Shown: one piece after another, positions 1 to 64,000 of the stretch
Position numbering within the stretch: the first letter of the stretch is position 1
Layout: every line of letters starts with the position of its first letter
Assembly: GCF_037996645.1 (NCBI RefSeq)
Contig: NZ_JBBMXV010000002.1
Location: 1-64,000, forward strand
DNA from: Halalkalicoccus tibetensis
GTDB taxonomy: Archaea > Halobacteriota > Halobacteria > Halobacteriales > Halalkalicoccaceae
Direction: 5' to 3'
Length of the DNA: 64,000 nucleotides
Made by a program: the position numbers and the translations under genes
Notes under the pieces: model-generated
What the model saw: only the letters and a program-made list of their open reading frames with translations
Databases searched by the model: none
Told to the model about the DNA's origin: nothing

Positions 1-92
1 TCGGTGAGGCCCTTGCCGGAGCGAAGCGCGCTTCGCTCCTCGTTTTTGTGATCGAAGCGCTCCTGGTTCTTCGTGAGTTCTTCTGAGCTCAT
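1..92 (-). CDS. sufB: SufB, Fe-S cluster assembly scaffold (N-terminal fragment)
   Basis: Only the first 30 codons are inside the window; the gene runs off the left edge. It starts at the ATG whose complement lies at 90-92 and reads MSSEELTKNQERFDHKNEER, followed by S-A-L-R-S-G-K-G-L-T. An acidic N-terminus leading into a K-G-L-T segment is the usual start of archaeal and bacterial SufB. SufB forms the SufBC2D scaffold that builds Fe-S clusters in the cytoplasm. The gene lies 34 bp downstream of sufC on the same strand, so the two are almost certainly one transcript. The call rests mainly on position plus this short match. Confidence 0.8.
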   Translation of the reverse strand, partial: MSSEELTKNQERFDHKNEERSALRSGKGLT

Positions 93-126
93 TGGTTGGT
101 ATGTATGGGTGTAGTCGTCGTGCTGT

Positions 127-1050
127 TCAGGCCGTCTGGTAGACTTCCTCGCGGACCCAGTCGTAGCCGTTCTCCTCGAGCTTCTCGGCGAGTTCCGCGT
201 CGCCGCTCATGGCGATCTCGCCGTCGAGCATGACGTGAACGCGGTCGGGCTCGACGTAGTCGAGGATCCGCTGGTAGTGGGTGATCTGGAGGATCCCGGT
301 GCCCTGCTCGTCGCGCAGCGCGTTGATCCCGTTCGAGACGTCCTGGAGGCGGTCGATGTCGAGCCCGGAGTCGATCTCGTCGAGCACGGCGATCGAGGGC
401 TCGAGCAGCGCGGCCTGCAGGACCTCGTTCTGCTTCTTCTCGCCGCCCGAGAAGCCGGCGTTGAGGTAGCGACGCGCGAACTTCTCGTCCATGTCGAGCA
501 TCTCCATCTTCTCGCTGAGGAGCTGCTGGAACTCCGCGACGCCGATCTCGCCGTCGTCGGCCGGACCCTCCATCGGGCTGGTGTCGTAGCCGGTGTCCTC
601 GGACTCGGTGCGTTCGGGCTCCTCGCGCTCCTCGTCCTCGAACAGCTCCTCGCGCTCGTCGAACTTCGCGTTGACGGCCGTCCGGAGGAAGTTCGACATC
701 GTCACGCCCTCGATCTCGGCGGGGTACTGGAACGCCAGGAACACGCCCAGCGCGGCGCGCTCGTTGGGCTCGAGCTCGAGCAGGTCCCACGTGCGCTTGT
801 CCTCGGGGATCTCGAAGTCCTCGCCGAAGTCACCCTCCTCGAGGTGGATCAGCACATCGCCCTCGGTGACCTCGTAGGCCGGGTGGCCCGCGATGACCTT
901 CGCGGTGGTGGACTTCCCGCTGCCGTTGGGGCCCATCAGCGCGTGGATCTCGCCGGAGTCGACCTCGAGGTCCACCCCGTTGAGGATCGTCTCTGCCTCG
1001 TCGTCCTCCGCTACTTCCGCGTGCAGGTTTTTCAGTTCAAGTGTTGCCAT
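127..1050 (-). CDS. sufC: SufC, Fe-S assembly ATPase
   Basis: ABC-type ATPase of the SUF iron-sulfur assembly machinery, predicted cytoplasmic partner of SufB and SufD. The 307-residue product has a Walker A GPNGSGKST at 40-48, the SufC-type signature FSGGEKKQNE at 200-209 and a Walker B ending IAVLDEID at 220-227, followed by SGLD. The segment at about 130-170 is an extra acidic stretch (E/D-rich, with EDTGYDTSPM) not found in the compact bacterial SufC of about 250 residues; such acidic insertions are common in haloarchaeal homologues. The start ATG at 1050 is followed by MATLELKNLHAEV, typical for the family. An archaeal promoter lies about 40-50 bp upstream, and GAGGAG just before the start could act as a ribosome-binding site. 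Confidence 0.96.
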   Translation of the reverse strand: MATLELKNLHAEVAEDDEAETILNGVDLEVDSGEIHALMGPNGSGKSTTAKVIAGHPAYEVTEGDVLIHLEEGDFGEDFEIPEDKRTWDLLELEPNERAALGVFLAFQYPAEIEGVTMSNFLRTAVNAKFDEREELFEDEEREEPERTESEDTGYDTSPMEGPADDGEIGVAEFQQLLSEKMEMLDMDEKFARRYLNAGFSGGEKKQNEVLQAALLEPSIAVLDEIDSGLDIDRLQDVSNGINALRDEQGTGILQITHYQRILDYVEPDRVHVMLDGEIAMSGDAELAEKLEENGYDWVREEVYQTA

Positions 1051-1088
1051 TGTGGCTCCTCAATCGGCTAGACGAAGGGCCGTGGCGT

Positions 1089-1102
1089 CCATAATGGTTT
1101 CG
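1089..1102 (-). promoter_or_regulatory. Archaeal BRE/TATA promoter of sufCB
   Basis: On the minus strand the sequence reads CGAAACCATTATGG, a BRE (CGAAA) directly followed by a TATA-like ATTATGG. It ends about 39 bp before the sufC start codon, which would give a leader of roughly 15 nt carrying a GAGGAG ribosome-binding site. Inferred from pattern only. Confidence 0.6.
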
Positions 1103-1162
1103 TCTTTCCTCGTATCGGTTTCCGAAACCCGAACTTTACTTTGCCAACTGCTAACGCGGTCG

Positions 1163-3844
1163 CTACATGAAGCTGCCCAGGCCCGTCTGCTGCTGGCCCG
1201 ACTTCACCTCGTCCCACGAGACGTCGAGGGCCTCCAGCACGCGGGAGATCGGGCCCTTGAGCGTCTTCTCGAGCATCTTCTCCCAGTCGACCTCGAACTC
1301 CTCGGGGAGCTGGTCCTCGTACTCGAAACAGATCACGTCGGGATCGCGCTTGAACTCCCCGTACAACGGGTCGCGCTGGGGGTCGAACCCCTCTTCTTCC
1401 TCCATGCGCCGGAAGAACTTCGGGTGGACCTTCTTCAGGTAGAGGCGTTTTGGCTTGCTCCCGCGCGTGAAGTTCGTTCCCAGCAGGAGGTTCGCGTACT
1501 TGGCGCCCCGGACCTGTGCGGTGTCGGTGTCGTAGGCGTCGAGGCGCTTGCCGATCCCGCCCGGAACCGCGATCCGTTCGAGATCGATCTCCCCCTTCTG
1601 GAAGTCCACGATGACGTCGTGGACGTACGATTTGACCTCCTCGAGGTCCTCCCCGTGGACGATCATCTCGATGACGTCCTTCTGGACCTCCTTGGTGATC
1701 GGCGCGATGTCCGATCGCTTGTACTCGAAGCCGGTGATGTCGATGTCGTCGACGTCCTTTCCCTCCTTCCAGACGATGTGGCCCGCGTAGCGCTTCTTCC
1801 TCCCCGCCTGGAAGAAGCGCCTGTAGAGCTTCTCGAACTCGATCTGGAAACGGTGGTCCTCCGCACCGAGGGCCTCGCGGGCGAACTCGTCGTAGGAGGC
1901 GTTGATGTGCTCCTCGATCTCGAAGGACTGTTCGAGGGCGCTCTCCTTGTCGACGTCGCCGCCGAGCTCAAGCATGATCGAGTCGGTGTCGCCGTAGGTG
2001 ACGGTGTAACCCAGCTCGTTCGCCGACTCCTCGGTGAACTCGATGACCTCCCGCCCCGTCGCCGTGACCGCCCCCGCGACGTCCTTGTCGTAGAGCCGGA
2101 AGCGTTCCCAGCCGAGCACCCCGTAAAGGGAGTTCATGATGACCTTCACCGCGCCCTGCTGGCGGTCGAAGCGCTCGTACTCGCCGCTGCCGGGCGAGTG
2201 TTCGGCCCGCCGGGACTTCTTGCGGTCGCGCTCCGTGAGGAGTTCGTCGACCATCGACCGGATGATCCCGTCGGGCTCGCGTTTGAACTCCATGCCGTTT
2301 GGCGCGCGATAGGTCTCGCCCTCGTAGTCGGGCCCGGCCTTCGTCTCGGGCGAGGCGTTGATCGTCACCATGCACATCGGGTACAACGATTTGAGGTCGA
2401 GCACGGTGACGTTCTCCTTCACCCCCGTGATGGGGTCGAACACCGCCCCGCCCTCGTAGTCCTCGCTCTCGACGCGGCCCTTCGAGGGCAGCGCGAACTC
2501 GCCGTGGACCTTGTGCAGCACGTACATGTCGACGGTGTCGCCCGGCGTCGGGGCGTCCTCGAGCTTGCAGCCGACGAACGTGCGTACCTCGTCCCAGAAG
2601 GGGATGATCCCCTGGCGCGCGTCGATCTCGACACAGAGCTCGACGTCGCGGACGTTGTACTCGAGCAGGCGTTCCGGATTTTGCTCCCAGAGATCCCCGA
2701 TGTCGCCGGTGTATCGCTCCTTGCCGACCCCGAGTTCGGTCTCGGCGACGGCGTCCAGCCGGTAGGAATCGAGCTCGCTGAACTGAGTTCGCTTGTACGC
2801 GTACAGTAGGTCGAAGACGACCCGTCCCTTGATGTTGGGCCCCTGCCAGTCCGAGCGCCAGACCTCGTCGACCCGCGAGAGGCGCTCCTTCGAGAGGTCG
2901 TAGTCGGTCCCGCCGTCGAGGCGCTCCAGCCGGTCGATCAGGTAGGGCGCGTCGAAGTCGTCGACGTTCCAGCCCGTCAGCACGTCCGGGTCGGTCCCCT
3001 CGATGTAGCTCACGTACGCATCAAGCATCGCCTCCTCGCTCTCGAAGGCACGGATGTCGATCTCGGTTCCCTCGGCGATCGGCGCGTACTCCGGCAGCTC
3101 GGACGGCGACGTTCCGTCACTCTCGGGTGCGATGTACAGCCAGCCGATGTACTCCTCGCGCGTCGAGTCGTGGCTGGTCAGACAGACGATCGGCTCCTCG
3201 CCCTCCTCGGGAAAGCCCGAGCGGTCGTCGACCTCCAGGTCGAAGTTGTGGACCCGGAGGTCGGCCTCGGCCTCGACGGCCTCGATCTCCTCGTGGTGCG
3301 CTCGAACGGAGCCGTCGTCGTCGCGCCGGTCGGGGACCCGGATCCCGCTGTTGATGCCCTTGTCGATCAGCAGGCGGTTGGGAAAGAGGATGTCGGCCTC
3401 GTAGTGGTCGAACCGGTCGCGCATGTTCCCGACGTCGCGGGGGGTCTGCCCGAAGATCTTCGTCAGCTCCTCGCCCCGGATCGACTGATAGCCCTCCTCG
3501 TGGCCGGTGATCCGGCTGTCCGAGAGGTCCTCGTCGGTGAGCGTCGCCGTCGGCGCGTAGAAGTAGGGCCGGAACTCGTAGATCCGAACGTGATGGGACT
3601 CGCCGGCGTCGTCCCGCCCGAAGACGTGCATGACGGGGCGCTCGCCGTCCGAGGTCTCCTCGACGGTGTAGTTGACCTGCGTGACCCCGAGGTCGATCGT
3701 CCCCTCGACCGTCGGGAACCGCCGTTCGTCGATGTCGACGACCTCGCTCGCGTTCCCGTCCCCGTTGCCGGCGACGGCGCGTGCCTCCGCAGCCGGACGC
3801 CCCTCGTCGACGTCCCCGTACGCGGAAAGCCCCGATTGCTCCAT
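1163..3844 (-). CDS. polB: Family B replicative DNA polymerase (PolB1)
   Basis: DNA polymerase with 3'-5' proofreading exonuclease, 893 residues, no intein. Exonuclease motifs: FDLEVDD at 201-207, GWNVDDFD at 291-298 and YNVRDVELC at 396-404. Polymerase motif A DLKSLYP at 483-489, motif B KVIMNSLYG at about 567-575 and motif C YGDTDSI at 617-623. The last residues, QQTGLGSFM, fit a PCNA-interacting PIP box (Q-x-x-hydrophobic-x-x-F-M). The ATG at 3844 (MEQSGLSAYG) is chosen because the open frame upstream crosses low-complexity intergenic repeats and has no family resemblance, and because a TATA-like element sits about 29 bp before this ATG. All key catalytic aspartates are visible, so the enzyme should be active. 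Confidence 0.97.
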   Translation of the reverse strand: MEQSGLSAYGDVDEGRPAAEARAVAGNGDGNASEVVDIDERRFPTVEGTIDLGVTQVNYTVEETSDGERPVMHVFGRDDAGESHHVRIYEFRPYFYAPTATLTDEDLSDSRITGHEEGYQSIRGEELTKIFGQTPRDVGNMRDRFDHYEADILFPNRLLIDKGINSGIRVPDRRDDDGSVRAHHEEIEAVEAEADLRVHNFDLEVDDRSGFPEEGEEPIVCLTSHDSTREEYIGWLYIAPESDGTSPSELPEYAPIAEGTEIDIRAFESEEAMLDAYVSYIEGTDPDVLTGWNVDDFDAPYLIDRLERLDGGTDYDLSKERLSRVDEVWRSDWQGPNIKGRVVFDLLYAYKRTQFSELDSYRLDAVAETELGVGKERYTGDIGDLWEQNPERLLEYNVRDVELCVEIDARQGIIPFWDEVRTFVGCKLEDAPTPGDTVDMYVLHKVHGEFALPSKGRVESEDYEGGAVFDPITGVKENVTVLDLKSLYPMCMVTINASPETKAGPDYEGETYRAPNGMEFKREPDGIIRSMVDELLTERDRKKSRRAEHSPGSGEYERFDRQQGAVKVIMNSLYGVLGWERFRLYDKDVAGAVTATGREVIEFTEESANELGYTVTYGDTDSIMLELGGDVDKESALEQSFEIEEHINASYDEFAREALGAEDHRFQIEFEKLYRRFFQAGRKKRYAGHIVWKEGKDVDDIDITGFEYKRSDIAPITKEVQKDVIEMIVHGEDLEEVKSYVHDVIVDFQKGEIDLERIAVPGGIGKRLDAYDTDTAQVRGAKYANLLLGTNFTRGSKPKRLYLKKVHPKFFRRMEEEEGFDPQRDPLYGEFKRDPDVICFEYEDQLPEEFEVDWEKMLEKTLKGPISRVLEALDVSWDEVKSGQQQTGLGSFM

Positions 3845-3867
3845 ATAGCCGCTCGTTGGTCGTGGGT

Positions 3868-3880
3868 GGCTAAAACACCG
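3868..3880 (-). promoter_or_regulatory. polB: Probable polB promoter
   Basis: The minus strand reads CGGTGTTTTAGCC about 25-36 bp before the polB ATG. GTTTTAGC is a plausible TATA element and its spacing predicts a nearly leaderless transcript, which is common in haloarchaea. It overlaps the edge of the tandem repeat next to it. Confidence 0.45.
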
Positions 3881-4091
3881 GTGGTTTAGCGAGCGAAGCG
3901 AGCGAAACCGGGGAGCAGCATCGCTGCGACCGTGGTTCACTGAGCGGAGCGAAGTGAAGTGGGGGAGTGAAGCGCAGCTGAACGACCGTGGTTTATCGAA
4001 CAGAGTGAGATAAACCAGGAAGCAGCACCGCTGCGACCGAGGTTCGCCGAGGCAAGCGAGGCGCACTAAGGAGCGACCACGAGGTGAGCCG
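3879..4091. repeat. Four imperfect tandem units of about 51-56 bp upstream of polB
   Basis: Four units begin with CCG[G/T/A]GGTT at about 3879, 3930, 3986 and 4037. Units 1 and 3 carry a hairpin, for example GGTTTATC-N9-GAGATAAACC in unit 3 and GGTTTAGC...GCGAAACC in unit 1. Units 1 and 3 also share an AGCAGCA[T/C]CGCTGCGACC tail. The units drift strongly, and unit 4 is the most diverged. The block lies in the 375-bp gap between polB and the next gene on the other strand. The gap otherwise holds only promoter elements. No spacer/repeat pattern of a CRISPR array is present. Confidence 0.65.
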
Positions 4092-4178
4092 AACGGATCG
4101 ATGGACGATGGAACGGTCGTTCGTCCGGCTATTCGTCCGAGCCGACACGATCTTGGCAACGGGTGACGGAGCAACAAG

Positions 4179-4190
4179 ACATATATTGTG
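4179..4190 (+). promoter_or_regulatory. TATA-like promoter for the gene at 4220
   Basis: ACATATATTGTG lies about 30-41 bp upstream of the ATG at 4220 in otherwise GC-rich DNA. A TATA element here would give a leader of roughly 10 nt. Confidence 0.45.
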
Positions 4191-4219
4191 TTAACACATA
4201 CCACCAGACGGTGACGACG

Positions 4220-4393
4220 ATGTCAAGCGCCGATCACGAACGCCAAAGCGGCACCGACGACGAACTGGAACTCGACGCGGTCGAGTCCGTCGAGACGTAC
4301 GAGACCTCCGGGGGCATCGTCTTCTACGACGTCCGCAACCCGCTCGCGTGGGTCAAGGCGACCCACAGCGTGGCCCTCCCCGACCAGGTCTGA
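4220..4393 (+). CDS. Small conserved haloarchaeal protein of unknown function
   Basis: 57-residue acidic protein beginning MSSADHERQSGTDDELELDA and ending in A-W-V-K-A-T-H-S-V-A-L-P-D-Q-V. The N-terminal half is disordered and acidic; the C-terminal half (YETSGGIVFYDVRNPLAWV) looks ordered with alternating hydrophobic residues. I recall similar short proteins from many haloarchaea (a DUF7331-like family), but the family name is from memory. The ATG at 4220 is preferred over a frame extending to 4163 because a TATA-like element would lie inside that extension. Function unknown; no catalytic motif. Confidence 0.7.
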   Translation: MSSADHERQSGTDDELELDAVESVETYETSGGIVFYDVRNPLAWVKATHSVALPDQV

Positions 4394-4452
4394 GCCCGAC
4401 GCGCCCGGCGCGTGTCGAATCGCTTTTGCTCCCACTCGCCCGACTCCCGAGC

Positions 4453-4818
4453 GTGTTCCCCGACGACCGCTCGGAGCACGAGCCCGACGAGCCCGATCTC
4501 GGCCCCGAGATCCCGAACATCGAGCCCGAGGAGGAGGAGCCCGACCTCGGGCCGGACGCGCCCGACGTCTCGCTGCCCGCCGACGGCCTCCTCGGTCCCG
4601 AGGACGCGCCGACGGACCTGCTGAGCGCCTTCTGGATGCTCGTCGTCCTGTTCAACGTCGGGATCCTCGCCGCCAGCATCGGCGCGCTCTTCCTGGTCTT
4701 CGAGGGGCGAACCTATCTGGGCGGCGGGCTGCTCGCGGTCGGCCTGCTCGCGCTCGCCCGGGGGACCTACAAGTACTGGCGCCTCGACGTCGACGAGCTG
4801 GGCACCGACAGCGACTAA
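4453..4818 (+). CDS. Small haloarchaeal membrane protein, two TM segments
   Basis: 121 residues from a GTG start at 4453. The first 55 residues are very acidic with a repeated D-L-G-P-[ED] pattern (EPDLGPEIPN, EPDLGPDAPD), probably disordered. Two hydrophobic helices follow: LLSAFWMLVVLFNVGILAASIG... up to the EGR turn, then GGGLLAVGLLALARGTY, and a short charged tail. The frame is open further upstream to 4348, but that part overlaps the previous gene and has Arg/Pro-rich shadow composition, so the GTG is favoured. Likely cotranscribed with 4842. Function unknown. Confidence 0.65.
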   Translation: MFPDDRSEHEPDEPDLGPEIPNIEPEEEEPDLGPDAPDVSLPADGLLGPEDAPTDLLSAFWMLVVLFNVGILAASIGALFLVFEGRTYLGGGLLAVGLLALARGTYKYWRLDVDELGTDSD

Positions 4819-4841
4819 CCCGCGGGGTGGATAAGACGGGT

Positions 4842-5273
4842 ATGCAGACCGTCGAGGACGACGACGGCGCGCGCTACCTCCTGCTCAAGCGCTCGAGCGA
4901 CGCGAGCCTGGTGCGCGACCCCGAGACCGGCGAGGAGCGCTACGTCGAGAACGGCGAGCTCTCCGCGGTGGGCGAGTCGCCCCTCGAGACGGCCGCGAGC
5001 GAGGTCGACGAGCCGACCCGGCGGCTCCTGCGGGCGGTCCACGACGACCGGACCCTGGGCCTACTGCTCTTCCTCGATGCGGGCGGACCGCGCTCGGTCC
5101 GGGAGCTGCTCTCCTTCGACACGCTCTGTGAGAGCGACTTCCACGGCACCGTCACGGAGCTCCGGGCGGCGGGGCTGCTCGAGGAGCGCGAGGTCGCGGG
5201 CGAACGGGGCTACGGGACGACCGAGCTCGCGGCGGAGGCGCTCTCCTCACTCCGCGGCCCCGGCGGCGAGTAG
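4842..5273 (+). CDS. Haloarchaeal protein with probable winged-helix domain
   Basis: 143-residue acidic protein starting [20 protein letters not shown]. The N-terminal 45 residues look like a small beta-rich module ([20 protein letters not shown]). From about residue 60 there is a helix-rich segment containing [20 protein letters not shown] and [10 protein letters not shown], then [12 protein letters not shown], which resembles a winged-helix repressor layout (recognition helix plus wing). No DNA-binding proof is visible. The gene starts 23 bp after the membrane-protein gene and its 3' end overlaps the convergent rad50 gene by 27 bp. Start ATG at 4842 is preferred over an in-frame ATG at 4827 by homolog-like beginning. 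Function unknown. Confidence 0.7.
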
Positions 5274-7919
5274 CTCCTCGCCGCGCTCGACGGTCGAGCG
5301 GTTCGTCGTCGGGTCCTTGCTCACCCGAACGAGCTCGTCGGCCGCCCCCACGAGCTCGTCGTCGTGGCTGACGACCACGATCTGCTCGACGCCCAGACGG
5401 CGCATCGACTCGACGAGGTCGACCAGCTTCGAGACGTGACCCGAGTCGAGGAACACGGTGGGTTCGTCGAGGATCAACGGCGGCATCGGCGCCGCTCCCT
5501 CGATCCCCTCGGCGAGCAGACGGTAGATCGCACAGCGAAGCGAGAGGTTGAACAGCGCGCGCTCGCCGCCCGAGAGCTGCTCGGGGTCGAGCGGCGAGCC
5601 GTCCTTCTGGTAGACGGTGAGCTCGTACTCGCCCGTGAGCTCGAGGGTCGCGTAGGCGTCGTTCTGATAGACCAGCTCGAACGTCTCGTTGAGCATCCGT
5701 TCGAGCTGGTCGACGTTGCGCTGGCGCAGCTCCGCACGGAGCCGGCCGTACATCTCCTGGAGCTGCTCGGCCTCGCCGTAGAGCGAGTCCAGCGCTTCCA
5801 GGCGCTCCTCGAGGGCGTCGCGTCGTTCCCGTAGCTCCTCGAGCGCCTCGAGCTCGCTTTTCACGCCGCCGATCCGGTCGCGGAGCCGTGCTTCCTCCTC
5901 TGCGAGCTCCGCGAGCTTCGGCTCGACCTTCTCGAGGTAGTCCTCGGCCTCGGCCTTCCGGTCCCGAGCGTCTTCGATCCGCTCGGGGTCGTACTCGTCC
6001 TCGAGCTCCGCCTTCCGATCGCGCTTCTCCGCGAGGCGCTCGCGCCGTTCGTCGTTCAGCTCCGCGAGCGATTCGCGTCGTTCGCGGAGCGTCGAGACCG
6101 TCTCGCGGGCATCCTCGATCTTCCCGAGCACGTCCGCGAGCGATTCGAGCCGGCCGATGCGCTCCTCCAGGGCGGTCCGGCGCTCGTCGAGCTCGCCGAT
6201 CCGCTCCTGGGCCTCCTCCGCGCGTTCGCGGGCCTCGGCGGCCGTCTCGTGCTTCTCGTCCGCCTCGTCCTTGAGTTCCGCAGCGCGCTCCTCGAGGTCG
6301 GCGGCCCGCTCGCGCTTCTCCGCGAGCGCGTCCTCGCGCTCCTTGAGGAGCTCCTCGAGCGTCCCGCGGCGCTCCTTTCGCCTCGCGATCCCCTCCTCGG
6401 CCTCCGCGAGCGCCTCGGCCCGGTCGATCCGGTCCTCGACCCCCTCACGCCCCTCGCGGAGCTCCGAGAGCGTTTCTTCGAGCTCCGAGACCCGCTCGCG
6501 GCGATCCTCCAGGGCGTCGACGTGGGGCGACTCCTCGACGGGCTGGCCGCACTCGGGACACTTGCCCGCCTCGCGGAGTCGCTCACCCTCCGAGACCGCC
6601 TCGCGGGCGCTCTCGAGGCTCGCCCGGAGCTCGGTCTCGCGCTCGCGGAGTCCCTCGCGCTGCTCGCGAAGCTCCGAGAGGAGTTCGTCCGTCTCGCTGA
6701 CGTCGACGGGCGCGTCGTCGAACCGATCCCGGAGCTCCTCGATCTCGCCGTCGAGCTCCGAGAGCGCCTCCCGACGGTCCGCGAGCGCCGCCTCGCCCTC
6801 CTCGATCCCGCTTTCGAGGGTCGCGCGTTCCTCGCGGGCCTCCTCGGCGCGCTCGGCGAGCTCCTCGACGGCCTCCGCGGCCGCCTTCGCATCGCTCTTC
6901 TCGCTCTGGGCGTCGAGGCTGGCCTCGCGGATCGACTCGCGACAGCCCTCGAGTTCGGTCTCGAGCTCCCCGCGGCGCTCCTCGATGGCGTCTTCCTTGG
7001 CACGGTCGAGCTCCGACTCGGCGAGGAGCCCGTCGCGCTCGCTCTCGAGCTCCGCGATCCGCTCGCGGGTCTCGGCCAGCTCCCCCTTGAGCCCGTCGCG
7101 CTCGTCCTCGGTCGAGGAGATCGTCCCGCGGAGCTCCTCGATGTCGTCCTCGAGCGTCGCGATCTCCCCGCGGACCTCCTCGTGGGAATCGAGGACCTCC
7201 TCGGCCTCCTCGCGGGTCCGTTCGGCGTTGTCGCGGTTCCCCTCGAAGCGCTCGATCTCGCTCTCGGTCTCGTTGAGCTCCGTCTCGAGGTCGTTCAGGG
7301 TCGCGGGCAGCCCCTTTCCCTCCTTCTCGTCGATCTGCGAGTCGACCTCCCGGAGGCTGCCCTGGACGTCCGTGCGGACGTCGTTGACCCCCAATCGAGC
7401 TTCGCTGACGCGCTCGCGGTACTCCTCGAGGGTTCCCAGCTGGAGGAGGTCGTCGATCATGTCCTGGCGCTCGCCGGGGGTGGCGTGGATCAGCTTGTTG
7501 ACCTCGCCCTGGCGGACGTACGCGCAGTTGACGAACGCCTCGCTGTCCATCCGCAGCATCCCCTCGACGTAGCGCTCTACGTCGCGGGCCCCTTCGACGC
7601 TCCCCTCCGGCGTTTCGAGGACGCAGGTCGCGGTCTGGGCGCGCTCGCCCGAGAGCCGGACGCGGCGCTCGACACGGTAAGATCCCCCGTCGTGGCTGAA
7701 CCACAGCTCAATCTCGCATTCGTCCTCGCCGTTGGTGATGACGTCCTCGAGGGTGCCGTCGAGCGCCGAGGAGCCGTACAGCGCGAAGAAACACGCCTCC
7801 AGCAGCGAGGACTTCCCGCTGCCGTTCAGCCCGTGGATCACCGTGACGCCGCGATCGAGCCGGAGGTCGGTATCCCGGTAGGGCTTGAAGTTCTCCAGGC
7901 GGACGCGCTCGATCCTCAC
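5247..7919 (-). CDS. rad50: Rad50, DNA double-strand-break repair ATPase
   Basis: SMC-like ATPase partner of Mre11 in double-strand-break sensing and end processing. The 890-residue product has the N-terminal [19 protein letters not shown] with Walker [10 protein letters not shown] at about residues 30-38. Long E/R-rich coiled coils are split by the zinc hook CPECGQP near residue 450. The C-terminal lobe carries the signature [14 protein letters not shown] and Walker [11 protein letters not shown]. Two such subunits dimerise through the CxxC hook around one zinc. The start codon overlaps the mre11 stop by 4 bp (ATGA-type), so the two are translated from one message. The last 27 bp overlap the convergent gene ending at 5273. 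Confidence 0.97.
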
Positions 7920-9301
7920 AGGTACTCCTCCATCGAGGACTGGGCCTGCCCGTCCGAGGTCGCCCCCTCGGGCCGCTCGGTCGCCTCCGTCGCCCCGACC
8001 GCGGGCTCGTCGGTCTCCGAGTCACCCATCGCGGGGTCGTCGGCCTCAGTCTCGTCGGCCTCGGATCCTTCCACTCCGGCTTCGTCCGCTCCGGACTCGT
8101 CAGCCTCAGGTCCGGCGGTCGGCGAGCCGTCCCGACTCCCCTCGTCCGCCGTCGTCGGTTCGGACGTCGCCGATCCGTCCGCTTTCGTGGCCGTCTCGAA
8201 CGCCCCCGGATCCTCCTTGATCAGCGTCCGGACCCGCTCCTCGACGGTCTCGCGGACGTTCGAGTCGGCGATCTTGCTCGCCCGGACGGTCTCGTCGACG
8301 TCGCCGGCGGCGGCCGAGAGTCCCATCTCGCGCAGGCGCTCGCGCACCGCGGCGTCGGGATCCGAGAAGGAGACGTCGACCGCCTCGCCCCCCTCGATCT
8401 CGCGCTTGTCGTTCACGCGGGCGATCAGCGCGCCGCGCTCGCTCGCGAACGACTCGACCTCCGCGGGCGTGATCGGCTCGCCCTCGCCCTCGACCGTGAC
8501 GATCACGACCCGGTCCTCGAGCTCGTGCTGGCCGACCCGTTCGAGCAGCCGCTCGGCGCCCTCGCCCTCGCCGAGCTCGGCGTCGATGAAGACGAACTCC
8601 CGAGTGTCGAGCCTCCGGCGGGTGATGTGGGCCTCGCCCTCGGCGAACTCCACGAGGTTGTAGCCCCGGTCGTCGCGCTCGCTCGCGCTCGCGCGCTCGG
8701 TCGAGCCGCAGTAGGTCACCCAGGTCCCCTCGATCTCCGCGCGGTCGGGCTGGTGGTTGTCGCCCAGCAGCATCACGTCGAACTCCACGGAGGCCTGTTC
8801 GAGCAGCTCCTGGGTGTCCCAGTCGGCGTAGGCGAACGGTTCGAACAACCCGTGGGCGACCAGCGCCGTGTGCTCCGTTTCGGGCGGGGCGAAGTCGTAC
8901 TCCAGCTCGTCGCGCCGGGAGGCCGGCACGTGATCGAGCCCGTAGAAGGTGGTCTCGCCGATCTCGACCCCCTCGCTCCCGAGGCGGGTCGCGAGGCCCA
9001 TCCGGGAGAACAGATCGAGCCACTGCCCGCCTCGAGTTCCCTCGTGGTTGCCGACGATCGCGAGGAAGGGAACGCCGGCGTCGTCGAGATCGCGCAGCAC
9101 GTCGAGCGTGCCGAGCAGGTCCCCGATGTCGGGGCGCCGGTCGTGAAAGAGGTCGCCGGCGTGGACGACGGCGTCGACCCCGTCGTCGACGGCGTCGGCG
9201 GCGACCCGCTCGAAGGCGGCCAGGAAGTCGGCCCGGCGCTCGGCCGAGTGGTACTGGCGATAACCGATGTGGGTGTCGCCGGTGTGGATCACCCGTGTCA
9301 T
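7916..9301 (-). CDS. mre11: Mre11, DNA repair nuclease
   Basis: Manganese-dependent nuclease of the Mre11-Rad50 complex. Phosphoesterase motifs are in order: HTGDTHIG at 6-13, HAGDLFHD around 47-54, GNHEG near 82-86, VAHG near 140, and GDNHQP near 180 (all His/Asp metal ligands present). Residues 1 to about 330 form the catalytic and capping domains. The remaining 130 residues are a low-complexity tail rich in E, D, A, S, G and T with ADE-type pseudo-repeats, ending in SSMEEYL; this tail is longer than in most bacterial or thermophile homologues. The gene overlaps rad50 by 4 bp. The upstream minus-strand gene (ending 9342) is 40 bp away, with a TATA-like element between. Confidence 0.96.
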
Positions 9302-9325
9302 GTCCCGTGGTTCGCGGGCGGGAGG

Positions 9326-9338
9326 GATAAGCTACGTG
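9326..9338 (-). promoter_or_regulatory. Probable mre11-rad50 promoter
   Basis: The minus strand carries GTAGCTTATCCCT 25-37 bp before the mre11 ATG. AGCTTATCC is a reasonable haloarchaeal TATA element, and the spacing implies an almost leaderless message. Confidence 0.45.
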
Positions 9339-9341
9339 GGC

Positions 9342-9614
9342 TCAGCGCGACTCGATCGCGAGGGTGTAGAGCCGCTTTCTGGCGTCCGAAAACGAGAAGC
9401 GCGACTCGACGACCTCCTCCTCCTCGAGGCGGTTCAGCGCGTAGCGAACGGTCCGCGGGGGCAGCAGCGTCTCCTCGGCGAGCTGGCTCTGGGTCAGTGT
9501 CTCGTTGTACTCGAGCACCTTCGCCACCAGCTTCGCACTTGGTGGGAGCTCCCGGACCGCCTCCCATCCCGTCTCCTCCCCCGGGCCGGCCGTGACTGCC
9601 TCTGACGTACTCAT
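9342..9614 (-). CDS. MarR-like winged-helix transcriptional regulator
   Basis: 90-residue predicted DNA-binding protein. Residues from about 22 read as a canonical winged helix: LPPSAKLVAKVLEYNETLTQ, then SQLAEETLLPPRTVRYALNR as helix-turn-helix, then LEEEEVVESRFSFSD as the wing. No ligand-binding domain is present, so it is a minimal regulator. The ATG at 9614 (MSTSEAVTAG) is preferred over one 24 bp upstream because homologous small haloarchaeal regulators are this size. It is divergent from the PAN gene; the 117-bp intergenic space contains an AT-rich inverted repeat that could be an operator. Target unknown. Confidence 0.8.
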   Translation of the reverse strand: MSTSEAVTAGPGEETGWEAVRELPPSAKLVAKVLEYNETLTQSQLAEETLLPPRTVRYALNRLEEEEVVESRFSFSDARKRLYTLAIESR

Positions 9615-9643
9615 TTCACGTCCATCTACCGGATTCAACGTAA

Positions 9644-9668
9644 TAATATTTCTCCTTTTGGAATATTA
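9644..9668. promoter_or_regulatory. AT-rich inverted repeat between the wHTH gene and pan (candidate operator)
   Basis: TAATATT (9644-9650) and AATATTA (9662-9668) form a perfect 7-bp inverted repeat with an 11-bp spacer, in one of the few AT-rich stretches of this window. It overlaps where the TATA box of the minus-strand wHTH gene should lie (about 30-54 bp before its ATG). It may be an autoregulatory site. Confidence 0.4.
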
Positions 9669-9695
9669 CTACTGAGAATTTCAGTCGGGTTGACC

Positions 9696-9710
9696 CGAAA
9701 CCTCTTATGA
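9696..9710 (+). promoter_or_regulatory. pan: BRE/TATA promoter of pan
   Basis: CGAAACCTCTTATGA has the BRE (CGAAA) and TATA (CTTATGA) arrangement. The TATA centre is about 25 bp before the ATG at 9732, so transcription would start at or next to the start codon. Confidence 0.6.
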
Positions 9711-9731
9711 GTCAGCGCCGTAAATCGGGCA

Positions 9732-10946
9732 ATGACTGATACCGTCGAGGACGTGGACCTTCCCTACGAGGAGGACGACACCTCACAGCAGGAGAAGATC
9801 GAGGCGCTGCGCGACCGGCTCGACGTCCTCGAGGACCAGAACGAGGAGATGCGCGACAAGCTGCTCGACGCGAACGCCGAGAACAACAAGTACCAGCAGA
9901 AGCTCGAGCGCCTGACCCACGAGAACAAGAAGCTCAAGCAGTCGCCGCTGTTCGTCGCGACGGTCCAGGAGCTGACCGACGAAGGCGTCATCATCAAACA
10001 GCACGGCAACAACCAGGAGGCGCTCACCGAGGTCACCGAGGAGATGCGCGAGGAGCTCGAACCCGACAGCCGGGTTGCGGTCAACAACTCGCTGTCGATC
10101 GTCAAGCAGCTCGAGGGCGAGACCGACGTCCGCGCCCGCGTCATGCAGGTCGAGGAGAGCCCCGAGGTCTCCTACACCGACATCGGCGGCCTCGACGAGC
10201 AGATGAACGAGGTGCGCGAGACCGTCGAGATGCCGCTTCTGAAGCCCGACGCCTTCGAGGAGGTCGGGATCGAGCCCCCGAGCGGCGTTCTCCTCTACGG
10301 ACCGCCGGGCACCGGGAAGACGATGCTGGCGAAGGCCGTCGCCAACGAGACCGACGCCACCTTCATCAAGATGGCCGGCTCCGAGCTCGTCCACAAGTTC
10401 ATCGGCGAGGGCGCGAAGCTGGTTCGGGACCTCTTCGAGGTCGCCCGGGCCCACGAGCCCGCCGTGCTGTTCATCGACGAGATCGACGCCATCGCTTCCA
10501 AACGCACCGAATCGAAGACCTCCGGCGACGCCGAGGTCCAGCGCACGATGATGCAGCTCCTCTCGGAGATGGACGGCTTCGAGGATCGGGGAGAAGTGCG
10601 GATCATCGCCGCCACGAACCGCTTCGACATGCTCGATCGCGCGATCCTCCGCCCGGGCCGGTTCGACCGCCTCATCGAGGTCCCCAAGCCCGACGTCGAG
10701 GGTCGGGAGCTCATCTTCCAGATCCATACCCGGAACATGAACGTCTCCGACGACGTCGAGTTCGGGGCGCTTGCCGAGGAGGTCCACGAGGCAAGCGGCG
10801 CGGACATCAAGGCGATCTGTACGGAGGCGGGGATGTTCGCCATCCGCGACGACCGCACCGAGGTCCGCATGGCGGACTTCGAGGAGGCCTGGGCGAAGAT
10901 CCAGGCCGAGGAGGAGGACGACGAGGTCTCGAAGACGTTCGCCTGA
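9732..10946 (+). CDS. pan: PAN, proteasome-activating nucleotidase
   Basis: AAA+ ATPase ring that unfolds proteins and feeds them to the 20S proteasome. The 404-residue product has an N-terminal coiled coil (about 18-70), an OB-like domain (about 72-130) and an AAA+ domain with Walker A GPPGTGKT at 190-197, Walker B LFIDEID at 246-252, and sensor/arginine-finger segments RIIAATNR and LRPGRFDR. The pore loop K-F-I-G-E-G follows HK at about 221. The extreme C-terminus is KTFA; the usual gate-opening HbYX motif (hydrophobic-Tyr-any) appears here as T-F-A, with Phe in place of Tyr. A BRE/TATA promoter lies directly upstream. A PAC2-type chaperone ending in MYQ is encoded at 48454-49194. Confidence 0.96.
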
Positions 10947-11016
10947 TTCCGGTCGTCGGACCACCGGTACCACAACAGCTACCATTCTACACGCGTTATC
11001 GGAACCAGATAGCGAC

Positions 11017-11574
11017 ATGCTCGAGCGACTACGCGAGGACGTCCGGACGGCGAAGGCGAAGGACCCGGCGGCGAAGGGCACGCTCGAAGTCCTGTTGGCG
11101 TACCCGGGCCTGCACGCGATCTGGCTCCACCGGATCGCCCACGCGCTCTGGTCCGCCGACTTCCGCCTCGCCGCCCGACTGCTCTCGCATCTCACTCGCG
11201 GGCTGACCGGCGTCGAGATCCATCCGGGCGCCGAGATCGGCCGGCGGTTCTTCATCGACCACGGCATGGGCGTCGTGATCGGCGAGACCGCCGAGATCGG
11301 CGACGACGTGATGCTCTATCACGGCGTGACCCTCGGCGGGGACTCGCTGGCCGACGAGAAGCGCCACCCCACGCTGAAGGACGACGTCACCGTCGGGGCA
11401 GGGTCGACGCTCCTGGGACCGATCGTGCTCGGCGAGGGCGCGAGCGTCGGCGCCGGGTCGGTGGTACTGGACTCGGTGCCGGGCAACTGCACGGTCGTTG
11501 GCAACCCCGCGAAGCTCGTCGGGGACTGTGCAAACGACGACTCGGCGACGCTCGGCCGGAGCGTCGACCGTTAG
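11017..11574 (+). CDS. cysE: Serine O-acetyltransferase
   Basis: Transfers acetyl from acetyl-CoA to L-serine, the first step of cysteine synthesis. The 185-residue protein has a short helical N-terminus ([17 protein letters not shown]) followed by left-handed beta-helix hexapeptide repeats: [19 protein letters not shown] with the catalytic His-Gly pair, then [20 protein letters not shown] with the second His, and [19 protein letters not shown]. This is the short EpsC-like form without the extended helical domain of E. coli CysE. Start ATG at 11017. The stop codon overlaps the convergent small gene by 4 bp. No cysteine synthase is in the window. Confidence 0.92.
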
Positions 11575-11702
11575 AACGCCGCGAAGACCGCGTACGGTAT
11601 CAGGAAGAGCAGAACCGTCATGACGACCAGGACGATACCGTAGCCCGCCAGCGTGCCGGCGGCGGCGCGAAAGGCGGGATGGTCGAACCGGGTGGAGTCC
11701 AT
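11571..11702 (-). CDS. 43-residue single-pass membrane protein
   Basis: Small protein starting [20 protein letters not shown], then [23 protein letters not shown]. The second half is one hydrophobic helix. Support comes from the clean start and stop, codons ending in G/C, and position in a short gap between genes. The stop codon overlaps the cysE stop by 4 bp in convergent orientation. It lies 40 bp downstream of the DUF5800-like gene on the same strand and is probably cotranscribed with it. Function unknown. Confidence 0.65.
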
Positions 11703-11742
11703 ACCGGGCGGTCGAGGGGGACCGGGTAAAAGCTACCGGCGG

Positions 11743-11940
11743 TCACCCGACGATGTCGCCCACGCGCCGGGGCTCGCCGGAGAGGTCGGGGCTGTCCTCG
11801 ATGATCTGGAGGATCTCGTGGTCGGTGACGTCCCAGTAGCGCTTCTCCGTGGCCTCCTCGATCAGCTCGCGCTCGAGGCGGAACTCCGTCCCTTCGTAGA
11901 CGGCGTCGACGCCCTCGTCGTCGATGGAGATCGTCGTCAT
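11743..11940 (-). CDS. DUF5800-like small haloarchaeal protein
   Basis: 65 residues from MTTISIDDEGVDAVYEGTEF, ending in E-P-R-R-V-G-D-I-V-G. Contains a compact alpha/beta pattern with conserved-looking segments RLERELIEEAT, YWDVTDHEILQIIE and LSGEPRRVGDI. I recognise the family from haloarchaeal genomes as DUF5800; this is from memory. The ATG at 11940 is preferred over an open extension to 12000, which overlaps the promoter region of the divergent gene at 12037. Function unknown. Confidence 0.7.
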   Translation of the reverse strand: MTTISIDDEGVDAVYEGTEFRLERELIEEATEKRYWDVTDHEILQIIEDSPDLSGEPRRVGDIVG

Positions 11941-12036
11941 GGCTGGATCGAGGCCGTCGAGCGCAAAGATCCTGTCGTCTGACGCCCGTCGGACGGCCAC
12001 AGGAGTTTTAAGAGGTCCGGCCGACGAAAGGAAGGC

Positions 12037-12894
12037 GTGTCACTCCGGCCGGACCCGCTCTCCGCGCTCTCCATCCCCGACGGCACCGTCGTCGAGGAGC
12101 ACGACCTCGTGGCCGACGGCGACGTGCTCGTCGGCGCACAGAGCACGGTGGAGTTCGGGATCCGTGGCCGGAACGTCGTCGCCGGCGAGCGCGTGCGTTT
12201 CGGCGGCCACATCGAGGCCGAGGGCGACTGCCGGCTCGATACCTGGTGTACGGTCGCCGACAACGTTCTCGTCGGGGGGGACGCGTATCTCGGCGAGCGC
12301 ATCGAGATCGACGGCCAGCTGGTCGTCGGGGGCGATCTGGACATCGGCGACGACGTCCAGATCGCCGAGGGGTTCGAGGCCAGCGGCTGGATCGTCATCC
12401 GGAACCCGATGCCGACGGTCGTCTTCCTGTTCATGTACCTCACCCACCTCCTCCGGATGGGCGAGGACGACGCCGCCGAGGAGCTCCTTGAGGGGATGTT
12501 CGACGAGGAGGAGGGCCCGCCGCCGCTCACGATCCCGACGGGCGCGACCGTCTCCGACGACGCCTGGCGGGTCTCGGCGCCGGCCGATATCGGCCGGGAC
12601 TGTCGGCTGCACGGCAACGTCCGCACGGAGTCGATCTCGCTCGGCGAGGACAGCGAGATCTTCGGCAGCCTGCGTGCGCGAGACGACATCACCATCGCCC
12701 CGGGCGCGATCGTCCACGGCGACGTCACCACCCGTGGCGGGACCGTCACCGTCGCCGAGGACGCGCGGGTGTGGGGCGACATCTCGTGTGAGCACCTCGA
12801 TCTCGCCCGCGACGGGGTCGTCGACGGGACGATCCGCGCCCGCGGCGAGGTGAACATGGGGCTCTCGACGGACCCCGGCGGCTCGCCCCAGTGA
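12037..12894 (+). CDS. Bactofilin-like polymer-forming beta-helix protein
   Basis: 285 residues from a GTG start. Two stretches of beta-helix turns (roughly 15-125 and 175-275) show the V-x-G-D/V-x-A repetition of polymer-forming cytoskeletal proteins, e.g. VVGGDLDIGDDVQIAEG and FGSLRARDDITIAPGAIVHG. Between them lies a hydrophobic segment, PMPTVVFLFMYLTHLLRMG (about 124-146), then an acidic region. This layout suggests a filament- or scaffold-forming protein with one membrane-associated helix rather than an acyltransferase; no catalytic His of hexapeptide transferases is evident. It is divergent from the DUF5800-like gene. Exact role unknown. Confidence 0.7.
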   Translation: MSLRPDPLSALSIPDGTVVEEHDLVADGDVLVGAQSTVEFGIRGRNVVAGERVRFGGHIEAEGDCRLDTWCTVADNVLVGGDAYLGERIEIDGQLVVGGDLDIGDDVQIAEGFEASGWIVIRNPMPTVVFLFMYLTHLLRMGEDDAAEELLEGMFDEEEGPPPLTIPTGATVSDDAWRVSAPADIGRDCRLHGNVRTESISLGEDSEIFGSLRARDDITIAPGAIVHGDVTTRGGTVTVAEDARVWGDISCEHLDLARDGVVDGTIRARGEVNMGLSTDPGGSPQ

Positions 12895-12913
12895 CCCTAC
12901 CGGACAATGATGA

Positions 12914-13291
<378 letters not shown>

Positions 13292-13305
13292 GGGGGTGAG
13301 TGGGC

Positions 13306-14187
13306 ATGTACACAGTCACGCTGACGAAGGGCGTCCCGGACTTCAGCGAGGGAGCGGTCTCGTTCGATGACGAGGGACACTTGGAGCGGGGCAAGACCCC
13401 GACGGTGATGAACCCTAACGACGCGTTCGCGCTCCGGGCGGCCCTCCAGACGAAGGTGCGCCACGGGGGTACCGCGGCCGTGATGAGCATGGGCCCGCCG
13501 GGCTACGGCGACGTGCTCCAGGAGGCCATGGAGTCGGTCTACGCCGACGAGCTGTTCCTGCTCTCCGATCGCGAGATGGCCGCCGCCGACACTTGGGCGA
13601 CGTCGATCACGCTCGCGACTGGGATTGAGAAGATCGCCGAAACGCGCGAGGAGCCCGACCTCCTCTTCGCGGGGTTCAAGACCGCCGACGGCGAGACGGG
13701 CCACACCGGCCCGCAGACCTGCTGGTGTCTCGACTGGCCGATCCTCACGCACGTCATCGCGCTCGACGTGGACGAGGAGGAGCGAACCGTCCGGGCGAAA
13801 CGGCTCGTCGAGGGCGACATCGAGGAGATCGAGACCGTCGAAGCGCCGCTTCCCGCGATGATCGTCACCGACCCCGAGTTCGAGCCGACGTACAGAAAGG
13901 CCGCCCATCGCCTCACGTACAAGGACCTCCGCGAGGAGACCAAAGCGCGCGCCGAGTCCCACGAGGGCTATCTCACGACGTGGGACCACGAGGAGCTGAA
14001 CCTCGACCCCGACTACATCGGGCTCGACGGCTCGCCGACAATCGTTTCCGGCGTGGATCCGATCCCGAAGGCTCCCTCCGAGCGCGAGGCGACGATGGTC
14101 GAACCCGGCGACGAGGCCGGGATGGAGTCGGTGCTCGACGAACTGCTGCCCTACACCGGCGGCGAGGCTGCCGCAGGGGGTGACTGA
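13306..14187 (+). CDS. etfB: Electron transfer flavoprotein beta subunit (FixA-like)
   Basis: 293-residue EtfB/FixA homologue that should pair with EtfA and bind FAD/AMP at the subunit interface. Recognisable segments are KTPTVMNPNDAFALRAALQT, GGTAAVMSMGPPGYGDVLQEA, and D-E-L-F-L-L-S-D-R-E-M-A-A-A-D-T-W-A-T, all standard in EtfB (N-P-N/D-A, MGP, L-L-S-D-R). The loop G-H-T-G-P-Q-T in the middle is the expected nucleotide-contact region. ATG at 13306 is preferred to a GTG at 13300 because GGGGGTGA at 13292-13299 sits as a ribosome-binding site. It lies 14 bp after the ferredoxin gene and 2 bp before etfA. Confidence 0.93.
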   Translation: MYTVTLTKGVPDFSEGAVSFDDEGHLERGKTPTVMNPNDAFALRAALQTKVRHGGTAAVMSMGPPGYGDVLQEAMESVYADELFLLSDREMAAADTWATSITLATGIEKIAETREEPDLLFAGFKTADGETGHTGPQTCWCLDWPILTHVIALDVDEEERTVRAKRLVEGDIEEIETVEAPLPAMIVTDPEFEPTYRKAAHRLTYKDLREETKARAESHEGYLTTWDHEELNLDPDYIGLDGSPTIVSGVDPIPKAPSEREATMVEPGDEAGMESVLDELLPYTGGEAAAGGD

Positions 14188-14189
14188 CG

Positions 14190-15863
14190 ATGGTCGAACT
14201 CAACCCGCGCGATCACGACATCGCGGAGCTCGGGCCCAAGCTGCGGGAAGTAGAGGACCTCGATGAGCTGGAGGAGATGCTCGAGATCGAGGAGGGCGGG
14301 CCGAACCGCGAGGACGTCAAGACCCTGCTCGTCAGCCGGATCGAAAAAGTGGAGGCCGAAGAGGAGGACGAGGAGAGTCCAACGGACGTCGACCCGAGCG
14401 AGCACACCGTCGCCGAACTGGGCAACCTCGTCCGGAAGATCGACGACGTCGACGAACTGGAAGTCCTGCTGGAGGAGGAGAAGAAGGGACAGGACCGGAA
14501 GACCGCGAAGCGACTGATCGAGAGCCAGCTCGACTCCGTCCAGGGCAGCGAGGAGGGCGAGACGACGGAGCGGCTCCCGCCCGAGGAGAAACACCCCGAC
14601 CTCGACCACCCGACGGCGGACAAACAGTACGTGAAGGCCTTGGAGGGTGGCGACTACCGGGACATGTGGGTCTACTGTGAGACCCAGCGGGGCGAGCTGA
14701 TCGACGCCGCAAAGGAGATGCTCGGGAAGGCCCGCGAGCTGATGGACGGCTACAACGACTCCTATGACGAGGAAGAGCGCGTCGTCGCGGTCGTGATCGG
14801 CGATTCGGTCGAGGAGTTGGCCGAGGAAACGATCGCCTACGGCGCGGACGTGGCGATCTACACCGAGGACGATCGGTTGGAACGGTTCTACCACAAGCCC
14901 TACACCGAGGTGTTCTGCGAGATGGCCCGGGCCGGATCGGGAAGCGAGCGGGACACCTCACGAGCCGACGCCGACTGGAAGACGACCGAGGGCGAGGTCT
15001 ACGACGAGCCCCGGTACGTGCTCTTCCCGGCGACGAACAACGGCCGGGACCTCTCGGCACAGGTCCAGGCCGAGCTCGATTCGGGGCTCGCCAGCGACTG
15101 TTCGGGCCTCTACATCGAGGAGACGGTCATCTCGAACCCCGCGAAGACGGGCGGGGCCGGCGACAAGAAGGAGTTCGAGCGCGTGCTCCACATGAAACGG
15201 CCCGACTTCTCGGGCTTCGAGTACTCGACCATCCTCTGTCTCGACGCTCCCGGGAGAGAGTTCCACCCGCAGGGCGCCTCGGTCATCCCGGGGAGTTTCG
15301 ACCTGCCCGAACCCGACTTCGAGCGCGAGGGCGAGATCGTGGAGTTCGAGGCGACCTTAGACGAGGAGTGGTTCCGCGTCACGATTGAGGACCACGACCG
15401 CCTCGAAGGCGGCGTGGACCTCACGGGGCGGGAGGTGATCGTCGCGCTCGGGCGCGGGATCGGCGACGATCCCACGAGGGGAATGGAGCTCGGCCTCGAA
15501 CTGGTCGACGCCTTCGAGGACGCCGATCTGGGGATCAGCCGCGGGATCGTCACTTCCTCCTATCAGTTCGAGGGCCACGTCGAGCGCTACGCGAAGGAGG
15601 AACGCCAGATCGGCGAGACCGGCCAGGTCGTCGCGCCCGACCTCTACATCGCCGCGGGGATCAGCGGCGCGATCCAGCACAAGGTGGGGATGGACGACTC
15701 CGAGACGATCGTCTCGATCAACACCGACCCCGAGGCCGACATCCGCGACTTCTCGGACTACTTCATCGAGGGCGACCTCTTCGAGGTCCTCCCGCGGCTC
15801 ACGGAGGCGATCGAGCGCGGCGAACCGGTCCCGATTGCCGCCGACGGAGGGGGTGATGACTGA
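14190..15863 (+). CDS. etfA: Electron transfer flavoprotein alpha subunit with N-terminal tandem helical repeats
   Basis: 557 residues, against about 310-320 for ordinary EtfA. Residues from about 160 on are a normal EtfA: WVYCETQRGELIDAAKEMLG at the start of the Rossmann domain and, near the C-terminus, the FAD-binding segments SRGIVTSSYQ, GETGQVVAPDLYIAAGISGA, INTDPEADI and GDLFEVLP. The first 150 residues contain two related helical repeats of about 45 residues (HDIAELGPKLREVEDLDELE at about 10 and HTVAELGNLVRKIDDVDELE at about 70, each followed by a charged helix with K-T or R-D-V-K-T-L-L) separated by an acidic linker. Their role is unknown. The stop overlaps the fixC start by one base. 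Confidence 0.93.
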   Translation: MVELNPRDHDIAELGPKLREVEDLDELEEMLEIEEGGPNREDVKTLLVSRIEKVEAEEEDEESPTDVDPSEHTVAELGNLVRKIDDVDELEVLLEEEKKGQDRKTAKRLIESQLDSVQGSEEGETTERLPPEEKHPDLDHPTADKQYVKALEGGDYRDMWVYCETQRGELIDAAKEMLGKARELMDGYNDSYDEEERVVAVVIGDSVEELAEETIAYGADVAIYTEDDRLERFYHKPYTEVFCEMARAGSGSERDTSRADADWKTTEGEVYDEPRYVLFPATNNGRDLSAQVQAELDSGLASDCSGLYIEETVISNPAKTGGAGDKKEFERVLHMKRPDFSGFEYSTILCLDAPGREFHPQGASVIPGSFDLPEPDFEREGEIVEFEATLDEEWFRVTIEDHDRLEGGVDLTGREVIVALGRGIGDDPTRGMELGLELVDAFEDADLGISRGIVTSSYQFEGHVERYAKEERQIGETGQVVAPDLYIAAGISGAIQHKVGMDDSETIVSINTDPEADIRDFSDYFIEGDLFEVLPRLTEAIERGEPVPIAADGGGDD

Positions 15864-17611
15864 TGGCCGCGAACACCGATCCCGCCGAGAAGACCGAGAA
15901 CGCACCTGCGGAGGCGCTCGATCGGGGTGAGGCGGCCGACGCGGGCGGGAGTACAGACGACTACGAGCACTACGAGGCGGTCGTCGTCGGCTGCGGACCG
16001 GGCGGGGCGGCCGCGGCCGCCACGCTCGCTCGCAACGGCGTCGAGACGCTGGTGCTCGAACGCGGCGTCGACGCCGGCTCGAAGAACGTCTCCGGGGGGC
16101 TGCTCTACGCCGAGGGATCGGCCCCCTACACGATCGACGACCTCTTTCCCGACTTCCGCGAGGAGGCCGCCGAGCGCCCCATCACGGAGTACTACCTCCA
16201 CAACGTCGCCGGCGATCGGGTGAAGACGTTCGACATCACCGGCCTGCACGAGCACGACACCGAGTGGTCCGACGCGGTGCTGCGGCGGCGGATGGACTCG
16301 TGGCTCGCAGAGCGGGTCCACGAGATGACGAGGGAAACGGGCGGCGGGCTGCTGACCGAGGTGCGGGTGAACGGCCTTCTCAGAGACGGCGGGGAGATCG
16401 TCGGCGTCACCTGCGACGAGCTCGATCCCATCCGCGCCGATCTGATCGTCGCGGCCGACGGCGTCAACAGCGAGCTCGCCCGGGACGCCGGGCTGATGGA
16501 CTGGGAGGAGCCCGAGCAGTGGTTCCAGGGCGTGAAAGCGGTCGTCGACCTGCCCGACGTGAACGACCGGTTCGGGCTAGATAGTGATGAGGGCGAGGCC
16601 CACCTCTTCTCGGGCGACCTGTTCTCGGACGTCCGGGGCGGGGGCTTCCTCTATACCAACGAGGAGTCGCTCTCGATCGGGACGGTCTTCCACCTCGATT
16701 CGCTGGTCGCCGAGGAGGCCGAACCCCACGAACTGCTGGACGTGCTGCTCACCCACCCGCTCCTCGGGGAGTGGCTCGACGACGACTACCACGAACGGGA
16801 GTACAGCGCGAAGCTGGTGCCGGATTCGAAGAAGGTCGCCAACCCCGAGCCCCACGAGGGTCGGCTCGTGCTCGTGGGCGACGCGGGCGGGCAGATGCAG
16901 GCCCAGGGGCCGATCATCAAGGGGATGAACCACGCCGTGACGGCGGGCGCGCTCGCCGCGGAAGCGTTCGTCGAGGCGCGCTCGCGGGGTGATCCCACCC
17001 TCGCGGGCGAGCGCTACGCGAAACGCCTCCGTGACGAGGGCGTGATGGCGAAGCTCCGCCCGCGGCGCTACGAGGTCGCAAGCGCCCTGGGCGAGCGCGC
17101 CCCGGTCGCGGCCCTCACCGACAGGGTGGTCGACTCCCGCGTTGGACGGGCGGGGGTCCGCGCGCTCTCGGGCCAGTTGGAGCGGCTCTACGGCTCGCCG
17201 TACCTCTCGATGATGGTCCCCGACACCGCGACGCCCTACGTAACGCTCCCGGCCGTCATCGCCGAGGAGCTCGGCGAGCCAGTCGAGGGCGAGAACGACG
17301 TCGAGCCGCCGAGCCTCGCCGACCGGATCGGCGAGTTGACCTACGACACCGACGTGGGCAACCCACACATCGAACTGCTCGACGAGTCGGTCGAGGCCAG
17401 CGGCGCGGCGGTGACGGCCTGTCCGGTCAGCGCGCAGGACTTCGGCGGGGGTTGTTACCGCGAGGAGGTGGTGAAGACCAACGGAGGTGAGGAACGACTC
17501 GTCAGCCTCGACACCCAGCCCTGTGTCGAGTGTGGGACGTGTGCGATCGTCGCCGACACCCGCTGGGAGCACCCGCGCGGCGGGAAGGGCGTCGAGTTCC
17601 GCGAGGGATGA
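15863..17611 (+). CDS. fixC: FixC-FixX fusion, Etf-linked quinone oxidoreductase
   Basis: 582-residue flavoprotein. The N-terminal dinucleotide fold VVGCGPGG (41-48) follows a 35-residue acidic tail. FixC/geranylgeranyl-reductase-type segments include NVSGGLLYAEG, VVAADGVNSELAR and LVGDAGGQMQAQGPIIKGMN. From about 515 there is a ferredoxin-like FixX domain: Cys520 in CPVSAQD and the CxxCxxC at 554, 557 and 560 (CVECGTC), then WEHPRGGKGVEFREG. Those four cysteines match the cluster ligand pattern of ETF-ubiquinone oxidoreductase. In many bacteria FixC and FixX are separate proteins. The enzyme should pass electrons from EtfAB to a membrane quinone, probably menaquinone here (inference). Its stop overlaps the next start as ATGA. 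Confidence 0.92.
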   Translation: MAANTDPAEKTENAPAEALDRGEAADAGGSTDDYEHYEAVVVGCGPGGAAAAATLARNGVETLVLERGVDAGSKNVSGGLLYAEGSAPYTIDDLFPDFREEAAERPITEYYLHNVAGDRVKTFDITGLHEHDTEWSDAVLRRRMDSWLAERVHEMTRETGGGLLTEVRVNGLLRDGGEIVGVTCDELDPIRADLIVAADGVNSELARDAGLMDWEEPEQWFQGVKAVVDLPDVNDRFGLDSDEGEAHLFSGDLFSDVRGGGFLYTNEESLSIGTVFHLDSLVAEEAEPHELLDVLLTHPLLGEWLDDDYHEREYSAKLVPDSKKVANPEPHEGRLVLVGDAGGQMQAQGPIIKGMNHAVTAGALAAEAFVEARSRGDPTLAGERYAKRLRDEGVMAKLRPRRYEVASALGERAPVAALTDRVVDSRVGRAGVRALSGQLERLYGSPYLSMMVPDTATPYVTLPAVIAEELGEPVEGENDVEPPSLADRIGELTYDTDVGNPHIELLDESVEASGAAVTACPVSAQDFGGGCYREEVVKTNGGEERLVSLDTQPCVECGTCAIVADTRWEHPRGGKGVEFREG

Positions 17612-17973
17612 GCGCGGGGGGCGCGGGCCGTGAGGCCCGGATCGGGGCGCTCGCGGAGCGCGCCCGCGAGGAGCGAGCGGCGTTCGATCCTCCTGAGAAC
17701 CCGGACGAACGGGCCCTCTCGTACCTGAGAGAAGGGCTGTGGCCCGTTCTTGCGGTCTACATCGAGGCGCGCTCGAACGGCGGACGCCTCTCGCGGGCGG
17801 AGCACGACGCGATCGAGGACGCGCTCAACGAGTGGCTGGAGCTGTACGCGCTGTGTTACGGCGTCGGGATCGACGCCCAGTTCTCGGTCCGGGAGACCGC
17901 CGAGCTGTTCGTCGAGACCCACCACCTTCGGGATACTGCCCAGCTCCTTACCCACGTTCCGGACCGCCGATAG
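17608..17973 (+). CDS. Unknown helical protein, last gene of the Etf operon
   Basis: 121-residue, predicted all-helical acidic protein, MSAGGAGREARIGALAERAR onwards, with LSYLREGLWPVLAVYIEARS and a later helix LNEWLELYALCYGVGID, RETAELFVETHHL. I do not recognise the family. Its start overlaps the fixCX stop by 4 bp, so translation is coupled and a role in Etf maturation or activity is possible, but this is guilt by association only. No Cys pattern or nucleotide-binding motif is visible. Confidence 0.75.
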   Translation: MSAGGAGREARIGALAERAREERAAFDPPENPDERALSYLREGLWPVLAVYIEARSNGGRLSRAEHDAIEDALNEWLELYALCYGVGIDAQFSVRETAELFVETHHLRDTAQLLTHVPDRR

Positions 17974-18016
17974 ATCGGACGTAAGATTATTGGTTAGTGG
18001 TGTGGTATCATTAATC

Positions 18017-18757
18017 ATGAACGCCCAGACCCAGCCCGACCTCGACCACGGCGACCGCGAACGGATCTACGAGTACGTGAAGGAACACGGACCGACCGAT
18101 CACGGGAGCGTCCAGGAGACGGTTTTCCCGCAGGACCCCGGCGGCTTTCGCCACCACGTCGCGATCCTGAAGCGAAACGGCCTCTTGGAGGAGGCACTGG
18201 GTGGCGGACTTCAGGTCGTTCCCGAACTAGAGGGCGAGGAGGAGGAGTTCACCCGGGACGACATCGAGTTCCACGTCCGACCGGCCCGCCAGGCCGATCT
18301 CTCCGGCATCCTCGGCGTCCTCCGGCAGGTCGCCGAGAAACGCACATACATCGTCGCCGAGACCGTCGCCCAGGAGCTCGACCACGAGCGCGAGCTGCTC
18401 CGCCAGGACGACGTCGAGTCGCGGGTGTTCTTCGTCGCGACGGTCAACGACGAGGTCGTCGGCTGGACGCACCTCCAGTCGCCGGAGATCGAGAAGCTCT
18501 CACACACCGCGGAGCTCACGACGGGCGTCCTCGAGGAGTACCGCGGCTACGGCCTCGGGGGCCACCTGCTCGAGCGCGGGTTGGAGTGGGCCGGCTCGCA
18601 GGGCTACGAACGGGTCTATCAGAGCGTGCCCTCGACGAACGAGGGGGCTATCGAGTTCCTCGAGGGTCACGGCTGGGAGGTCGAGGCGGTTCGGGAGGAC
18701 CACTACAAGATCGACGGCGAGTACGTCGACGAAGTGATGATGGCCGTCTCGCTGTAA
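18017..18757 (+). CDS. GNAT acetyltransferase with N-terminal helix-turn-helix-like domain
   Basis: 246 residues from the ATG at 18017. Residues 1-75 resemble a small winged helix (RIYEYVKEHGPTDHGSVQET, GGFRHHVAILKRNGLLEEAL). The rest is a GNAT fold with the acetyl-CoA loop VLEEYRGYGLGGHLLERGLE (R/Q-x-x-G-x-G/A type), preceded by HTAELTTG and followed by YQSVPSTNEGAIEFLEGHGW. Substrate unknown; could be a protein or small amine acetyltransferase with regulatory DNA binding. The AT-rich sequence TAAGATTATTGGTTAG at about 17981-17996 is a likely promoter. Confidence 0.85.
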   Translation: MNAQTQPDLDHGDRERIYEYVKEHGPTDHGSVQETVFPQDPGGFRHHVAILKRNGLLEEALGGGLQVVPELEGEEEEFTRDDIEFHVRPARQADLSGILGVLRQVAEKRTYIVAETVAQELDHERELLRQDDVESRVFFVATVNDEVVGWTHLQSPEIEKLSHTAELTTGVLEEYRGYGLGGHLLERGLEWAGSQGYERVYQSVPSTNEGAIEFLEGHGWEVEAVREDHYKIDGEYVDEVMMAVSL

Positions 18758-20134
18758 CTACAGCCCCATTTCCGACAGCGCCTCGCGCCTCCCGGCGTGG
18801 TCCTCGGGAAGGCCCGATCGCCCCGTCATGCCCTCGCGCAGCGTCCCCCCCTCGTACTCCTCGCGGACGAGCCCCCGTTCGCGGAGCTCAGGAACCACGA
18901 GGTCGACGAAATCGCGCAGGCTCGCCGGTCGAACCACCTCCTTGACGTTGAACCCGTCGACGCCGACCTCGTGGAACCAGTACTCGAAGGCGTCGGCGAT
19001 TTCTACTGGTGTGCCGACCACCACCGGCGAGGTCGTCCCGAGCCCGGCGAACTGCGCCATCTCCCGCACCGTCCACTCGCGGTCGGGATCGCCCTTCGTG
19101 AAGGCGTTCACCGCACCCTGGATCGCCTCGGTCTCGATGTGTTCGAGCTTCTGATCGGGGTCGAGCTCCGAGAGGTCCATGTCCATGAAGCCGCTGAGCA
19201 GCGCGAGGGTCGCCTCCACGTCGATGGTCTCCTTGTAGCTCTCGTGTTTGGCCTCGGCGATCTCCTCGGTTTCGCCGACGATCGGGACGATCCCGGCGTA
19301 GAAGTCGAGCGAATCGGGCTCCCGGTCATGTGAAGCGGCGCGCTCTCGCATGTCGTCCATGTACTCCCTCACGCCCTCCTCGGTCGGCTGGCTCGTGAAG
19401 ACCGCCTCGGCGTTCTTCGCGGCGAACGCGCGCCCCCGATCGGAGGAGCCCGCCTGGTAGATTACTGGCGTGCGCTGGGGCGAGGGCTCGCAGCCGTGGG
19501 GACCCTGCACGTCGAAATACTCCCCTTCGAAGTCGATCTCCCGGACCTTCCCCGGGTCGGTGTAAACGCCGGCCTCGCGGTCCCGTACTACGGAATCGTC
19601 GTCCCAGCTTCCCTCCCAGAGGCGGTAGCAGACCTGCATGAACTCCTCGGCGCGGTCGTAGCGCTCGTCGTGGTCCATGCGCTCGTCGAGGCCGAGGTTC
19701 CGGGCGGCGCTCTCGAGATACGAGGTGACGACGTTGAACGCGATCCGGCCGTCGGTGAGGTGGTCGAGCGTCGAGAACTCGCGGGCGAGCTGGTAGGGAT
19801 GGGCGTAGGTCGTCGAGCGCGTGATCGCGAATCCCAGGTGGTTCGTCACCTCGGCCATCGCGGGCACCAGCGCCTGGGGGTGGTTCGAGGGCGTTTGAAC
19901 GGCGCGCTCGATCGCCATCTCCCGGTCGTCGCCGTAGACGTCGTAGATCCCCCGCACGTCGGCGAAGAAGATCGCGTCGAACCCGCCGCGTTCGGCGGTG
20001 CGTGCCAGCTCGGTCCAGTACTCCCGGTCGGTATATCGGTGGGATTGGTCGCCCGGATAGCGCCAGGAGCCGGCGCTGACGTGTTCGACCGAGTTCATCG
20101 TGAAGAGGTTGAGCCCCATTCGCTCGTCCGTCAT
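18758..20134 (-). CDS. LLM-class FMN monooxygenase (NtaA/SnaA/DszA family)
   Basis: 458-residue bacterial-luciferase-like flavin monooxygenase. Family segments: LNLFTMNSVEHVSAGSWRYP at the start, GFDAIFFADV near 50, HPYQLAREFSTLDHLTDGRI near 110-130 with S-x-G-R-I-A-F-N-V-V-T, and RTPVIYQAGSSDRGRAFAAK. These match the NtaA/SnaA/DszA group, which oxidises xenobiotics, aminopolycarboxylates or organosulfur compounds with FMNH2 from a separate reductase. No reductase is adjacent. Start ATG at 20134 (MTDERMGLNL); the open frame upstream covers a hairpin region. Substrate cannot be said. Confidence 0.88.
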   Translation of the reverse strand: MTDERMGLNLFTMNSVEHVSAGSWRYPGDQSHRYTDREYWTELARTAERGGFDAIFFADVRGIYDVYGDDREMAIERAVQTPSNHPQALVPAMAEVTNHLGFAITRSTTYAHPYQLAREFSTLDHLTDGRIAFNVVTSYLESAARNLGLDERMDHDERYDRAEEFMQVCYRLWEGSWDDDSVVRDREAGVYTDPGKVREIDFEGEYFDVQGPHGCEPSPQRTPVIYQAGSSDRGRAFAAKNAEAVFTSQPTEEGVREYMDDMRERAASHDREPDSLDFYAGIVPIVGETEEIAEAKHESYKETIDVEATLALLSGFMDMDLSELDPDQKLEHIETEAIQGAVNAFTKGDPDREWTVREMAQFAGLGTTSPVVVGTPVEIADAFEYWFHEVGVDGFNVKEVVRPASLRDFVDLVVPELRERGLVREEYEGGTLREGMTGRSGLPEDHAGRREALSEMGL

Positions 20135-20239
20135 ACCCGTGGGGTCGGACCCCGCCGCCAAAAGCCGCCTGATTGTGGCGAGCAAATCAGCAGGGAGATA
20201 TCGGGGACTGTGAGGCCCTTGCTGGGTAAACGGAGTGGA

Positions 20240-20269
20240 CCGGCGCGGCTCCGCCGCGCCGGCTTTTTT
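20240..20269 (+). terminator. Perfect GC hairpin followed by T6
   Basis: CCGGCGCGGC (20240-20249) and GCCGCGCCGG (20253-20262) form a 10-bp stem with a 3-base loop, followed by a C and six T. This has the form of an intrinsic terminator on the plus strand, yet no plus-strand gene lies upstream, so it may be a generic intergenic structural element. Confidence 0.5.
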
Positions 20270-20273
20270 GGAG

Positions 20274-20340
20274 GAGGTTTTTGCGCTGAGCGGTTCGCGA
20301 GTGAGCGAAGCGAACGAGCGAATCCCGAAGCGCAAAAAGG
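20274..20340. repeat. Intergenic inverted repeat, possible bidirectional terminator
   Basis: TTTTTGCGCT at the left and AGCGCAAAAA at the right form a 10-bp inverted repeat about 60 bp apart. The inner part contains CGAGTGAGCGAAGCGAACGA-type purine-rich repeat text, similar in style to the units upstream of polB. The minus-strand transcript of the ATP-grasp gene (stop at 20345) runs straight into its T-rich arm. Confidence 0.5.
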
Positions 20341-20344
20341 TCCC

Positions 20345-21622
20345 CTAGCAGGAACAGTAGTACTCGATTCCGCCGAACTCCGTTCGGATCACGTCATACG
20401 TGGGGCCGGGATCGCTCGGCGAGTAGACGCCGGTCGCCAGGTCATCGCCGTCCTCGAACTCGCCCGAGATCAGTGCCGTCCACTGGGCCTCGCTCATCAC
20501 GTCGCCGAAGCTCTCGTCGGTCGCGAGCAGTTCGAGGTAGTCGGGCAGGTAGACCCAGCGCGCGTCCGTGACTGCCGTGGGTTCGTACTCCGCACCCGTC
20601 GCGTCGGCGTAGGCGGCCATCGGGAGGTTCGCGCCCGCAGCAACGGGGAGGCCGATCCACTTCCATGGCCGGGTGTTGATGTCGAGGAGGACGTACTCCT
20701 TTCGCTCGCGGTCGTAGACGAACTCCGACTCGCTGATTCCATAGTACTCCGTCTCCGAGAGCACCGAGAGGGCGCGCTCCTCGATCTCCGGGCGGTCGAC
20801 GCGCTCGACGACACACGAAGTGCCGAACGCGCGGGGATACCTGACCAGCGGGTTGCCGACGAAGGTCAGGGGATCTCCAGTGGGGGGAACGTAGGAGGCC
20901 AGCGAGCAGTCCTCGCCCTGCGCGATCGGCACCCGCTCCTGAGCCATCACGCGGATATCGGCCTCGCGGGCCGTCTCGATCACGTCGGCGTACTCGGCCT
21001 CGCTCTCGACCTCGATGACGTTCGTCCCGACCGCCTCCTCGAACTCGCGTTTCCGCGCGGGCTTGACGACGAACGGGAACTCCAGATGGTTGAGGACCGC
21101 CTCGGGGTCGAGGGGATCGCCGAGCGCGGCGGCAGCATCGGGCGACTCGTCGCCGATCCCGGCGATCCGGTGAGTCTCGGGGTAGGGGACGTCGAGCCCC
21201 TCGGCGATCCCGTAGAGCGACTCCTTATCGAGCACGCGATCGACGACGCGTTTCTCGGCGAAGGGCAGACGAACGCCCGCGGGCTCGCTGTCGGCGAAGG
21301 CGTGGACCCACTCGTCCATGCAGCCGAACGCGACCGGTTCGCCCTCGACCGCAGCGGCGATCGCCTCGACGTCCGCACGGAAGCCATCCAGGTCGTCGAG
21401 CGGGTAGGTGACCTCCCCGGCGAACGCGACGGCCTCCGAGGACGGGGCGACCCCGTCGCCGTTGCGGTCGATCGCGATCACGGGGACGTCGTGGGCCGCG
21501 AGCGCGCGGGCGACCCCCAGCCCGGTGATGTGGGCGTTGCAGACGATCGCGGGCGGGCGATCGAACGTGTGGTCCTCGAGCCGCTCGACGAGGTCCGCGT
21601 GGGAAAGGAACTCCGTTGCCAT
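20345..21622 (-). CDS. ATP-grasp carboxylate-amine ligase-like enzyme
   Basis: 425-residue ATP-grasp protein from the ATG at 21622. N-terminal nucleotide-like domain (PAIVCNAHITGLGVARALAA, VPVIAIDRNGDGVAPSS), then the ATP-grasp core with KPARKREFEEAV as the phosphate-contact lysine region, VMAQERVPIAQGEDCSLASY, and the metal-binding YVLLDINTRPWKW (D-x-N). It should join a carboxylate and an amine via an acylphosphate; the substrates cannot be inferred. Lies next to an inverted-repeat region downstream and divergent from the GTPase gene. Its C-terminus GIEYYCSC carries two cysteines of unknown meaning. Confidence 0.82.
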   Translation of the reverse strand: MATEFLSHADLVERLEDHTFDRPPAIVCNAHITGLGVARALAAHDVPVIAIDRNGDGVAPSSEAVAFAGEVTYPLDDLDGFRADVEAIAAAVEGEPVAFGCMDEWVHAFADSEPAGVRLPFAEKRVVDRVLDKESLYGIAEGLDVPYPETHRIAGIGDESPDAAAALGDPLDPEAVLNHLEFPFVVKPARKREFEEAVGTNVIEVESEAEYADVIETAREADIRVMAQERVPIAQGEDCSLASYVPPTGDPLTFVGNPLVRYPRAFGTSCVVERVDRPEIEERALSVLSETEYYGISESEFVYDRERKEYVLLDINTRPWKWIGLPVAAGANLPMAAYADATGAEYEPTAVTDARWVYLPDYLELLATDESFGDVMSEAQWTALISGEFEDGDDLATGVYSPSDPGPTYDVIRTEFGGIEYYCSC

Positions 21623-21722
21623 ACCCTCTATTACCCAGTTCGACCCAAAAGCCGACCGATCGGGGCAGGGCTCGACGAGAGGCCACCGAAAGGCAGTTCC
21701 CCCGCTCGGCGGTAGCAGGGGT

Positions 21723-22913
21723 ATGCTCTCGCTCGCGCTCGCCGGCAAGCCCAACGCCGGCAAGTCGACCTTCTACAGCGCCGCGACCCGCGCGGACGTC
21801 GACATGGCGAACTACCCGTTCACGACGATCGACCCCAACCGGGGAGTGAGCTACGTCCGCACCGACTGCCCGTGTCTCGCCCGCGAGGAACGCTGTGACA
21901 ACGAGAACTGTCGTGAGGGGAAGCGCTACGTCCCCGCCGAGCTGATCGACGTCGCCGGGCTGGTTCCGGGCGCTCACGAGGGCCGCGGGCTAGGCAATCA
22001 GTTTTTGGACGCGCTCACCGATGCCGACGCGATCATCACCGTCATCGACGCCTCCGGCGGGACGAACGCCGAGGGCGAGCCCGTCGACGTCGGCACGTAC
22101 GACCCCGTCGAGGAGATCGACTTCATCGAGGAGGAGATGGACCGCTGGCTCGCGGGGATCGTCGATCGCAACTGGGAAAGCGTCGAGCGCCAGTCCCGGT
22201 CGCCGGGCTTCGACATCGACGAGGCGATCTCGGAGGTCCTGACGGGCTTCGGCGCGAGCGAGGCCGACGTCGCGGTCGTGTTGCGGGAACTCGAGTACCC
22301 CGAGAACCCACGGGAGTGGACCGACGAGGACAGGCGGGCGCTCGCCAGGCTCGTCCGCGCGCGGACGAAACCCATCCTCGTGGCCGCGAACAAAGCCGAT
22401 ATCGCACCCGCCGAGAACATAGAACGGCTGCGCGAAGCGGGCGAGAAGGCGGGCCGGCACGTGATCCCGACCACCGCCGAGGGCGAGCTCGCCCTGCGAA
22501 AGGGGGCCGAGACGGGACTGATCGAATACGACCCGGGCGACCCCGACTTCGAGGTTCTCGGGGAACTCAGCGACGCCCAGCGGGCGAGACTGGAGGAACT
22601 TCAGGGGACGATGGGCGAGTACGACGGAACCGGGGTACAGGCCGCCCTCGATACCGCGGTCTACGACCTGCTCGACCGTTTCACGGCCTACCCCGTCCAG
22701 AACGAGACGCACTGGACCGACGGGCAGGGTCGGGTCCTGCCCGACGCCTTCCTCCTGCCGGCGGGCTCGACGCCGAAGGACCTCGCGTACGCCGTCCATA
22801 GCGACATCGGCGAGGGCTACTTGCACGCTGTCGACGCCCGTTCGAACCGCCGAGTCGGCGAGGGCCACGAACTGAGCGAGGGCGACGTGGTCAAGATCGT
22901 GAGCACCAATTGA
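21723..22913 (+). CDS. Ygr210/YchF-type GTPase with TGS domain
   Basis: 396-residue Obg-HflX-superfamily P-loop NTPase. G1 GKPNAGKS at 8-15, G3 DVAGLVPGAHEGRGLG, G4 NKAD, and a C-terminal TGS region beginning about 310 (AYPVQNETHWTDGQGRVLPD) ending VVKIVSTN. A cysteine-rich insert between G1 and G3, C-P-C-x6-C-x4-C, is characteristic of the Ygr210 branch found in archaea and eukaryotes. Annotation pipelines often call such genes YchF. Likely role in ribosome-related or translational control; not directly shown. Divergent from the ATP-grasp gene. Confidence 0.9.
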   Translation: MLSLALAGKPNAGKSTFYSAATRADVDMANYPFTTIDPNRGVSYVRTDCPCLAREERCDNENCREGKRYVPAELIDVAGLVPGAHEGRGLGNQFLDALTDADAIITVIDASGGTNAEGEPVDVGTYDPVEEIDFIEEEMDRWLAGIVDRNWESVERQSRSPGFDIDEAISEVLTGFGASEADVAVVLRELEYPENPREWTDEDRRALARLVRARTKPILVAANKADIAPAENIERLREAGEKAGRHVIPTTAEGELALRKGAETGLIEYDPGDPDFEVLGELSDAQRARLEELQGTMGEYDGTGVQAALDTAVYDLLDRFTAYPVQNETHWTDGQGRVLPDAFLLPAGSTPKDLAYAVHSDIGEGYLHAVDARSNRRVGEGHELSEGDVVKIVSTN

Positions 22914-23085
22914 GAATGGTCTGTTGAGTGAGCATAGCCTCGTTTCGAACGGCGGCGATCGGGCGAGAGTCGAAGCGGCGGCGACGGATATCGAACCGGG
23001 TACTCGCTTCGAGACCACGAATCAACTGATCAGTACACCCGCTTACTAATCGATGAGGTGTACCTGTTCATCGAATCCTCGCGAA

Positions 23086-23499
23086 TCACGGTCTATCGGG
23101 ATGCCAGGCATGCAAGAGAAGTGGATAATCGCTTTCGACGTCAGCCGTGAGGACCTTTTCAGGGTTCTCGAAGAACCAGCCGATGGCCCGTTCGCTCGTC
23201 ACGGGGTGGTCCGAGGCGTCGAACGCCTCGTACACGGCTTCGACATCGTCCGCTTCCATATACCAGAACAGACAGATATCGTCGTCCTCCCGACCCAGAA
23301 AGGCGGATTCAGTATACATCCCTTCATTGACGAGGATCGGTTCGAACTGTGCGTTCACCCAGTTCCGGAAGGTCTCCCCGATCGTTCCACCCTCGTTCAT
23401 GATGCGTTGTTCGAGCCTGAAGATCCGGACGAGAAGTCCCATCACCAGTCGCGGCCATCCGGATCGCACCCTGAGCCGAAGCAGGACGACATCCACCAT
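23086..23499 (-). CDS. DUF6176-like protein
   Basis: 137 residues from MVDVVLLRLRVRSGWPRLVM (a second in-frame ATG lies 6 bp upstream at 23505). Segments LVNEGMYTESAFLG, DDDICLFWYMEADDVEAVYE and SERAIGWFFENPEKV resemble the small ferredoxin-like DUF6176 family of unknown function. The surrounding stretch (about 22914-23660) is visibly less GC-rich than its neighbours, and imperfect short inverted repeats TCTGTTGA/TCAACAGA flank it, so this gene may be a recent arrival. No enzymatic motif is apparent. Confidence 0.65.
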   Translation of the reverse strand: MVDVVLLRLRVRSGWPRLVMGLLVRIFRLEQRIMNEGGTIGETFRNWVNAQFEPILVNEGMYTESAFLGREDDDICLFWYMEADDVEAVYEAFDASDHPVTSERAIGWFFENPEKVLTADVESDYPLLLHAWHPDRP

Positions 23500-23660
23500 G
23501 GTCATCCATCTCTCGTCGCCTCCTAAATACGTGGACCACTAAGACCATACTGAGCGGTCCTCCTTTCGCGAATCGAGCCGGACCTCGTACGGTATTCGCG
23601 CCCTGTATTCGATACGACTCCCCGAAATCGGTTGCCGATCGAGGGTTTCAACAGAGCCAC

Positions 23661-24128
23661 TTACTCTAGAGGCTGTGCGTAGTCGACCTGCTTCGGCTCG
23701 AAACCCGCATCGCGATAGAACCGGCGTGCGCCCTCGTTGTGCCACTCACAGGAGACTTTGATATGGTCACAGCCCCGTTCGCGAGCGAGTTCTTTTACGC
23801 GCTCGATGACCGCCGTGCCGTGACCTCGGCTCCGATCGGCTTCGTCGATGGCGACGTTCACGATACGGAGGTAGTTCGAGTACTGCCGGGAGGGGTGACG
23901 ACCCTCGCGGAGCGTGACGAAGCCGACGGTCTCGTCCTCGTGAACGACGAGGTAGTCCGTGACGTCCTCGCTGTCGAGGTGAGCGCGGAAGCCGTCGTCG
24001 GGGACCTCATCGACGTCCGTGTAGGCGAGCTCGTTCAGCTCGGAGTACTCCTCCATTCCCGTCCCGAGGTCGTACCAACGGTTGGCGAGCGCATCGAGGT
24101 CGTCCGCGGTGGCTTCCACGAGCTCCAT
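23661..24128 (-). CDS. GNAT-family N-acetyltransferase
   Basis: 155 residues from MELVEATADDLDALANRWYD. Typical GNAT layout: DYLVVHEDETVGFVTLREGR strand pair, IVNVAIDEADRSRGHGTAVI containing the R-x-x-G-x-G/A acetyl-CoA loop (RSRGHGTAV), and the C-terminal HIKVSCEWHNEGARRFYRDA GF motif (N-x-x-A-x-x-F-Y). Substrate unknown. The 5' region is open on the minus strand beyond 24128 but overlaps the divergent gene's promoter, so the ATG at 24128 is chosen. Confidence 0.88.
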   Translation of the reverse strand: MELVEATADDLDALANRWYDLGTGMEEYSELNELAYTDVDEVPDDGFRAHLDSEDVTDYLVVHEDETVGFVTLREGRHPSRQYSNYLRIVNVAIDEADRSRGHGTAVIERVKELARERGCDHIKVSCEWHNEGARRFYRDAGFEPKQVDYAQPLE

Positions 24129-24249
24129 ACCGGGACCTCTCGGCGCTCGTGTTTCAGGTTTCGGACGATGGATGGCATTCCGGTCGGGATCGGCAGCACG
24201 GCGACGTAGCGGAGCACAACCGTTAGTAGCGTCCGGCCGAAGGGCGACC

Positions 24250-24498
24250 ATGGGCGCGAACGCCGAGAACGAGCGCGCGGGCCAGGGCGAGGCCAACGAC
24301 GAGGGCGGCGAAGGGGAGGACGAGGAGACCGGCCCCGCCGGGATGCTCCTCTCGATCGCGCTGTTGGACCTGCTCCTGTTCGGGCTCGCGGCCTACGCGT
24401 TCTCCGTCGGCGAGCCGACGGCCGGAGCCGGAGTGCTCGGCCTCGCGATACTCCTGACCGGGGTCGACCTGCTGCTCTATCGGCGAGGCAGTTCCTGA
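24250..24498 (+). CDS. Small membrane protein, two TM helices
   Basis: 82 residues. The first 30 are very acidic and Gly/Glu rich (MGANAENERAGQGEANDEGG), then two hydrophobic helices: AGMLLSIALLDLLLFGLAAY and AGVLGLAILLTGVDLLLY, ending in basic RRGSS. This fits a small cytoplasm-in membrane protein. No family recognised; the GC-ending codons and clean ATG support coding. Divergent from the GNAT gene. Confidence 0.65.
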   Translation: MGANAENERAGQGEANDEGGEGEDEETGPAGMLLSIALLDLLLFGLAAYAFSVGEPTAGAGVLGLAILLTGVDLLLYRRGSS

Positions 24499-24536
24499 TC
24501 GCACGCTATACACGGATGGCCGCCCTGCGGACGGGT

Positions 24537-25082
24537 ATGACAGATCGTGTGACCGTATCGCTCGACGATGACTCGCGGGCTGCCCTTGAAGCCCTGCTCT
24601 CCGAGACCGGCGGGGGCCAGAGCGCCGTGATCCGTCGGGCGCTGACCTTCTACGCCGCGAACTTCGAGGCCGCAGAAACGGACGTGAGCGCCGACCTCCA
24701 GCAGTACCACCGCCTGCTCTCGACGGGCGAGCACGTCCTGCTCGACGTCGACTTCCTGCACTGCTTTCTCGATCACGTCTACCGCGAGGGCGAGCCCGAC
24801 CCCGAATTTCGGACCGCGGCGGACCGGGTCGCGGACTTCCACGCCGCGGAGTACGCCGAGCGGTTCTCCGAGCTGGGCGAGGTCCTCGAGTGGCTCTCAC
24901 TGTGTGGCTTCCTCACCGTTCGCGGGGTCGAAAACGGTGCCTATCACGTCGTCTTCCCCTCCGAACCCACGAAACGGTTCATGCTGCGCTTCATCGAGCG
25001 CTCGACGGCCGAGCTCCCCTTCGAACTGGCGATCGAGGAGGGGGTCGCGAAGGCACTGCTGAGCGAAGAACTGGACGAGTGA
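24537..25082 (+). CDS. Ribbon-helix-helix domain protein
   Basis: 181 residues from MTDRVTVSLDDDSRAALEAL. Residues 3-45 are a textbook ribbon-helix-helix: VTVSLDDDSRAALEALLSET, GGGQSAVIRRALTFYAAN. The C-terminal 130 residues (VLLDVDFLHCFLDHVYREGE through ERSTAELPFELAIEEGV) look like an alpha/beta domain of unknown function; the combination suggests a regulator with a sensing domain. It precedes the Nramp-like operon by 96 bp on the same strand, so it is a candidate regulator, not proven. ATG at 24537 is preferred to 24516. Confidence 0.78.
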   Translation: MTDRVTVSLDDDSRAALEALLSETGGGQSAVIRRALTFYAANFEAAETDVSADLQQYHRLLSTGEHVLLDVDFLHCFLDHVYREGEPDPEFRTAADRVADFHAAEYAERFSELGEVLEWLSLCGFLTVRGVENGAYHVVFPSEPTKRFMLRFIERSTAELPFELAIEEGVAKALLSEELDE

Positions 25083-25178
25083 TCGGTTCATACGGATGAT
25101 GGAACGCGTATGAACGTCTCTCAACAAGCTTCATACCCCGTGGCTGGGTTCGTAGTGCCATAGCATGGGTGAGAACGG

Positions 25179-26384
25179 ATGGCACTGATGGATCGGCTGC
25201 GGGCGATCGGGCCGGGAGCGATCGTGGCGGCGGCGTTCGTCGGCCCCGGGACGGTAACGACCGCGAGCGTCATCGGGGCGGAGTACGCCTACGTGCTCGT
25301 CTGGACGATCGTCTTCTCGGTGGTGGCGACGATCGTCCTCCAGGAGATGAGCGCGCGGCTCGGGCTCGTTTCCCGGGAGGGGCTCGGCGAGGCGCTGCGC
25401 GCGGAGTTCGACAACCCCGCCGCGAAGACCGCGAGCGTCGTGCTCGTCGTGAGCGCGATCGGCGTCGGCACCGCGGCCTTTCAAACGGGGAACATCGTCG
25501 GTGGCGCGGCCGGGCTGGCGACGATCACCGGCGTCGGCGCGAACGTCTGGGGGCCGCTGATCGGGGTCGTCGCGGCGGCGCTGCTCTGGACGGGGAACTA
25601 CAAGCTGATCGAGCGCACCTTCGTCGGGCTGGTGATCGTCATGGGGTTGGCGTTCGTCGCGAACGCGATCCTCGTCCGGCCCGATCTGGGCGCGCTCGGC
25701 GGCGGGTTCGTCCCGACGATCCCGGCGGGCTCGGCCTACCTGATCGCCGGGCTGATCGGGACCACCGTGGTAGGGTACAACCTCTTCCTGCACGCGAGCA
25801 CCGTCCAAGAGCGCTGGGACGGGCCCGCGGAGCTCGCCGAATGTCGCACCGACACGATCGCATCGGTGGTCTTCGGCGGCGCGATCACCCTCTCGATCGT
25901 CGTCACCGCCGCCGCGGTGTTCCCGGCCGGCACCGAGATCGGCGACGTCGGCGCGATGGCCGCCCAGCTCGAACCCGTCTTCGGGGGCTGGGCGCTGTCC
26001 TTCTTCGCGGTCGGCCTCTTCGCTGCGGGCTTCACCAGCGCGATGAGCGCGCCGCTCGCGGGTGCCTATGCCACCGCCGGGGCGCTCGGCTGGGAGCGCG
26101 ACCTCACCTCGACGCGGTTTCGCGCGATCTGGATCACGATCCTCGGCACGGGGACGGTGTTCTCGGGGCTCGGCTACGACCCCGTTCAGGTGATCGTCTT
26201 CGCGCAGGTCGCGAACGGGATCCTCCTGCCGATCCTGGCGATGTTCCTCATCTACGCGATGAACAACGACGCGTTGCTCGGCGAGCACACCAACTCCACC
26301 CTACAGAACGCCCTGGGGGCGATCGTGACGCTCGTCGTGATCGGCATCGGGCTACAGACGCTCTACGACGTCCTGCTGCTATGA
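25179..26384 (+). CDS. Nramp-fold transporter lacking the metal-site motifs
   Basis: 401-residue integral membrane protein with about 11 hydrophobic helices and clear Nramp-fold similarity. TM1 reads AIVAAAFVGPGTVTTASVIG, where Nramp metal transporters have D-P-G-N; here it is G22-P23-G24-T25. TM6 reads TTVVGYNLFLHASTVQERW, where Nramp has M-P-H-N; here it is V198-G199-Y200-N201. The Asp, Asn, Met and His that hold the metal in Nramp are thus replaced. I infer a different substrate, perhaps the one hydrolysed by the HyuAB enzymes coded directly downstream (4-bp ATGA overlap). Family and fold are fairly sure; substrate is not. Confidence 0.85.
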   Translation: MALMDRLRAIGPGAIVAAAFVGPGTVTTASVIGAEYAYVLVWTIVFSVVATIVLQEMSARLGLVSREGLGEALRAEFDNPAAKTASVVLVVSAIGVGTAAFQTGNIVGGAAGLATITGVGANVWGPLIGVVAAALLWTGNYKLIERTFVGLVIVMGLAFVANAILVRPDLGALGGGFVPTIPAGSAYLIAGLIGTTVVGYNLFLHASTVQERWDGPAELAECRTDTIASVVFGGAITLSIVVTAAAVFPAGTEIGDVGAMAAQLEPVFGGWALSFFAVGLFAAGFTSAMSAPLAGAYATAGALGWERDLTSTRFRAIWITILGTGTVFSGLGYDPVQVIVFAQVANGILLPILAMFLIYAMNNDALLGEHTNSTLQNALGAIVTLVVIGIGLQTLYDVLLL

Positions 26385-28369
26385 CAACGAGATACACACA
26401 CATCGGGGTCGACGTCGGCGGCACGTTCACCGACGTGGCGCTCTATACCGACGGCGACCTCACGACGGCGAAGGTACCGAGCACCGAGGATCAGAGCGTC
26501 GGCGTGATGGCCGGCATCGAGAAGGCCTGCGAGGAGGCGGGAATCGCTCCCGGAGAGGTCGACGCCTTCAGCCACGCGATGACCGTCTCGGTCAACGCCC
26601 TGCTCGAACGGAACGGTGCGAAGACGGCGCTCGTGACCACCGACGGGTTCCGCGACGTCCTCGAGATCGGCCGACAGGCCCGGCCCGACCTCTACGACCT
26701 GGACGCCGAGAAACCCGCGCCGCTCGTTCCCCGGAAACGGCGCTACGAGCTCGACGAGCGCGCCACCCCCGAGGGGATCGAGGAGCGGGTCGACGAGGGC
26801 GCGGTCCGTGATCTGGCGCGCGAGCTCGACGGCGAGGTCGAGAGCGTCGCGGTCTGCCTGCTGCACGCCTACGCCCACGCCGACAACGAGCGCCGCGTCG
26901 CCGAACTCCTGCGCGAGGAGCTGGACGTACCGGTCTCGACCTCGAGCGAGGTGCTCGCGGAGTTCCGCGAGTTCGAGCGGAGCTCGACGACGGCGGTCGA
27001 CGCCTACGTGACGCCCGCAATCGACTCCTACGTCGGGCGGCTCGCGGAACGCGCCACGGAGGCGGGCGTTCCCATACCTCGGATCATGCAGTCCAACGGC
27101 GGAACCGCCGAGGCCGAAACGGTACGGGAGCACGCCGTCACCACGACCCTCTCGGGGCCGGCGGCGGGCGTCGTCGGTGCGGGGGCCACCGTCGAAAGCG
27201 AGGAGGGGCTCGTGACGTTCGACATGGGGGGGACCTCGAGCGACGTGAGCCTCGTCCGCGAGGGCGAGATCGAACGCACGACCGACGCCGAGATCGACGG
27301 CATCCCCATCGGGACCCCGATGGTCGACGTCAACACCGTGGGGGCCGGCGGCGGCTCGATCGCCTGGGTCGACTCTGGAGGAGCCCTGCGGGTCGGCCCG
27401 CGCTCGGCGGGCGCCGAGCCCGGCCCCGCCTGCTACGGCAAGGGCGGCGAGCGGACGACCGTCACCGACGCGAACGTCGTTCTGGGGTATATCGGTCCCG
27501 AGACGGCGCTGGGCGGCGAGATGACGCTCGACGTCGAGGCCGCCCACGCTGCGCTCGCGAGACTGGCCGAGGAGGCCGATCTCGACGGCGCGCTGGAAGC
27601 GGCCCGCGGCGTCTACCGGGTCGCGAACGCGAACATGGCCCGCGCGGTGCGGGCCGTCACGGTCGAACGGGGCTACGACCCCCGCGGGTTCGGGCTCGTC
27701 GCCTTCGGCGGCGCGGGCCCGATGCACGCCGTCTCGCTCGCCGAGTCGCTCGACATCGAGCGGGTGGTCGTCCCCCGGCCCGCGGGCGTGCTTTCGGCCT
27801 TCGGCCTGCTCGCGGCCGACGAGAAGCACGACGCCGTCAGGACCTACCGATCCCCTCTCGGGGAGGCCGACATCGAGGCGGTCGAATCGGTGTACGCGGA
27901 GCTCGAGGAACGGGTCCGCGAGGAGACCGCTACCGGCGAGCCCGCGGTCGAGCGGGCGGCCGACCTGCGGTACGTCGGCCAGAGCTTCGAGATCACCGTC
28001 CCCCTGAGCGAGTTCGACCCCGCGGCGCTCGAGGAGCGGTTCCACGCGGCTCATAACCAGGCCTATGGCTATCGGATGAACGAGGCCGTCGAACTCGTCA
28101 ACCTCCGGGCAACGGCGACGGTGCCCCGCGAGGCCCCGCGGGTCGCCTACGAGGGCGCGGGCGACCCCGTCGTCGGCGAGCGCGAGGCGTACTTCCCCGG
28201 CGGGGGTCGCCGAGAGGCGACGGTCTACGACCGCGATCGCCTCGCGCCCGGCGAGCGGGTCGCGGGGCCCGCGGTGCTCGAACAGGCCGAAAGCACGACC
28301 GTCCTGCCCCCCGAGTGGGTCGGGACGGTCGAGACGGACGGAACGCTCACCGCACGGAGGCAGGACTGA
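26381..28369 (+). CDS. hyuA: Hydantoinase/oxoprolinase A subunit
   Basis: 662-residue HyuA/OplaH-N homologue, ATP-dependent ring-opening subunit. Actin-like nucleotide-binding start HIGVDVGGTFTDVAL (7-21), with the second phosphate segment GLVTFDMGGTSSDVSLV near 290 and GFGLVAFGGAGPMHA near 430. The middle contains SHAMTVSVNALLERNGAKTA and VGAGGGSIAWVDSGGAL, both standard for the family. Together with HyuB it would use ATP to open hydantoin, 5-oxoproline, acetophenone-carboxylate-type or N-methylhydantoin rings, depending on the member; I cannot decide which. Starts inside the transporter stop (ATGA) and ends within the hyuB start (TGATG). Confidence 0.93.
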   Translation: MTTRYTHIGVDVGGTFTDVALYTDGDLTTAKVPSTEDQSVGVMAGIEKACEEAGIAPGEVDAFSHAMTVSVNALLERNGAKTALVTTDGFRDVLEIGRQARPDLYDLDAEKPAPLVPRKRRYELDERATPEGIEERVDEGAVRDLARELDGEVESVAVCLLHAYAHADNERRVAELLREELDVPVSTSSEVLAEFREFERSSTTAVDAYVTPAIDSYVGRLAERATEAGVPIPRIMQSNGGTAEAETVREHAVTTTLSGPAAGVVGAGATVESEEGLVTFDMGGTSSDVSLVREGEIERTTDAEIDGIPIGTPMVDVNTVGAGGGSIAWVDSGGALRVGPRSAGAEPGPACYGKGGERTTVTDANVVLGYIGPETALGGEMTLDVEAAHAALARLAEEADLDGALEAARGVYRVANANMARAVRAVTVERGYDPRGFGLVAFGGAGPMHAVSLAESLDIERVVVPRPAGVLSAFGLLAADEKHDAVRTYRSPLGEADIEAVESVYAELEERVREETATGEPAVERAADLRYVGQSFEITVPLSEFDPAALEERFHAAHNQAYGYRMNEAVELVNLRATATVPREAPRVAYEGAGDPVVGEREAYFPGGGRREATVYDRDRLAPGERVAGPAVLEQAESTTVLPPEWVGTVETDGTLTARRQD

Positions 28370-29952
28370 TGGACGCGATAACACTGGAGATACTCAGAAA
28401 CCAGCTCGAAAGCATCGCCGAGGAGATGGGACAGGTCCTCATCACGGGCGCCTACTCCCCGAACATCAAGGAACGCCGCGACTGCTCGACCGCGCTGTTC
28501 GACCGGGAGGGGCGGATGGTCGCGCAGGCAGAACACATCCCCGTCCACCTGGGCGCGATGCCCGAGGCCGTCGAGACGGTCCGGGAGAAGGACCCACGGC
28601 CGGGCGACGTCTTCGTGTTGAACGACCCCTTCGCGGGCGGGACGCACCTCCCGGACATCACGATGGTCTCGCCGCTGACCGTGAGCGAGGAGATCGTCGG
28701 CTACGCCGTCTCCAGGGCGCACCACGCCGACGTCGGCGGCTCGACCCCGGGGAGCATGCCCGCGGGGGCCCGCGAGATCTACGAGGAGGGGCTGCGACTG
28801 CCGGCGGTTCGGCTCCAAGCGGGCGGGGAGACCAACGACGACGTGATGGAGATCCTGCTCGCGAACGTCCGGAACGCGGGCGAGCGCCGCGCGGACCTGC
28901 GCGCCCAGCTCGCGGCAAACGACCGCGCCGAGGACAGGTTGGAGGACCTCTTCTCCGAACACGGCCGAGGGGTCGTCGAGGAGGGGTTCGACGCCGTGAT
29001 CGACTACTCCAGAGAGCGGATCGAGGCGGAGATCGCCGAGCTGCCCGACGGCACCTACGAGGCGACCGACGTGCTGGAGGGCGACGGGATCACCGAGGAG
29101 GAGATCCCGATCGCGGCGACGGTCACCGTCGAGGGCGAGTCGATCGACGTGGACTTCGAGGGGAGTTCGAAGCAGGTCCCGGGCAACGTCAACGCGCCGC
29201 TCTCGGTGGCGAAGAGCGCGGTCTACTTCGTCGTGCGCTGCGTGACTGACCCCGAGATCCCGCCGAACCACGGCTGTTACGAGCCCGTCTCGGTGAGCGC
29301 GCCCGAGGGCTCGCTGTTGAACCCGCGACCCCCGGCGGCGGTCGTCGGCGGAAACGTCGAGACGAGCCAGCGGGTCACCGACACCGTCTTCCTCGCGCTG
29401 GCGAAGGCCGCACCCGACCGGGTGCCCGCACAGGGCCAGGGGACGATGAACAACCTGACGGTCGGCGGCAGAAACGGGGAGTTCGCCTACTACGAGACGA
29501 TCGGCGGCGGGTTCGGGGCCCGGGCGGACAAAGACGGCATGGACGGCGTCCAAGTGGGCATGACGAACACGCTCAACACGCCCATCGAGTCCCTCGAAAC
29601 CGAATATCCGATGCGTGTCGAGGAGTACTCGCTGCGGGAGGGGAGCGGCGGGCGCGGGCGCCACCGGGGCGGCCTCGGGCTCGTGCGCTCGGTGCGCCTC
29701 GCGGAGCCCGCGACCGTCTCCCTGCTGACCGAGCGCCGACGCTACGGCCCCCGCGGGGTCGCGGGCGGCGAGGACGGCAAGCCGGGCGAGAACCTGATAG
29801 ACGGGGAGCTCGTGTCGGCGAAGACGACCCGTGACGTCCCCGCCGGGGCGCTGATCACCGTGAAGACGCCCGGCGGCGGTGGCCACGGCGACCTCGAGAA
29901 CCGCGACCCCGAACTGACCGAGCGCGACCGCGAGAACGGGGTGGGCGAATGA
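28369..29952 (+). CDS. hyuB: Hydantoinase/oxoprolinase B subunit
   Basis: 527-residue HyuB homologue, MDAITLEILRNQLESIAEEM onwards, with the family signatures LITGAYSPNIKERRDCSTAL, HIPVHLGAMPEAV, GDVFVLNDPFAGGTHLPDIT and HHADVGGSTPGSMPAGAREI (His/Asp cluster probably at the active site), and NNLTVGGRN, YETIGGGFGA, ..., GRGRHRGG near the end. It forms an enzyme with HyuA. Translation is coupled on both sides: start overlaps the hyuA stop, and the stop overlaps the isomerase-like gene as ATGA. Bacterial homologues work on hydantoins, 5-oxoproline or carboxylated ketones. Confidence 0.93.
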   Translation: MDAITLEILRNQLESIAEEMGQVLITGAYSPNIKERRDCSTALFDREGRMVAQAEHIPVHLGAMPEAVETVREKDPRPGDVFVLNDPFAGGTHLPDITMVSPLTVSEEIVGYAVSRAHHADVGGSTPGSMPAGAREIYEEGLRLPAVRLQAGGETNDDVMEILLANVRNAGERRADLRAQLAANDRAEDRLEDLFSEHGRGVVEEGFDAVIDYSRERIEAEIAELPDGTYEATDVLEGDGITEEEIPIAATVTVEGESIDVDFEGSSKQVPGNVNAPLSVAKSAVYFVVRCVTDPEIPPNHGCYEPVSVSAPEGSLLNPRPPAAVVGGNVETSQRVTDTVFLALAKAAPDRVPAQGQGTMNNLTVGGRNGEFAYYETIGGGFGARADKDGMDGVQVGMTNTLNTPIESLETEYPMRVEEYSLREGSGGRGRHRGGLGLVRSVRLAEPATVSLLTERRRYGPRGVAGGEDGKPGENLIDGELVSAKTTRDVPAGALITVKTPGGGGHGDLENRDPELTERDRENGVGE

Positions 29953-30644
29953 GCGAGTGGCGTCGCCTCGGCGTCGTCGTTCCCTCCTCGAACACCGCCG
30001 TCGAGCGGGAGTTTCCGAGATACGCTCCGGAAGGCGTCTCGGTTCATACCAGCCGAATGCCGCTGGAGTCCGTGACCGCGGAGGCGCTCGATTCGATGAG
30101 CGACCGGGTCGTCGAGTGCGCCGAGTTGCTCTCGCACGCCGACGTACACGCGGTCGCCTACGCCTGCACGACCGGCAGCCTGCTGCACGGCCCCGGGTTC
30201 GACGAGGAGCTGGAGGAGGAGCTCTCGGCGGCGATCGACGGCCCGGCGGTCGCGACGGCGCTGTCGGTCGACCGCGCCCTGGAGGAGCTCGGGGCCGAGC
30301 GTGTCGCCGTCCGTACGCCCTACAACGAGGAGCTGAACGCCCGCGAGTGCGAGTATCTCGAACACGCGGGCTACGAGGTGGGCTCGATCTCGGGGCTCGG
30401 GATCGAGGACAACACGGAGATCGGGGCGCTGACACCCGAGGACGCCGCCGAGCAGGTCGCAAGCGTCGACCCCGCCGTCGACGCGGTCTTCGTCTCCTGT
30501 ACGAACTACCCCACGCTATCGGCCGTCGAGTCCGTGGAGAACGAGCTGGGGGTACCAGTGATAACGAGTAACGGGGCGACGCTGTGGGACCTCTGTCGGA
30601 CCGCGGACGTCGAGCCCGCGGGCCCCGGCGCGCTGTTTCGCTGA
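29949..30644 (+). CDS. Maleate isomerase/Asp-Glu racemase superfamily enzyme
   Basis: 231-residue Asp/Glu racemase-superfamily protein, closest in look to maleate cis-trans isomerase and arylmalonate decarboxylase. It has PSSNTAVEREF at 12-22 and two catalytic-type cysteines, Cys73 in ACTTGS and Cys184 in SCTNYP, which are placed like the two nucleophiles of maleate isomerase. It is the last gene of the transporter-hyuA-hyuB operon, with ATGA coupling, so it probably acts on the substrate or product of HyuAB (racemising a hydantoin or isomerising an acid). Confidence 0.85.
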   Translation: MSEWRRLGVVVPSSNTAVEREFPRYAPEGVSVHTSRMPLESVTAEALDSMSDRVVECAELLSHADVHAVAYACTTGSLLHGPGFDEELEEELSAAIDGPAVATALSVDRALEELGAERVAVRTPYNEELNARECEYLEHAGYEVGSISGLGIEDNTEIGALTPEDAAEQVASVDPAVDAVFVSCTNYPTLSAVESVENELGVPVITSNGATLWDLCRTADVEPAGPGALFR

Positions 30645-30645
30645 C

Positions 30646-31023
30646 TCAGTCGAACTGCTCTGCGGTGTCGATACCCGCGACGACGCCGGAGGCATCACCC
30701 AAGGAATCGCTGTCGCCCTCGCCCGCGACGAACAGCGCCTCGGCCTGGCGCTCGTGGGCCCGTCGGGCGGCGTTTTCGACCGACCCGTCGAGATCGTAGG
30801 GCTCGAACAGCGAGTCCCACTCCTCGGGGTCGATCGCGTAGGCGCGCCGCTCCTCGACGGTGACGTAGGTGTTGTGCTCGAACTCCGAATGCCGGCCCTT
30901 CAGGTCGGCATCGAGCAGTTCGAGCGCGTCCCTCAGCTCCTCCTCGGGGACGTCCGAGTCCTCGGCGGTCCGCGAGACGATGTCGGTCTCGAGCGCCGTC
31001 GTGCGGGCGGTGTCGTCTGCCAT
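30646..31023 (-). CDS. Conserved acidic protein of unknown function
   Basis: 125 residues from MADDTARTTALETDIVSRTA, with a middle alpha/beta region (DVPEEELRDALELLDADLKG, HSEFEHNTYVTVEERRAYAI) and a low-complexity tail rich in G, D and S. The VTVEERRAYAIDPEEWDSLF segment looks ordered. No motif or family recognised. It lies 42 bp downstream of the UbiA gene on the same strand and is probably cotranscribed with it. Confidence 0.7.
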   Translation of the reverse strand: MADDTARTTALETDIVSRTAEDSDVPEEELRDALELLDADLKGRHSEFEHNTYVTVEERRAYAIDPEEWDSLFEPYDLDGSVENAARRAHERQAEALFVAGEGDSDSLGDASGVVAGIDTAEQFD

Positions 31024-31065
31024 GTGCCGGGGTTCGAACGGGACCGGATTAAAGACCCGGGCCGG

Positions 31066-31914
31066 CTACAGCGGCCGGAACCAGACCGCCGCGAGCAGCA
31101 GCGCGAGGAAGACGTACGCCCCCCGGACCAGGAGCATGGTCGCGATCTCCGAGTCCGCACGCCGCGAGACCGCGGCGACCGCGCCGAACGCGACGACCGC
31201 GAGGGTCGTCTCGGGGGGGAACACCCGCAGGAGGACGAAGCCGACGACGAGCGCGAGCGCCAGCGCCATCAGCCCGTAGGCCGCGGTTCGGGCGCGCTCG
31301 GGGCCGATGACCACCGCCACCGTCCGCTTCTCGATCGAGCTGTCGTAGTCGTGGTCCTGCTCGTCGTCGATGACCTTCACGCCCGAGAGGAGGACGAGGA
31401 AGACCAGCGCGAAGGCGATCGCGACCGGTGCCAGCGTGCCCGTCTGCACGTAAAATCCCCCGAGGATCGCCAGCGCGATCCCCGCCGGGTAGCCCGTCGT
31501 CGCCGTGATCGGGTTGGTGTCGAGCTGTGGGGCGTGGTGGTAGGCGATCAGCCACGTCGGCAGCGTGAGAAGCGCAGCCCAGGCGTCGACGAGATACCAC
31601 AGGCCGACGAGACAGGCGAAGAACAGGGTCGTCGAGCCCGCAAGCGCGCGCTTACAGCCCGCCTCCGAGAGCGGGTGGTCGTCGTCCTCGCTCCTGAGAT
31701 AGAAATCGACGTAGCCGTCCTTGACGTGGGCGGTGTAGACGGCGGCGAAGATCGCGACCATGTGGACGGCACCGAGCGCGAGCGAGAACTCGCCGGCGAG
31801 CATGCTCCCGAACCACGAGGCGGCGACCGGCGGCAGCATGAACACGGGATGGACCTGCGAGAGAAGCGCCGAGAGATCCCCGCGTGCCCCCTCCCCGTGG
31901 CGTGCGAAAGCCAT
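31066..31914 (-). CDS. UbiA-family prenyltransferase
   Basis: 282-residue membrane protein with 8-9 hydrophobic segments. The second Asp-rich motif DDEQDHDYDSSIEKRTVAVV is clearly of UbiA type (D-x-x-x-D). The first motif is atypical: AHVKDGYVDFYLRSEDDDHP has D-x-x-x-D but lacks the usual N-D-x-x-D asparagine. The protein probably transfers a prenyl chain to an aromatic or glycerol-type acceptor, e.g. quinone or lipid biosynthesis; MenA/UbiA branches cannot be distinguished here. GC-ending codons and membrane topology are good. Start ATG at 31914. Confidence 0.82.
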   Translation of the reverse strand: MAFARHGEGARGDLSALLSQVHPVFMLPPVAASWFGSMLAGEFSLALGAVHMVAIFAAVYTAHVKDGYVDFYLRSEDDDHPLSEAGCKRALAGSTTLFFACLVGLWYLVDAWAALLTLPTWLIAYHHAPQLDTNPITATTGYPAGIALAILGGFYVQTGTLAPVAIAFALVFLVLLSGVKVIDDEQDHDYDSSIEKRTVAVVIGPERARTAAYGLMALALALVVGFVLLRVFPPETTLAVVAFGAVAAVSRRADSEIATMLLVRGAYVFLALLLAAVWFRPL

Positions 31915-32098
31915 GTACGGCGTATCGGATCGGAGTCACATAGTTCTGGGTCCCCGTTCGCGTTCCCGCCGGCAGTGTAACCCATAACGCGGCGCGGGCC
32001 CGGATGTAATCAGTGGTAGGTCTTCTCTCCGAATAGGGCAACTATGGAAAGGACAGTGGGAATCTTTTTGGCGGCGAGGGTCATTGTGAGGGTCGAAC

Positions 32099-33673
32099 AT
32101 GGCAAATCTTGTCAGCCAGGTGGCGTCGGTCGTCGAGGCGGGACCGGATCGGACGGCGATCGGGTACGAGGGCCGGGAGATCACCTACGGGGAGTTCTGG
32201 GCGCAGGTGGGCCGGTTCGCGGCCGCGCTCGACGAGCGGGGGATCGGTGCGGACGACCGGGTGGCGATCTACCTGCCGAACCTCCCGCAGTTCCTCGTCG
32301 CCTTCCACGGCACCCTCAGGGCCGGCGGCGTGGTCGTCCCGATGAACCCCCAGTACAAGGCCCGCGAGATCGGCCATCTGCTGTCGGACAGCGGGGCGAA
32401 GGCGGTCGTCGCGCTCTCGGATCTGGTCCCGTTCGTCGACGAGGTCAAAGAGGGGACCGACGTCGCGGAGGTCGTCAGCGTCGGCGATAGCGCGGAGGGT
32501 GCGACCCCCTTCGAGGGGTTCCTCGCCGGCGACGAGCTCGACGTCGTCGACCGGGCCGACGACGACGACGCGGTCCAGCCGTACACCTCGGGGACGACCG
32601 GCCAGCCCAAGGGGGTCCAGCTCACCCACGAGAACCTCGCGTCGAACGCCGAGGCGTCGGCCTCGGTCGTCCCCGGGGGGATCGGGGCCGACGACAAGCA
32701 GCTGGGTGTCCTGCCGCTGTTTCACATCTACGGGATGACGGTGACGATGAACGCGACGCTGTTCGACGGCGGGGCGTTCTACCCGCTTCCCTCCTGGGAC
32801 GCGGGGGAGGCGACCTCGCTGATCGCCGAGGAGGAGCTCACCCTGATGCACGGCGTGCCCGCGATGTACAACGACGTGATCAACCAGCCCGACGCCGAGG
32901 AGTTCGACCTCTCCTCGCTGCGGCTCGCGGGGGTGGGCGGATCGGGTATCCCGATCGAGGTGCTGCGGCGCTTCGAGGAGCTCTACGACGTGACCGTCTG
33001 TGAGGGCTACGGGCTGACCGAGACCGCACCGGTCACCCACTTCAACAGCCCGAACGATCGGCGGGTCGGTTCGATCGGCCGGACCCTACCGGGGATCGAG
33101 TCACGGATCGTCACCGACGGCTTCGAGGACGTCCCGCCCGTCGAGCGCGGGCCCGTCGACGAGGGGGAGGTCGACCTCGACGAGATCACCGGCGAGGTGG
33201 TCATCGCGGGGCCGAACGTGATGAAGGGGTATTACGGCCTGCCCGAGGCCAACGAGGCGGCCTTCACCGAGGAGAGTGGTAGAAAGTGGTTCCACACCGG
33301 TGACGTGGGCTACCACGACGAGGACGGCTTCTACTACGTCGTCGACCGCGAGAAACACATGATCGTCACCGGGGGGTACAACGTCTACCCGCGCGAGGTC
33401 GAGGAGCTGCTGTTCGAACACGAGGACGTGGCCGACGCCGCCGTGGTCGGCATCCCCGACGAACGCCGGGGCGAGACCGTCAAGGCCTACGTCGTGCCGA
33501 CGCCCGACGCCGAGGTGGATCCCGAGGGGATCAAGGAGTACTGTCTGTCGAACCTCGCGGAGTACAAACACCCCCGCGAGGTGGAGTTCGTCGAGGAGCT
33601 GCCCCGCACCACGACCGGCAAGGTCCAGAAGTTCAAGCTCCGCGAGGGGGAGGAGGAGGTCGAGGCCGAATGA
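32099..33673 (+). CDS. AMP-forming acyl-CoA synthetase
   Basis: 524-residue ANL-superfamily ligase that activates a carboxylic acid with ATP and CoA. P-loop YTSGTTGQPKG at 162-172, GYGLTET in the middle, WFHTGDVGYHDEDGFYYVVD hinge region, D-R-x-K-H-M-I-V-T-G-G-Y-N-V-Y-P-R-E-V-E, and the catalytic lysine in RTTTGKVQKFKLRE near 508. It looks like a medium/long-chain or aromatic acid ligase. A likely promoter, GAATCTTTTTGGC, sits at about 32061-32073. Its stop overlaps the enoyl-CoA hydratase start by 4 bp, so the two form an operon at the start of a beta-oxidation block. Confidence 0.93.
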   Translation: MANLVSQVASVVEAGPDRTAIGYEGREITYGEFWAQVGRFAAALDERGIGADDRVAIYLPNLPQFLVAFHGTLRAGGVVVPMNPQYKAREIGHLLSDSGAKAVVALSDLVPFVDEVKEGTDVAEVVSVGDSAEGATPFEGFLAGDELDVVDRADDDDAVQPYTSGTTGQPKGVQLTHENLASNAEASASVVPGGIGADDKQLGVLPLFHIYGMTVTMNATLFDGGAFYPLPSWDAGEATSLIAEEELTLMHGVPAMYNDVINQPDAEEFDLSSLRLAGVGGSGIPIEVLRRFEELYDVTVCEGYGLTETAPVTHFNSPNDRRVGSIGRTLPGIESRIVTDGFEDVPPVERGPVDEGEVDLDEITGEVVIAGPNVMKGYYGLPEANEAAFTEESGRKWFHTGDVGYHDEDGFYYVVDREKHMIVTGGYNVYPREVEELLFEHEDVADAAVVGIPDERRGETVKAYVVPTPDAEVDPEGIKEYCLSNLAEYKHPREVEFVEELPRTTTGKVQKFKLREGEEEVEAE

Positions 33674-34467
33674 CCGACAACGACGCCGTTCGACTGGCGC
33701 TCGACGACGGGGTGGCGACGGTCACGATCGACCGCCCCGACCGGAGGAACGCCCTCTCGCGCGAGGTGAGCGACGGGCTCCGCGAGGCGCTCGCGACGGT
33801 CGAGGAGCGCGAGGGACGCTGTCTCGTCGTCGAGGGAGCCGGCGGCGCCTTCTCGGCGGGCGGGGACATCGCCGCGATGCGCGAGGGGATCGAGGGCGAC
33901 GCCCCGATCGACCAGCGGGTGCGCGAGCTCGAACGCACGACCAGCGAGACGCTCGCCCGGCTGGTCACGTTCTCGCTGCCGACCGTCGCGAAGGTCGACG
34001 GGCCCGCCGTGGGCGCGGGCGCGAACCTCGCGCTGGCCTGTGACCTCCAGCTCGCGAGCGACCGGGCGAGCATGGGCTTCGTCTTCCGGAACGTGGGCCT
34101 GAGCGTCGACGCCGGCACCTCCTATCTCCTCCCGCGGGTCGTCGGCGAGAACGTCGCAAAGGAGCTCGTCTTCACCGGCGAGATCCTCGACGCCGAGCGC
34201 GCGGGCGAACTCGGGCTGTTCAACCACGTCTTCCCCGAGGGCGAGTTCGACGAGCGCGCCGACGCGATCGTCGAGCGGATCGCCGCGGGCCCGACGGTGG
34301 CGCTTCGCCACGCCAAACGGCTGCTCGGCGAGGGCCTCGGGAAGTCGATCGACCGCGCGATGACCGACGAGGCGGTCGCCCAGGGGGTCGTCTTCGAGAG
34401 CGCCGACCACGAGGAGGGCGTCGAGGCGTTCCTCGAGGGCCGCGATCCCGCGTTCGAGGGCCGCTGA
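33670..34467 (+). CDS. Enoyl-CoA hydratase/isomerase family protein
   Basis: 265-residue crotonase-fold enzyme. Oxyanion-hole segments GAGGAFSAGGDIAAM (near 55-70) and KVDGPAVGAGANLALACDLQ (near 105-125), followed by the helix MGFVFRNVGLSVDAGTSYLL (near 137-156) where Glu residues are expected. The canonical hydratase glutamate positions are partly replaced (N at 'FRNVGL', D at 'SVDAG'), so isomerase or another crotonase reaction is possible. Coupled to the acyl-CoA synthetase by a 4-bp ATGA overlap. Confidence 0.88.
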   Translation: MTDNDAVRLALDDGVATVTIDRPDRRNALSREVSDGLREALATVEEREGRCLVVEGAGGAFSAGGDIAAMREGIEGDAPIDQRVRELERTTSETLARLVTFSLPTVAKVDGPAVGAGANLALACDLQLASDRASMGFVFRNVGLSVDAGTSYLLPRVVGENVAKELVFTGEILDAERAGELGLFNHVFPEGEFDERADAIVERIAAGPTVALRHAKRLLGEGLGKSIDRAMTDEAVAQGVVFESADHEEGVEAFLEGRDPAFEGR

Positions 34468-34487
34468 GCGGTCGGTCAGAGGTCGGT

Positions 34488-35459
34488 TCAGGCCGGCAGG
34501 ATCAGCGTCTCGAGGTCGGGCTCCTCGGCGAGGACGTACTCCCCCTCGCGGCGCTCGACGTGACCCGCCCGCTCGAGGTGGTCGAGGTGTGCGTAGGCCT
34601 CGCCGGGGCCGTGCATGACGTGGATCCCCTCGAGGTCGCCGAACAGCTCGGCGCTGACCGTCCAGGCGTCCGCGGGCCCCTCGCGAAGCACCTCGAGGAC
34701 GCGCTCGGTGCGCTCGCGGTGGTGGTCGACGATGTAGCGGGCGCGCTCGGCGGGCGCGTCGATCGGGTCGCGGTGGCCCGGCCACGCCCGGTCGAAGCCG
34801 CGGTCGATCAGCTCGCGAAGCGAGTCGAGGTAGTTCTCGAGGGGGGCCTCGACCCGGACGTCCGCCCCGCCGACGTTCGGCGTGTAAACGGGTAAGATCG
34901 CGTCGCCGACGAACGCCTCGCGTCGCTCGTTCCCGCCCTCGAAGGCGAAACAGCAGAGCCCGGCGGCGTGGCCCGGTGTGTGGATCGTCTCCAGCTCGAA
35001 CTCGCCGGCCGCGATCCGGTCGCCGTCCTCGATCGGGGTCACCTCGGCGGGCTCGCCCATGCTCCCCGTGTGGGCGTCGAGAAAGGAGAGCAGCTCCTCG
35101 CGCTCCGTCTCGGGCATCCCCCACCCGGCGAAGAGCTCACGGCGACGCGCGTCGAGTTCGGCGAGCGCGTCCTCGTCCTGCTCGATCAGCGGCGCGTCGG
35201 CCGAGTGGGCGTGGACCGTCGCGCCGCCCGCCCGCTGGATCTCGCCGGCGAGGCCCGCGTGGTCGGGATGGAAGTGGGTGAGGACGACCCGCTCGACGTC
35301 GGCGAACCCGTGGCCGTACTCGGCGAGCCCCTCGCGGAGCTGCTCGCGGGTCCGATCGGTCGCGATCCCCGTGTCCAGCAGGGTGAGGGACTCGCCCTCG
35401 AGGAGGTAGGCGTTGTTGCGACCCTCGAACTCCTCGTTGCCGAGCGCGATGGCGTGCAT
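34488..35459 (-). CDS. MBL-fold metallo-hydrolase
   Basis: 323-residue metallo-beta-lactamase-fold protein: the metal motif THFHPDHAG (around 62-70) is followed by a second His in HTPGHAAGL (around 165), DAILP for the bridging Asp and PGHRDPID near the end. The C-terminal third contains a small winged-helix-like extension (VLEVLREGPADAWTVSAELF, HLDHLERAGHVERREGEY), as in glyoxalase-II-like/LACTB2-type enzymes. It likely hydrolyses a thioester or similar. ATG at 35459 (MHAIALGNEEF) is used; a GTG sits 6 bp upstream. Convergent with the hydratase gene. Confidence 0.85.
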   Translation of the reverse strand: MHAIALGNEEFEGRNNAYLLEGESLTLLDTGIATDRTREQLREGLAEYGHGFADVERVVLTHFHPDHAGLAGEIQRAGGATVHAHSADAPLIEQDEDALAELDARRRELFAGWGMPETEREELLSFLDAHTGSMGEPAEVTPIEDGDRIAAGEFELETIHTPGHAAGLCCFAFEGGNERREAFVGDAILPVYTPNVGGADVRVEAPLENYLDSLRELIDRGFDRAWPGHRDPIDAPAERARYIVDHHRERTERVLEVLREGPADAWTVSAELFGDLEGIHVMHGPGEAYAHLDHLERAGHVERREGEYVLAEEPDLETLILPA

Positions 35460-35571
35460 ACCCACCCCACGAACGCCCGCCCCTTAAACGAGGGCGTCCA
35501 CGACGGCGAACCGATTAACGTCGGTGTAGTCTGGTCCAAAACTATTTTACATTGAAATTCGATTCGTCGTC

Positions 35572-36711
35572 ATGGCATTCAGACTCTCGGACGAGCACCG
35601 AGCGATCCGGGACGCGGTGCGGGAGTTCGGGGAGGAGGAGATCGCTCCGGCGGCACGCGAGCACGACGAGAGCGGGGAGTACCCCCGCGACCTGATCGAG
35701 CAGGCCGCCCGCTACGACCTGGTCGCGCCGAACATCCCCACGGAGTACGGCGGGCCGGGGATGGACGCACTCTCGAGCGCGATCGTCACCGAGGAGCTCT
35801 GGAGAGCCGACCCGGGGATCGGGAGCGCGATCGGCTCCAGGGGCTTCGGCTCGAAGATGATCCTCGAGTTCGGCGACGACCGGATGAAGGAGGAGTGGCT
35901 CCCCCGGATCGCGGGCGGCGAGTCGGCGTGTGCGAGCGCCATCTCCGAGCCCGCCCACGGGTCGAACGTCGCGGGCATCGAGACGCGCGCGGAACGCGAC
36001 GGCGAGGAGTGGGTGCTCAACGGCAACAAGACCTGGATCACGAACGGGACGGTCGCCGACGTGGTCGTCGTGATGGCCAAGACCGACCCCGACGCCGGGA
36101 AACGGGGGATCAGCGCCCTGCTGGTCCCGACCGACGCGGAGGGGTTCTCCGCGGAGAAGATCGACAACAAGCTCGGCATCCGGGCCTCGGACCTCGGGGA
36201 GCTGCGGCTCGACGACGTGCGCGTGCCCGCGGAGAACGTCATCGGCGAGGAGAACGAGGGGTTCTACCAGCTAATGGAGTTCTTCGCCGGCGGGCGGGTC
36301 AACGTCGCCGCCCAGGCGGTCGGCGCGGCGGCGGGCGCGCTCGAGGCGGCCCTGGAGTACGCGGGCGAGCGCGAGCAGTTCGGCCGGACGATCGACGAGT
36401 TCCAGGCGATCGAGCACAAGCTCGCGGAGATGGCGACCGACGTCGAGGCGGCCCGCTCGCTGACCTATCGGGCGGCGAGCGAGGTCGAGACGGGCGACCA
36501 GCGGACGGCGATGAAGTTCGCGAGCATGGCCAAGCTGTTCGCCAGCGAGCGCTCGGTCGAGGTGGCCGACGAGTCGATCCAGGTCCACGGCGGGGCGGGC
36601 TACGTCACCGACCACGCCGCCGAGCGCTACTACCGGGACGCCCGGATCACCAAGATCTACGAGGGGACGAGCGAGATCCAGAAGAACATCATCGCCGATC
36701 AGCTGTCATAA
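35572..36711 (+). CDS. Acyl-CoA dehydrogenase
   Basis: 379-residue flavin acyl-CoA dehydrogenase of the classical type. FAD/substrate segments: ASAISEPAHGSNVAG, WVLNGNKTWITNG, GIRASDLGELRLDDVRVPA, and the C-terminal RYYRDARITKIYEGTSEIQK, which carries the canonical catalytic Glu (Y-E-G-T-S-E-I-Q). It oxidises acyl-CoA to enoyl-CoA and should reduce EtfAB; an Etf operon is at 13-18 kb. A TATA-like CTATTTTAC occurs about 35 bp upstream of the ATG. A wHTH regulator gene follows 40 bp later. Confidence 0.94.
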   Translation: MAFRLSDEHRAIRDAVREFGEEEIAPAAREHDESGEYPRDLIEQAARYDLVAPNIPTEYGGPGMDALSSAIVTEELWRADPGIGSAIGSRGFGSKMILEFGDDRMKEEWLPRIAGGESACASAISEPAHGSNVAGIETRAERDGEEWVLNGNKTWITNGTVADVVVVMAKTDPDAGKRGISALLVPTDAEGFSAEKIDNKLGIRASDLGELRLDDVRVPAENVIGEENEGFYQLMEFFAGGRVNVAAQAVGAAAGALEAALEYAGEREQFGRTIDEFQAIEHKLAEMATDVEAARSLTYRAASEVETGDQRTAMKFASMAKLFASERSVEVADESIQVHGGAGYVTDHAAERYYRDARITKIYEGTSEIQKNIIADQLS

Positions 36712-36751
36712 TCGAAAGGACCAGTACGCGAGACGAGAAACCCCCCACGAA

Positions 36752-37270
36752 ATGGCCGAAAGCCCCCCCGACTGGGAGTTCAAGGACCGCGACATCGTCA
36801 TCCTGCGCGAGCTGTCGGCGAACCCACAGATCTCCTCGCGAAAGCTCACCGAGATCCTCGACGAGGAGTACGGGATCGACGTCTCCCACGTCACCGTCAG
36901 CGAGTCGATCCGCAAGATGCGCGAGGAGGGCGTCTTCCGCGAGACGATCGTCCCCAACGAGGAGTACTTCATCTTCGGGCTCTTCGAGTTCAAGTTCAAC
37001 CCCGAGAACTTCGAGGAGGGCTGGCGCGACGCGATGGAGTACATCCGCGACGACCAGCACACCCTCTTTTACTTCCTTTCCGATGGTGAGTACCAGTGGA
37101 AGTCGGTGATGATGTTCCCCGACCGCCAGTCGGAGTCGCACTGGATCCACGAGTTCTACAAGGAACACGGCGCGGTGATCGAGAACATCCGCAACTCGGT
37201 GATCCACAACGTGCTCAAGTTCCGCACCGATCCCGAGCTGCTGAACGATCTCTCGAAACACGACGAGTGA
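36752..37270 (+). CDS. Winged-helix regulator, likely of the neighbouring acyl-CoA genes
   Basis: 172 residues. Residues 10-75 form an AsnC/Lrp-like winged helix: FKDRDIVILRELSANPQISS, RKLTEILDEEYGIDVSHVTV, SESIRKMREEGVFRETIVPN. The C-terminal half, FGLFEFKFNPENFEEGWRDA to FYKEHGAVIENIRNSVIHNV, is a separate domain with no motif I know, possibly a ligand-binding one. It follows the acyl-CoA dehydrogenase by 40 bp on the same strand, so it probably controls that gene or the divergent beta-oxidation genes. Confidence 0.82.
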   Translation: MAESPPDWEFKDRDIVILRELSANPQISSRKLTEILDEEYGIDVSHVTVSESIRKMREEGVFRETIVPNEEYFIFGLFEFKFNPENFEEGWRDAMEYIRDDQHTLFYFLSDGEYQWKSVMMFPDRQSESHWIHEFYKEHGAVIENIRNSVIHNVLKFRTDPELLNDLSKHDE

Positions 37271-37279
37271 TCGCCGCGA

Positions 37280-37714
37280 TCACTCGACGAGGGTCAGCAT
37301 CTCATACGACAGCACCGTCTCCCCCGCTTGGTTCGAGACGGTGACCTCGCGGCGGACGACCCCGTTTGCCGTCGGGTACTCGCGGGGCTCCTTCCCCACG
37401 ACCTCGCTCGTCGCCGAGACGGTATCGCCCAGGAACACCGGCGCGACGAACCGCAGGCAGTCGATCCCGTAGAACGCGACCACGTGGGAGGGCCGTCTGC
37501 GGGCCTGCCAGAGGAGGCCGGTGGAGATCGAGAAGACGAGCGCGCCGTGGGCGATACGCCCGCCGAAGCCCGATTCGGCCATCCGTTCGGCGTCCGTATG
37601 GAGGTCGTTGAAGTCGCCGCTCACCCCCGCGAAGTTCGCCACGTCGGCCCCGGTGACCGTCCGCCCGGCCGTCTCGAGGGTCGCGCCGACCTCGATCTCC
37701 TCGAAGCGGGTCAT
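37280..37714 (-). CDS. MaoC-like hydratase/dehydratase
   Basis: 144-residue hot-dog-fold enzyme with the R-specific hydratase motif: SGDFNDLHTD (around 32-41; catalytic Asp) and GRIAHGALVFSISTG (around 53-66; catalytic His). Hydrates enoyl-CoA to (R)-3-hydroxyacyl-CoA or a related double bond. Its 3' end lies 9 bp from the convergent regulator gene, and it is 22 bp downstream of the fused dehydrogenase/hydratase gene on the same strand, so it shares that transcript. Confidence 0.9.
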   Translation of the reverse strand: MTRFEEIEVGATLETAGRTVTGADVANFAGVSGDFNDLHTDAERMAESGFGGRIAHGALVFSISTGLLWQARRRPSHVVAFYGIDCLRFVAPVFLGDTVSATSEVVGKEPREYPTANGVVRREVTVSNQAGETVLSYEMLTLVE

Positions 37715-37736
37715 GCGTCGACCCCGAGCGCCGCCA

Positions 37737-39731
37737 TCACTCCCCCCGGAACTCCGGCTCGCGGTCCTCGGAGAACGCCGCGGTCCCCTCGGCGACGTCC
37801 TCCGTCCCCAGGAGGAGCCCGAACGCCTGGGCCTCGAGCTCGAGGCCCGCGTCGAGGTCCCCGTCGCGGCCCTCGTCCATCACCCGCTTTGCCTTCCGCA
37901 GCGCGATCGGCGGGCCGTTCGTGAGGTCCGAGACGAACTCGTCGGCGACCTCCTCGAACTCGCTTCTCGGGACCGCACGGTTGATCAGTCCCCAGTCCTC
38001 GGCGCGCTCTGCGTCGATATGCTCCCCACGGAAGACCAGCTCCTTCGCGCGGGCGTCGGTGAGCATCCGCATGGCGCGCTGGGTGCCCCCGCCGCCCGGG
38101 ATCAATCCGAGGTCGATCTCGGGGAAACCGAAGGCCGAGTTTTCGGTGGCGACCCGCAGGTCGCAGGCCAGCGCCAGTTCGAGCCCGCCGCCCAGACAGT
38201 AGCCGTCGACCTTCGCCAGCGTCGGCCGCGGGAACTCCGCGACGGTCGTGAAGACCTCCGTCACCCCCTTCTCGTGGGGCTCGGTCCCCGCGAAGCCCGA
38301 GACGTCCGCGCCGGCACAGAACGCCCGGTCGCCCGCACCCTCGAGGGTGACCGCCCGGACCTCCTCGAGGTCGGCCGCGTTCAGCAGGTGGACGACTTCG
38401 TCCATCAGGTCCTCGTTCAGTGCGTTCAGTCGTTCGGGCCGGTCGAGCTCGATCGCGAGCAGGCCGTCCTCGAGGGTGTGGTTCAGGGTCGTGTAGTCGC
38501 GCTCGGCGTCCGATCCGTACTCGAAGAAGCCGGCACCCGCGTCCTCGCCGGTCCGGCCCGACTCGACGAGCTCCCGGAGGTGCTCGCTGGGCTCGTAACG
38601 CTCGGCGCCGTACTCCTCGTGGAGCGTCTCGAGCTTTTCTAGCACTTCATCGAGCCCGAGCTTGTCGGCCCGCCGGCAGGGGCCTTCGGGAAAGCCCGCG
38701 CCGAGCCGCAGTCCAGTATCGATCGCCTCGGCGATCGCGACGTCGTTCCCGATGAGCTTCGCGGCTTCGTTGATCATCCGGGCCTCGATGCGCAGCGTGT
38801 CGACGTCCTCGCCCTGGCCGCGCTCGTAGTCGGGGCCGTCGCCGTCGACGGCTTCGCCGTCTGCCTGAGGCGTCTCCGACGCCTCTCTGTCCTCGTAGTC
38901 GTAGTAGCCCTTCCCCGTCTTCCGGCCGAGCTCCTCGGCCTCGACCTTCTCCTCGGTGATCGGCGGGACCTCCTTGCCGGCCTCCTTGCGGACGTGATAG
39001 CCGATGTCGATCCCGGTGAGGTCGCCCAGCTCGAACGGCCCCATCGGGTAGTTCCTCCGAAAGACCATCGCGGCGTCGACCTCGCGGACGTCGTAGAGCC
39101 CCTCGCTGACCATCCAGCCGGCCTCGTCGCCGAAGGGACCGAGGACGCTGTTGACGACGAAGCCGTTGACGTCCTTCCGGACGTAGATCGGGGTCTTGCC
39201 GATCGACTCGACGAACTCGTGGGCCGTCTCGGCCGTCTCGTCGGTCGTCTCCGCCCCATAGATGACCTCGACGAGGTCCATCTTCACCGGCGGGTTGAAG
39301 AAATGCGTTCCGACGACCTGCCCGGGGCGGTCGGTCGCCTCGGCGATCTCGGTGATCGACAGCGAGGAGGTGTTCGAGGCGAGGATCGCCCCCTCGGGGG
39401 TGTACTCGTCGAGGTCGGAGAAGATCTCCCGCTTGAGCTCCATGCGCTCGGGGGCGGCCTCGACGACGAGGTCGGCCTCGGCGACGGCGGCTTCGAGGTC
39501 GACCTCGATGTCGATCCGCCCGAGCACCGTTTCGGGCTCCTCCTCGATGCGGCCCTTCTCGGCGAGCTTCTCGAGGCTCCACTCGATCGAGCCGTAGCCG
39601 TCCTCGACGAACTGCACCTTGACGTCGCGCATCGTCACGTCGTAGCCCGCGAGCGCGACGACCTCCGTGATCCCGTGGCCCATGTTGCCCGCGCCGAGCA
39701 CCGCGACGCGATCGATGTCTTCGATCGTCAT
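37737..39731 (-). CDS. 3-hydroxyacyl-CoA dehydrogenase/enoyl-CoA hydratase fusion
   Basis: 664-residue bifunctional protein. N-terminal HCDH: NAD-binding VAVLGAGNMGHGI at 8-20, SNTSSLSITEI around 119, THFFNPPVKMDLVEVI around 140, and GPFELGDLTGIDIGYH around 236. C-terminal crotonase domain from about 405: RAFCAGADVSGFAG and DGYCLGGGLELALACDLR for the oxyanion hole, then FGFPEIDLGLIPGGGGTQR with both catalytic Glu region residues. The order dehydrogenase-first is usual in archaea and opposite to bacterial FadB. It carries out steps two and three of beta-oxidation. Cotranscribed with the MaoC gene. Confidence 0.94.
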   Translation of the reverse strand: MTIEDIDRVAVLGAGNMGHGITEVVALAGYDVTMRDVKVQFVEDGYGSIEWSLEKLAEKGRIEEEPETVLGRIDIEVDLEAAVAEADLVVEAAPERMELKREIFSDLDEYTPEGAILASNTSSLSITEIAEATDRPGQVVGTHFFNPPVKMDLVEVIYGAETTDETAETAHEFVESIGKTPIYVRKDVNGFVVNSVLGPFGDEAGWMVSEGLYDVREVDAAMVFRRNYPMGPFELGDLTGIDIGYHVRKEAGKEVPPITEEKVEAEELGRKTGKGYYDYEDREASETPQADGEAVDGDGPDYERGQGEDVDTLRIEARMINEAAKLIGNDVAIAEAIDTGLRLGAGFPEGPCRRADKLGLDEVLEKLETLHEEYGAERYEPSEHLRELVESGRTGEDAGAGFFEYGSDAERDYTTLNHTLEDGLLAIELDRPERLNALNEDLMDEVVHLLNAADLEEVRAVTLEGAGDRAFCAGADVSGFAGTEPHEKGVTEVFTTVAEFPRPTLAKVDGYCLGGGLELALACDLRVATENSAFGFPEIDLGLIPGGGGTQRAMRMLTDARAKELVFRGEHIDAERAEDWGLINRAVPRSEFEEVADEFVSDLTNGPPIALRKAKRVMDEGRDGDLDAGLELEAQAFGLLLGTEDVAEGTAAFSEDREPEFRGE

Positions 39732-39815
39732 ACTCCCCGTCCGACCACGACCGTCTTAACTCCACCGCCGATGGTTATCACCGTTATCTCTGAAGATCCT
39801 CAATCCGAACATCGG

Positions 39816-39824
39816 TATTTATAC
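39816..39824 (+). promoter_or_regulatory. TATA element for the SDR gene at 39852
   Basis: TATTTATAC lies 28-36 bp upstream of the ATG at 39852, giving a very short leader. It is also within the divergent region of the HCDH/hydratase gene that starts at 39731. Confidence 0.55.
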
Positions 39825-39851
39825 GGCAGCGTATCGTACCCCGTGGTAACG

Positions 39852-40634
39852 ATGGCAGGGACGACACGCGGGCCGCGGTTCGAGGACCGAACGGCGCTGG
39901 TGACCGGGGCGGGCGCCGGTATCGGGCGTGCGACCGCCCGGCGCCTCGCGGGGGAGGGGGCGCACGTGGTCATCACGGACGTCGACAGCGAGGGCGGCGA
40001 GGGGACGGTCGACCTGATCGAGGACGGGGGTTCGAGCGCGGAGTTCCGCGAGCTGGACGTGACCGATCCCGATGGGTTCGAGAGGGTAGTCGAGAGCGTC
40101 GCGGCCGACCGCGGGCTCGACGTGCTGGTGAACAACGCCGGGATCGGCCACGAGGCGGCGTCGGTCGAGGAGACCGAGCTCTCGACGCTCGAGCGGGTGA
40201 TCGACGTCAACTGCAAGGGGGTCTGGTACGGCTGTCGGGCGGCGCTACCGGTGATGAAAGCCCGGGAATCCGGCGCGATCGTCAACGTCGCCTCGCTGGG
40301 CGGGATGATCGCCCTGCCGAAGCAGGCGGCCTACACCCTCACGAAGGGCGCGGTGCTGAACTTCACCCGGACCGTGGCCGCCGAGGCGGGCCCCTACGGC
40401 GTGCGCGCGAACGCGGTCTGCCCGGGGTTCATCGAGACGGCGCTGGGCGAGGGATTCTTCGAGGGCCACGACGACCCCGAGAGGGCGAAGGAGCGGATGG
40501 TCGCCCAGTACCCGCTGAAACGGCTCGGGAAACCGGGAGAAGTCGCCGACGCGATCGCCTACCTCGCGAGCGACGAGGCGAGCTACGTCACCGGACACGG
40601 CCTCGTGCTCGACGGCGGCTACTCGATCAGCTGA
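39852..40634 (+). CDS. SDR oxidoreductase (FabG-like)
   Basis: 260-residue short-chain dehydrogenase/reductase. Cofactor-binding TGAGAGIGR near 18-26, NNAG near 92, the YTLTK (Y-x-x-x-K) catalytic pair near 157-161 with preceding Ser in NVASLGG, and the classical PGFIETALGEGFF and VTGHGLVLDGGYSIS ends. A 3-oxoacyl or 3-hydroxyacyl-CoA reductase/dehydrogenase is likely, but substrate not shown. The upstream TATA implies its own promoter. Convergent with the following SDR by 15 bp. Confidence 0.9.
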   Translation: MAGTTRGPRFEDRTALVTGAGAGIGRATARRLAGEGAHVVITDVDSEGGEGTVDLIEDGGSSAEFRELDVTDPDGFERVVESVAADRGLDVLVNNAGIGHEAASVEETELSTLERVIDVNCKGVWYGCRAALPVMKARESGAIVNVASLGGMIALPKQAAYTLTKGAVLNFTRTVAAEAGPYGVRANAVCPGFIETALGEGFFEGHDDPERAKERMVAQYPLKRLGKPGEVADAIAYLASDEASYVTGHGLVLDGGYSIS

Positions 40635-40649
40635 TCGTTGATCGCCTGA

Positions 40650-41411
40650 TCAAACTTCGCCGTCTTCAACGCGCGGGATCCCGCCGGCGGTGATCGTCTC
40701 GCCGACGATGTAGGAGGAGGCGGGGCTCGCGAGGAACTGCGCGATATCGGCGATCTCCTCGGAGAGCCCGATCCGCCGGTCGACTTCCTCCCGATCGATG
40801 TTCTCCGCGCTGACTCCCATCTGGGACTCGACGCCGGGCGTCGCGACGAACCCCGGCGCGATGCAGTTGACTCTGACGTCGTCGTCGGCCCACTCGGCCG
40901 ACAGCGTCGTCGTGAGGTTGATGATCCCCGCCTTGGCCGCGCCGTAGTGGCTCATGTACGGCGAGCCGCGCTGGCCCGCGACGCTCGCCAGATTGATCAC
41001 CGTCCCGCCGCCCTCCTTGAGCTGCTCGCCGGCCGCCTGCGTGCAGTTGTAGGTCCCGGTGAGGTTGATGTCGACGATGGTCCGCCAGCCGTTCTCGCTG
41101 ATGTCGTCGAAGCCCGCCATGAAGCTCGCGCCCGCGTTGTTGACGAGACAGTCGACCGTCCCAAACTCCTCGACGCATGACTCGATCAGCGCCTCGACGG
41201 CCTCCCGGTCGGTGACGTCGCACTCGACCGCCAGTGCCTCGCCGCCCGCGTCCCGGATCCCCTCGGCGACCGGGTCGACGTTCCCCTGCTCGCGCGAGCA
41301 GACGACCACGCTCGCCCCGGCCTCGGCGAACCGTTCGGCGATCGCGCGCCCGATCCCGCTCGACGCCCCCGTGACGATCGCGGTGCCCTCGATGCCGAAC
41401 CGCCCGCTCAT
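40650..41411 (-). CDS. SDR oxidoreductase (FabG-like)
   Basis: 253-residue short-chain dehydrogenase/reductase distinct from its neighbour. TGASSGIGRAIAERF at the N-terminus, NNAG near 92, catalytic SVAGQRGSPYMSHYGAAKAG (Ser, Y-x-x-x-K), and the C-terminal IVGETITAGGIPRVEDGEV. It may act on 3-oxo- or 4-oxoacyl-CoA, which would fit the ACAD/kinase genes next to it, or on another alcohol. Starts at 41411; upstream DNA shows a direct repeat of CCATTGATAAT. Confidence 0.9.
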   Translation of the reverse strand: MSGRFGIEGTAIVTGASSGIGRAIAERFAEAGASVVVCSREQGNVDPVAEGIRDAGGEALAVECDVTDREAVEALIESCVEEFGTVDCLVNNAGASFMAGFDDISENGWRTIVDINLTGTYNCTQAAGEQLKEGGGTVINLASVAGQRGSPYMSHYGAAKAGIINLTTTLSAEWADDDVRVNCIAPGFVATPGVESQMGVSAENIDREEVDRRIGLSEEIADIAQFLASPASSYIVGETITAGGIPRVEDGEV

Positions 41412-41439
41412 CGCCGTCCCTCGCTCCGCGCTGTAGTTA

Positions 41440-41480
41440 CCATTGATAATTCTAATCGTCTATTTTCGTCCATTGATAAT
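41440..41480. promoter_or_regulatory. Direct repeat CCATTGATAAT upstream of the SDR gene
   Basis: The 11-base CCATTGATAAT occurs at 41440-41450 and 41470-41480, spaced 30 bp, about three helical turns. It lies in the 99-bp region between the SDR start (41411) and the acyl-CoA dehydrogenase stop (41511), both on the minus strand. This AT-rich stretch contains the probable SDR promoter; the repeats may be a regulator site. Confidence 0.4.
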
Positions 41481-41510
41481 AAGGGTTCGTGCCGCGGCGA
41501 CCCCGACGGC

Positions 41511-42725
41511 CTACTCCCCGTAGCGGGTGATCGCCTCGATCTCCGAGGGGTCGACGTCCTCGAAGGCCTCGCGGGCGATCACGCGCTTGTGGACCTCGTC
41601 GGCGCCGTCGATGATCCGGAACTGGCGGACGTTCTCGTAGAAGTCCGCAAGCGGGAGGTCCTTGCCGATCCCGTTGCCCCCACAGAGCTGGATGCAGTCG
41701 TCGATCACTTCCTGGACGGTGTTGGCGGCGAACACCTTCGCCATCGCGACCGGGATCCGGACCTCGCGGCCCGAGTCGATCCCGCGGGCGGCGTGGCGCA
41801 CCATCGTCCGCGCGGCGTGGAGGTCGATCTCGGCCTCGGCGATCGTAAAGCGGGGGGCCTGCTTCTCGGCGATCGGCTCGCCGAAGGCCTCGCGCTCGCT
41901 GATGTAGGCCTTCGCGACGTCGAGCGCGCGTTCTGCCATCCCCGAGTAGCGCATGCAATGGGTCAGGCGGGCGGGCCCCAGTCGTTCCTGGGCGTGGGTG
42001 AACCCCTCGTCGCGCTCCCCGAGCAGGTTCTCTTCGGGGATCTGGACGTCGTCGTAGCGGATCTCGGCGTGACCCGTTCCCGTGAGTTCGCCGCCCATGT
42101 GGGGGATCTCCCGGACGATCTCCACCCCGTCGGCATCGCTGGGGACGAGGAACAGCGAGCAGCCCGCGTAGGGGTGGGCCTCGTGATCCGTTCGGGCCAT
42201 CACGATCAACACGTCGGCCTCCGATCCCTGCGTGGTCCACCACTTGTGTCCGTCGAGGACCCACTCGTCGCCCTGCTTCTCGGCCTCGGTTTCGAGCATC
42301 TTCGGATCGGACCCACCTCCCTGAATGGGTTCGGTCATCGAGAAGCCCGACCGTATCTCGCCCGCGGCGAGCGGCTCGAGCCACTCCTCCTTCTGCTCCT
42401 CGGTACCGACCAGTTCGAGGGTGTGCATGTTGCCCTCGTCGGGTGCCTCGACCCGGAGGGCGGCCGGTCCCAGCAGGCTTCTCCCTGCGGCCTCGAAAAC
42501 GGGTAACATATCGCGGTAGCTCAGGCCCTGCCCGCCGTATTTCTCAGGTAAGTGCGGCGCGTACAGCCCGCGCTCGCGGGCGGCCTCGCGGAGCGATTCG
42601 ACCCGCTCCTCGGAGACGGGACCGGTGCCCAAGACCTCCCGTTCGACCGGGATCACTTCCTCGGCGACGAACTCGCGGGTCCGGGCGGCGAACTCGGTCG
42701 CACGTTCCGTGTCGTCGTACTCCAT
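41511..42725 (-). CDS. ACAD10/11-type acyl-CoA dehydrogenase family protein
   Basis: 404-residue ACAD-fold enzyme. Standard FAD segments include FSMTEPIQGGGSDPKML and WVLDGHKWWTTQGSEADVLI. The C-terminal loop reads IIDGADEVHKRVIA (371-384) in place of the Y-E-G-T-S-E-I-Q loop of ordinary dehydrogenases. A D-G-x-D-E-V-H loop is a mark of the ACAD10/11 and related bacterial group (from memory of the family). The divergent neighbour encodes an APH-type kinase like the kinase half of ACAD10/11 or LvaA. I infer a role in removing a phosphorylated 4-hydroxy group from acyl-CoA, with ordinary long-chain dehydrogenase activity as the alternative. Start ATG at 42725. Confidence 0.9.
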   Translation of the reverse strand: MEYDDTERATEFAARTREFVAEEVIPVEREVLGTGPVSEERVESLREAARERGLYAPHLPEKYGGQGLSYRDMLPVFEAAGRSLLGPAALRVEAPDEGNMHTLELVGTEEQKEEWLEPLAAGEIRSGFSMTEPIQGGGSDPKMLETEAEKQGDEWVLDGHKWWTTQGSEADVLIVMARTDHEAHPYAGCSLFLVPSDADGVEIVREIPHMGGELTGTGHAEIRYDDVQIPEENLLGERDEGFTHAQERLGPARLTHCMRYSGMAERALDVAKAYISEREAFGEPIAEKQAPRFTIAEAEIDLHAARTMVRHAARGIDSGREVRIPVAMAKVFAANTVQEVIDDCIQLCGGNGIGKDLPLADFYENVRQFRIIDGADEVHKRVIAREAFEDVDPSEIEAITRYGE

Positions 42726-42726
42726 A

Positions 42727-42764
42727 CGGGGGAATCGGGGATACAGTGTAAAAGTATTCCCCCG
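42727..42764. promoter_or_regulatory. Inverted repeat in the divergent ACAD/kinase promoter
   Basis: CGGGGGAAT (42727-42735) and ATTCCCCCG (42756-42764) form a perfect 9-bp inverted repeat with 20 bp between. It sits directly before the acyl-CoA dehydrogenase ATG and brackets the TATA-like ACTTTTACAC on the minus strand. A bound regulator could control both divergent genes. Confidence 0.5.
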
Positions 42765-42827
42765 ATTCGACACAGATCGGTAACAGCGTCCCATAGCTAT
42801 TCATACGACGGCGAACTATCGCATCCC

Positions 42828-43892
42828 ATGACCGATACGAGCGAGACGTACTTCGAGCGCCTCGTCGACGAGGAGACCCTGGCCAGCTATCTCGAGGGCG
42901 AGCTCGGCCCTGCAGAGCGCTACTCGGTCTCCCATCATCAGGAAGGTCACTCCAACGAGACGCTGTTCGTGACGTGGGGCGAAAAGGAGTTAGTGATCCG
43001 TCGCCCGCCGCCGGGCGAGACCGCCGACACCGCCCACGACGTGCTCCGCGAGTACAGGGTGATGGACGCGCTGCAGGGGACGGACGTCCCGCTTCCCGAC
43101 ACCCTGTTGGCCTGCGAGGACCACGACGTGATCGGCAGCGACTTCTACGTGATGGCGCGCGTCGAGGGCGACGTCCTGCGCGAGAGCGAGCCCGAGCGGT
43201 TCGCGAACCATCGGGAGGCGGTCGGTCACGAGCTCGTCGACTCGCTGGTCGCCATCCACGGGGTCGAGCCCGAGGCGGTGGGGTTGGGGGAGTTCGGCCG
43301 GCCCGCAGGCTACACCGACCGGCAGGTCGAGCGCTGGGGGAAACAGATCGAGTGGGCCTCGCAGGTCACGAGCGAGGAGCGGGCGGTGCCGACACTGGGA
43401 AAGGTCGGCGACTGGCTCGAGGCCAATCGTCCGGAGTCGCATCCCCACACGCTGGTCCACGGCGACTACAAGCTCGACAACGTGGTGTTCGCACCCGGGA
43501 CGCCGCCGAACCTGGTGGCGGTCCTCGACTGGGAGATGAGCACCCTGGGCGATCCGCTTGCGGATCTGGGCTGGATGCTGTCGTACTGGCGCGACCCGAA
43601 GGACCCCGAGCCCGCCGTCCCGGAGCTCACCTCACGGTTCATGGAGCGGGAGGGGTATCCCACTCGGCGCGAACTGGTCGCGCGCTACGAGGAGGCGACG
43701 GGGATCGAGTTCGAGGACGAACGGTTCTACCGGGCGCTCGCGGTCTACAAGCTCGCCGCGCTGGGCGAGATGTTCTTCCGGCGCTATCTGGAGGGCAACT
43801 CCGACGACCCGATGTACCCGAAGATGGAGGAGCGCGTTCCCGCGCTGGCCGAGCGAGCACGGCGGATCGTCGAGGGCGAGGAGCCGCTGTAG
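42828..43892 (+). CDS. APH-type acyl-CoA kinase (LvaA/ACAD10-11 kinase-like)
   Basis: 354-residue aminoglycoside-phosphotransferase-fold kinase. The glycine-rich loop HHQEGHSNETLFV (36-48), the Brenner motif HGDYKLDN at 211-218, and the metal-binding DWEMSTLGDPLADLGW from 234. These match the phosphotransferase domain of human ACAD10/11 and bacterial phosphotransferase-family proteins next to acyl-CoA dehydrogenases. It should phosphorylate a hydroxyacyl-CoA. It is divergent from the ACAD10/11-type gene at 41511-42725. ATG at 42828 is chosen by the MTDTSETYFER start. Confidence 0.9.
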   Translation: MTDTSETYFERLVDEETLASYLEGELGPAERYSVSHHQEGHSNETLFVTWGEKELVIRRPPPGETADTAHDVLREYRVMDALQGTDVPLPDTLLACEDHDVIGSDFYVMARVEGDVLRESEPERFANHREAVGHELVDSLVAIHGVEPEAVGLGEFGRPAGYTDRQVERWGKQIEWASQVTSEERAVPTLGKVGDWLEANRPESHPHTLVHGDYKLDNVVFAPGTPPNLVAVLDWEMSTLGDPLADLGWMLSYWRDPKDPEPAVPELTSRFMEREGYPTRRELVARYEEATGIEFEDERFYRALAVYKLAALGEMFFRRYLEGNSDDPMYPKMEERVPALAERARRIVEGEEPL

Positions 43893-43893
43893 G

Positions 43894-45015
43894 TCAGCGC
43901 ACCGCCCGCGTCGCCTCGCGCATGATCCCGAGGGCCTCCTCCAGTTCCTCGGTGCCCGTCGCATACGAGAGGCGCGCGTAGCCCGCCCCGTTCTCGCCGA
44001 AGGCCTCGCCGGGAACGACGACGACGCCCCGGTCGACGACCTCCTCGACCCAGCCCTCGGGCACCTCCGGCATCGCGTAGAACGCCCCCTGGGGCGTGGG
44101 GGTCTCGAGACCCATGTCGGCCAGTCCGTCGAGCACGAGGTCCCGGCGCTCCTCGAAGGCCGCGACCATCTCCTCGACGGGGTCCTGGGGGCCCGAGAGG
44201 GCGGCCTCGGCGGCGTACTGGGCGGGCGCGCTCGCACAGGCTTGTGCGTACTGGTGAACCCGGAGCATGCGCTCGATTCTCCGATTGCTCCCGGCGATCC
44301 AGCCCAGCCGCCAGCCGGTCATCGAGTAGCTCTTCGAGCAGGCGCTCACGACGACGACGTTGTCCGTCTCGGCGAACTCCATCGGCGAGCGGTGCTTCCC
44401 CTCGAAGACGATGTGCTCGTAGACCTCGTCGGAGATACAGAGCACGTCGTTAGCGTCCGCGATCCGGGCGAACTCGCGCATGTCCTCCTCGCTCTGGACG
44501 GCTCCCGTCGGATTGGCGGGGCTGTTGACGACGAAGGCGACGGTGTCGTCGGTGATCGCCGCCTCGACGGTTTCTGGATCGAGCGTGAGGTCCTCGCGCA
44601 GTTCGAGGGGGTTCGGGGTCCCGCCCGCGATTCGGGTCAGCGCGTCGTAGGAGACGAACCCAGGGTCCGGAAAGAGCACCTCCTGACCGGGGTCGACGTG
44701 GGCCTCGATCGCCAGATGCAGCGCCTCGCTGCCTCCGGAGGTGGCGATGACGTCCTCGGGATCGACCGCGAGCGAGTAGTCCCGGTCGTACTTCTCGCTG
44801 ATGGCCTCCCGGAGCTCGCGGGTCCCCTTGTTCGAGGTGTAGCCGTCGACGGCGCCCGATTCGATCGCGTCGATCGCGGCCCGGCGGGCGTGCTCGGGCG
44901 TCGGGAAGTCGGGCTGGCCGAGCCCGAGGTTGATCGCCTCCTCGCCCGCGGCCTCGAACACCTCGCGGATGCCGCTGATCGACACGTCCTCGACTCGCCG
45001 TGAGAACTCCGTCAT
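43894..45015 (-). CDS. aspC: Class I/II pyridoxal-phosphate aminotransferase
   Basis: 373-residue PLP enzyme of the aspartate-aminotransferase fold. INLGLGQPDFPTPEHARRAA near the N-terminus, TSGGSEALHLAIEA for the phosphate site, NSPANPTGAV, ISDEVYEHIVF, the Schiff-base lysine in ACSKSYSMTGWRLGW around 225, and YARLSYATG for the carboxylate arginine region. Aspartate or broad-specificity aminotransferase is most likely; exact substrate cannot be set. ATG at 45015 (MTEFSRRVEDV). Ends 2 bp from the kinase gene on the opposite strand. Confidence 0.92.
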   Translation of the reverse strand: MTEFSRRVEDVSISGIREVFEAAGEEAINLGLGQPDFPTPEHARRAAIDAIESGAVDGYTSNKGTRELREAISEKYDRDYSLAVDPEDVIATSGGSEALHLAIEAHVDPGQEVLFPDPGFVSYDALTRIAGGTPNPLELREDLTLDPETVEAAITDDTVAFVVNSPANPTGAVQSEEDMREFARIADANDVLCISDEVYEHIVFEGKHRSPMEFAETDNVVVVSACSKSYSMTGWRLGWIAGSNRRIERMLRVHQYAQACASAPAQYAAEAALSGPQDPVEEMVAAFEERRDLVLDGLADMGLETPTPQGAFYAMPEVPEGWVEEVVDRGVVVVPGEAFGENGAGYARLSYATGTEELEEALGIMREATRAVR

Positions 45016-45054
45016 GGGTTGGTGCGCGGCCCGCCCGCGCATAACGCTTGCTAC

Positions 45055-45204
45055 CTACCCCTGGAACTCCTCGCGGAGGTCGTCGACGTGCCCCTCCAGC
45101 ACCGAGAGCGCCGCGTCGGCGTCCATGTAGCCCTGTTCGTACTCCGATACCACGTAGTCGGCGTCGTCGAGGAACTCCTCGACGCTCTCTTCGAGCTCTG
45201 CCAT
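45055..45204 (-). CDS. Small acidic haloarchaeal protein (49 residues)
   Basis: MAELEESVEEFLDDADYVVS continues E-Y-E-Q-G-Y-M-D-A-D-A-A-L-S-V-L-E-G-H-V and ends D-D-L-R-E-E-F-Q-G. It is an all-helical, strongly acidic protein of 49 residues with clean start and stop and GC-ending codons. It fits exactly into the 219-bp space between the RND transporter start side and the aminotransferase. It lies in the same direction as the RND gene upstream (30 bp) and the aminotransferase downstream (39 bp). Function unknown. Confidence 0.65.
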   Translation of the reverse strand: MAELEESVEEFLDDADYVVSEYEQGYMDADAALSVLEGHVDDLREEFQG

Positions 45205-45234
45205 ACCCCTCCTACGGTCCCGACGGGGATGAAG

Positions 45235-48200
45235 CTAATCCGACCCGCCGGCGGGGACGGCCGTCTCGGCCTCGATCGTGTGTCCGCGGTCCGGGCCGAG
45301 ATAGCGCGCCCAGACGGCGAGCAGGCTCGGCAGGACGAACACGCTGCCGAGGAAGGCGTAGACGATCGTCAGGCCCGTGATGAGGCCGAACTGCTGGAGG
45401 GGCGGGAGGATCGCGAAGACGAGCACGCCAAACCCGCCGACCGTCGTCGCGGCGCTTCCCAGCAACGCCCCGCCGGTCCCCGTGACGGCGCGATCGAGGG
45501 CGCCCCAGGTGTCGGCGCCGCGCTCGCGCTCGATCAGGAACCGCTCGGTCATGTGGACGTTGTAGGCGACGCCCAGCCCGATCGTGAGGCTTGTGATCGT
45601 CCCGGTCATCACGTTAAAGGGGATCCCCAGCGCGTACATCGTCCCGAGGATCCACGCGACCGAGAAGACGATCGGCAGCAGGGTGACGGCGCCCAGGAGC
45701 GCGCTGCCGTTGGCCCACCGGTAGGCGAGCATGAGGAAGGCGAACACCGCCACGAGGGTGACGAGCATGCTCTCGATGACCGTCTGGAGGAGCTCGTCCT
45801 CGACGATCCCGAAGACGATCAGCTGGCCCGTCGCCGTCGCCGAGAGCCCGTCGCCGTCGAGGATCGCGGCGACCGCGCGGGTCTCCTCGGTCGCGAGGTC
45901 TGTCGAGGCCGACCCCTGCACCGAGAGCACGAGCCGGAACGACTCGTACTCGCCCGCGTCGGTCCGGTAGACGACCTCCTCTGCGGCCTCGGCGTCGGCC
46001 GCGAACAGCGCGTCGTAGACCGCCTCCACATTCTCGTCGGGCACGCCGTTTCCGGTGGTGTCGGCCGCCGTGAAGACTTCCTCGAACGCCTCGTCCTCCT
46101 CGGCGACGGTCTCCATCGTCGCCAACGGACTTCTGACGTCGGCCTCGCCGCTGGAGAGGACGACCGCCGACTCGCTGCCGACGGCCAGCTCCTCGGCGAG
46201 CCGTTCGAGGGTGTCCGCGCGCGTGATCTCGCCCTCGACGAGCACCTCCGTTTGGCTGTCCTCGCGCAGGAAGTTCTCGTTGACGTACTCGAGGTTCGCC
46301 TTCGAGTCGTAGTCGCCGACCGCGAGCGGGCCCGGCAGGCTCTTCATCCACGCGGGCGGGTCGTCGGCGATGAAGTCCTCCTGCTCGAAGGTGGTGTCGA
46401 CGCCCGCCGCGCCGTAGGCCCCGCCCGCCGTGAGCAGGAGTGCAACGGCGATCACGGCCCACGGGACCCGCCGGGCGCCCCGGGCGCCGAGCGAGAGGAA
46501 GCCCCCGGTCGCGCCGCCGCCGGTGCCGAACGCCCGCCGTCTCCGGTCGTAGCCGCGCGCCTCGAGGACGGCGTCGAGCTCGACCTTCGCCGCGGGGATC
46601 AGCAGCCCGAACACCAGCAGGGCGGAGACGATGCCGAACGCGCTCGCGACCCCGAACTCCCGGATCGGGGCGACCGGGCTGACGAGGTTCGAGAGGAAGC
46701 CGATCACCGCGGTCGCCGTCACCCAGATCAGCGCGATCCCGAGCCCCGAGAGGACGACCGCCATCGAGCGGCGGGTCCCCTCGTCCCCTCCGGCGCGCTG
46801 CTCGCGGGTCGTCGCTCCCCGCTCGCTCTCCGAGACGCGTTGCGTCTCGCGCTGCTCGCGGTGGCGCATGAAGACGTGGATCGCGTAGTCGATCGACAGC
46901 CCGATCAGCAGGACGGGGACCGCGATCATGATCTGGTTGAACGCGATCCCGGCCCAGCCCATGAAGCCGAACGTCCACAGCAACACTGCGGCGATGCCCG
47001 CGCCCCCGAGGACGATGTCCAGCGGGTCGCGGTAGGCGATCGCCAGCACGACGACGACGAACCCGAGCGCCAGCGGCAGGACGACCCCTAGGCTATCGGT
47101 CAGCGAGCGGTCGATCTCGTCGGTGATGATCCCCGAGCCGAAGACGAAGCCGTCGGCGCCGAAGCGCTCCTCGACGACGTCGGCCATCGCGAGCTGGGCG
47201 TCGACCAGCGCCGGCGGCGCCTCGCCGTCGATCACCGCGTCGTCGGCGGTGTCTTGGGTGACGTAGATCGCCCTGGCGTCGGCGGTCGTCGAACCCGGCT
47301 CGTAGTCGGTCGGCAGGAAGGCGAAGACCTCTCGGGGCGCGTCCTCGTCGAGCACCGTCGTGACCACGTCGTCGATCTCGGACTGATCCATCGACTCGAG
47401 CTGGGCGATCTGCTCGTCGGTGTCGGGATCGATCTCCGAGATCGCCTCGCCCTCGTCCTCCAGGGCGTCGCCCTCCTCCTCGAGGGCGTCAGCCTCGTTC
47501 TCGAGCTCCTCGCCCTCGGCCTCGAGTTCGTCGGCACGTTCCTCGAGTTCCTCCTCGCGCTCCTCCAAGGCCTCCCCTCGCTCCTCGAGGGCGGCCTGAC
47601 GTTCCTCGAGTTCGGCGGCGTCCTCCTCTATGGCTTCGCCGCGCTCGGCGAGGTCGGCGCCCCGGGCCTCGTACTCCTCGTCGTCGATCTCCCCCGCCTG
47701 ATACTGGGCCTCGAGGTCGGCTTGCTCTTCCTCGATCCCCGCCCGGCGTTCCTCGAGTTCGGCAGCATCGGCCTCGAGCTCCGCCGTGTCCTCCTCTACG
47801 GCCTCGCCGTCGGCTTCGAGCTCCTCACTCTCTGTCTCGATGGCGTCGGCCTCGGCTTCCAGCGCCTCGCTTCGCGTCTCCAGCTCGTCGCCGCGCTGTT
47901 CGAGCTCGTCGGATCGCTCGCCGAGCTCGTCGCCGCGCTCCTCCTGGATCGCGGCCGTGGCGATGATGCTCGCGAGGTCGCCGAAGGGCTCGTCTACGAG
48001 CGTCCCGTTTATCCTCTCGTCCTCCCGGAACTCCTCCTGGAGCTCGAGGGTCGCGAGCAGTGACTCCTTCGAGAGGGCGTCGTCGTCGCGGACGATCAGC
48101 TGGGCGGTCGTGGTGTTCTCGTCGGCGCCGAACCGCTCGTCGATGTACTCCTGTTTGTCGGCCTCCTCGCTCTCGGTCTGGAACTGGTCCAGCGACGAGG

Positions 48201-48315
48201 ACTGCTCGATCGCGGCGACGCCGCTTCCCATCAGCAGCGTGAGGACCAGGAAGACCGCGATCACGACCCGGCTGCGTTCCGTAACGAGTTCGATCAGACG
48301 CTCGGCTGCGCGCAC
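45235..48315 (-). CDS. RND/MMPL-family membrane transporter with charged coiled-coil insert
   Basis: 1026-residue RND-superfamily (MMPL-like) protein from a GTG start. The N-terminal TM1 VVIAVFLVLTLLMGSGVAAI (about 18-38) is followed by an external domain. At about 120-300 lies a continuous E/A/D/R/L heptad-like region (repeated E-L-E-x-x-A-D/E-L-E blocks such as ELEERADELEAEGEELE) not usual in the family. Later come two clusters of TM segments typical of RND halves (GVVLPLALGFVVVVLAIAYR and VTLLPIVFSVAWILGTMYAL), each with SIDYAIHVFMRHREQRE-type or GLGVAYNVHMTERFLIERE-type loops. Probably exports lipid or hydrophobic substrates, or acts as a sensor; not known. Upstream AT-rich palindrome CGAGT...ACTCG. 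Confidence 0.85.
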   Translation of the reverse strand: MRAAERLIELVTERSRVVIAVFLVLTLLMGSGVAAIEQSSSLDQFQTESEEADKQEYIDERFGADENTTTAQLIVRDDDALSKESLLATLELQEEFREDERINGTLVDEPFGDLASIIATAAIQEERGDELGERSDELEQRGDELETRSEALEAEADAIETESEELEADGEAVEEDTAELEADAAELEERRAGIEEEQADLEAQYQAGEIDDEEYEARGADLAERGEAIEEDAAELEERQAALEERGEALEEREEELEERADELEAEGEELENEADALEEEGDALEDEGEAISEIDPDTDEQIAQLESMDQSEIDDVVTTVLDEDAPREVFAFLPTDYEPGSTTADARAIYVTQDTADDAVIDGEAPPALVDAQLAMADVVEERFGADGFVFGSGIITDEIDRSLTDSLGVVLPLALGFVVVVLAIAYRDPLDIVLGGAGIAAVLLWTFGFMGWAGIAFNQIMIAVPVLLIGLSIDYAIHVFMRHREQRETQRVSESERGATTREQRAGGDEGTRRSMAVVLSGLGIALIWVTATAVIGFLSNLVSPVAPIREFGVASAFGIVSALLVFGLLIPAAKVELDAVLEARGYDRRRRAFGTGGGATGGFLSLGARGARRVPWAVIAVALLLTAGGAYGAAGVDTTFEQEDFIADDPPAWMKSLPGPLAVGDYDSKANLEYVNENFLREDSQTEVLVEGEITRADTLERLAEELAVGSESAVVLSSGEADVRSPLATMETVAEEDEAFEEVFTAADTTGNGVPDENVEAVYDALFAADAEAAEEVVYRTDAGEYESFRLVLSVQGSASTDLATEETRAVAAILDGDGLSATATGQLIVFGIVEDELLQTVIESMLVTLVAVFAFLMLAYRWANGSALLGAVTLLPIVFSVAWILGTMYALGIPFNVMTGTITSLTIGLGVAYNVHMTERFLIERERGADTWGALDRAVTGTGGALLGSAATTVGGFGVLVFAILPPLQQFGLITGLTIVYAFLGSVFVLPSLLAVWARYLGPDRGHTIEAETAVPAGGSD

Positions 48316-48391
48316 GCGCTCACCTCATAACGAGAACCATCGTCCATAGCTGTCTATCGTATTCTACAAACAGCCAGACACATAATGATTT

Positions 48392-48408
48392 CGAGTATAA
48401 TACACTCG
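48392..48408. promoter_or_regulatory. Palindrome over an AT-rich core upstream of the RND gene
   Basis: CGAGT (48392-48396) and ACTCG (48404-48408) are perfect arms around ATAATAC, in the 138-bp gap between the RND gene (GTG at 48315) and the PAC2 gene stop. It lies 77-93 bp before the RND start, so it may be an operator or part of a promoter upstream of a longer leader; other AT-rich bases are nearby. Confidence 0.35.
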
Positions 48409-48453
48409 TATATCACGGGTAGGGCGCCGGAGGGAGGCGGATGGCGTTTCGGG

Positions 48454-49194
48454 CTACTGGTACATCCCGAGGGGTGTGGCCTGCGTGCTCTCCTCCTCGT
48501 CGACCTGTTGCATGCGTTCGGCGAGCTGCTCGCGCTGGCTTCGGATCTGTTCGGCCTGATCGATCAGCTCGTCGACGTCGGCCTCGATCCCGGTGATCGG
48601 CGCGATGCCGGCCTGGATCAGCGCGCGGGCGGCCTCAGGGTCGGGGAACTTGGGGTCGCTCTCGACGACCAGGCCGACGCTCCCGATGTCGTCCCGGGTC
48701 GCCTGGTTGAGCAGCGCGCCGGTCGGCCCGCTGATGAAGCCCGTCTCCCGGGGCGGGACGATCCCGGCGCGATCGAGGTGGTGGGCGGCGTCGCCGGTCG
48801 CGACGCCGTAGACCTCGGGCGAACCGTCCTTCTCCGCGGGCCGGCCGCTGAGGTAGATCGGCGTCACCGACCGTTCGGCGAGCCAGCCCGAGACGCAGCC
48901 GGCGAACTCCGAGGTGTCCCCGCCGGAGACCGGGACCTCGCTCTGGAGGGCCAGCAGGTCCCGGTCGGGGTCGGCGTAGAGCCTGACCGGCGGCTTGAGC
49001 TCGTCGTCCTCCTCGTGGTAGACGCCGATCCGGGGGACCCCCTCGCAGTGGACGCTGGCGTAGTGGGTCATCGAGAACTGCTCGATCAGGTGGTCGGTGG
49101 CGATCTTGCCGACCAACCCCACCCCCGGCAACCCCTCGACGAGGTACGGCTCCGATAGCTGGATCGAGTCGTCGTGGACGGTAACCTGGGCCAT
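48454..49194 (-). CDS. PAC2-family proteasome assembly chaperone-like protein
   Basis: 246-residue PAC2-fold protein: PYLVEGLPGVGLVGKIATDH near 17-36, GVPRIGVYHEEDDELKPPVR, and YGVATGDAAHHLDRAGIVPP, TGFISGPTGALLNQATRDDI in the second half. PAC2-type proteins PbaA/PbaB of archaea assist 20S proteasome assembly or bind it. The last residues are LGMYQ; M-Y-Q fits the hydrophobic-Tyr-any HbYX motif that docks into the 20S alpha ring. So it may bind the 20S core by its tail, as known for archaeal PbaB and PAN. Start ATG at 49194; a TATA-like GATTAAAG lies about 20 bp upstream. Confidence 0.88.
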   Translation of the reverse strand: MAQVTVHDDSIQLSEPYLVEGLPGVGLVGKIATDHLIEQFSMTHYASVHCEGVPRIGVYHEEDDELKPPVRLYADPDRDLLALQSEVPVSGGDTSEFAGCVSGWLAERSVTPIYLSGRPAEKDGSPEVYGVATGDAAHHLDRAGIVPPRETGFISGPTGALLNQATRDDIGSVGLVVESDPKFPDPEAARALIQAGIAPITGIEADVDELIDQAEQIRSQREQLAERMQQVDEEESTQATPLGMYQ

Positions 49195-49366
49195 GAGACC
49201 GATTCGGTGCCGACCGTCTTTAATCGGTGCCCTTCCTTGTCATACCAAGCACTTCGTTTATAGTGGTTGTCAGTAAATAGCATGGCGAAGACGACAACGG
49301 CACTACATGAATGCATAATTTAGTACGATCAGTTAACAGGTGATCCTGGCTAAAAATGGACGGAAG

Positions 49367-49732
49367 ATGACCGAAATGAACCGGAGAACGGTGTCTTCGG
49401 CGTTGTCCCTCGAGACGGTCTTCGGGGTGTTGAGCGAGCGCCGCAAGCGATACGCGCTGTACGTCCTCCACTGGACGGAGGGGAACGCGATGTCGGTCGG
49501 ACAGCTCGCGAGGCGGATCGCGGAGAAGGAAGGGGGCGGGGCGAACGGCGACGATCCGTCCCGCGAGCGGATCGCGAAGGACCTCCGGCAGCGACACGTG
49601 CCGGAGCTGGTCGCGATGAACGTCGTCGAGTACGACGGGCGAAGCGAGACCGTTCGTTACCATTGTGTCCCCTCCCTCGAGGAGTGGCTCGAACACGCGG
49701 CGTACAAGGAAGGGGAGCATCCCGACTGTTGA
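49367..49732 (+). CDS. DUF7344-type winged-helix protein
   Basis: 121-residue protein with a winged-helix-like domain: SALSLETVFGVLSERRKRYA, LYVLHWTEGNAMSVGQLARR, and, after a Gly-rich linker, RERIAKDLRQRHVPELVAMN, VVEYDGRSETVRYHCVPSLEEW. This resembles the haloarchaeal DUF7344 regulator family (recalled, not checked). The tail is LEHAAYKEGEHPDC. A partial, decayed copy of this tail occurs 115-180 bp downstream. ATG at 49367 (MTEMNRRT) is preferred to a GTG at 49340. The surrounding DNA is less GC-rich than average here. Confidence 0.75.
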   Translation: MTEMNRRTVSSALSLETVFGVLSERRKRYALYVLHWTEGNAMSVGQLARRIAEKEGGGANGDDPSRERIAKDLRQRHVPELVAMNVVEYDGRSETVRYHCVPSLEEWLEHAAYKEGEHPDC

Positions 49733-49839
49733 AGGCCGATGACCGCCACAGCCGATGGAACACACCGGGTGTATCCCTGGCTGGTGTGGAACGGGTGGGT
49801 CCGTCCCGGCAGGGGACGAGTCTGATCGAGGCCGAGCCG

Positions 49840-49909
49840 CGGCCAGCCCTCGTCGAACGGGTTGGTCGAGCACGCGGACTTCAAGGAGGGAAAGCGCCCC
49901 GAGGAATAG
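49840..49909 (+). pseudogene. Decayed copy of the DUF7344 gene's 3' end
   Basis: One reading frame ends at a TAG (49907-49909) and reads P-S-S-N-G-L-V-E-H-A-D-F-K-E-G-K-R-P-E-E, matching the tail of the gene at 49367-49732, P-S-L-E-E-W-L-E-H-A-A-Y-K-E-G-E-H-P-D-C, at about half the positions. A stop codon (TGA at 49823-49825) interrupts that frame just upstream. This fits a remnant of a duplicated regulator. The upstream part has diverged too far to align. Confidence 0.55.
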
Positions 49910-49947
49910 CGAAACCCACAAGCGCGCGAGCGGGCTATCGGAAGACG

Positions 49948-50856
49948 ATGGAGGCGTTGTCGCGCTACGAGCCGATCGTCGACGACTTCGAGGCCTTTCT
50001 GGCCGCCTGCGAGCGCCCGCTCCCGTCGGTCGTCCGCGTGAACACGATCAAGGCCGGCGTCGAGCGGGCCAAACGCGCCCTCGAGGAGGGGGACGTCGGC
50101 TACGAGGACCGCGAGTGGAACCCCCGAGTACTGGAGCTCGACACCGACAAGCCCGGCAACACCTGGCCCTACTTCCACGGCTGGATCCACGGCCAGGAGG
50201 AGGTCTCCTCGCTGCCGGCGACGGTACTCGACCCCCAGCCGGGGGAACGAGTGCTCGACGCCTGTGCGGCCCCGGGGGGAAAAACCGCCCAGATCGCCGC
50301 ACTGATGGACGACACGGGGCTCGTGGTCGCGAACGACAACAACCTCGGACGCCTCTCGGCGCTGCGCTTTAACGCCGAGCGCCTGGGGCTGACGAACGTC
50401 GCCGTCACCCGCCAGGACGCACGCAACTACTCGCTGAAGCCGCTCTCACTCGACGCCTTCGACCGCGTCCTGGTCGACGCGCCCTGCTCGTGTGAGGGGA
50501 CGATCCGGAAGAACCCCGACGCGCTCGACGAGTGGACGCTGTCGCACGTCGAGGGCGTCTCCGGCGTCCAGAAGGGGATCCTCAAGAGGGCGATTCAGGC
50601 CACCCGCGAGGGCGGGACCGTCGTCTACTCGACCTGTACGTTCGCCCCCGAGGAGAACGAGGCCGTCGTGGACCACGTACTGGAGGCCGAGGGCTGTCGC
50701 GTCGTCGAGTTCGAGTCGCCCCTCGATTCCCGGCCCGGCGTCACCGAGTGGGACGGCGAGGAGTACGACGAGTCGGTCGAGAAGGCGCGGCGATACTACC
50801 CGCACCACAACGACACGGGCGGGTTCTTCTGTGCGAAGCTGGAGGTGACGGGATGA
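49948..50856 (+). CDS. RNA cytosine-C5 methyltransferase (NOL1/NOP2/Sun family)
   Basis: 302-residue AdoMet-dependent m5C methyltransferase. It has the substrate-binding N-terminus (VRVNTIKAGVERAKRALEEG), ERVLDACAAPGGKTAQIAAL for AdoMet binding near 95-115, DRVLVDAPCSCEGT with the proline-cysteine motif, and VVYSTCTFAPEENEAVV with the second catalytic Cys. It lacks the C-terminal PUA-like domain that many archaeal homologues have; that domain may be supplied by the next gene, whose ATG overlaps this stop (ATGA). Target rRNA or tRNA unknown. ATG at 49948 is supported by MEALSRYEPIVDDF. Confidence 0.92.
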   Translation: MEALSRYEPIVDDFEAFLAACERPLPSVVRVNTIKAGVERAKRALEEGDVGYEDREWNPRVLELDTDKPGNTWPYFHGWIHGQEEVSSLPATVLDPQPGERVLDACAAPGGKTAQIAALMDDTGLVVANDNNLGRLSALRFNAERLGLTNVAVTRQDARNYSLKPLSLDAFDRVLVDAPCSCEGTIRKNPDALDEWTLSHVEGVSGVQKGILKRAIQATREGGTVVYSTCTFAPEENEAVVDHVLEAEGCRVVEFESPLDSRPGVTEWDGEEYDESVEKARRYYPHHNDTGGFFCAKLEVTG

Positions 50857-51359
50857 CAGAATCCAATTCAGGCCAACGGTTCGACCGGCTTCCCGCCACC
50901 GCGGCCGAACGCGAACTCGAAAACAGGGCCACCCGCGAGGAGGTGCTTGAGTGGTGGGACGAACGCTTCGCGATCGGTCCCGAGGAGTTCGAGGACCACT
51001 CCTTCTGGGAGAAGGGCGCGGGCAAGATCTGGATCCTCCACGGGGAGGTCCCCTCACCGACCGGGATCGAGGGACTGGGAATGAAGTTCCTCAGGACCCG
51101 CCAGGAACACTGGAAGCCGACGACCAACGCCGTCCAGCGGTTCGGGGGCGGGGCGACGCGCAACGTGATCGAGCTCGGCTCGAAAGAAGCCGACGCGTTC
51201 GTTCGCGGACACGACCAGGAGCTCGAGTGGGACGGCGACTGGGGCTACCTGATCGCCGCTCACGAGATCGCGGGCGGACGCGAGCCGCTGGGCGTCGGCC
51301 TCTACCTCCACGGCGAGCTGCGCTCGGTCGTGCCGAAGGGGCGACGGCGCGAGGACTGA
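50853..51359 (+). CDS. PUA-like protein, probable partner of the m5C methyltransferase
   Basis: 168 residues. The block HWKPTTNAVQRFGGGATRNV, then IELGSKEADAFVRGHDQELE resembles the RNA-binding PUA-like C-terminus that other NOL1/NOP2/Sun methyltransferases carry (they have K-P-T-T-x-A-x-Q-L-F-G). Here it is a separate protein whose ATG overlaps the methyltransferase stop by 4 bp. I infer a split enzyme in which this subunit binds RNA. I recall it as a DUF7122-type haloarchaeal family. The N-terminal 60 residues include WWDERFAIGPEEFEDHSFWE, with no known motif. Confidence 0.7.
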   Translation: MTESNSGQRFDRLPATAAERELENRATREEVLEWWDERFAIGPEEFEDHSFWEKGAGKIWILHGEVPSPTGIEGLGMKFLRTRQEHWKPTTNAVQRFGGGATRNVIELGSKEADAFVRGHDQELEWDGDWGYLIAAHEIAGGREPLGVGLYLHGELRSVVPKGRRRED

Positions 51360-51416
51360 GCCAGTCTCGCTGGCCGCTATCCACACGTTTTAGCGGGGGT
51401 CGGCTCAACCCCAGAT

Positions 51417-52589
51417 GTGCGCTGGGAGTACCGCAACACCGTCCTGGTCCTCTGTACGGCGGCCTTCTTCGCGACGATGGTCGCCCGGCTCGTCATCAGC
51501 CCCGTCGTCCCCGAGATCGAGAGCGAGTTCGGGACCTCCGCGGGGATGATCGGGCTCGCGCTCACGGGGATGTGGGCGGCCTACGCGCTCTCGCAGTTTC
51601 CCTCGGGGATCCTCGCCGATCGCTACGGCGAGCGCAGCGTGATCCTCGCGGCCGTCTCGGTCACGGCCGTCGCCAGCGTCGCGCTCGCGCTCTCGCCGTC
51701 GCTCGCGACCTTCGGGCTGTTCGCCGTCGCGCTCGGCGCGGGCGCGGGACTGCACTACGTGGTCGCGACGACGCTGCTGACCCGGATCTTCTCGAACACG
51801 GGCCGGGCGATCGGGCTCCACGTCGCCGGCAGCCCGATCGCGGGCCTCTCGGCGCCCGTGCTCGCGGCGGCCGTCGCCGCGCGCTACGGCTGGCGGGCCG
51901 CCATCCTCCTCGGGGCCGCCGCGGCGATCCCGGTCGGTCTGCTGTTCGCCTGGCGAGTGCGCGAGACCGAGCCCCAGCACCCCGAACGGCCGCTGCGCGA
52001 GGGGTTCGAGCCCGAGACGCTCGTCGAACTGCTCTCGCGGCCGGCGATCGCTTACACGACCGTGCTCGCGGTGATCTCGGCGTTCGTCTGGCAGGCCACC
52101 GCCTCCTTCCTCCCGGCGTTTCTGATCGCGCATCACGGCTACTCGACGGCGCTCGCCGGGGCGCTGTTCTCGCTGTACTTCGTCGCCCACGGGATCTGTG
52201 CTCCGACGATCGGCGGGTTCTCCGATCGGTTCGGCCGGGACCCGACCCTCGCGGCGACGCTCGCGACCGGGATCGTCGCCTACCCGGTCCTCGTGGCCGG
52301 CTCCTCGCTCCCGGTCGTCGCCGGCGCGGTCGCCCTCGCCGGGGTCGCGATGAGCTGGAGCGCGCCGCTGCAGGACCGCTACATCGTCCGGCTCTCGGAG
52401 GACGAGACGAACCGCGGGTTCGGGCTCGTGCGCACCGTCTACATGCTGCTGGGCGCGCTGGGAAGCGTCGTCACCGGCACCCTCGCGGATCTCGCGGGCT
52501 GGGGCGTCGCCTACGGCGCGCTCGGACTCCTGTTGGCGCTCGCGGTCGGGAGCCTCGCGCTCGTCCGGCTGCGGGGGCTCTCACTCTGA
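51417..52589 (+). CDS. MFS transporter
   Basis: 390-residue major facilitator protein with about 12 hydrophobic helices from a GTG start at 51417. Typical MFS motif A appears as GILADRYGERSVI near 60-72, with a counterpart GGFSDRFGRDPTLAA in the second half. N-terminal part MRWEYRNTVLVLCTAAFFAT. Substrate unknown; such 12-TM proteins of haloarchaea are often annotated as sugar or drug exporters. No neighbouring gene suggests a substrate. Confidence 0.85.
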   Translation: MRWEYRNTVLVLCTAAFFATMVARLVISPVVPEIESEFGTSAGMIGLALTGMWAAYALSQFPSGILADRYGERSVILAAVSVTAVASVALALSPSLATFGLFAVALGAGAGLHYVVATTLLTRIFSNTGRAIGLHVAGSPIAGLSAPVLAAAVAARYGWRAAILLGAAAAIPVGLLFAWRVRETEPQHPERPLREGFEPETLVELLSRPAIAYTTVLAVISAFVWQATASFLPAFLIAHHGYSTALAGALFSLYFVAHGICAPTIGGFSDRFGRDPTLAATLATGIVAYPVLVAGSSLPVVAGAVALAGVAMSWSAPLQDRYIVRLSEDETNRGFGLVRTVYMLLGALGSVVTGTLADLAGWGVAYGALGLLLALAVGSLALVRLRGLSL

Positions 52590-52602
52590 GAGAGGGGAAA
52601 GG

Positions 52603-52694
52603 AAAACACTTCCCGAATCCACTGGGGTGGGGAGGGGGAATCAGCAGGACCGGGAAGTAATAACGACTCCAACCCCCTAAATAAAAAGTGTTTT
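52603..52694. repeat. 9-bp inverted repeat in the convergent gap
   Basis: AAAACACTT (52603-52611) and AAGTGTTTT (52686-52694) form a perfect inverted repeat with a 74-bp spacer in the convergent intergenic region between the MFS gene and bax1. A-rich and T-rich arms (AATAAAAAGTG and TTTTGGTTGTATAATTG) may terminate transcripts from both sides; the exact terminators are not known. Confidence 0.35.
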
Positions 52695-52710
52695 GGTTGT
52701 ATAATTGTCC

Positions 52711-54216
52711 TCAGTCCCCGGTCGGGCGCAGCGTCCCCCCCGAGAGCCCGGCCCACTCGACACGGTAGCCGAGCCGCGAGAGGGCGGCGCTGGGCTCCGT
52801 GAGCCCCGCGTCCTCGAGGACCGCCTCGGCCTCGGAGAACGACTGACCCGCCGAGAGCCGGTCGGCAAGCCCCTCGAGGACCGACGGACGAACCAGCGTC
52901 CGCCCGACCAGTTCGTGGTCGGGAAAGACGATCCCGTCGAGGGCGTCCTCGCTGACGCCGTGGCGGGCCGCGAGCTCCGACAGGGAAAGGACGTCCTCCT
53001 CGGGCGAGAGCGCGTCGGAGAGGGTGGCGGCGCCCTCCTCGACCAGGGCGTCCTCGTACTCGCGCAGCGCGTCGCGGACGTCCTTGATCCGCACGCTTCC
53101 CGTATAGGTGATGACGCGGTGGTCGCGGGCCTCGATCTCCTCGCCGACGCCCAGCGACTCGTCGACCGCGACCAGCAGCTCGACGCTCTCGACGCGCTCG
53201 AGCTGGTCGAGCTTCTTCTCGACGTACTCGGGGGTCCAAAAGCCCATGATCTCGAAGTAGACCCGGAAATCGGAGTGGGCGTAGTCGAACGCGAAGTCAG
53301 GGATCATCACGCTCGCGCCGACCTCGAGGGGCTCGGGCTCGCGCGCGAGCTCCCAGTCGAGGTCGAGCGCGGAAAAGCGGGCGGCGAACTCGCGCTCGAC
53401 GCCGCTGTCGTAGCTGGCCTCGGCGACCGGCTCGGCGTCGGGCGGCCGGAGCGGGTCGGCGTCGGAGAGCTCAAGGGTTCGTTCGACCCCGCGATCGTCG
53501 ATCGTCGCCGTCAGCTCCCACTCGCCGGCCCCGACGACCGCCCGCAGCAGCCGGGCGAAGCGGGTGCCGTATCGGCGGGTCGCCCGGAACAGCGCGTCGG
53601 GGCCCGTGACGACGAGTTCCCGGCCACGATCCGTCCTCCGCAGCTCGTAGAGCAGGCCCAGCCGTTTGGTCGCCGAGACGAGTTTTCGAGGATCGTCGCT
53701 CCTGATGCGTACCTCGCGGGCGTCGAACAGCGCCGTCTGGGCCAGCGAGAGGTCGTACTGGGCGAGGAGGGAGTCGGGATCGTAGCGCCCGTCGAGCGCG
53801 ACGAGCACCTGGCGCTCCTCGCGGTCGGCGTACAGCGCCTCGTCGAGCTTCGCTGGGGTTATCGAGAGCGTGGCGGCGGCTCGCTCGAGGGCCTCCTCGC
53901 GCTCGGCCTCGTCGGCCACCCCGAGGGCCTCGCCGGCTTCGAAGGCCGCCCGGCGGGCGCGTTCGGGCTCGACGGCGGCCCGCGTCTCGAAGGTCGCCCC
54001 GCGCTCGACGAGCTTCCCGAGCCCGCGGACGAGCTTGAACTCGTACTCGCCCTCGAGCTCGGCGAGCGCGCCGTCGAGCACCGAGCGCGGCTCGCCGACG
54101 CTCCCCTGGAAGGCGCCGAGCACCTTCGCCGCGAGTGGACGGGCCTCGCGACCGGCGAACCGGGGTCGGTATCCCCCGCCGGCGCGCGAGACGCGAAGCA
54201 GTTCCTTCGTCAGCAC
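52711..54216 (-). CDS. bax1: Bax1-like nuclease (DUF790), XPB partner
   Basis: 501-residue DUF790/Bax1 protein. The nuclease region MIPDFAFDYAHSDFRVYFEI (304-323) then G-F-W-T-P-E-Y-V-E-K-K contains the P-D-F, E-I-M-G-F-W and K-K residues of the PD-(D/E)XK-like active site in Bax1. The C-terminal region is winged-helix-like. Archaeal Bax1 is known to bind XPB helicase and cut DNA near it. The XPB gene lies upstream on the same strand, separated by an antisense zinc-finger gene and 253 bp. A TATA-like element is not obvious; a CATATGAGG occurs just upstream of the start on the minus strand. Confidence 0.88.
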   Translation of the reverse strand: MLTKELLRVSRAGGGYRPRFAGREARPLAAKVLGAFQGSVGEPRSVLDGALAELEGEYEFKLVRGLGKLVERGATFETRAAVEPERARRAAFEAGEALGVADEAEREEALERAAATLSITPAKLDEALYADREERQVLVALDGRYDPDSLLAQYDLSLAQTALFDAREVRIRSDDPRKLVSATKRLGLLYELRRTDRGRELVVTGPDALFRATRRYGTRFARLLRAVVGAGEWELTATIDDRGVERTLELSDADPLRPPDAEPVAEASYDSGVEREFAARFSALDLDWELAREPEPLEVGASVMIPDFAFDYAHSDFRVYFEIMGFWTPEYVEKKLDQLERVESVELLVAVDESLGVGEEIEARDHRVITYTGSVRIKDVRDALREYEDALVEEGAATLSDALSPEEDVLSLSELAARHGVSEDALDGIVFPDHELVGRTLVRPSVLEGLADRLSAGQSFSEAEAVLEDAGLTEPSAALSRLGYRVEWAGLSGGTLRPTGD

Positions 54217-54325
54217 TACCCCTCATATGGGGTCGGGAGTGAAAAGCGCGCTCAAACGCCGGCGGGAGCAAGCACGCCGGGGCAAGCCGGCGCGTTATGC
54301 GGTCGCGGCACCAACCACAGTTCCC

Positions 54326-54469
54326 ATGATCGTCGACAAATGCCGACTGTGCGAGTTCTACGTCGTCGTCGGGACTGCCGCCGACCACCACCGAGTGATG
54401 CGGGCCCACGAGCGACACGAACACGGGCGGATCAACCCCGACCGCCAGGACCACCGCTCGGACGCCTGA
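54326..54469 (+). CDS. Small C2H2-type zinc-finger protein, antisense between XPB and Bax1
   Basis: 47 residues: MIVDKCRLCEFYVVVGTAAD followed by H-H-R-V-M-R-A-H-E-R-H-E-H-G-R-I-N-P-D-R-Q-D-H-R-S-D-A. Cys6-x2-Cys9 and His21/His22...His28/31/33 form a C2H2-like zinc site. It lies between XPB and Bax1 but on the opposite strand, and ends exactly at the XPB stop. GC-ending codons support coding. Possibly a nucleic-acid-binding mini-protein; no function proven. Confidence 0.65.
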   Translation: MIVDKCRLCEFYVVVGTAADHHRVMRAHERHEHGRINPDRQDHRSDA

Positions 54470-55834
54470 TCACCGCCGCCGGGCCGCGACGTTCTCCTCG
54501 GCCGTGTCCTCGCTGACGAGTTCGTAGAGCAATGCCCGTTTCCCCTCGCCCGGACGGAGGACCCGCCCCAACCGCTGGGTGAACTCCCTCTCGGAGCCGC
54601 TGCCCGACAGCACGACCGCGACGCTGGCGTCAGGGACGTCGACCCCCTCGTCGAGGACGTTCGAGGCGACGACCCGCGAGTAGGTACCCTCGCGGAAGCG
54701 CTCGAGTATCTCGCGTCGTTCCTCGGTCCCCGTCCGGTGGGTGATCGCCGGGATAAGGAAGCGCTCGGAGAGCCGGTAGACCAGGTCGTTGTGCGCGGTG
54801 AAGACGATGACCCGTTCGCCGCGGTGGCGATCGAGGATCGCGCCCAGCTCCTCGACCTTCCGGTCGGCGTTCGAGACGATCTCGCGGGCGCGCTGTTTCG
54901 CGAGCAAGGCCTCGCGGGCCTTCGGGTCGTTGCCGGAACGCTTCACGATCTCCTGGTAGTCGCTGCCCCGCTGCATGTCGATGCCCGACTCCCGGAGGTA
55001 GGAGACGAACGTCTCCTGGACCTCCTCGTACTCGGCGCGTTCGGCCTCAGTGAGCGACACTTCGATCCGCTTGACGTCGTAGGGCGCGAGGTGCTCGCCC
55101 GCGAGCTCGTCGGCGCTCGTCCGATAGACGACGGGCCCGACCAGCTCCTCGATCGTCTCGTGAGCCCTGTCGGGACGCTCGAAGGTCGCGGTCAGGCCCA
55201 GTCGGTGGGGCGCTGCCAGCAGGCGGGCGATCTCCCTGTACCCCTTCCCGCCGAGGTGGTGGACCTCGTCGAAGACCACCAGGGGGAAGACGTCGCCGAC
55301 CGAGTCGGCCTTGAGATACGCCGAGTCGTAGGTCGAGACGGTGATCGCCTCCCGGGCCTGAACGCCGCCGCCGAACCGTCCGATAGGGACGTCGAACTCC
55401 GCGCGCAGCTCCGCGTGCCACTGTTCGAGGAGGTCGATCGTGGGGACGACGACGAGCGTCGGGGTCGCGAGCGCCTCGATGGCCTTCACGGCGATCACCG
55501 TCTTTCCGCTGCCCGTCGGGAGCTCGAGCACGCCCCGATCGCCGTTCCCGCGCCACGCCTCGAGGGCCTCCTGTTGGTAGGATCGTAGCTCGTAATCGGA
55601 GGCGAGCCCGCGGAGCGTGGGCGTTCCGAGGACCAGGTCTTCGTACGCGATCCCCCGGTCGTCGAGCCGGTCGCGAAGCTCCGCGTACCGGAACGCGGGG
55701 GCCCTGTAGGTCCGGCTGCGGGGGTCGTACTCGAGGATCGGGTCGGTCGGCTCCGCTCCGCGGAGGGCCTCGACGTCCTCGTCGGGCCCGTCGGCGCGGA
55801 TCGTCCCGCCCTCGTAGGTGAGCCGTATCGCCAC
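54470..55834 (-). CDS. xpb: XPB-like DNA helicase
   Basis: 454-residue SF2 helicase from a GTG start. Motif I LPTGSGKT at 105-112, motif II DEVH at 189-192 (in VVFDEVHHLGGKGYR), motif III LTATFERPD, and motif VI QRLGRVLRPGEGK near the C-terminus. The N-terminal damage-recognition-like domain is 90 residues long. Archaeal XPB with Bax1 is a putative helicase-nuclease pair for DNA repair. The N-terminal open frame beyond 55834 overlaps the promoter and start of grpE, so the GTG is chosen. Confidence 0.92.
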   Translation of the reverse strand: MAIRLTYEGGTIRADGPDEDVEALRGAEPTDPILEYDPRSRTYRAPAFRYAELRDRLDDRGIAYEDLVLGTPTLRGLASDYELRSYQQEALEAWRGNGDRGVLELPTGSGKTVIAVKAIEALATPTLVVVPTIDLLEQWHAELRAEFDVPIGRFGGGVQAREAITVSTYDSAYLKADSVGDVFPLVVFDEVHHLGGKGYREIARLLAAPHRLGLTATFERPDRAHETIEELVGPVVYRTSADELAGEHLAPYDVKRIEVSLTEAERAEYEEVQETFVSYLRESGIDMQRGSDYQEIVKRSGNDPKAREALLAKQRAREIVSNADRKVEELGAILDRHRGERVIVFTAHNDLVYRLSERFLIPAITHRTGTEERREILERFREGTYSRVVASNVLDEGVDVPDASVAVVLSGSGSEREFTQRLGRVLRPGEGKRALLYELVSEDTAEENVAARRR

Positions 55835-55896
55835 TGGGCGTGGGTTCGGGGCGGGCCGGTATAACGGATGTGCCCGCGATCGGGCCGGTTCTGTAA

Positions 55897-55906
55897 CCCT
55901 TAAACC
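55897..55906 (+). promoter_or_regulatory. grpE: grpE promoter
   Basis: CCCTTAAACC, with TTAAA as the TATA core, lies 23-32 bp upstream of the grpE ATG at 55929, predicting a leaderless message. Confidence 0.55.
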
Positions 55907-55928
55907 CGCGCGGGCGCACCCTCGATAC

Positions 55929-56519
55929 ATGAGCAACGAGGAGCCGGCGGCCCCCGAGGAGGACCGAGAACATGAGGAGCCATCGGCGGCCGAGACCGCC
56001 GAGGCGGCCAGGGAAGACGCCGAGAACGGGGCGGCGGGCGAACGGGGACGAGCCGAGGAGCTCGAGGCCGACCTCGAGGAGCGCGAGGAGCGCGTCGAGG
56101 AGCTCGAATCGAAGCTCAAACGCACGCAGGCGGACTTCCAGAACTACAAGAAGCGCGCGAAGAAGCGCCAGAAGCAGGTCGAGGAGCGCGCGACCGAGGA
56201 CCTCGTCGAGCGCCTGCTCGACGTCCGGGACAACCTGAACCGGGCCGTCGAGGAGGAGAGCGAGGACGTCGAGAGCCTCCAGGAAGGCGTCGAGATGACC
56301 CTCTCAGAGTTCGACCGCGTCCTGGAGGAGGAGGGCGTGAGCGAGGTCGCCCCGGAGCCCGGAGCCGAGGTCGATCCGCAGCGCCACGAGGTGATGATGC
56401 GCGTCGAGAGCGATCGTCCGAAGGGCAGCGTCGACGAGGTCTACACCTCGGGCTACGAGATGGGCGAGAAGGTGCTGCGGCCGGCGCAGGTGACGGTCAG
56501 CGACGGGAACGAGGAGTAA
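55929..56519 (+). CDS. grpE: GrpE nucleotide exchange factor
   Basis: 196-residue GrpE homologue, the ADP/ATP exchange factor for DnaK. A 45-residue acidic, disordered N-terminus (MSNEEPAAPEEDREHEEPSA) is followed by the long helix with RTQADFQNYKKRAKKRQKQV and DLVERLLDVRDNLNRAVEEE, then the compact beta-domain with EEEGVSEVAPEPGAEVDPQR and P-A-x-V-x-V-S. It is upstream of dnaK by 150 bp, with a separate promoter. The ATG at 55929 is preferred over an open frame beginning 111 bp upstream because the latter crosses the promoter. Confidence 0.93.
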   Translation: MSNEEPAAPEEDREHEEPSAAETAEAAREDAENGAAGERGRAEELEADLEEREERVEELESKLKRTQADFQNYKKRAKKRQKQVEERATEDLVERLLDVRDNLNRAVEEESEDVESLQEGVEMTLSEFDRVLEEEGVSEVAPEPGAEVDPQRHEVMMRVESDRPKGSVDEVYTSGYEMGEKVLRPAQVTVSDGNEE

Positions 56520-56633
56520 CGAAACGGTAGTGTTGCGGTTCCGGTTCGCTCGAGCTCCCGAGTAGCCGGATCGGCGGAATTCGACGGACAGGGAGCCTGT
56601 GGTACTGTTTCCCGCGGGAACGCGAGGTAGCAA

Positions 56634-56644
56634 GGCTTAAACGA
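56634..56644 (+). promoter_or_regulatory. dnaK: dnaK promoter
   Basis: GGCTTAAACGA lies 26-36 bp before the dnaK ATG at 56670, with TTAAA as TATA core, the same form as at grpE. This suggests the two heat-shock genes are separately transcribed or have a shared regulator. Confidence 0.5.
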
Positions 56645-56669
56645 TCCAGAACGCAACTCTACGCCAACA

Positions 56670-58604
56670 ATGGCGAGTAACAAGATTCTCGGTATCGATC
56701 TCGGAACCACCAACAGCGCCTTTGCGGTCATGGAGGGTGGGGACCCCGAGATCATCGTCAACGGCGAGGGCGACCGGACGACGCCGTCCGTGGTCGCGTT
56801 CACCGACGACGACGAGCGCCTCGTCGGCAAGCCGGCGAAGAACCAGGCGATCCAGAACCCCGACCGGACGATCGCCTCGATCAAACGCCACATGGGCGAG
56901 GAGGACTACTCCGTCGAGATCGAAGGGGAAGAGTACACCCCCGAGCAGCTCTCGGCGATGATCCTCCAGAAGATCAAGCGCGACGCCGAGGAGTACCTCG
57001 GCGACGACGTCGAGAAGGCCGTCATCACCGTCCCGGCGTACTTCAACGACAAGCAGCGCCAGGCGACGAAGGACGCCGGCGAGATCGCGGGCTTCGAGGT
57101 CGAGCGCATCGTCAACGAGCCCACCGCCGCCTCGATGGCCTACGGCCTCGACGACGAGTCCGACCAGACCGTGATGGTCTACGACCTCGGGGGCGGGACG
57201 TTCGACGTTTCCGTACTCGATCTCGGCGGCGGGGTCTACGAGGTCGTCGCGACCAACGGGGACAACGACCTCGGGGGCGACGACTGGGACCAGGCCGTCA
57301 TCGACCACCTCGCCGAGGAGTTCGAGAGCGAGCACGGGATCGACCTCCGGGAGGACCGCCAGGCGCTCCAGCGCCTCAAGGACGCCGCCGAGGAGGCGAA
57401 GATCGAGCTCTCCAGTCGAAAGGAGACCGACATCAACCTGCCGTTCATCACGGCGACCGACTCGGGTCCCGTGCACCTCGAGACCTCGCTGACCCGCGCG
57501 AAGTTCGAGTCCCTCACATCGGACCTGATCGAGCGCACCGTCGGCCCGACCGAGCAGGCGCTCAGCGACGCGGGCTACGACGCCGACGACATCGACGAGG
57601 TCATCCTCGTCGGCGGATCCACGAGAATGCCCCAGGTCCAGGAGAAGGTCGAGGGGATCGTCGACCAGGAACCGAAGAAGAACGTCAACCCCGACGAGGC
57701 CGTCGCGCTGGGCGCGGCGATCCAGGGCGGCGTTCTGGGCGGCGAGGTCGACGACATCGTCCTGCTCGACGTCACGCCGCTGAGCCTCGGTATCGAGGTC
57801 AAGGGCGGCCTGTTCGAGCGCCTCATCGAGAAGAACACCACGATCCCGACCGAGGAGTCGAAGATCTTCACCACCGCCGCCGACAACCAGACCTCCGTGC
57901 AGGTCCGGGTGTTCCAGGGCGAGCGCGAGATGGCCGAGGAGAACGAGCTGCTCGGCGAGTTCATGCTCTCGGGCATCCCGCCGGCGCCCGCGGGCACGCC
58001 GCAGATCGAGGTCTCGTTCAACATCGACGAGAACGGGATCGTCAACGTCTCAGCCGAGGACCAGGGCTCGGGCAACAAGGAGGACATCACCATCGAGGGC
58101 GGCGCGGGCCTCTCGGACGAGGAGATCGACCGCATGCAGAGCGAGGCCGAGGAGCACGCCGAGGAGGACCAGCAGCGCCGCGAGCGCATCGAGGCGCGCA
58201 ACGACGCCGAGAGCGCGGTCCAGCGCGCCCGCAGCCTCCTCGAGGAGAACGAGGAGGAGCTCGACGAGGAGCTGATCGAGGAGATCGAGGCCGAGATCGA
58301 CGAGGTCGAAGCAGTGCTCGAGGACGAGGACGCCGAGACCGAGGAGATCAAGTCCGCGACCGAGGACCTGAGCAAGGCGCTTCAGGAGATCGGCAAGCAG
58401 ATGTATCAGGACGCCGAGGGTGCCGCGGGCGCCGGCGCTGGCGGTCCCGGCGGGGCGGCCGGTGCGGGTCCCGGCGGCATGGGCGACATGGGCGGTGCGG
58501 GCGGCCCCGGCGAAGCCGGCGGCGCGGCCGGTGCCGGCGGCGGCCAGGAGGGCGAGTACGTCGACGCCGACTTCGAGGACGTAGAGGACGAGGACGAACA
58601 GTAG
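56670..58604 (+). CDS. dnaK: DnaK (Hsp70) chaperone
   Basis: 644-residue Hsp70. The actin-like ATPase domain begins [20 protein letters not shown] (phosphate-1), with [20 protein letters not shown] near 170-190 and [20 protein letters not shown] near 313. The substrate-binding domain carries the [20 protein letters not shown] linker region and [20 protein letters not shown]. The last 60 residues are Gly/Ala/Pro/Met-rich with acidic end EDVEDEDEQ. DnaK works with GrpE and DnaJ, both encoded close by. Haloarchaeal DnaK is thought to be bacterially derived. Confidence 0.97.
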
Positions 58605-58675
58605 CGACGACCCATCCCTCGCGGACGGTTCTCAGCCCCGATGGGGTTCGAAAGAGGGAACAAACGGCTCGCTTT

Positions 58676-58846
58676 TCAGGCCGTTCGCGCCCGCCAGGCG
58701 TTGATCCCGAGCGGCAGGGCCAGCCCCACGCCGAGCAGAACGAGCATCGCCGCGGTCCGGCTCTCGATCGCTACCCTCGTCCCGTACCAGAGAACGACCG
58801 CGACGGCAACACAAACGGCAGTGATCCACGTATCGGTCGATACCAT
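58676..58846 (-). CDS. Small membrane protein, two TM segments
   Basis: 56 residues from MVSTDTWITAVCVAVAVVLW, two hydrophobic helices (first up to YGTRVAIESR, then TAAMLVLLGVGLALPLGINA) and a basic end WRARTA. Found in the dnaK-dnaJ interval on the opposite strand, with GC-ending codons. No family recognised. Confidence 0.6.
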   Translation of the reverse strand: MVSTDTWITAVCVAVAVVLWYGTRVAIESRTAAMLVLLGVGLALPLGINAWRARTA

Positions 58847-58925
58847 GGCGGACCGAGGCCCAACGACCATAAGTGTTTTCTGCCGATCCATGCCGGATTC
58901 GACGATACGGGACGTTCGCGAGCGA

Positions 58926-59549
58926 TCAGAGTCCCTCGAGGGCGTCCTCGATCGGCTCCTCGCCCTCGATCAGCTCGAAGGTCTCCCCGTGGGTGGTCTC
59001 GACGTCGAGCGCGGCGACGAGCGTCCGGGCGACGTCAGCACGCGTGATCCGTCCGCGCTCGACGCGGCGGGCGGCCTCGATCCGCCCCGTGGCGGGATCG
59101 TCGGTCAGCTCGCCCGGCCGAACGATCGTGTAGGTCAGGTCGCTGTCCTGGAGGTGTTCGTCCGCGGCGAGTTTGGCTTCGAGATACGGCTGCAGCCCCT
59201 CGGGGCTCTCCTCGGGTCGGTCGGCGTTGATCGAGCTGAGCATGACGAACCGTTCTGCACCCTGCTTCTCGGCCTCGTCGATCAGCCGGATCGCGCCGTC
59301 GCGATCGACCCCCTCGACGTCCTCGCCGCTCGAGCCCGCCGCGAAGATCACCGCATCACAGCCGGTGAGGGCGTGCGAGACGTCCTCGGTGAGGTCCGCG
59401 ACGACCACGTCGACGCCGAACTCTTCCTCCATCTCGTCGACCTGCGATTCGTCCCGGACCATCGCGCGTGCCGTGTGCTCGCTTTCGGCGAGCAGCTCGG
59501 TGATGTGCTGTCCGACCCCGCCATGTGAGCCCGCAATGAGTACGTTCAC
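58926..59549 (-). CDS. NAD(P)-binding Rossmann protein (YwnB/BVR-B-like)
   Basis: 207-residue atypical SDR with the NAD(P) motif VLIAGSHGGVGQHITELLAE (G-x-x-G-x-x-G) directly at the N-terminus, AVIFAAGSSG in the middle, RFVMLSSINAD and TYTIVRPGELTDDPATGRIE near the end. Such proteins act as NAD(P)H-flavin/biliverdin-like reductases, isomerases or regulators. GTG at 59549 (giving V/M-N-V-L-I-A-G) is the family-typical start; an ATG at 59576 would add 9 residues. Lies between dnaK and the propeller gene. Confidence 0.85.
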   Translation of the reverse strand: MNVLIAGSHGGVGQHITELLAESEHTARAMVRDESQVDEMEEEFGVDVVVADLTEDVSHALTGCDAVIFAAGSSGEDVEGVDRDGAIRLIDEAEKQGAERFVMLSSINADRPEESPEGLQPYLEAKLAADEHLQDSDLTYTIVRPGELTDDPATGRIEAARRVERGRITRADVARTLVAALDVETTHGETFELIEGEEPIEDALEGL

Positions 59550-59624
59550 GTCCGTACCAAGGGCCGAGAGCACCAAAAGGATGCTGTCACCGGCGTTTAT
59601 ACGGATCGGCGGCGTAGCTCCCCC

Positions 59625-60557
59625 ATGTCACTACTGGCGGGAACTGACGACGGCGTGTTCCGGCTAGCGACCGATTCGACCGACGACGCGCGACGGGTGC
59701 TCGATGCCGGGCGAGTCATGCGGCTTCGGACGTTCGACGCGTTCGAGGGGGTCTTCGCCGCCTCGAAGACCGGGCTATATCGCTCGCTCGACGGGGGCGA
59801 TTCGTGGACTGACCTCGGGGTGCCCCGCGAGGAGATCTACTCGGTCGTGGCCGCGCCCGATGGCGGACGTCTCTATGTGGGCACGCACCCGGCACACCTG
59901 TACGTCTCGGTCGACGGGGAGGGCGGGGAATGGCGCGAGCTCACGGGGTTCCAGGAGCTGCCCTCGCGCGGGGAGTGGTACACCCCACGACACCGAGACG
60001 AGGCCCACATCCGGAGCCTCGGGGTCCATCCCGACGTCCCCGAGCGGGTCATCGCCGGCGTCGAGGTCGGCGGGGTCCACGTCAGCGACGACGAGGGCAA
60101 CGCTTGGAGCGAGCGAAAGGAGGGTGTCCACGACGACGTTCACCACGTGCTCGTCCTCAGGCCGGCGGAGTACGTCGCCTCGACGGGGTCGGGGCTGTAT
60201 CGAACCACGGACGCGGGACGGTCCTGGACCCGGCTCGACGGTGATCTCGATCATCGATACTTCCGGGAGGCGATCACCCACGATGGACGGCTGTACGCCG
60301 CGGCGGCCCGCGGCTCGCCCGGGTCGTGGTCCGGCGAGAGCGGGGCCGACGCCGCGCTGTTCGAGTCCGAGGGCGGGATGGATTTCGAGCAAGTGGCCTA
60401 CCCGGGCGGCCCCGAGGAGGTCGTCCTCGCGTGGGCCGTCGTCGACGGGATCGTGACGGCGGGGACGAACGACGGGCGTATGCTGCGGCGGGCGGACGGG
60501 ACGTGGCGGGACTGTGGCACACTGCCGGCCGGGGTCAGGTCGCTGACGGCGATCTGA
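59625..60557 (+). CDS. Beta-propeller (BNR/Asp-box) protein
   Basis: 310-residue predicted beta-propeller without signal peptide. Asp-box style repeats: SLDGGDSWTDLG, SDDEGNAWSERK and TTDAGRSWTRLD, each S/T-x-D-x-G-x-x-W. The repeats also end in G-L-Y-R. This fits a sialidase/VPS10-like or photosynthesis-HCF136-like scaffold rather than a glycosidase; no catalytic residues can be assigned. Located directly before dnaJ (71 bp) and could be cotranscribed with it. Confidence 0.82.
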   Translation: MSLLAGTDDGVFRLATDSTDDARRVLDAGRVMRLRTFDAFEGVFAASKTGLYRSLDGGDSWTDLGVPREEIYSVVAAPDGGRLYVGTHPAHLYVSVDGEGGEWRELTGFQELPSRGEWYTPRHRDEAHIRSLGVHPDVPERVIAGVEVGGVHVSDDEGNAWSERKEGVHDDVHHVLVLRPAEYVASTGSGLYRTTDAGRSWTRLDGDLDHRYFREAITHDGRLYAAAARGSPGSWSGESGADAALFESEGGMDFEQVAYPGGPEEVVLAWAVVDGIVTAGTNDGRMLRRADGTWRDCGTLPAGVRSLTAI

Positions 60558-60628
60558 GCGTGCTGTCGGCTCGTCGATGACTCAAGCGGTCCGTTCAAGT
60601 ACGACAACCCAGTACGTGGTGACAACTG

Positions 60629-61759
60629 ATGAGCGAGGATTTCTACGACGTCCTCGGCGTGAGTCGGGACGCCGACGAGGACGAGATCAACCAGGCCTTC
60701 CGGAAGAAGGCCGCCAAGTACCACCCGGACGTCAGCGACGAGCCGGACGCAGAGGAGAAGTTCAAGAAGGCGAAGAAGGCAAAGGAGGTGCTGACGGACG
60801 AACAACAGCGCTCGGCCTACGACCGGATGGGCCACGAGCAGTTCGAGCAGGCCGAGAAGCGCGGCGGCTTCGACGCCGGCGGCGCCGGCGGGTTCGGGGG
60901 CGCCGGCGCGGGCGGCTTCGGCGGTGGCGGTGGCGGCCTCGGCGACATCTTCGAGCAGTTCTTCGGCGGGAGCGGTGGCGGCGGCCGCCGGCAGGGTGCG
61001 GACCTCCAGACCCGACTGTCCGTCACCCTCGAGGAGATCTACGAGGGCGTCGAGAAGGAGATGACGATCAACCGCCCCGAGGAATGTCCCTCGTGTGACG
61101 GCGCGGGCGGGGAGAACCCCGAGACCTGCCCCGAGTGTAACGGGCAGGGTCAGGTCACTCAGGTCCAACAGACCCCCTTCGGCCGGATGCAGCAGACCCA
61201 GGCCTGCCCCAACTGTCGGGGCGACGGCCAGGTCTACGAGGAGACCTGCGGCGAGTGTCGCGGCGACGGGCAGGTCACCCGCGAGACCACGCTCTCGGTC
61301 GAGATTCCGAAGGGGATCCGCGACGGCCAGTCGCTGCGGATGGAACGGGAGGGCGCGCCCGGCGAGCGGGGCGGTCCGAAGGGCGACCTCCTGATCGAGA
61401 TCCGGGTCGAGGACCATCCCGACTTCGAGCGCGACGGCGACGACCTGCGCCACAGGAAGCCGATCTCCTTCCCGAAGGCCGTCTTCGGCGCCACCGTCGA
61501 GGTGCCGACGATGGACGGCACGGTAGAGATGGACGTCCCGGCGGGCACCCAGAGCGGCGAGCGCTTCCGCCTCGAAGGGAAAGGGATGCCCCGGCTGCGC
61601 CGGCGCGGACGGGGGGACCTCTACGTCTCGATCCAGGTCGTCACGCCCGAGGAGCTCAACGACGAACAGCGCGAGGCCCTCGAAACCTTCGCGGAGGCCG
61701 GCGGCGAGGAGATCGAGGTCGAACAGGGCTTCTTCGAGAAGATCAAGAGCTCGCTGTAA
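60629..61759 (+). CDS. dnaJ: DnaJ (Hsp40) co-chaperone
   Basis: 376-residue type I DnaJ. J domain with [20 protein letters not shown] (H-P-D at 31-33), a long Gly-rich linker, the four zinc-binding repeats [24 protein letters not shown] and CGECRGDG, and the C-terminal substrate-binding domain ([35 protein letters not shown]). It stimulates DnaK ATPase. Start ATG at 60629. Confidence 0.97.
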
Positions 61760-61799
61760 GGAACGTTTATCATCGTTCGTGACGAAGATAAACGGGACC

Positions 61800-62393
61800 A
61801 TGACTGGCAAGAAGATCCTGTTACTGGCCGGCGATTTCGTCGAGGACTACGAGGTAATGGTGCCGTTCCAGGCGCTGGGGACGGTGGGCCACGAGGTCCA
61901 CGCGGTCTGTCCCGAGAAGGAGGCAGGCGAGACCGTGAAGACGGCGATCCACGACTTCGAGGGCGACCAGACCTATACGGAGAAACCGGGGCATGACTTC
62001 GAGCTGACCCACGACTTCGAGAGCGTGGATCCCGCGGAGTACGACGCGCTCGTCGTGCCGGGCGGACGCGCGCCCGAGTACCTCCGGACCTACGACGGGG
62101 TGCTCGAGATCGTCCGACACTTCTTCGAGGCCGACAAGCCCGTCGCGTCGCTCTGTCACGGCCTGCAGGTGCTCGCGGCCGCCGACGTCCTCGACGGGCG
62201 GACCTGCACCGCCTACCCGGCGCTCGAACCCGAGGTCCGCGCGGCCGGGGCCGAGTGGACCGACGAGGTGACCCGCGAGGGAAACCTCGTGACCGCCCAG
62301 GCCTGGCCCGACCACCCCGCGTGGCTCGCGGAGTTCCTCGACCTGCTCGGGACCGACGTCGAGCACGCCGAGCCCGCGCCCGCGGACGACTGA
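61800..62393 (+). CDS. DJ-1/PfpI-family protein
   Basis: 197-residue class I glutamine amidotransferase-like protein. Nucleophile Cys119 in [11 protein letters not shown] (the G-x-C-H-G elbow form is shifted to S-L-C-H-G), with the Glu15 in GDFVEDYE (the conserved acidic partner), and [17 protein letters not shown] for the catalytic loop. PfpI/DJ-1 proteins are proteases, deglycases or chaperones; which applies is unknown. It is 40 bp after dnaJ, a stress-protein context. ATG at 61800. Confidence 0.87.
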
Positions 62394-62437
62394 GACGAGA
62401 CCGAGCACGTATTTTTCGCCGCCCACGAAGGGGCGGC

Positions 62438-63142
62438 ATGGACACCATCGGGGAGCTGGTCGCCCGGGAGCGACGCACCCGCGAGCCGGCGCTTCGCGCA
62501 CGGACCGGCGTCAACCTCCGGTACGACTACTACCAGTTCTGTACGACCGCCCACAAGGCGGGCAACTTCTTCAGCCACCGCGGGGTGCGGGCGGGCTCGC
62601 TCGTCGGGATCGTGGGGGAGGAGAGCGGCGCGCCGCTGCTGTCGCTGTTCGGGGCGGCGCTGCTCGGCGCCCGCGTTCGCTTCGATCCCCCGCGGGAGAT
62701 CGACGCGCGCCTGCTCGTCGCCCCCGGAGAGCGCATCGAGGGCTACGACCTGCCGGCGGGCGCGAGCCACCTCGCCTACGACGGCGAAGCGGGAGGGGGA
62801 GTCGAGGCGTTCGGCGAGAGCGTCTGGAGCGAGAACCCCGCCTGTCCCGTCCCTCCGGAGGTCGGCCCGGACACCCCGATGCTCGAAACCGACGACGGCG
62901 AGCACACCCACGGCGAGCTGCTCGCGGCCACCGAGCGGATCGTCGCCGAGTCGGGTCTCGACGCCGGCGACGAGGTGGCGATCCGCGCGCCGCTCGCCCA
63001 CCCCGGGACGGTCGTCGCGGGCGTGCTCGCGCCCCTCGCGGCGGGCGGCGTGATCGTCCTCCCCGGCCCCGACGAGGTGGCGGACGTCGCCGTCGGTAAC
63101 GGTCCGGAACCCGAGGCGATCGACCCTACCGACGCCCTGTAA
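62438..63142 (+). CDS. ANL-fold acyl-CoA synthetase-like protein, catalytic motifs lost (interrupted)
   Basis: 234 residues to a TAA at 63140-63142. It is similar to the large N-domain of AMP-forming ligases: GELVARERRTREPALRARTG, GVRAGSLVGIVGEESGAPLL and, later, GDEVAIRAPLAHPGTVVAGV-type text. The T-S-G-T-T-G-x-x-K P-loop is replaced by a D-D-G-E-H-T-H-G segment, and the C-terminal domain with the catalytic lysine is absent. It should not adenylate acids itself. The frame continues with strong coding character for 57 more codons past the TAA to a TGA at 63314-63316, so the gene is likely interrupted. Functional relation to the convergent ACS-like gene at 63319 is likely but unproven. Confidence 0.7.
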   Translation: MDTIGELVARERRTREPALRARTGVNLRYDYYQFCTTAHKAGNFFSHRGVRAGSLVGIVGEESGAPLLSLFGAALLGARVRFDPPREIDARLLVAPGERIEGYDLPAGASHLAYDGEAGGGVEAFGESVWSENPACPVPPEVGPDTPMLETDDGEHTHGELLAATERIVAESGLDAGDEVAIRAPLAHPGTVVAGVLAPLAAGGVIVLPGPDEVADVAVGNGPEPEAIDPTDAL

Positions 63143-63316
63143 GGATTCATCGCGGGCATCGATCCGATCCTCGACCGACTGCGCACGATGACCAACGTCA
63201 CCGGCGACCTGGCGGTGGCGACGCTGGTCGGCCACTGGAACGGCGCGGTCGACTTCGACGGCGGCGTCTGGGCGAGCGGCGACGGGGCCCCGGCGGTCGC
63301 GCCGAGCGACGACTGA
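63143..63316 (+). pseudogene. 3' continuation of the interrupted ANL-like gene
   Basis: In the same frame as the preceding gene, directly after its TAA, 57 codons read GFIAGIDPILDRLRTMTNV... VATLVGHWNGAVDFDGGVWA...APSDD and stop at TGA (63314-63316). Nearly every codon ends in G or C, as in real genes of this window, which argues for a former continuous ORF of about 292 codons. The TAA could be a nonsense mutation, an error, or a readthrough site. No start codon fits a separate gene before a later ATG (M-T-N-V). Confidence 0.6.
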
Positions 63317-63318
63317 TT

Positions 63319-64000
63319 CTATCGCGCTTCCTCGAGCCCCTCCAGCGCCTCGGGGTTCTCGATCGAGCCCGTGTCGCCGAGCTCCTCGCCGGTGTAGGCG
63401 GCCTGGATCGCACGGCGGACGACCTTCCCGCTCTGGGTCTTCGGGAACTCCGCGACGAACAGCACCTCGCGGGGACGGAACGGTTTTCCGAGCTCCTCGC
63501 CGACCTGCCCGCGCAGCTCCTCGCGCAGCTCGTCGCCCTCCTCGACGCCCTCCTCGAGGACGACGTAGGTGACGACCGCCGTGCCAGTCGTGTCGTCGGG
63601 GACGCCCACCGCGGCGGCCTGGTTGACCGCCTCGTGGTCCATCAGCGCGCCCTCGACTTCGGCGGGTCCGACCTTTCGGCCGGCGACGTTCAGCGCGTCA
63701 TCCGCGCGGCCGTGGAGGAACCAGAAGCCGTCCTCGTCCTTCTGGGCCCAGTCGCCGTGGTCCCACAGCGGCGGGTCCTCGAAGGAGCTCCAGTACTCCT
63801 GGAGATACCGCTCGTCGCCCTCCCAGAGCGACTTCGTCATGCTCGGACACGAATCGCGCGCGACCAGAAAGCCTCGCTCGCCCTCGTCGGCGACCGACTC
63901 GCCCTGGGAGTTCACGATGTCGATGTCCATTCCCAGGCCAGGACCGCCGAGGGTACAGGGTTTGAGCGGCTGGTTGGGCATCGGCATCAGGAAACAGCCA
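63319..64000 (-). CDS. AMP-forming acyl/acetyl-CoA synthetase (C-terminal part)
   Basis: The gene's 5' end is beyond the window, since the frame stays open to 64000 and the N-terminal ANL half is missing. The 227 residues visible carry the DGDWAQ-KDEDGFWFLHGRADD hinge and NVAGRKVGPAEVEGALMDHE (A8 region), and the catalytic lysine region FPKTQSGKVVRRAIQAAYTG near the end. This is the ANL C-terminal domain of acetyl-, propionyl- or acyl-CoA synthetases. It is convergent with the interrupted ANL-like gene, ending 2 bp after it. Confidence 0.9.
   Translation of the reverse strand, partial: GCFLMPMPNQPLKPCTLGGPGLGMDIDIVNSQGESVADEGERGFLVARDSCPSMTKSLWEGDERYLQEYWSSFEDPPLWDHGDWAQKDEDGFWFLHGRADDALNVAGRKVGPAEVEGALMDHEAVNQAAAVGVPDDTTGTAVVTYVVLEEGVEEGDELREELRGQVGEELGKPFRPREVLFVAEFPKTQSGKVVRRAIQAAYTGEELGDTGSIENPEALEGLEEAR

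Follow-up and report, generated by a model that had tools for sequence, protein, structure and literature searches.

Divergent kinase and acyl-CoA dehydrogenase genes of haloarchaea form an archaeal branch of the ACAD10/11 and LvaA/LvaC enzyme pairs and probably admit 4-hydroxyacyl-CoAs to beta-oxidation

Results and Discussion

In the window, by which we mean the whole 64,000-nucleotide stretch of Halalkalicoccus tibetensis DNA analysed here, two divergent genes separated by 102 bp encode an acyl-CoA dehydrogenase (ACAD) and an APH-fold kinase (Table 1) which, by analogy with their studied relatives, probably constitute a route admitting 4-hydroxyacyl-CoAs to beta-oxidation in haloarchaea. 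The mammalian enzymes ACAD10 and ACAD11 and the LvaA/LvaC pair of Pseudomonas remove the 4-hydroxyl of fatty acids, permitting their breakdown (PMC12440821, PMC11342911); the function of ACAD10/11 was settled only in 2024-2025, and we found no paper describing the pathway in archaea in the open literature searched. The haloarchaeal ACAD is a third branch of the ACAD10/11-LvaC superclade, and roughly every second sampled genome of the class has the pair, almost never one gene alone. Two generically annotated families gain a testable function as the archaeal representatives of an already known type of enzyme pair, and the third clade offers an independent set for questions on the residues that govern substrate and stereochemistry.

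Table 1. Coordinates of the two core genes, their neighbours and the HAD-family proteins (window positions unless a genome or locus handle is given).
Feature	Position	Strand	Basis
ACAD10/11-LvaC-type acyl-CoA dehydrogenase, 404 aa	41511-42725	-	Pfam ACAD N/M/C, residues, superclade, fold
APH-fold kinase, 354 aa	42828-43892	+	Pfam APH, match to ACAD11 kinase, conserved residues
Divergent intergenic region, 102 bp	42726-42827	.	Sequence; presumed shared promoter/operator
SDR oxidoreductase SDR2	40650-41411	-	99 bp downstream of ACAD, same strand; co-occurrence
SDR oxidoreductase SDR1	39873-40634	+	Pfam; not recurrent, 2/40 loci
3-Hydroxyacyl-CoA dehydrogenase/enoyl-CoA hydratase fusion	37737-39731	-	Pfam; downstream beta-oxidation
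MaoC-type hydratase	37280-37714	-	Pfam
Winged-HTH regulator	36752-37270	+	Annotated winged HTH/Lrp-AsnC in relatives
Canonical acyl-CoA dehydrogenase	35572-36711	+	Catalytic Glu, YEGTSEIQ; ordinary beta-oxidation enzyme
Enoyl-CoA hydratase/isomerase, overlapping synthetase gene	33670-34467	+	Pfam
Acyl-CoA synthetase (AMP-binding), candidate activating enzyme	32099-33673	+	Pfam/NCBIfam, generic fatty-acid CoA ligase
HAD-family DxG protein, window's genome	G000:C1:154709-155356 (L095:7710-8390)	-	FFDIGGV
HAD-family DxG protein, Haloferax mediterranei locus	L039:9228-9950		

Diagnostic residues of both proteins are conserved

Pfam and NCBIfam give the two products only generic family names: the ACAD matches all three Pfam ACAD domains (lowest E 1.4e-41) and the kinase matches Pfam APH at 1.1e-47. 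The divergent pair and the motifs that the sequence-only reading had picked out were all present, namely a DGxDEVH loop in the ACAD (DGADEVH), unlike the YEGTSEIQ of the canonical ACAD in the same window, and HGDYKLDN and DWEMSTLGDP in the kinase. The window's genome (3.6 Mb in 15 contigs) holds a single kinase of this type (search at E<=1e-5) and eight ACADs, among which the ACAD10/11 residues occur only in the product of the gene paired with the kinase.

The cryo-EM study of ACAD11 described R626, H634, R637 and the catalytic D753 as special to ACAD10/11 and LvaC (PMC12440821). In a MAFFT alignment, in which the ACAD11 numbering landed exactly on R, H, R and D, all four equivalents were kept in the window ACAD (within QERLGPARLTHCMR and IIDGADEVH), the catalytic Asp, which replaces the usual Glu, lying within DGxxEVH. 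Every pair-associated homologue whose aligned part spans these positions kept this R-H-R-D set, and the pattern was found in 80 of 81 copies (80 named haloarchaeal loci), the odd one being cut by a contig end; none of the set occurred in the window's canonical ACAD, in six other paralogues of the genome or in a Thermus ACAD in the alignment.

The kinase keeps the equivalents of the catalytic D220 and N225 and of the acyl-CoA-binding R176, as well as a second acyl-CoA-binding Arg just before the alphaC Glu; the latter is named R86 in ACAD11 (PMC12440821) and is residue 84 when counted along the PDB chain. Both acyl-CoA-binding Arg are missing from the aligned LvaA and Thermus kinase, and in these residues the haloarchaeal kinase is therefore of the ACAD11 make rather than of the LvaA make.

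The ACAD forms a third branch of the superclade

In a tree of 38 ACADs (IQ-TREE, mixture model), the 30 proteins carrying R-H-R-D were monophyletic (support 100/100), apart from the canonical ACADs, and fell into three branches: an ACAD11 branch that also holds 4hr3, Deinococcus, Sphingopyxis and Cupriavidus H16, an LvaC branch that also holds Thermus, Rhodococcus ZPP and Georgenia, and a haloarchaeal branch (100/100). The expected grouping with ACAD10/11 and LvaA/LvaC hence stood at the level of the joint ACAD superclade and did not stand for either subclade, the window ACAD lying in the haloarchaeal clade, outside the ACAD11 and LvaC branches. Haloarchaea plus LvaC was the recovered order (79/45), and the AU test rejected neither haloarchaea plus ACAD11 (p 0.39) nor LvaC plus ACAD11 (p 0.12). 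In the kinase tree, whose branches are long, the haloarchaeal clade (99/99) was sister to a clade in which the ACAD11 kinase stands with further kinases from such pairs (joint clade 95/87), with LvaA and the Thermus kinase outside.

The best PDB relatives of the window ACAD, by sequence and by fold, were ACAD11 and 4hr3, an uncharacterised Mycobacterium abscessus ACAD which has the same R-H-R-D, groups with the ACAD11 type and is the best solved structure (sequence E 1.3e-78; Foldseek 4.5e-29). Foldseek on the predicted ACAD model (pLDDT 83) placed these two ahead of all other ACADs; an AlphaFold model of the kinase, built from nine sequences, had a mean pLDDT of 42 and was discarded.

The mammalian ACAD11 and ACAD10 share with the haloarchaeal proteins the HGDxxxxN and DWE kinase motifs, the acyl-CoA-binding Arg and the R-x7-H-x2-R with catalytic Asp (PMC12440821, PMC11342911), at 35% identity to ACAD11 for the ACAD and 34% for the kinase, and in separate clades; they differ in being fused in one chain, to which ACAD10 adds a HAD domain, whereas the haloarchaeal genes are separate and the window locus holds no HAD-kinase-ACAD fusion. 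Separate genes also occur in Thermus, Rhodococcus, Georgenia, Cupriavidus and the lva operon, and the description of the pair as a split form of the eukaryotic enzymes has to be turned around, separate genes being the ordinary prokaryotic state and the fusion the eukaryotic form.

As bacterial reference we used the complete lva-type operon of plasmid p12939-PER (P. aeruginosa, NZ_MF344569.1, 207421-218572; gene order per PMC6692424), which likewise has separate genes, the two-step logic and an SDR straight after the ACAD; it differs in holding LvaB, a PrpR-like regulator and an acetate-type permease. Its LvaC is 41% identical to the window ACAD with the same four residues, and its LvaA 26% identical to the window kinase. 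The ACAD-APH-DUF6285-histidine phosphatase operon of Thermus thermophilus pTT27 shares R-H-R-D, an adjacent kinase and an SDR, its ACAD being 46% identical to that of the window; it differs in its LvaA-like kinase (28%), in the presence of DUF6285 and in having a histidine phosphatase instead of a HAD. As a side observation, LvaC of p12939-PER is 34% identical to mouse ACAD11, the figures quoted for P. putida LvaC are 56% to ACAD11 and 62% to ACAD10 (PMC11342911), and the proteins with 55-59% identity to ACAD11 (L050-L052, L054) fall in the ACAD11 branch, not in the LvaC branch.

Kinase and ACAD are inherited together

Among 292 genomes of the class, each at least 90% complete, the kinase and the ACAD were each found in 143; 142 genomes had both, 148 neither, and only two (G159 and G245) one alone. 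P values for these co-occurrences ignore relatedness. At least 13 genera mix carriers and non-carriers, and within them the two genes switch together with one exception, so that a single ancestral event does not account for the match. In 62 genomes the genes stood side by side in divergent orientation, and adjacent pairs had a median gap of 163 bp. In about 47 genomes, among the matches listed, more than 5 kb or a contig boundary separated the copies, which still co-occurred, although some few of the distances may be overstated. A chance pairing of ACAD and APH was ruled out by these counts. As controls, SDR2, present in 131 of 143 kinase carriers and 28 of 149 other genomes (odds ratio 47), followed the kinase much more weakly than the ACAD did, and the 3-hydroxyacyl-CoA dehydrogenase/enoyl-CoA hydratase fusion gave 84 of 143 and 20 of 149 (odds ratio 9). 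A phylum search for the ACAD beyond the class (E<=1e-65) gave 24 positive genomes, all in the order of the window's genome, so that the phylum's other classes yielded no match at this threshold.

The locus lies in a beta-oxidation setting

The genes that had been noticed around the pair, for an acyl-CoA synthetase, two SDRs, hydratases and a 3-hydroxyacyl-CoA dehydrogenase, were found within about 12 kb, all on the same side of it. In a survey of 40 loci, with hardly any genus represented twice, the neighbours within about 8 kb were the ACAD (29), SDR2 (24), the winged-HTH protein (17), a HAD-family protein (13), the dehydrogenase/hydratase fusion (12) and the synthetase (5). SDR2 adjoins the kinase or the ACAD in many genera and is a candidate 4-oxoacyl-CoA/4-hydroxyacyl-CoA oxidoreductase. 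Residues, trees, co-occurrence and neighbours thus agree that the pair is of the ACAD10/11 and LvaA/LvaC kind, in an archaeon and in a beta-oxidation setting, as had been proposed.

The intergenic region contains an imperfect inverted repeat, AATCGGGGATAC-n9-GTATTCCCCCGATT (window 42734-42768), whose core around GATACACTGTAAAAG and ATTCCCCC is largely retained in the genus, the repeat being conserved there in part; it may be an operator, and the winged-HTH protein encoded at 36752-37270 might be what binds it.

Elsewhere in the window, positions 45235-48315 (-) encode a large membrane-transporter-like protein (1026 aa) that looks like an MMPL/RND member; its extended Glu-rich, heptad-like stretch (GDELGERSDELEQRGDELETRSEALEAE...) is probably an inserted coiled coil. 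Positions 26700-30644 (+) carry hydantoinase A/B-like genes and, after them, a gene resembling those for arylmalonate decarboxylase/maleate isomerase; among 40 other loci, two (L075, L091) have the hydantoinase B homologue close to the kinase.

A probable route for 4-hydroxyacyl-CoAs, and its alternatives

In the proposed route, the APH-type kinase would phosphorylate the 4-hydroxyl of a 4-hydroxyacyl-CoA in an ATP-dependent reaction. In the ACAD-type flavoenzyme the catalytic Asp would then abstract the alpha proton while the Arg-His-Arg cluster holds the phosphate, hydride would pass to FAD, the phosphate would be expelled and the electrons returned, the product being a 2-enoyl-CoA formed without net oxidation, and the neighbouring hydratase and 3-hydroxyacyl-CoA dehydrogenase would complete the degradation. 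SDR2 probably interconverts 4-oxo and 4-hydroxy acyl-CoA, like LvaD. The natural substrate, of whatever chain length, may derive from lactones, keto acids or lipids. We infer both reactions and their order from studied homologues, the bacterial and mammalian enzymes being known to carry out this kinase and phosphate-eliminating ACAD chemistry (PMC12440821, PMC11342911); because of the residues, the co-inheritance, the superclade and the ACAD11-like kinase, the assignment of a 4-hydroxyacyl-CoA kinase and a phosphate-eliminating ACAD is well supported by such inference.

It is extremely improbable that the acyl-CoA dehydrogenase is an ordinary one and that the kinase next to it is unrelated and acts on aminoglycosides or other small molecules, as the APH annotation and the generic family names would allow: besides the 142:2 co-occurrence and the diagnostic residues in both proteins, the ACAD11 kinase domain is among the PDB relatives of the kinase at 6.9e-52, and the NCBIfam APH(3') model scores 39, far under its cut-off of 205. 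The same type of chemistry acting on another substrate class or hydroxyl position, such as a hydroxylated isoprenoid, an aromatic or another branched acyl-CoA, deserves more weight, although we consider it rather unlikely. The haloarchaeal ACAD forms its own clade, and at 35% and 41% identity to ACAD11 and LvaC its substrate, and even the hydroxyl position, could therefore differ; bacterial pairs are moreover found in other catabolic contexts, for example with terpene-utilisation and carboxylase genes in Rhodococcus. The phosphate-cluster and catalytic residues, however, are unaltered.

The sequence-only reading had gone further and suggested a locus for the catabolism of gamma-hydroxy or levulinate-type acids. 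If the locus were the counterpart of lvaABCDE and served levulinate (4-oxopentanoate), the synthetase would stand for LvaE, an SDR for LvaD, the kinase for LvaA and the ACAD for LvaC; these gene types do correspond, the ACAD-SDR2 order is like that of lvaC-lvaD in the complete operon, and SDR2 co-occurs with the kinase. LvaB, however, is needed along with LvaA in P. putida (PMC6692424); in the reference operon it is a DUF6285 protein, and DUF6285 was found in none of 97 haloarchaeal genomes, including that of the window, while two control genomes gave matches; ACAD11, like the haloarchaeal pair, has no LvaB-like partner. The window kinase is closer to the ACAD11 kinase than to LvaA and has the acyl-CoA-binding Arg that LvaA lacks. 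The window SDRs are 33-36% identical to LvaD (SDR2 35-36%), the same level as to unrelated SDRs; BLAST has no resolution here. The synthetase is generic and seldom recurs as a neighbour, and it is uninformative too. The 4-hydroxyacyl type of pathway is supported and the levulinate assignment is not; we regard the latter as quite unlikely.

A HAD-family protein accompanies the kinase

Orthologs of a HAD-family protein of Haloferax mediterranei were found in 101 of the 292 genomes, and 100 of these carriers have the kinase. The gene lies within 5 kb of SDR2 in 76 of 96 cases and near the kinase, the ACAD or SDR2 in many genera; in Haloferax mediterranei, whose kinase-ACAD pair is on pHME132 (L039), it adjoins the ACAD, and in the window's genome it is unlinked to the pair, beside purine genes. 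Motif I reads [FW]D[ILV]GGV in all 12 neighbours in which it is readable, so that the second Asp of DxD is a Gly. The regulatory HAD domain of ACAD10 has the same defect, there within the fusion, a parallel that is suggestive and falls short of proof: the closest family model to the haloarchaeal HAD was TIGR02253, not the epoxide-hydrolase-like TIGR02247, both scoring under the cut-off, and some members of the HAD family are active phosphatases even though they lack the second Asp.

On the grounds of the kinase co-occurrence, the siting, and the DxG motif in the 12 neighbours and in the genome's own copy, we tentatively suggest, while holding it to be on the doubtful side, that in haloarchaea the components of ACAD10 may be spread over individual genes. 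The HAD would then act in trans, either holding the kinase in check or removing 4-phosphoacyl-CoA that has stalled, as has been proposed for the HAD domain of human ACAD10. The HAD partner would be a tractable, gene-separated model for that regulatory domain. Bacterial pairs often carry a histidine phosphatase in place of the HAD (PMC6692424).
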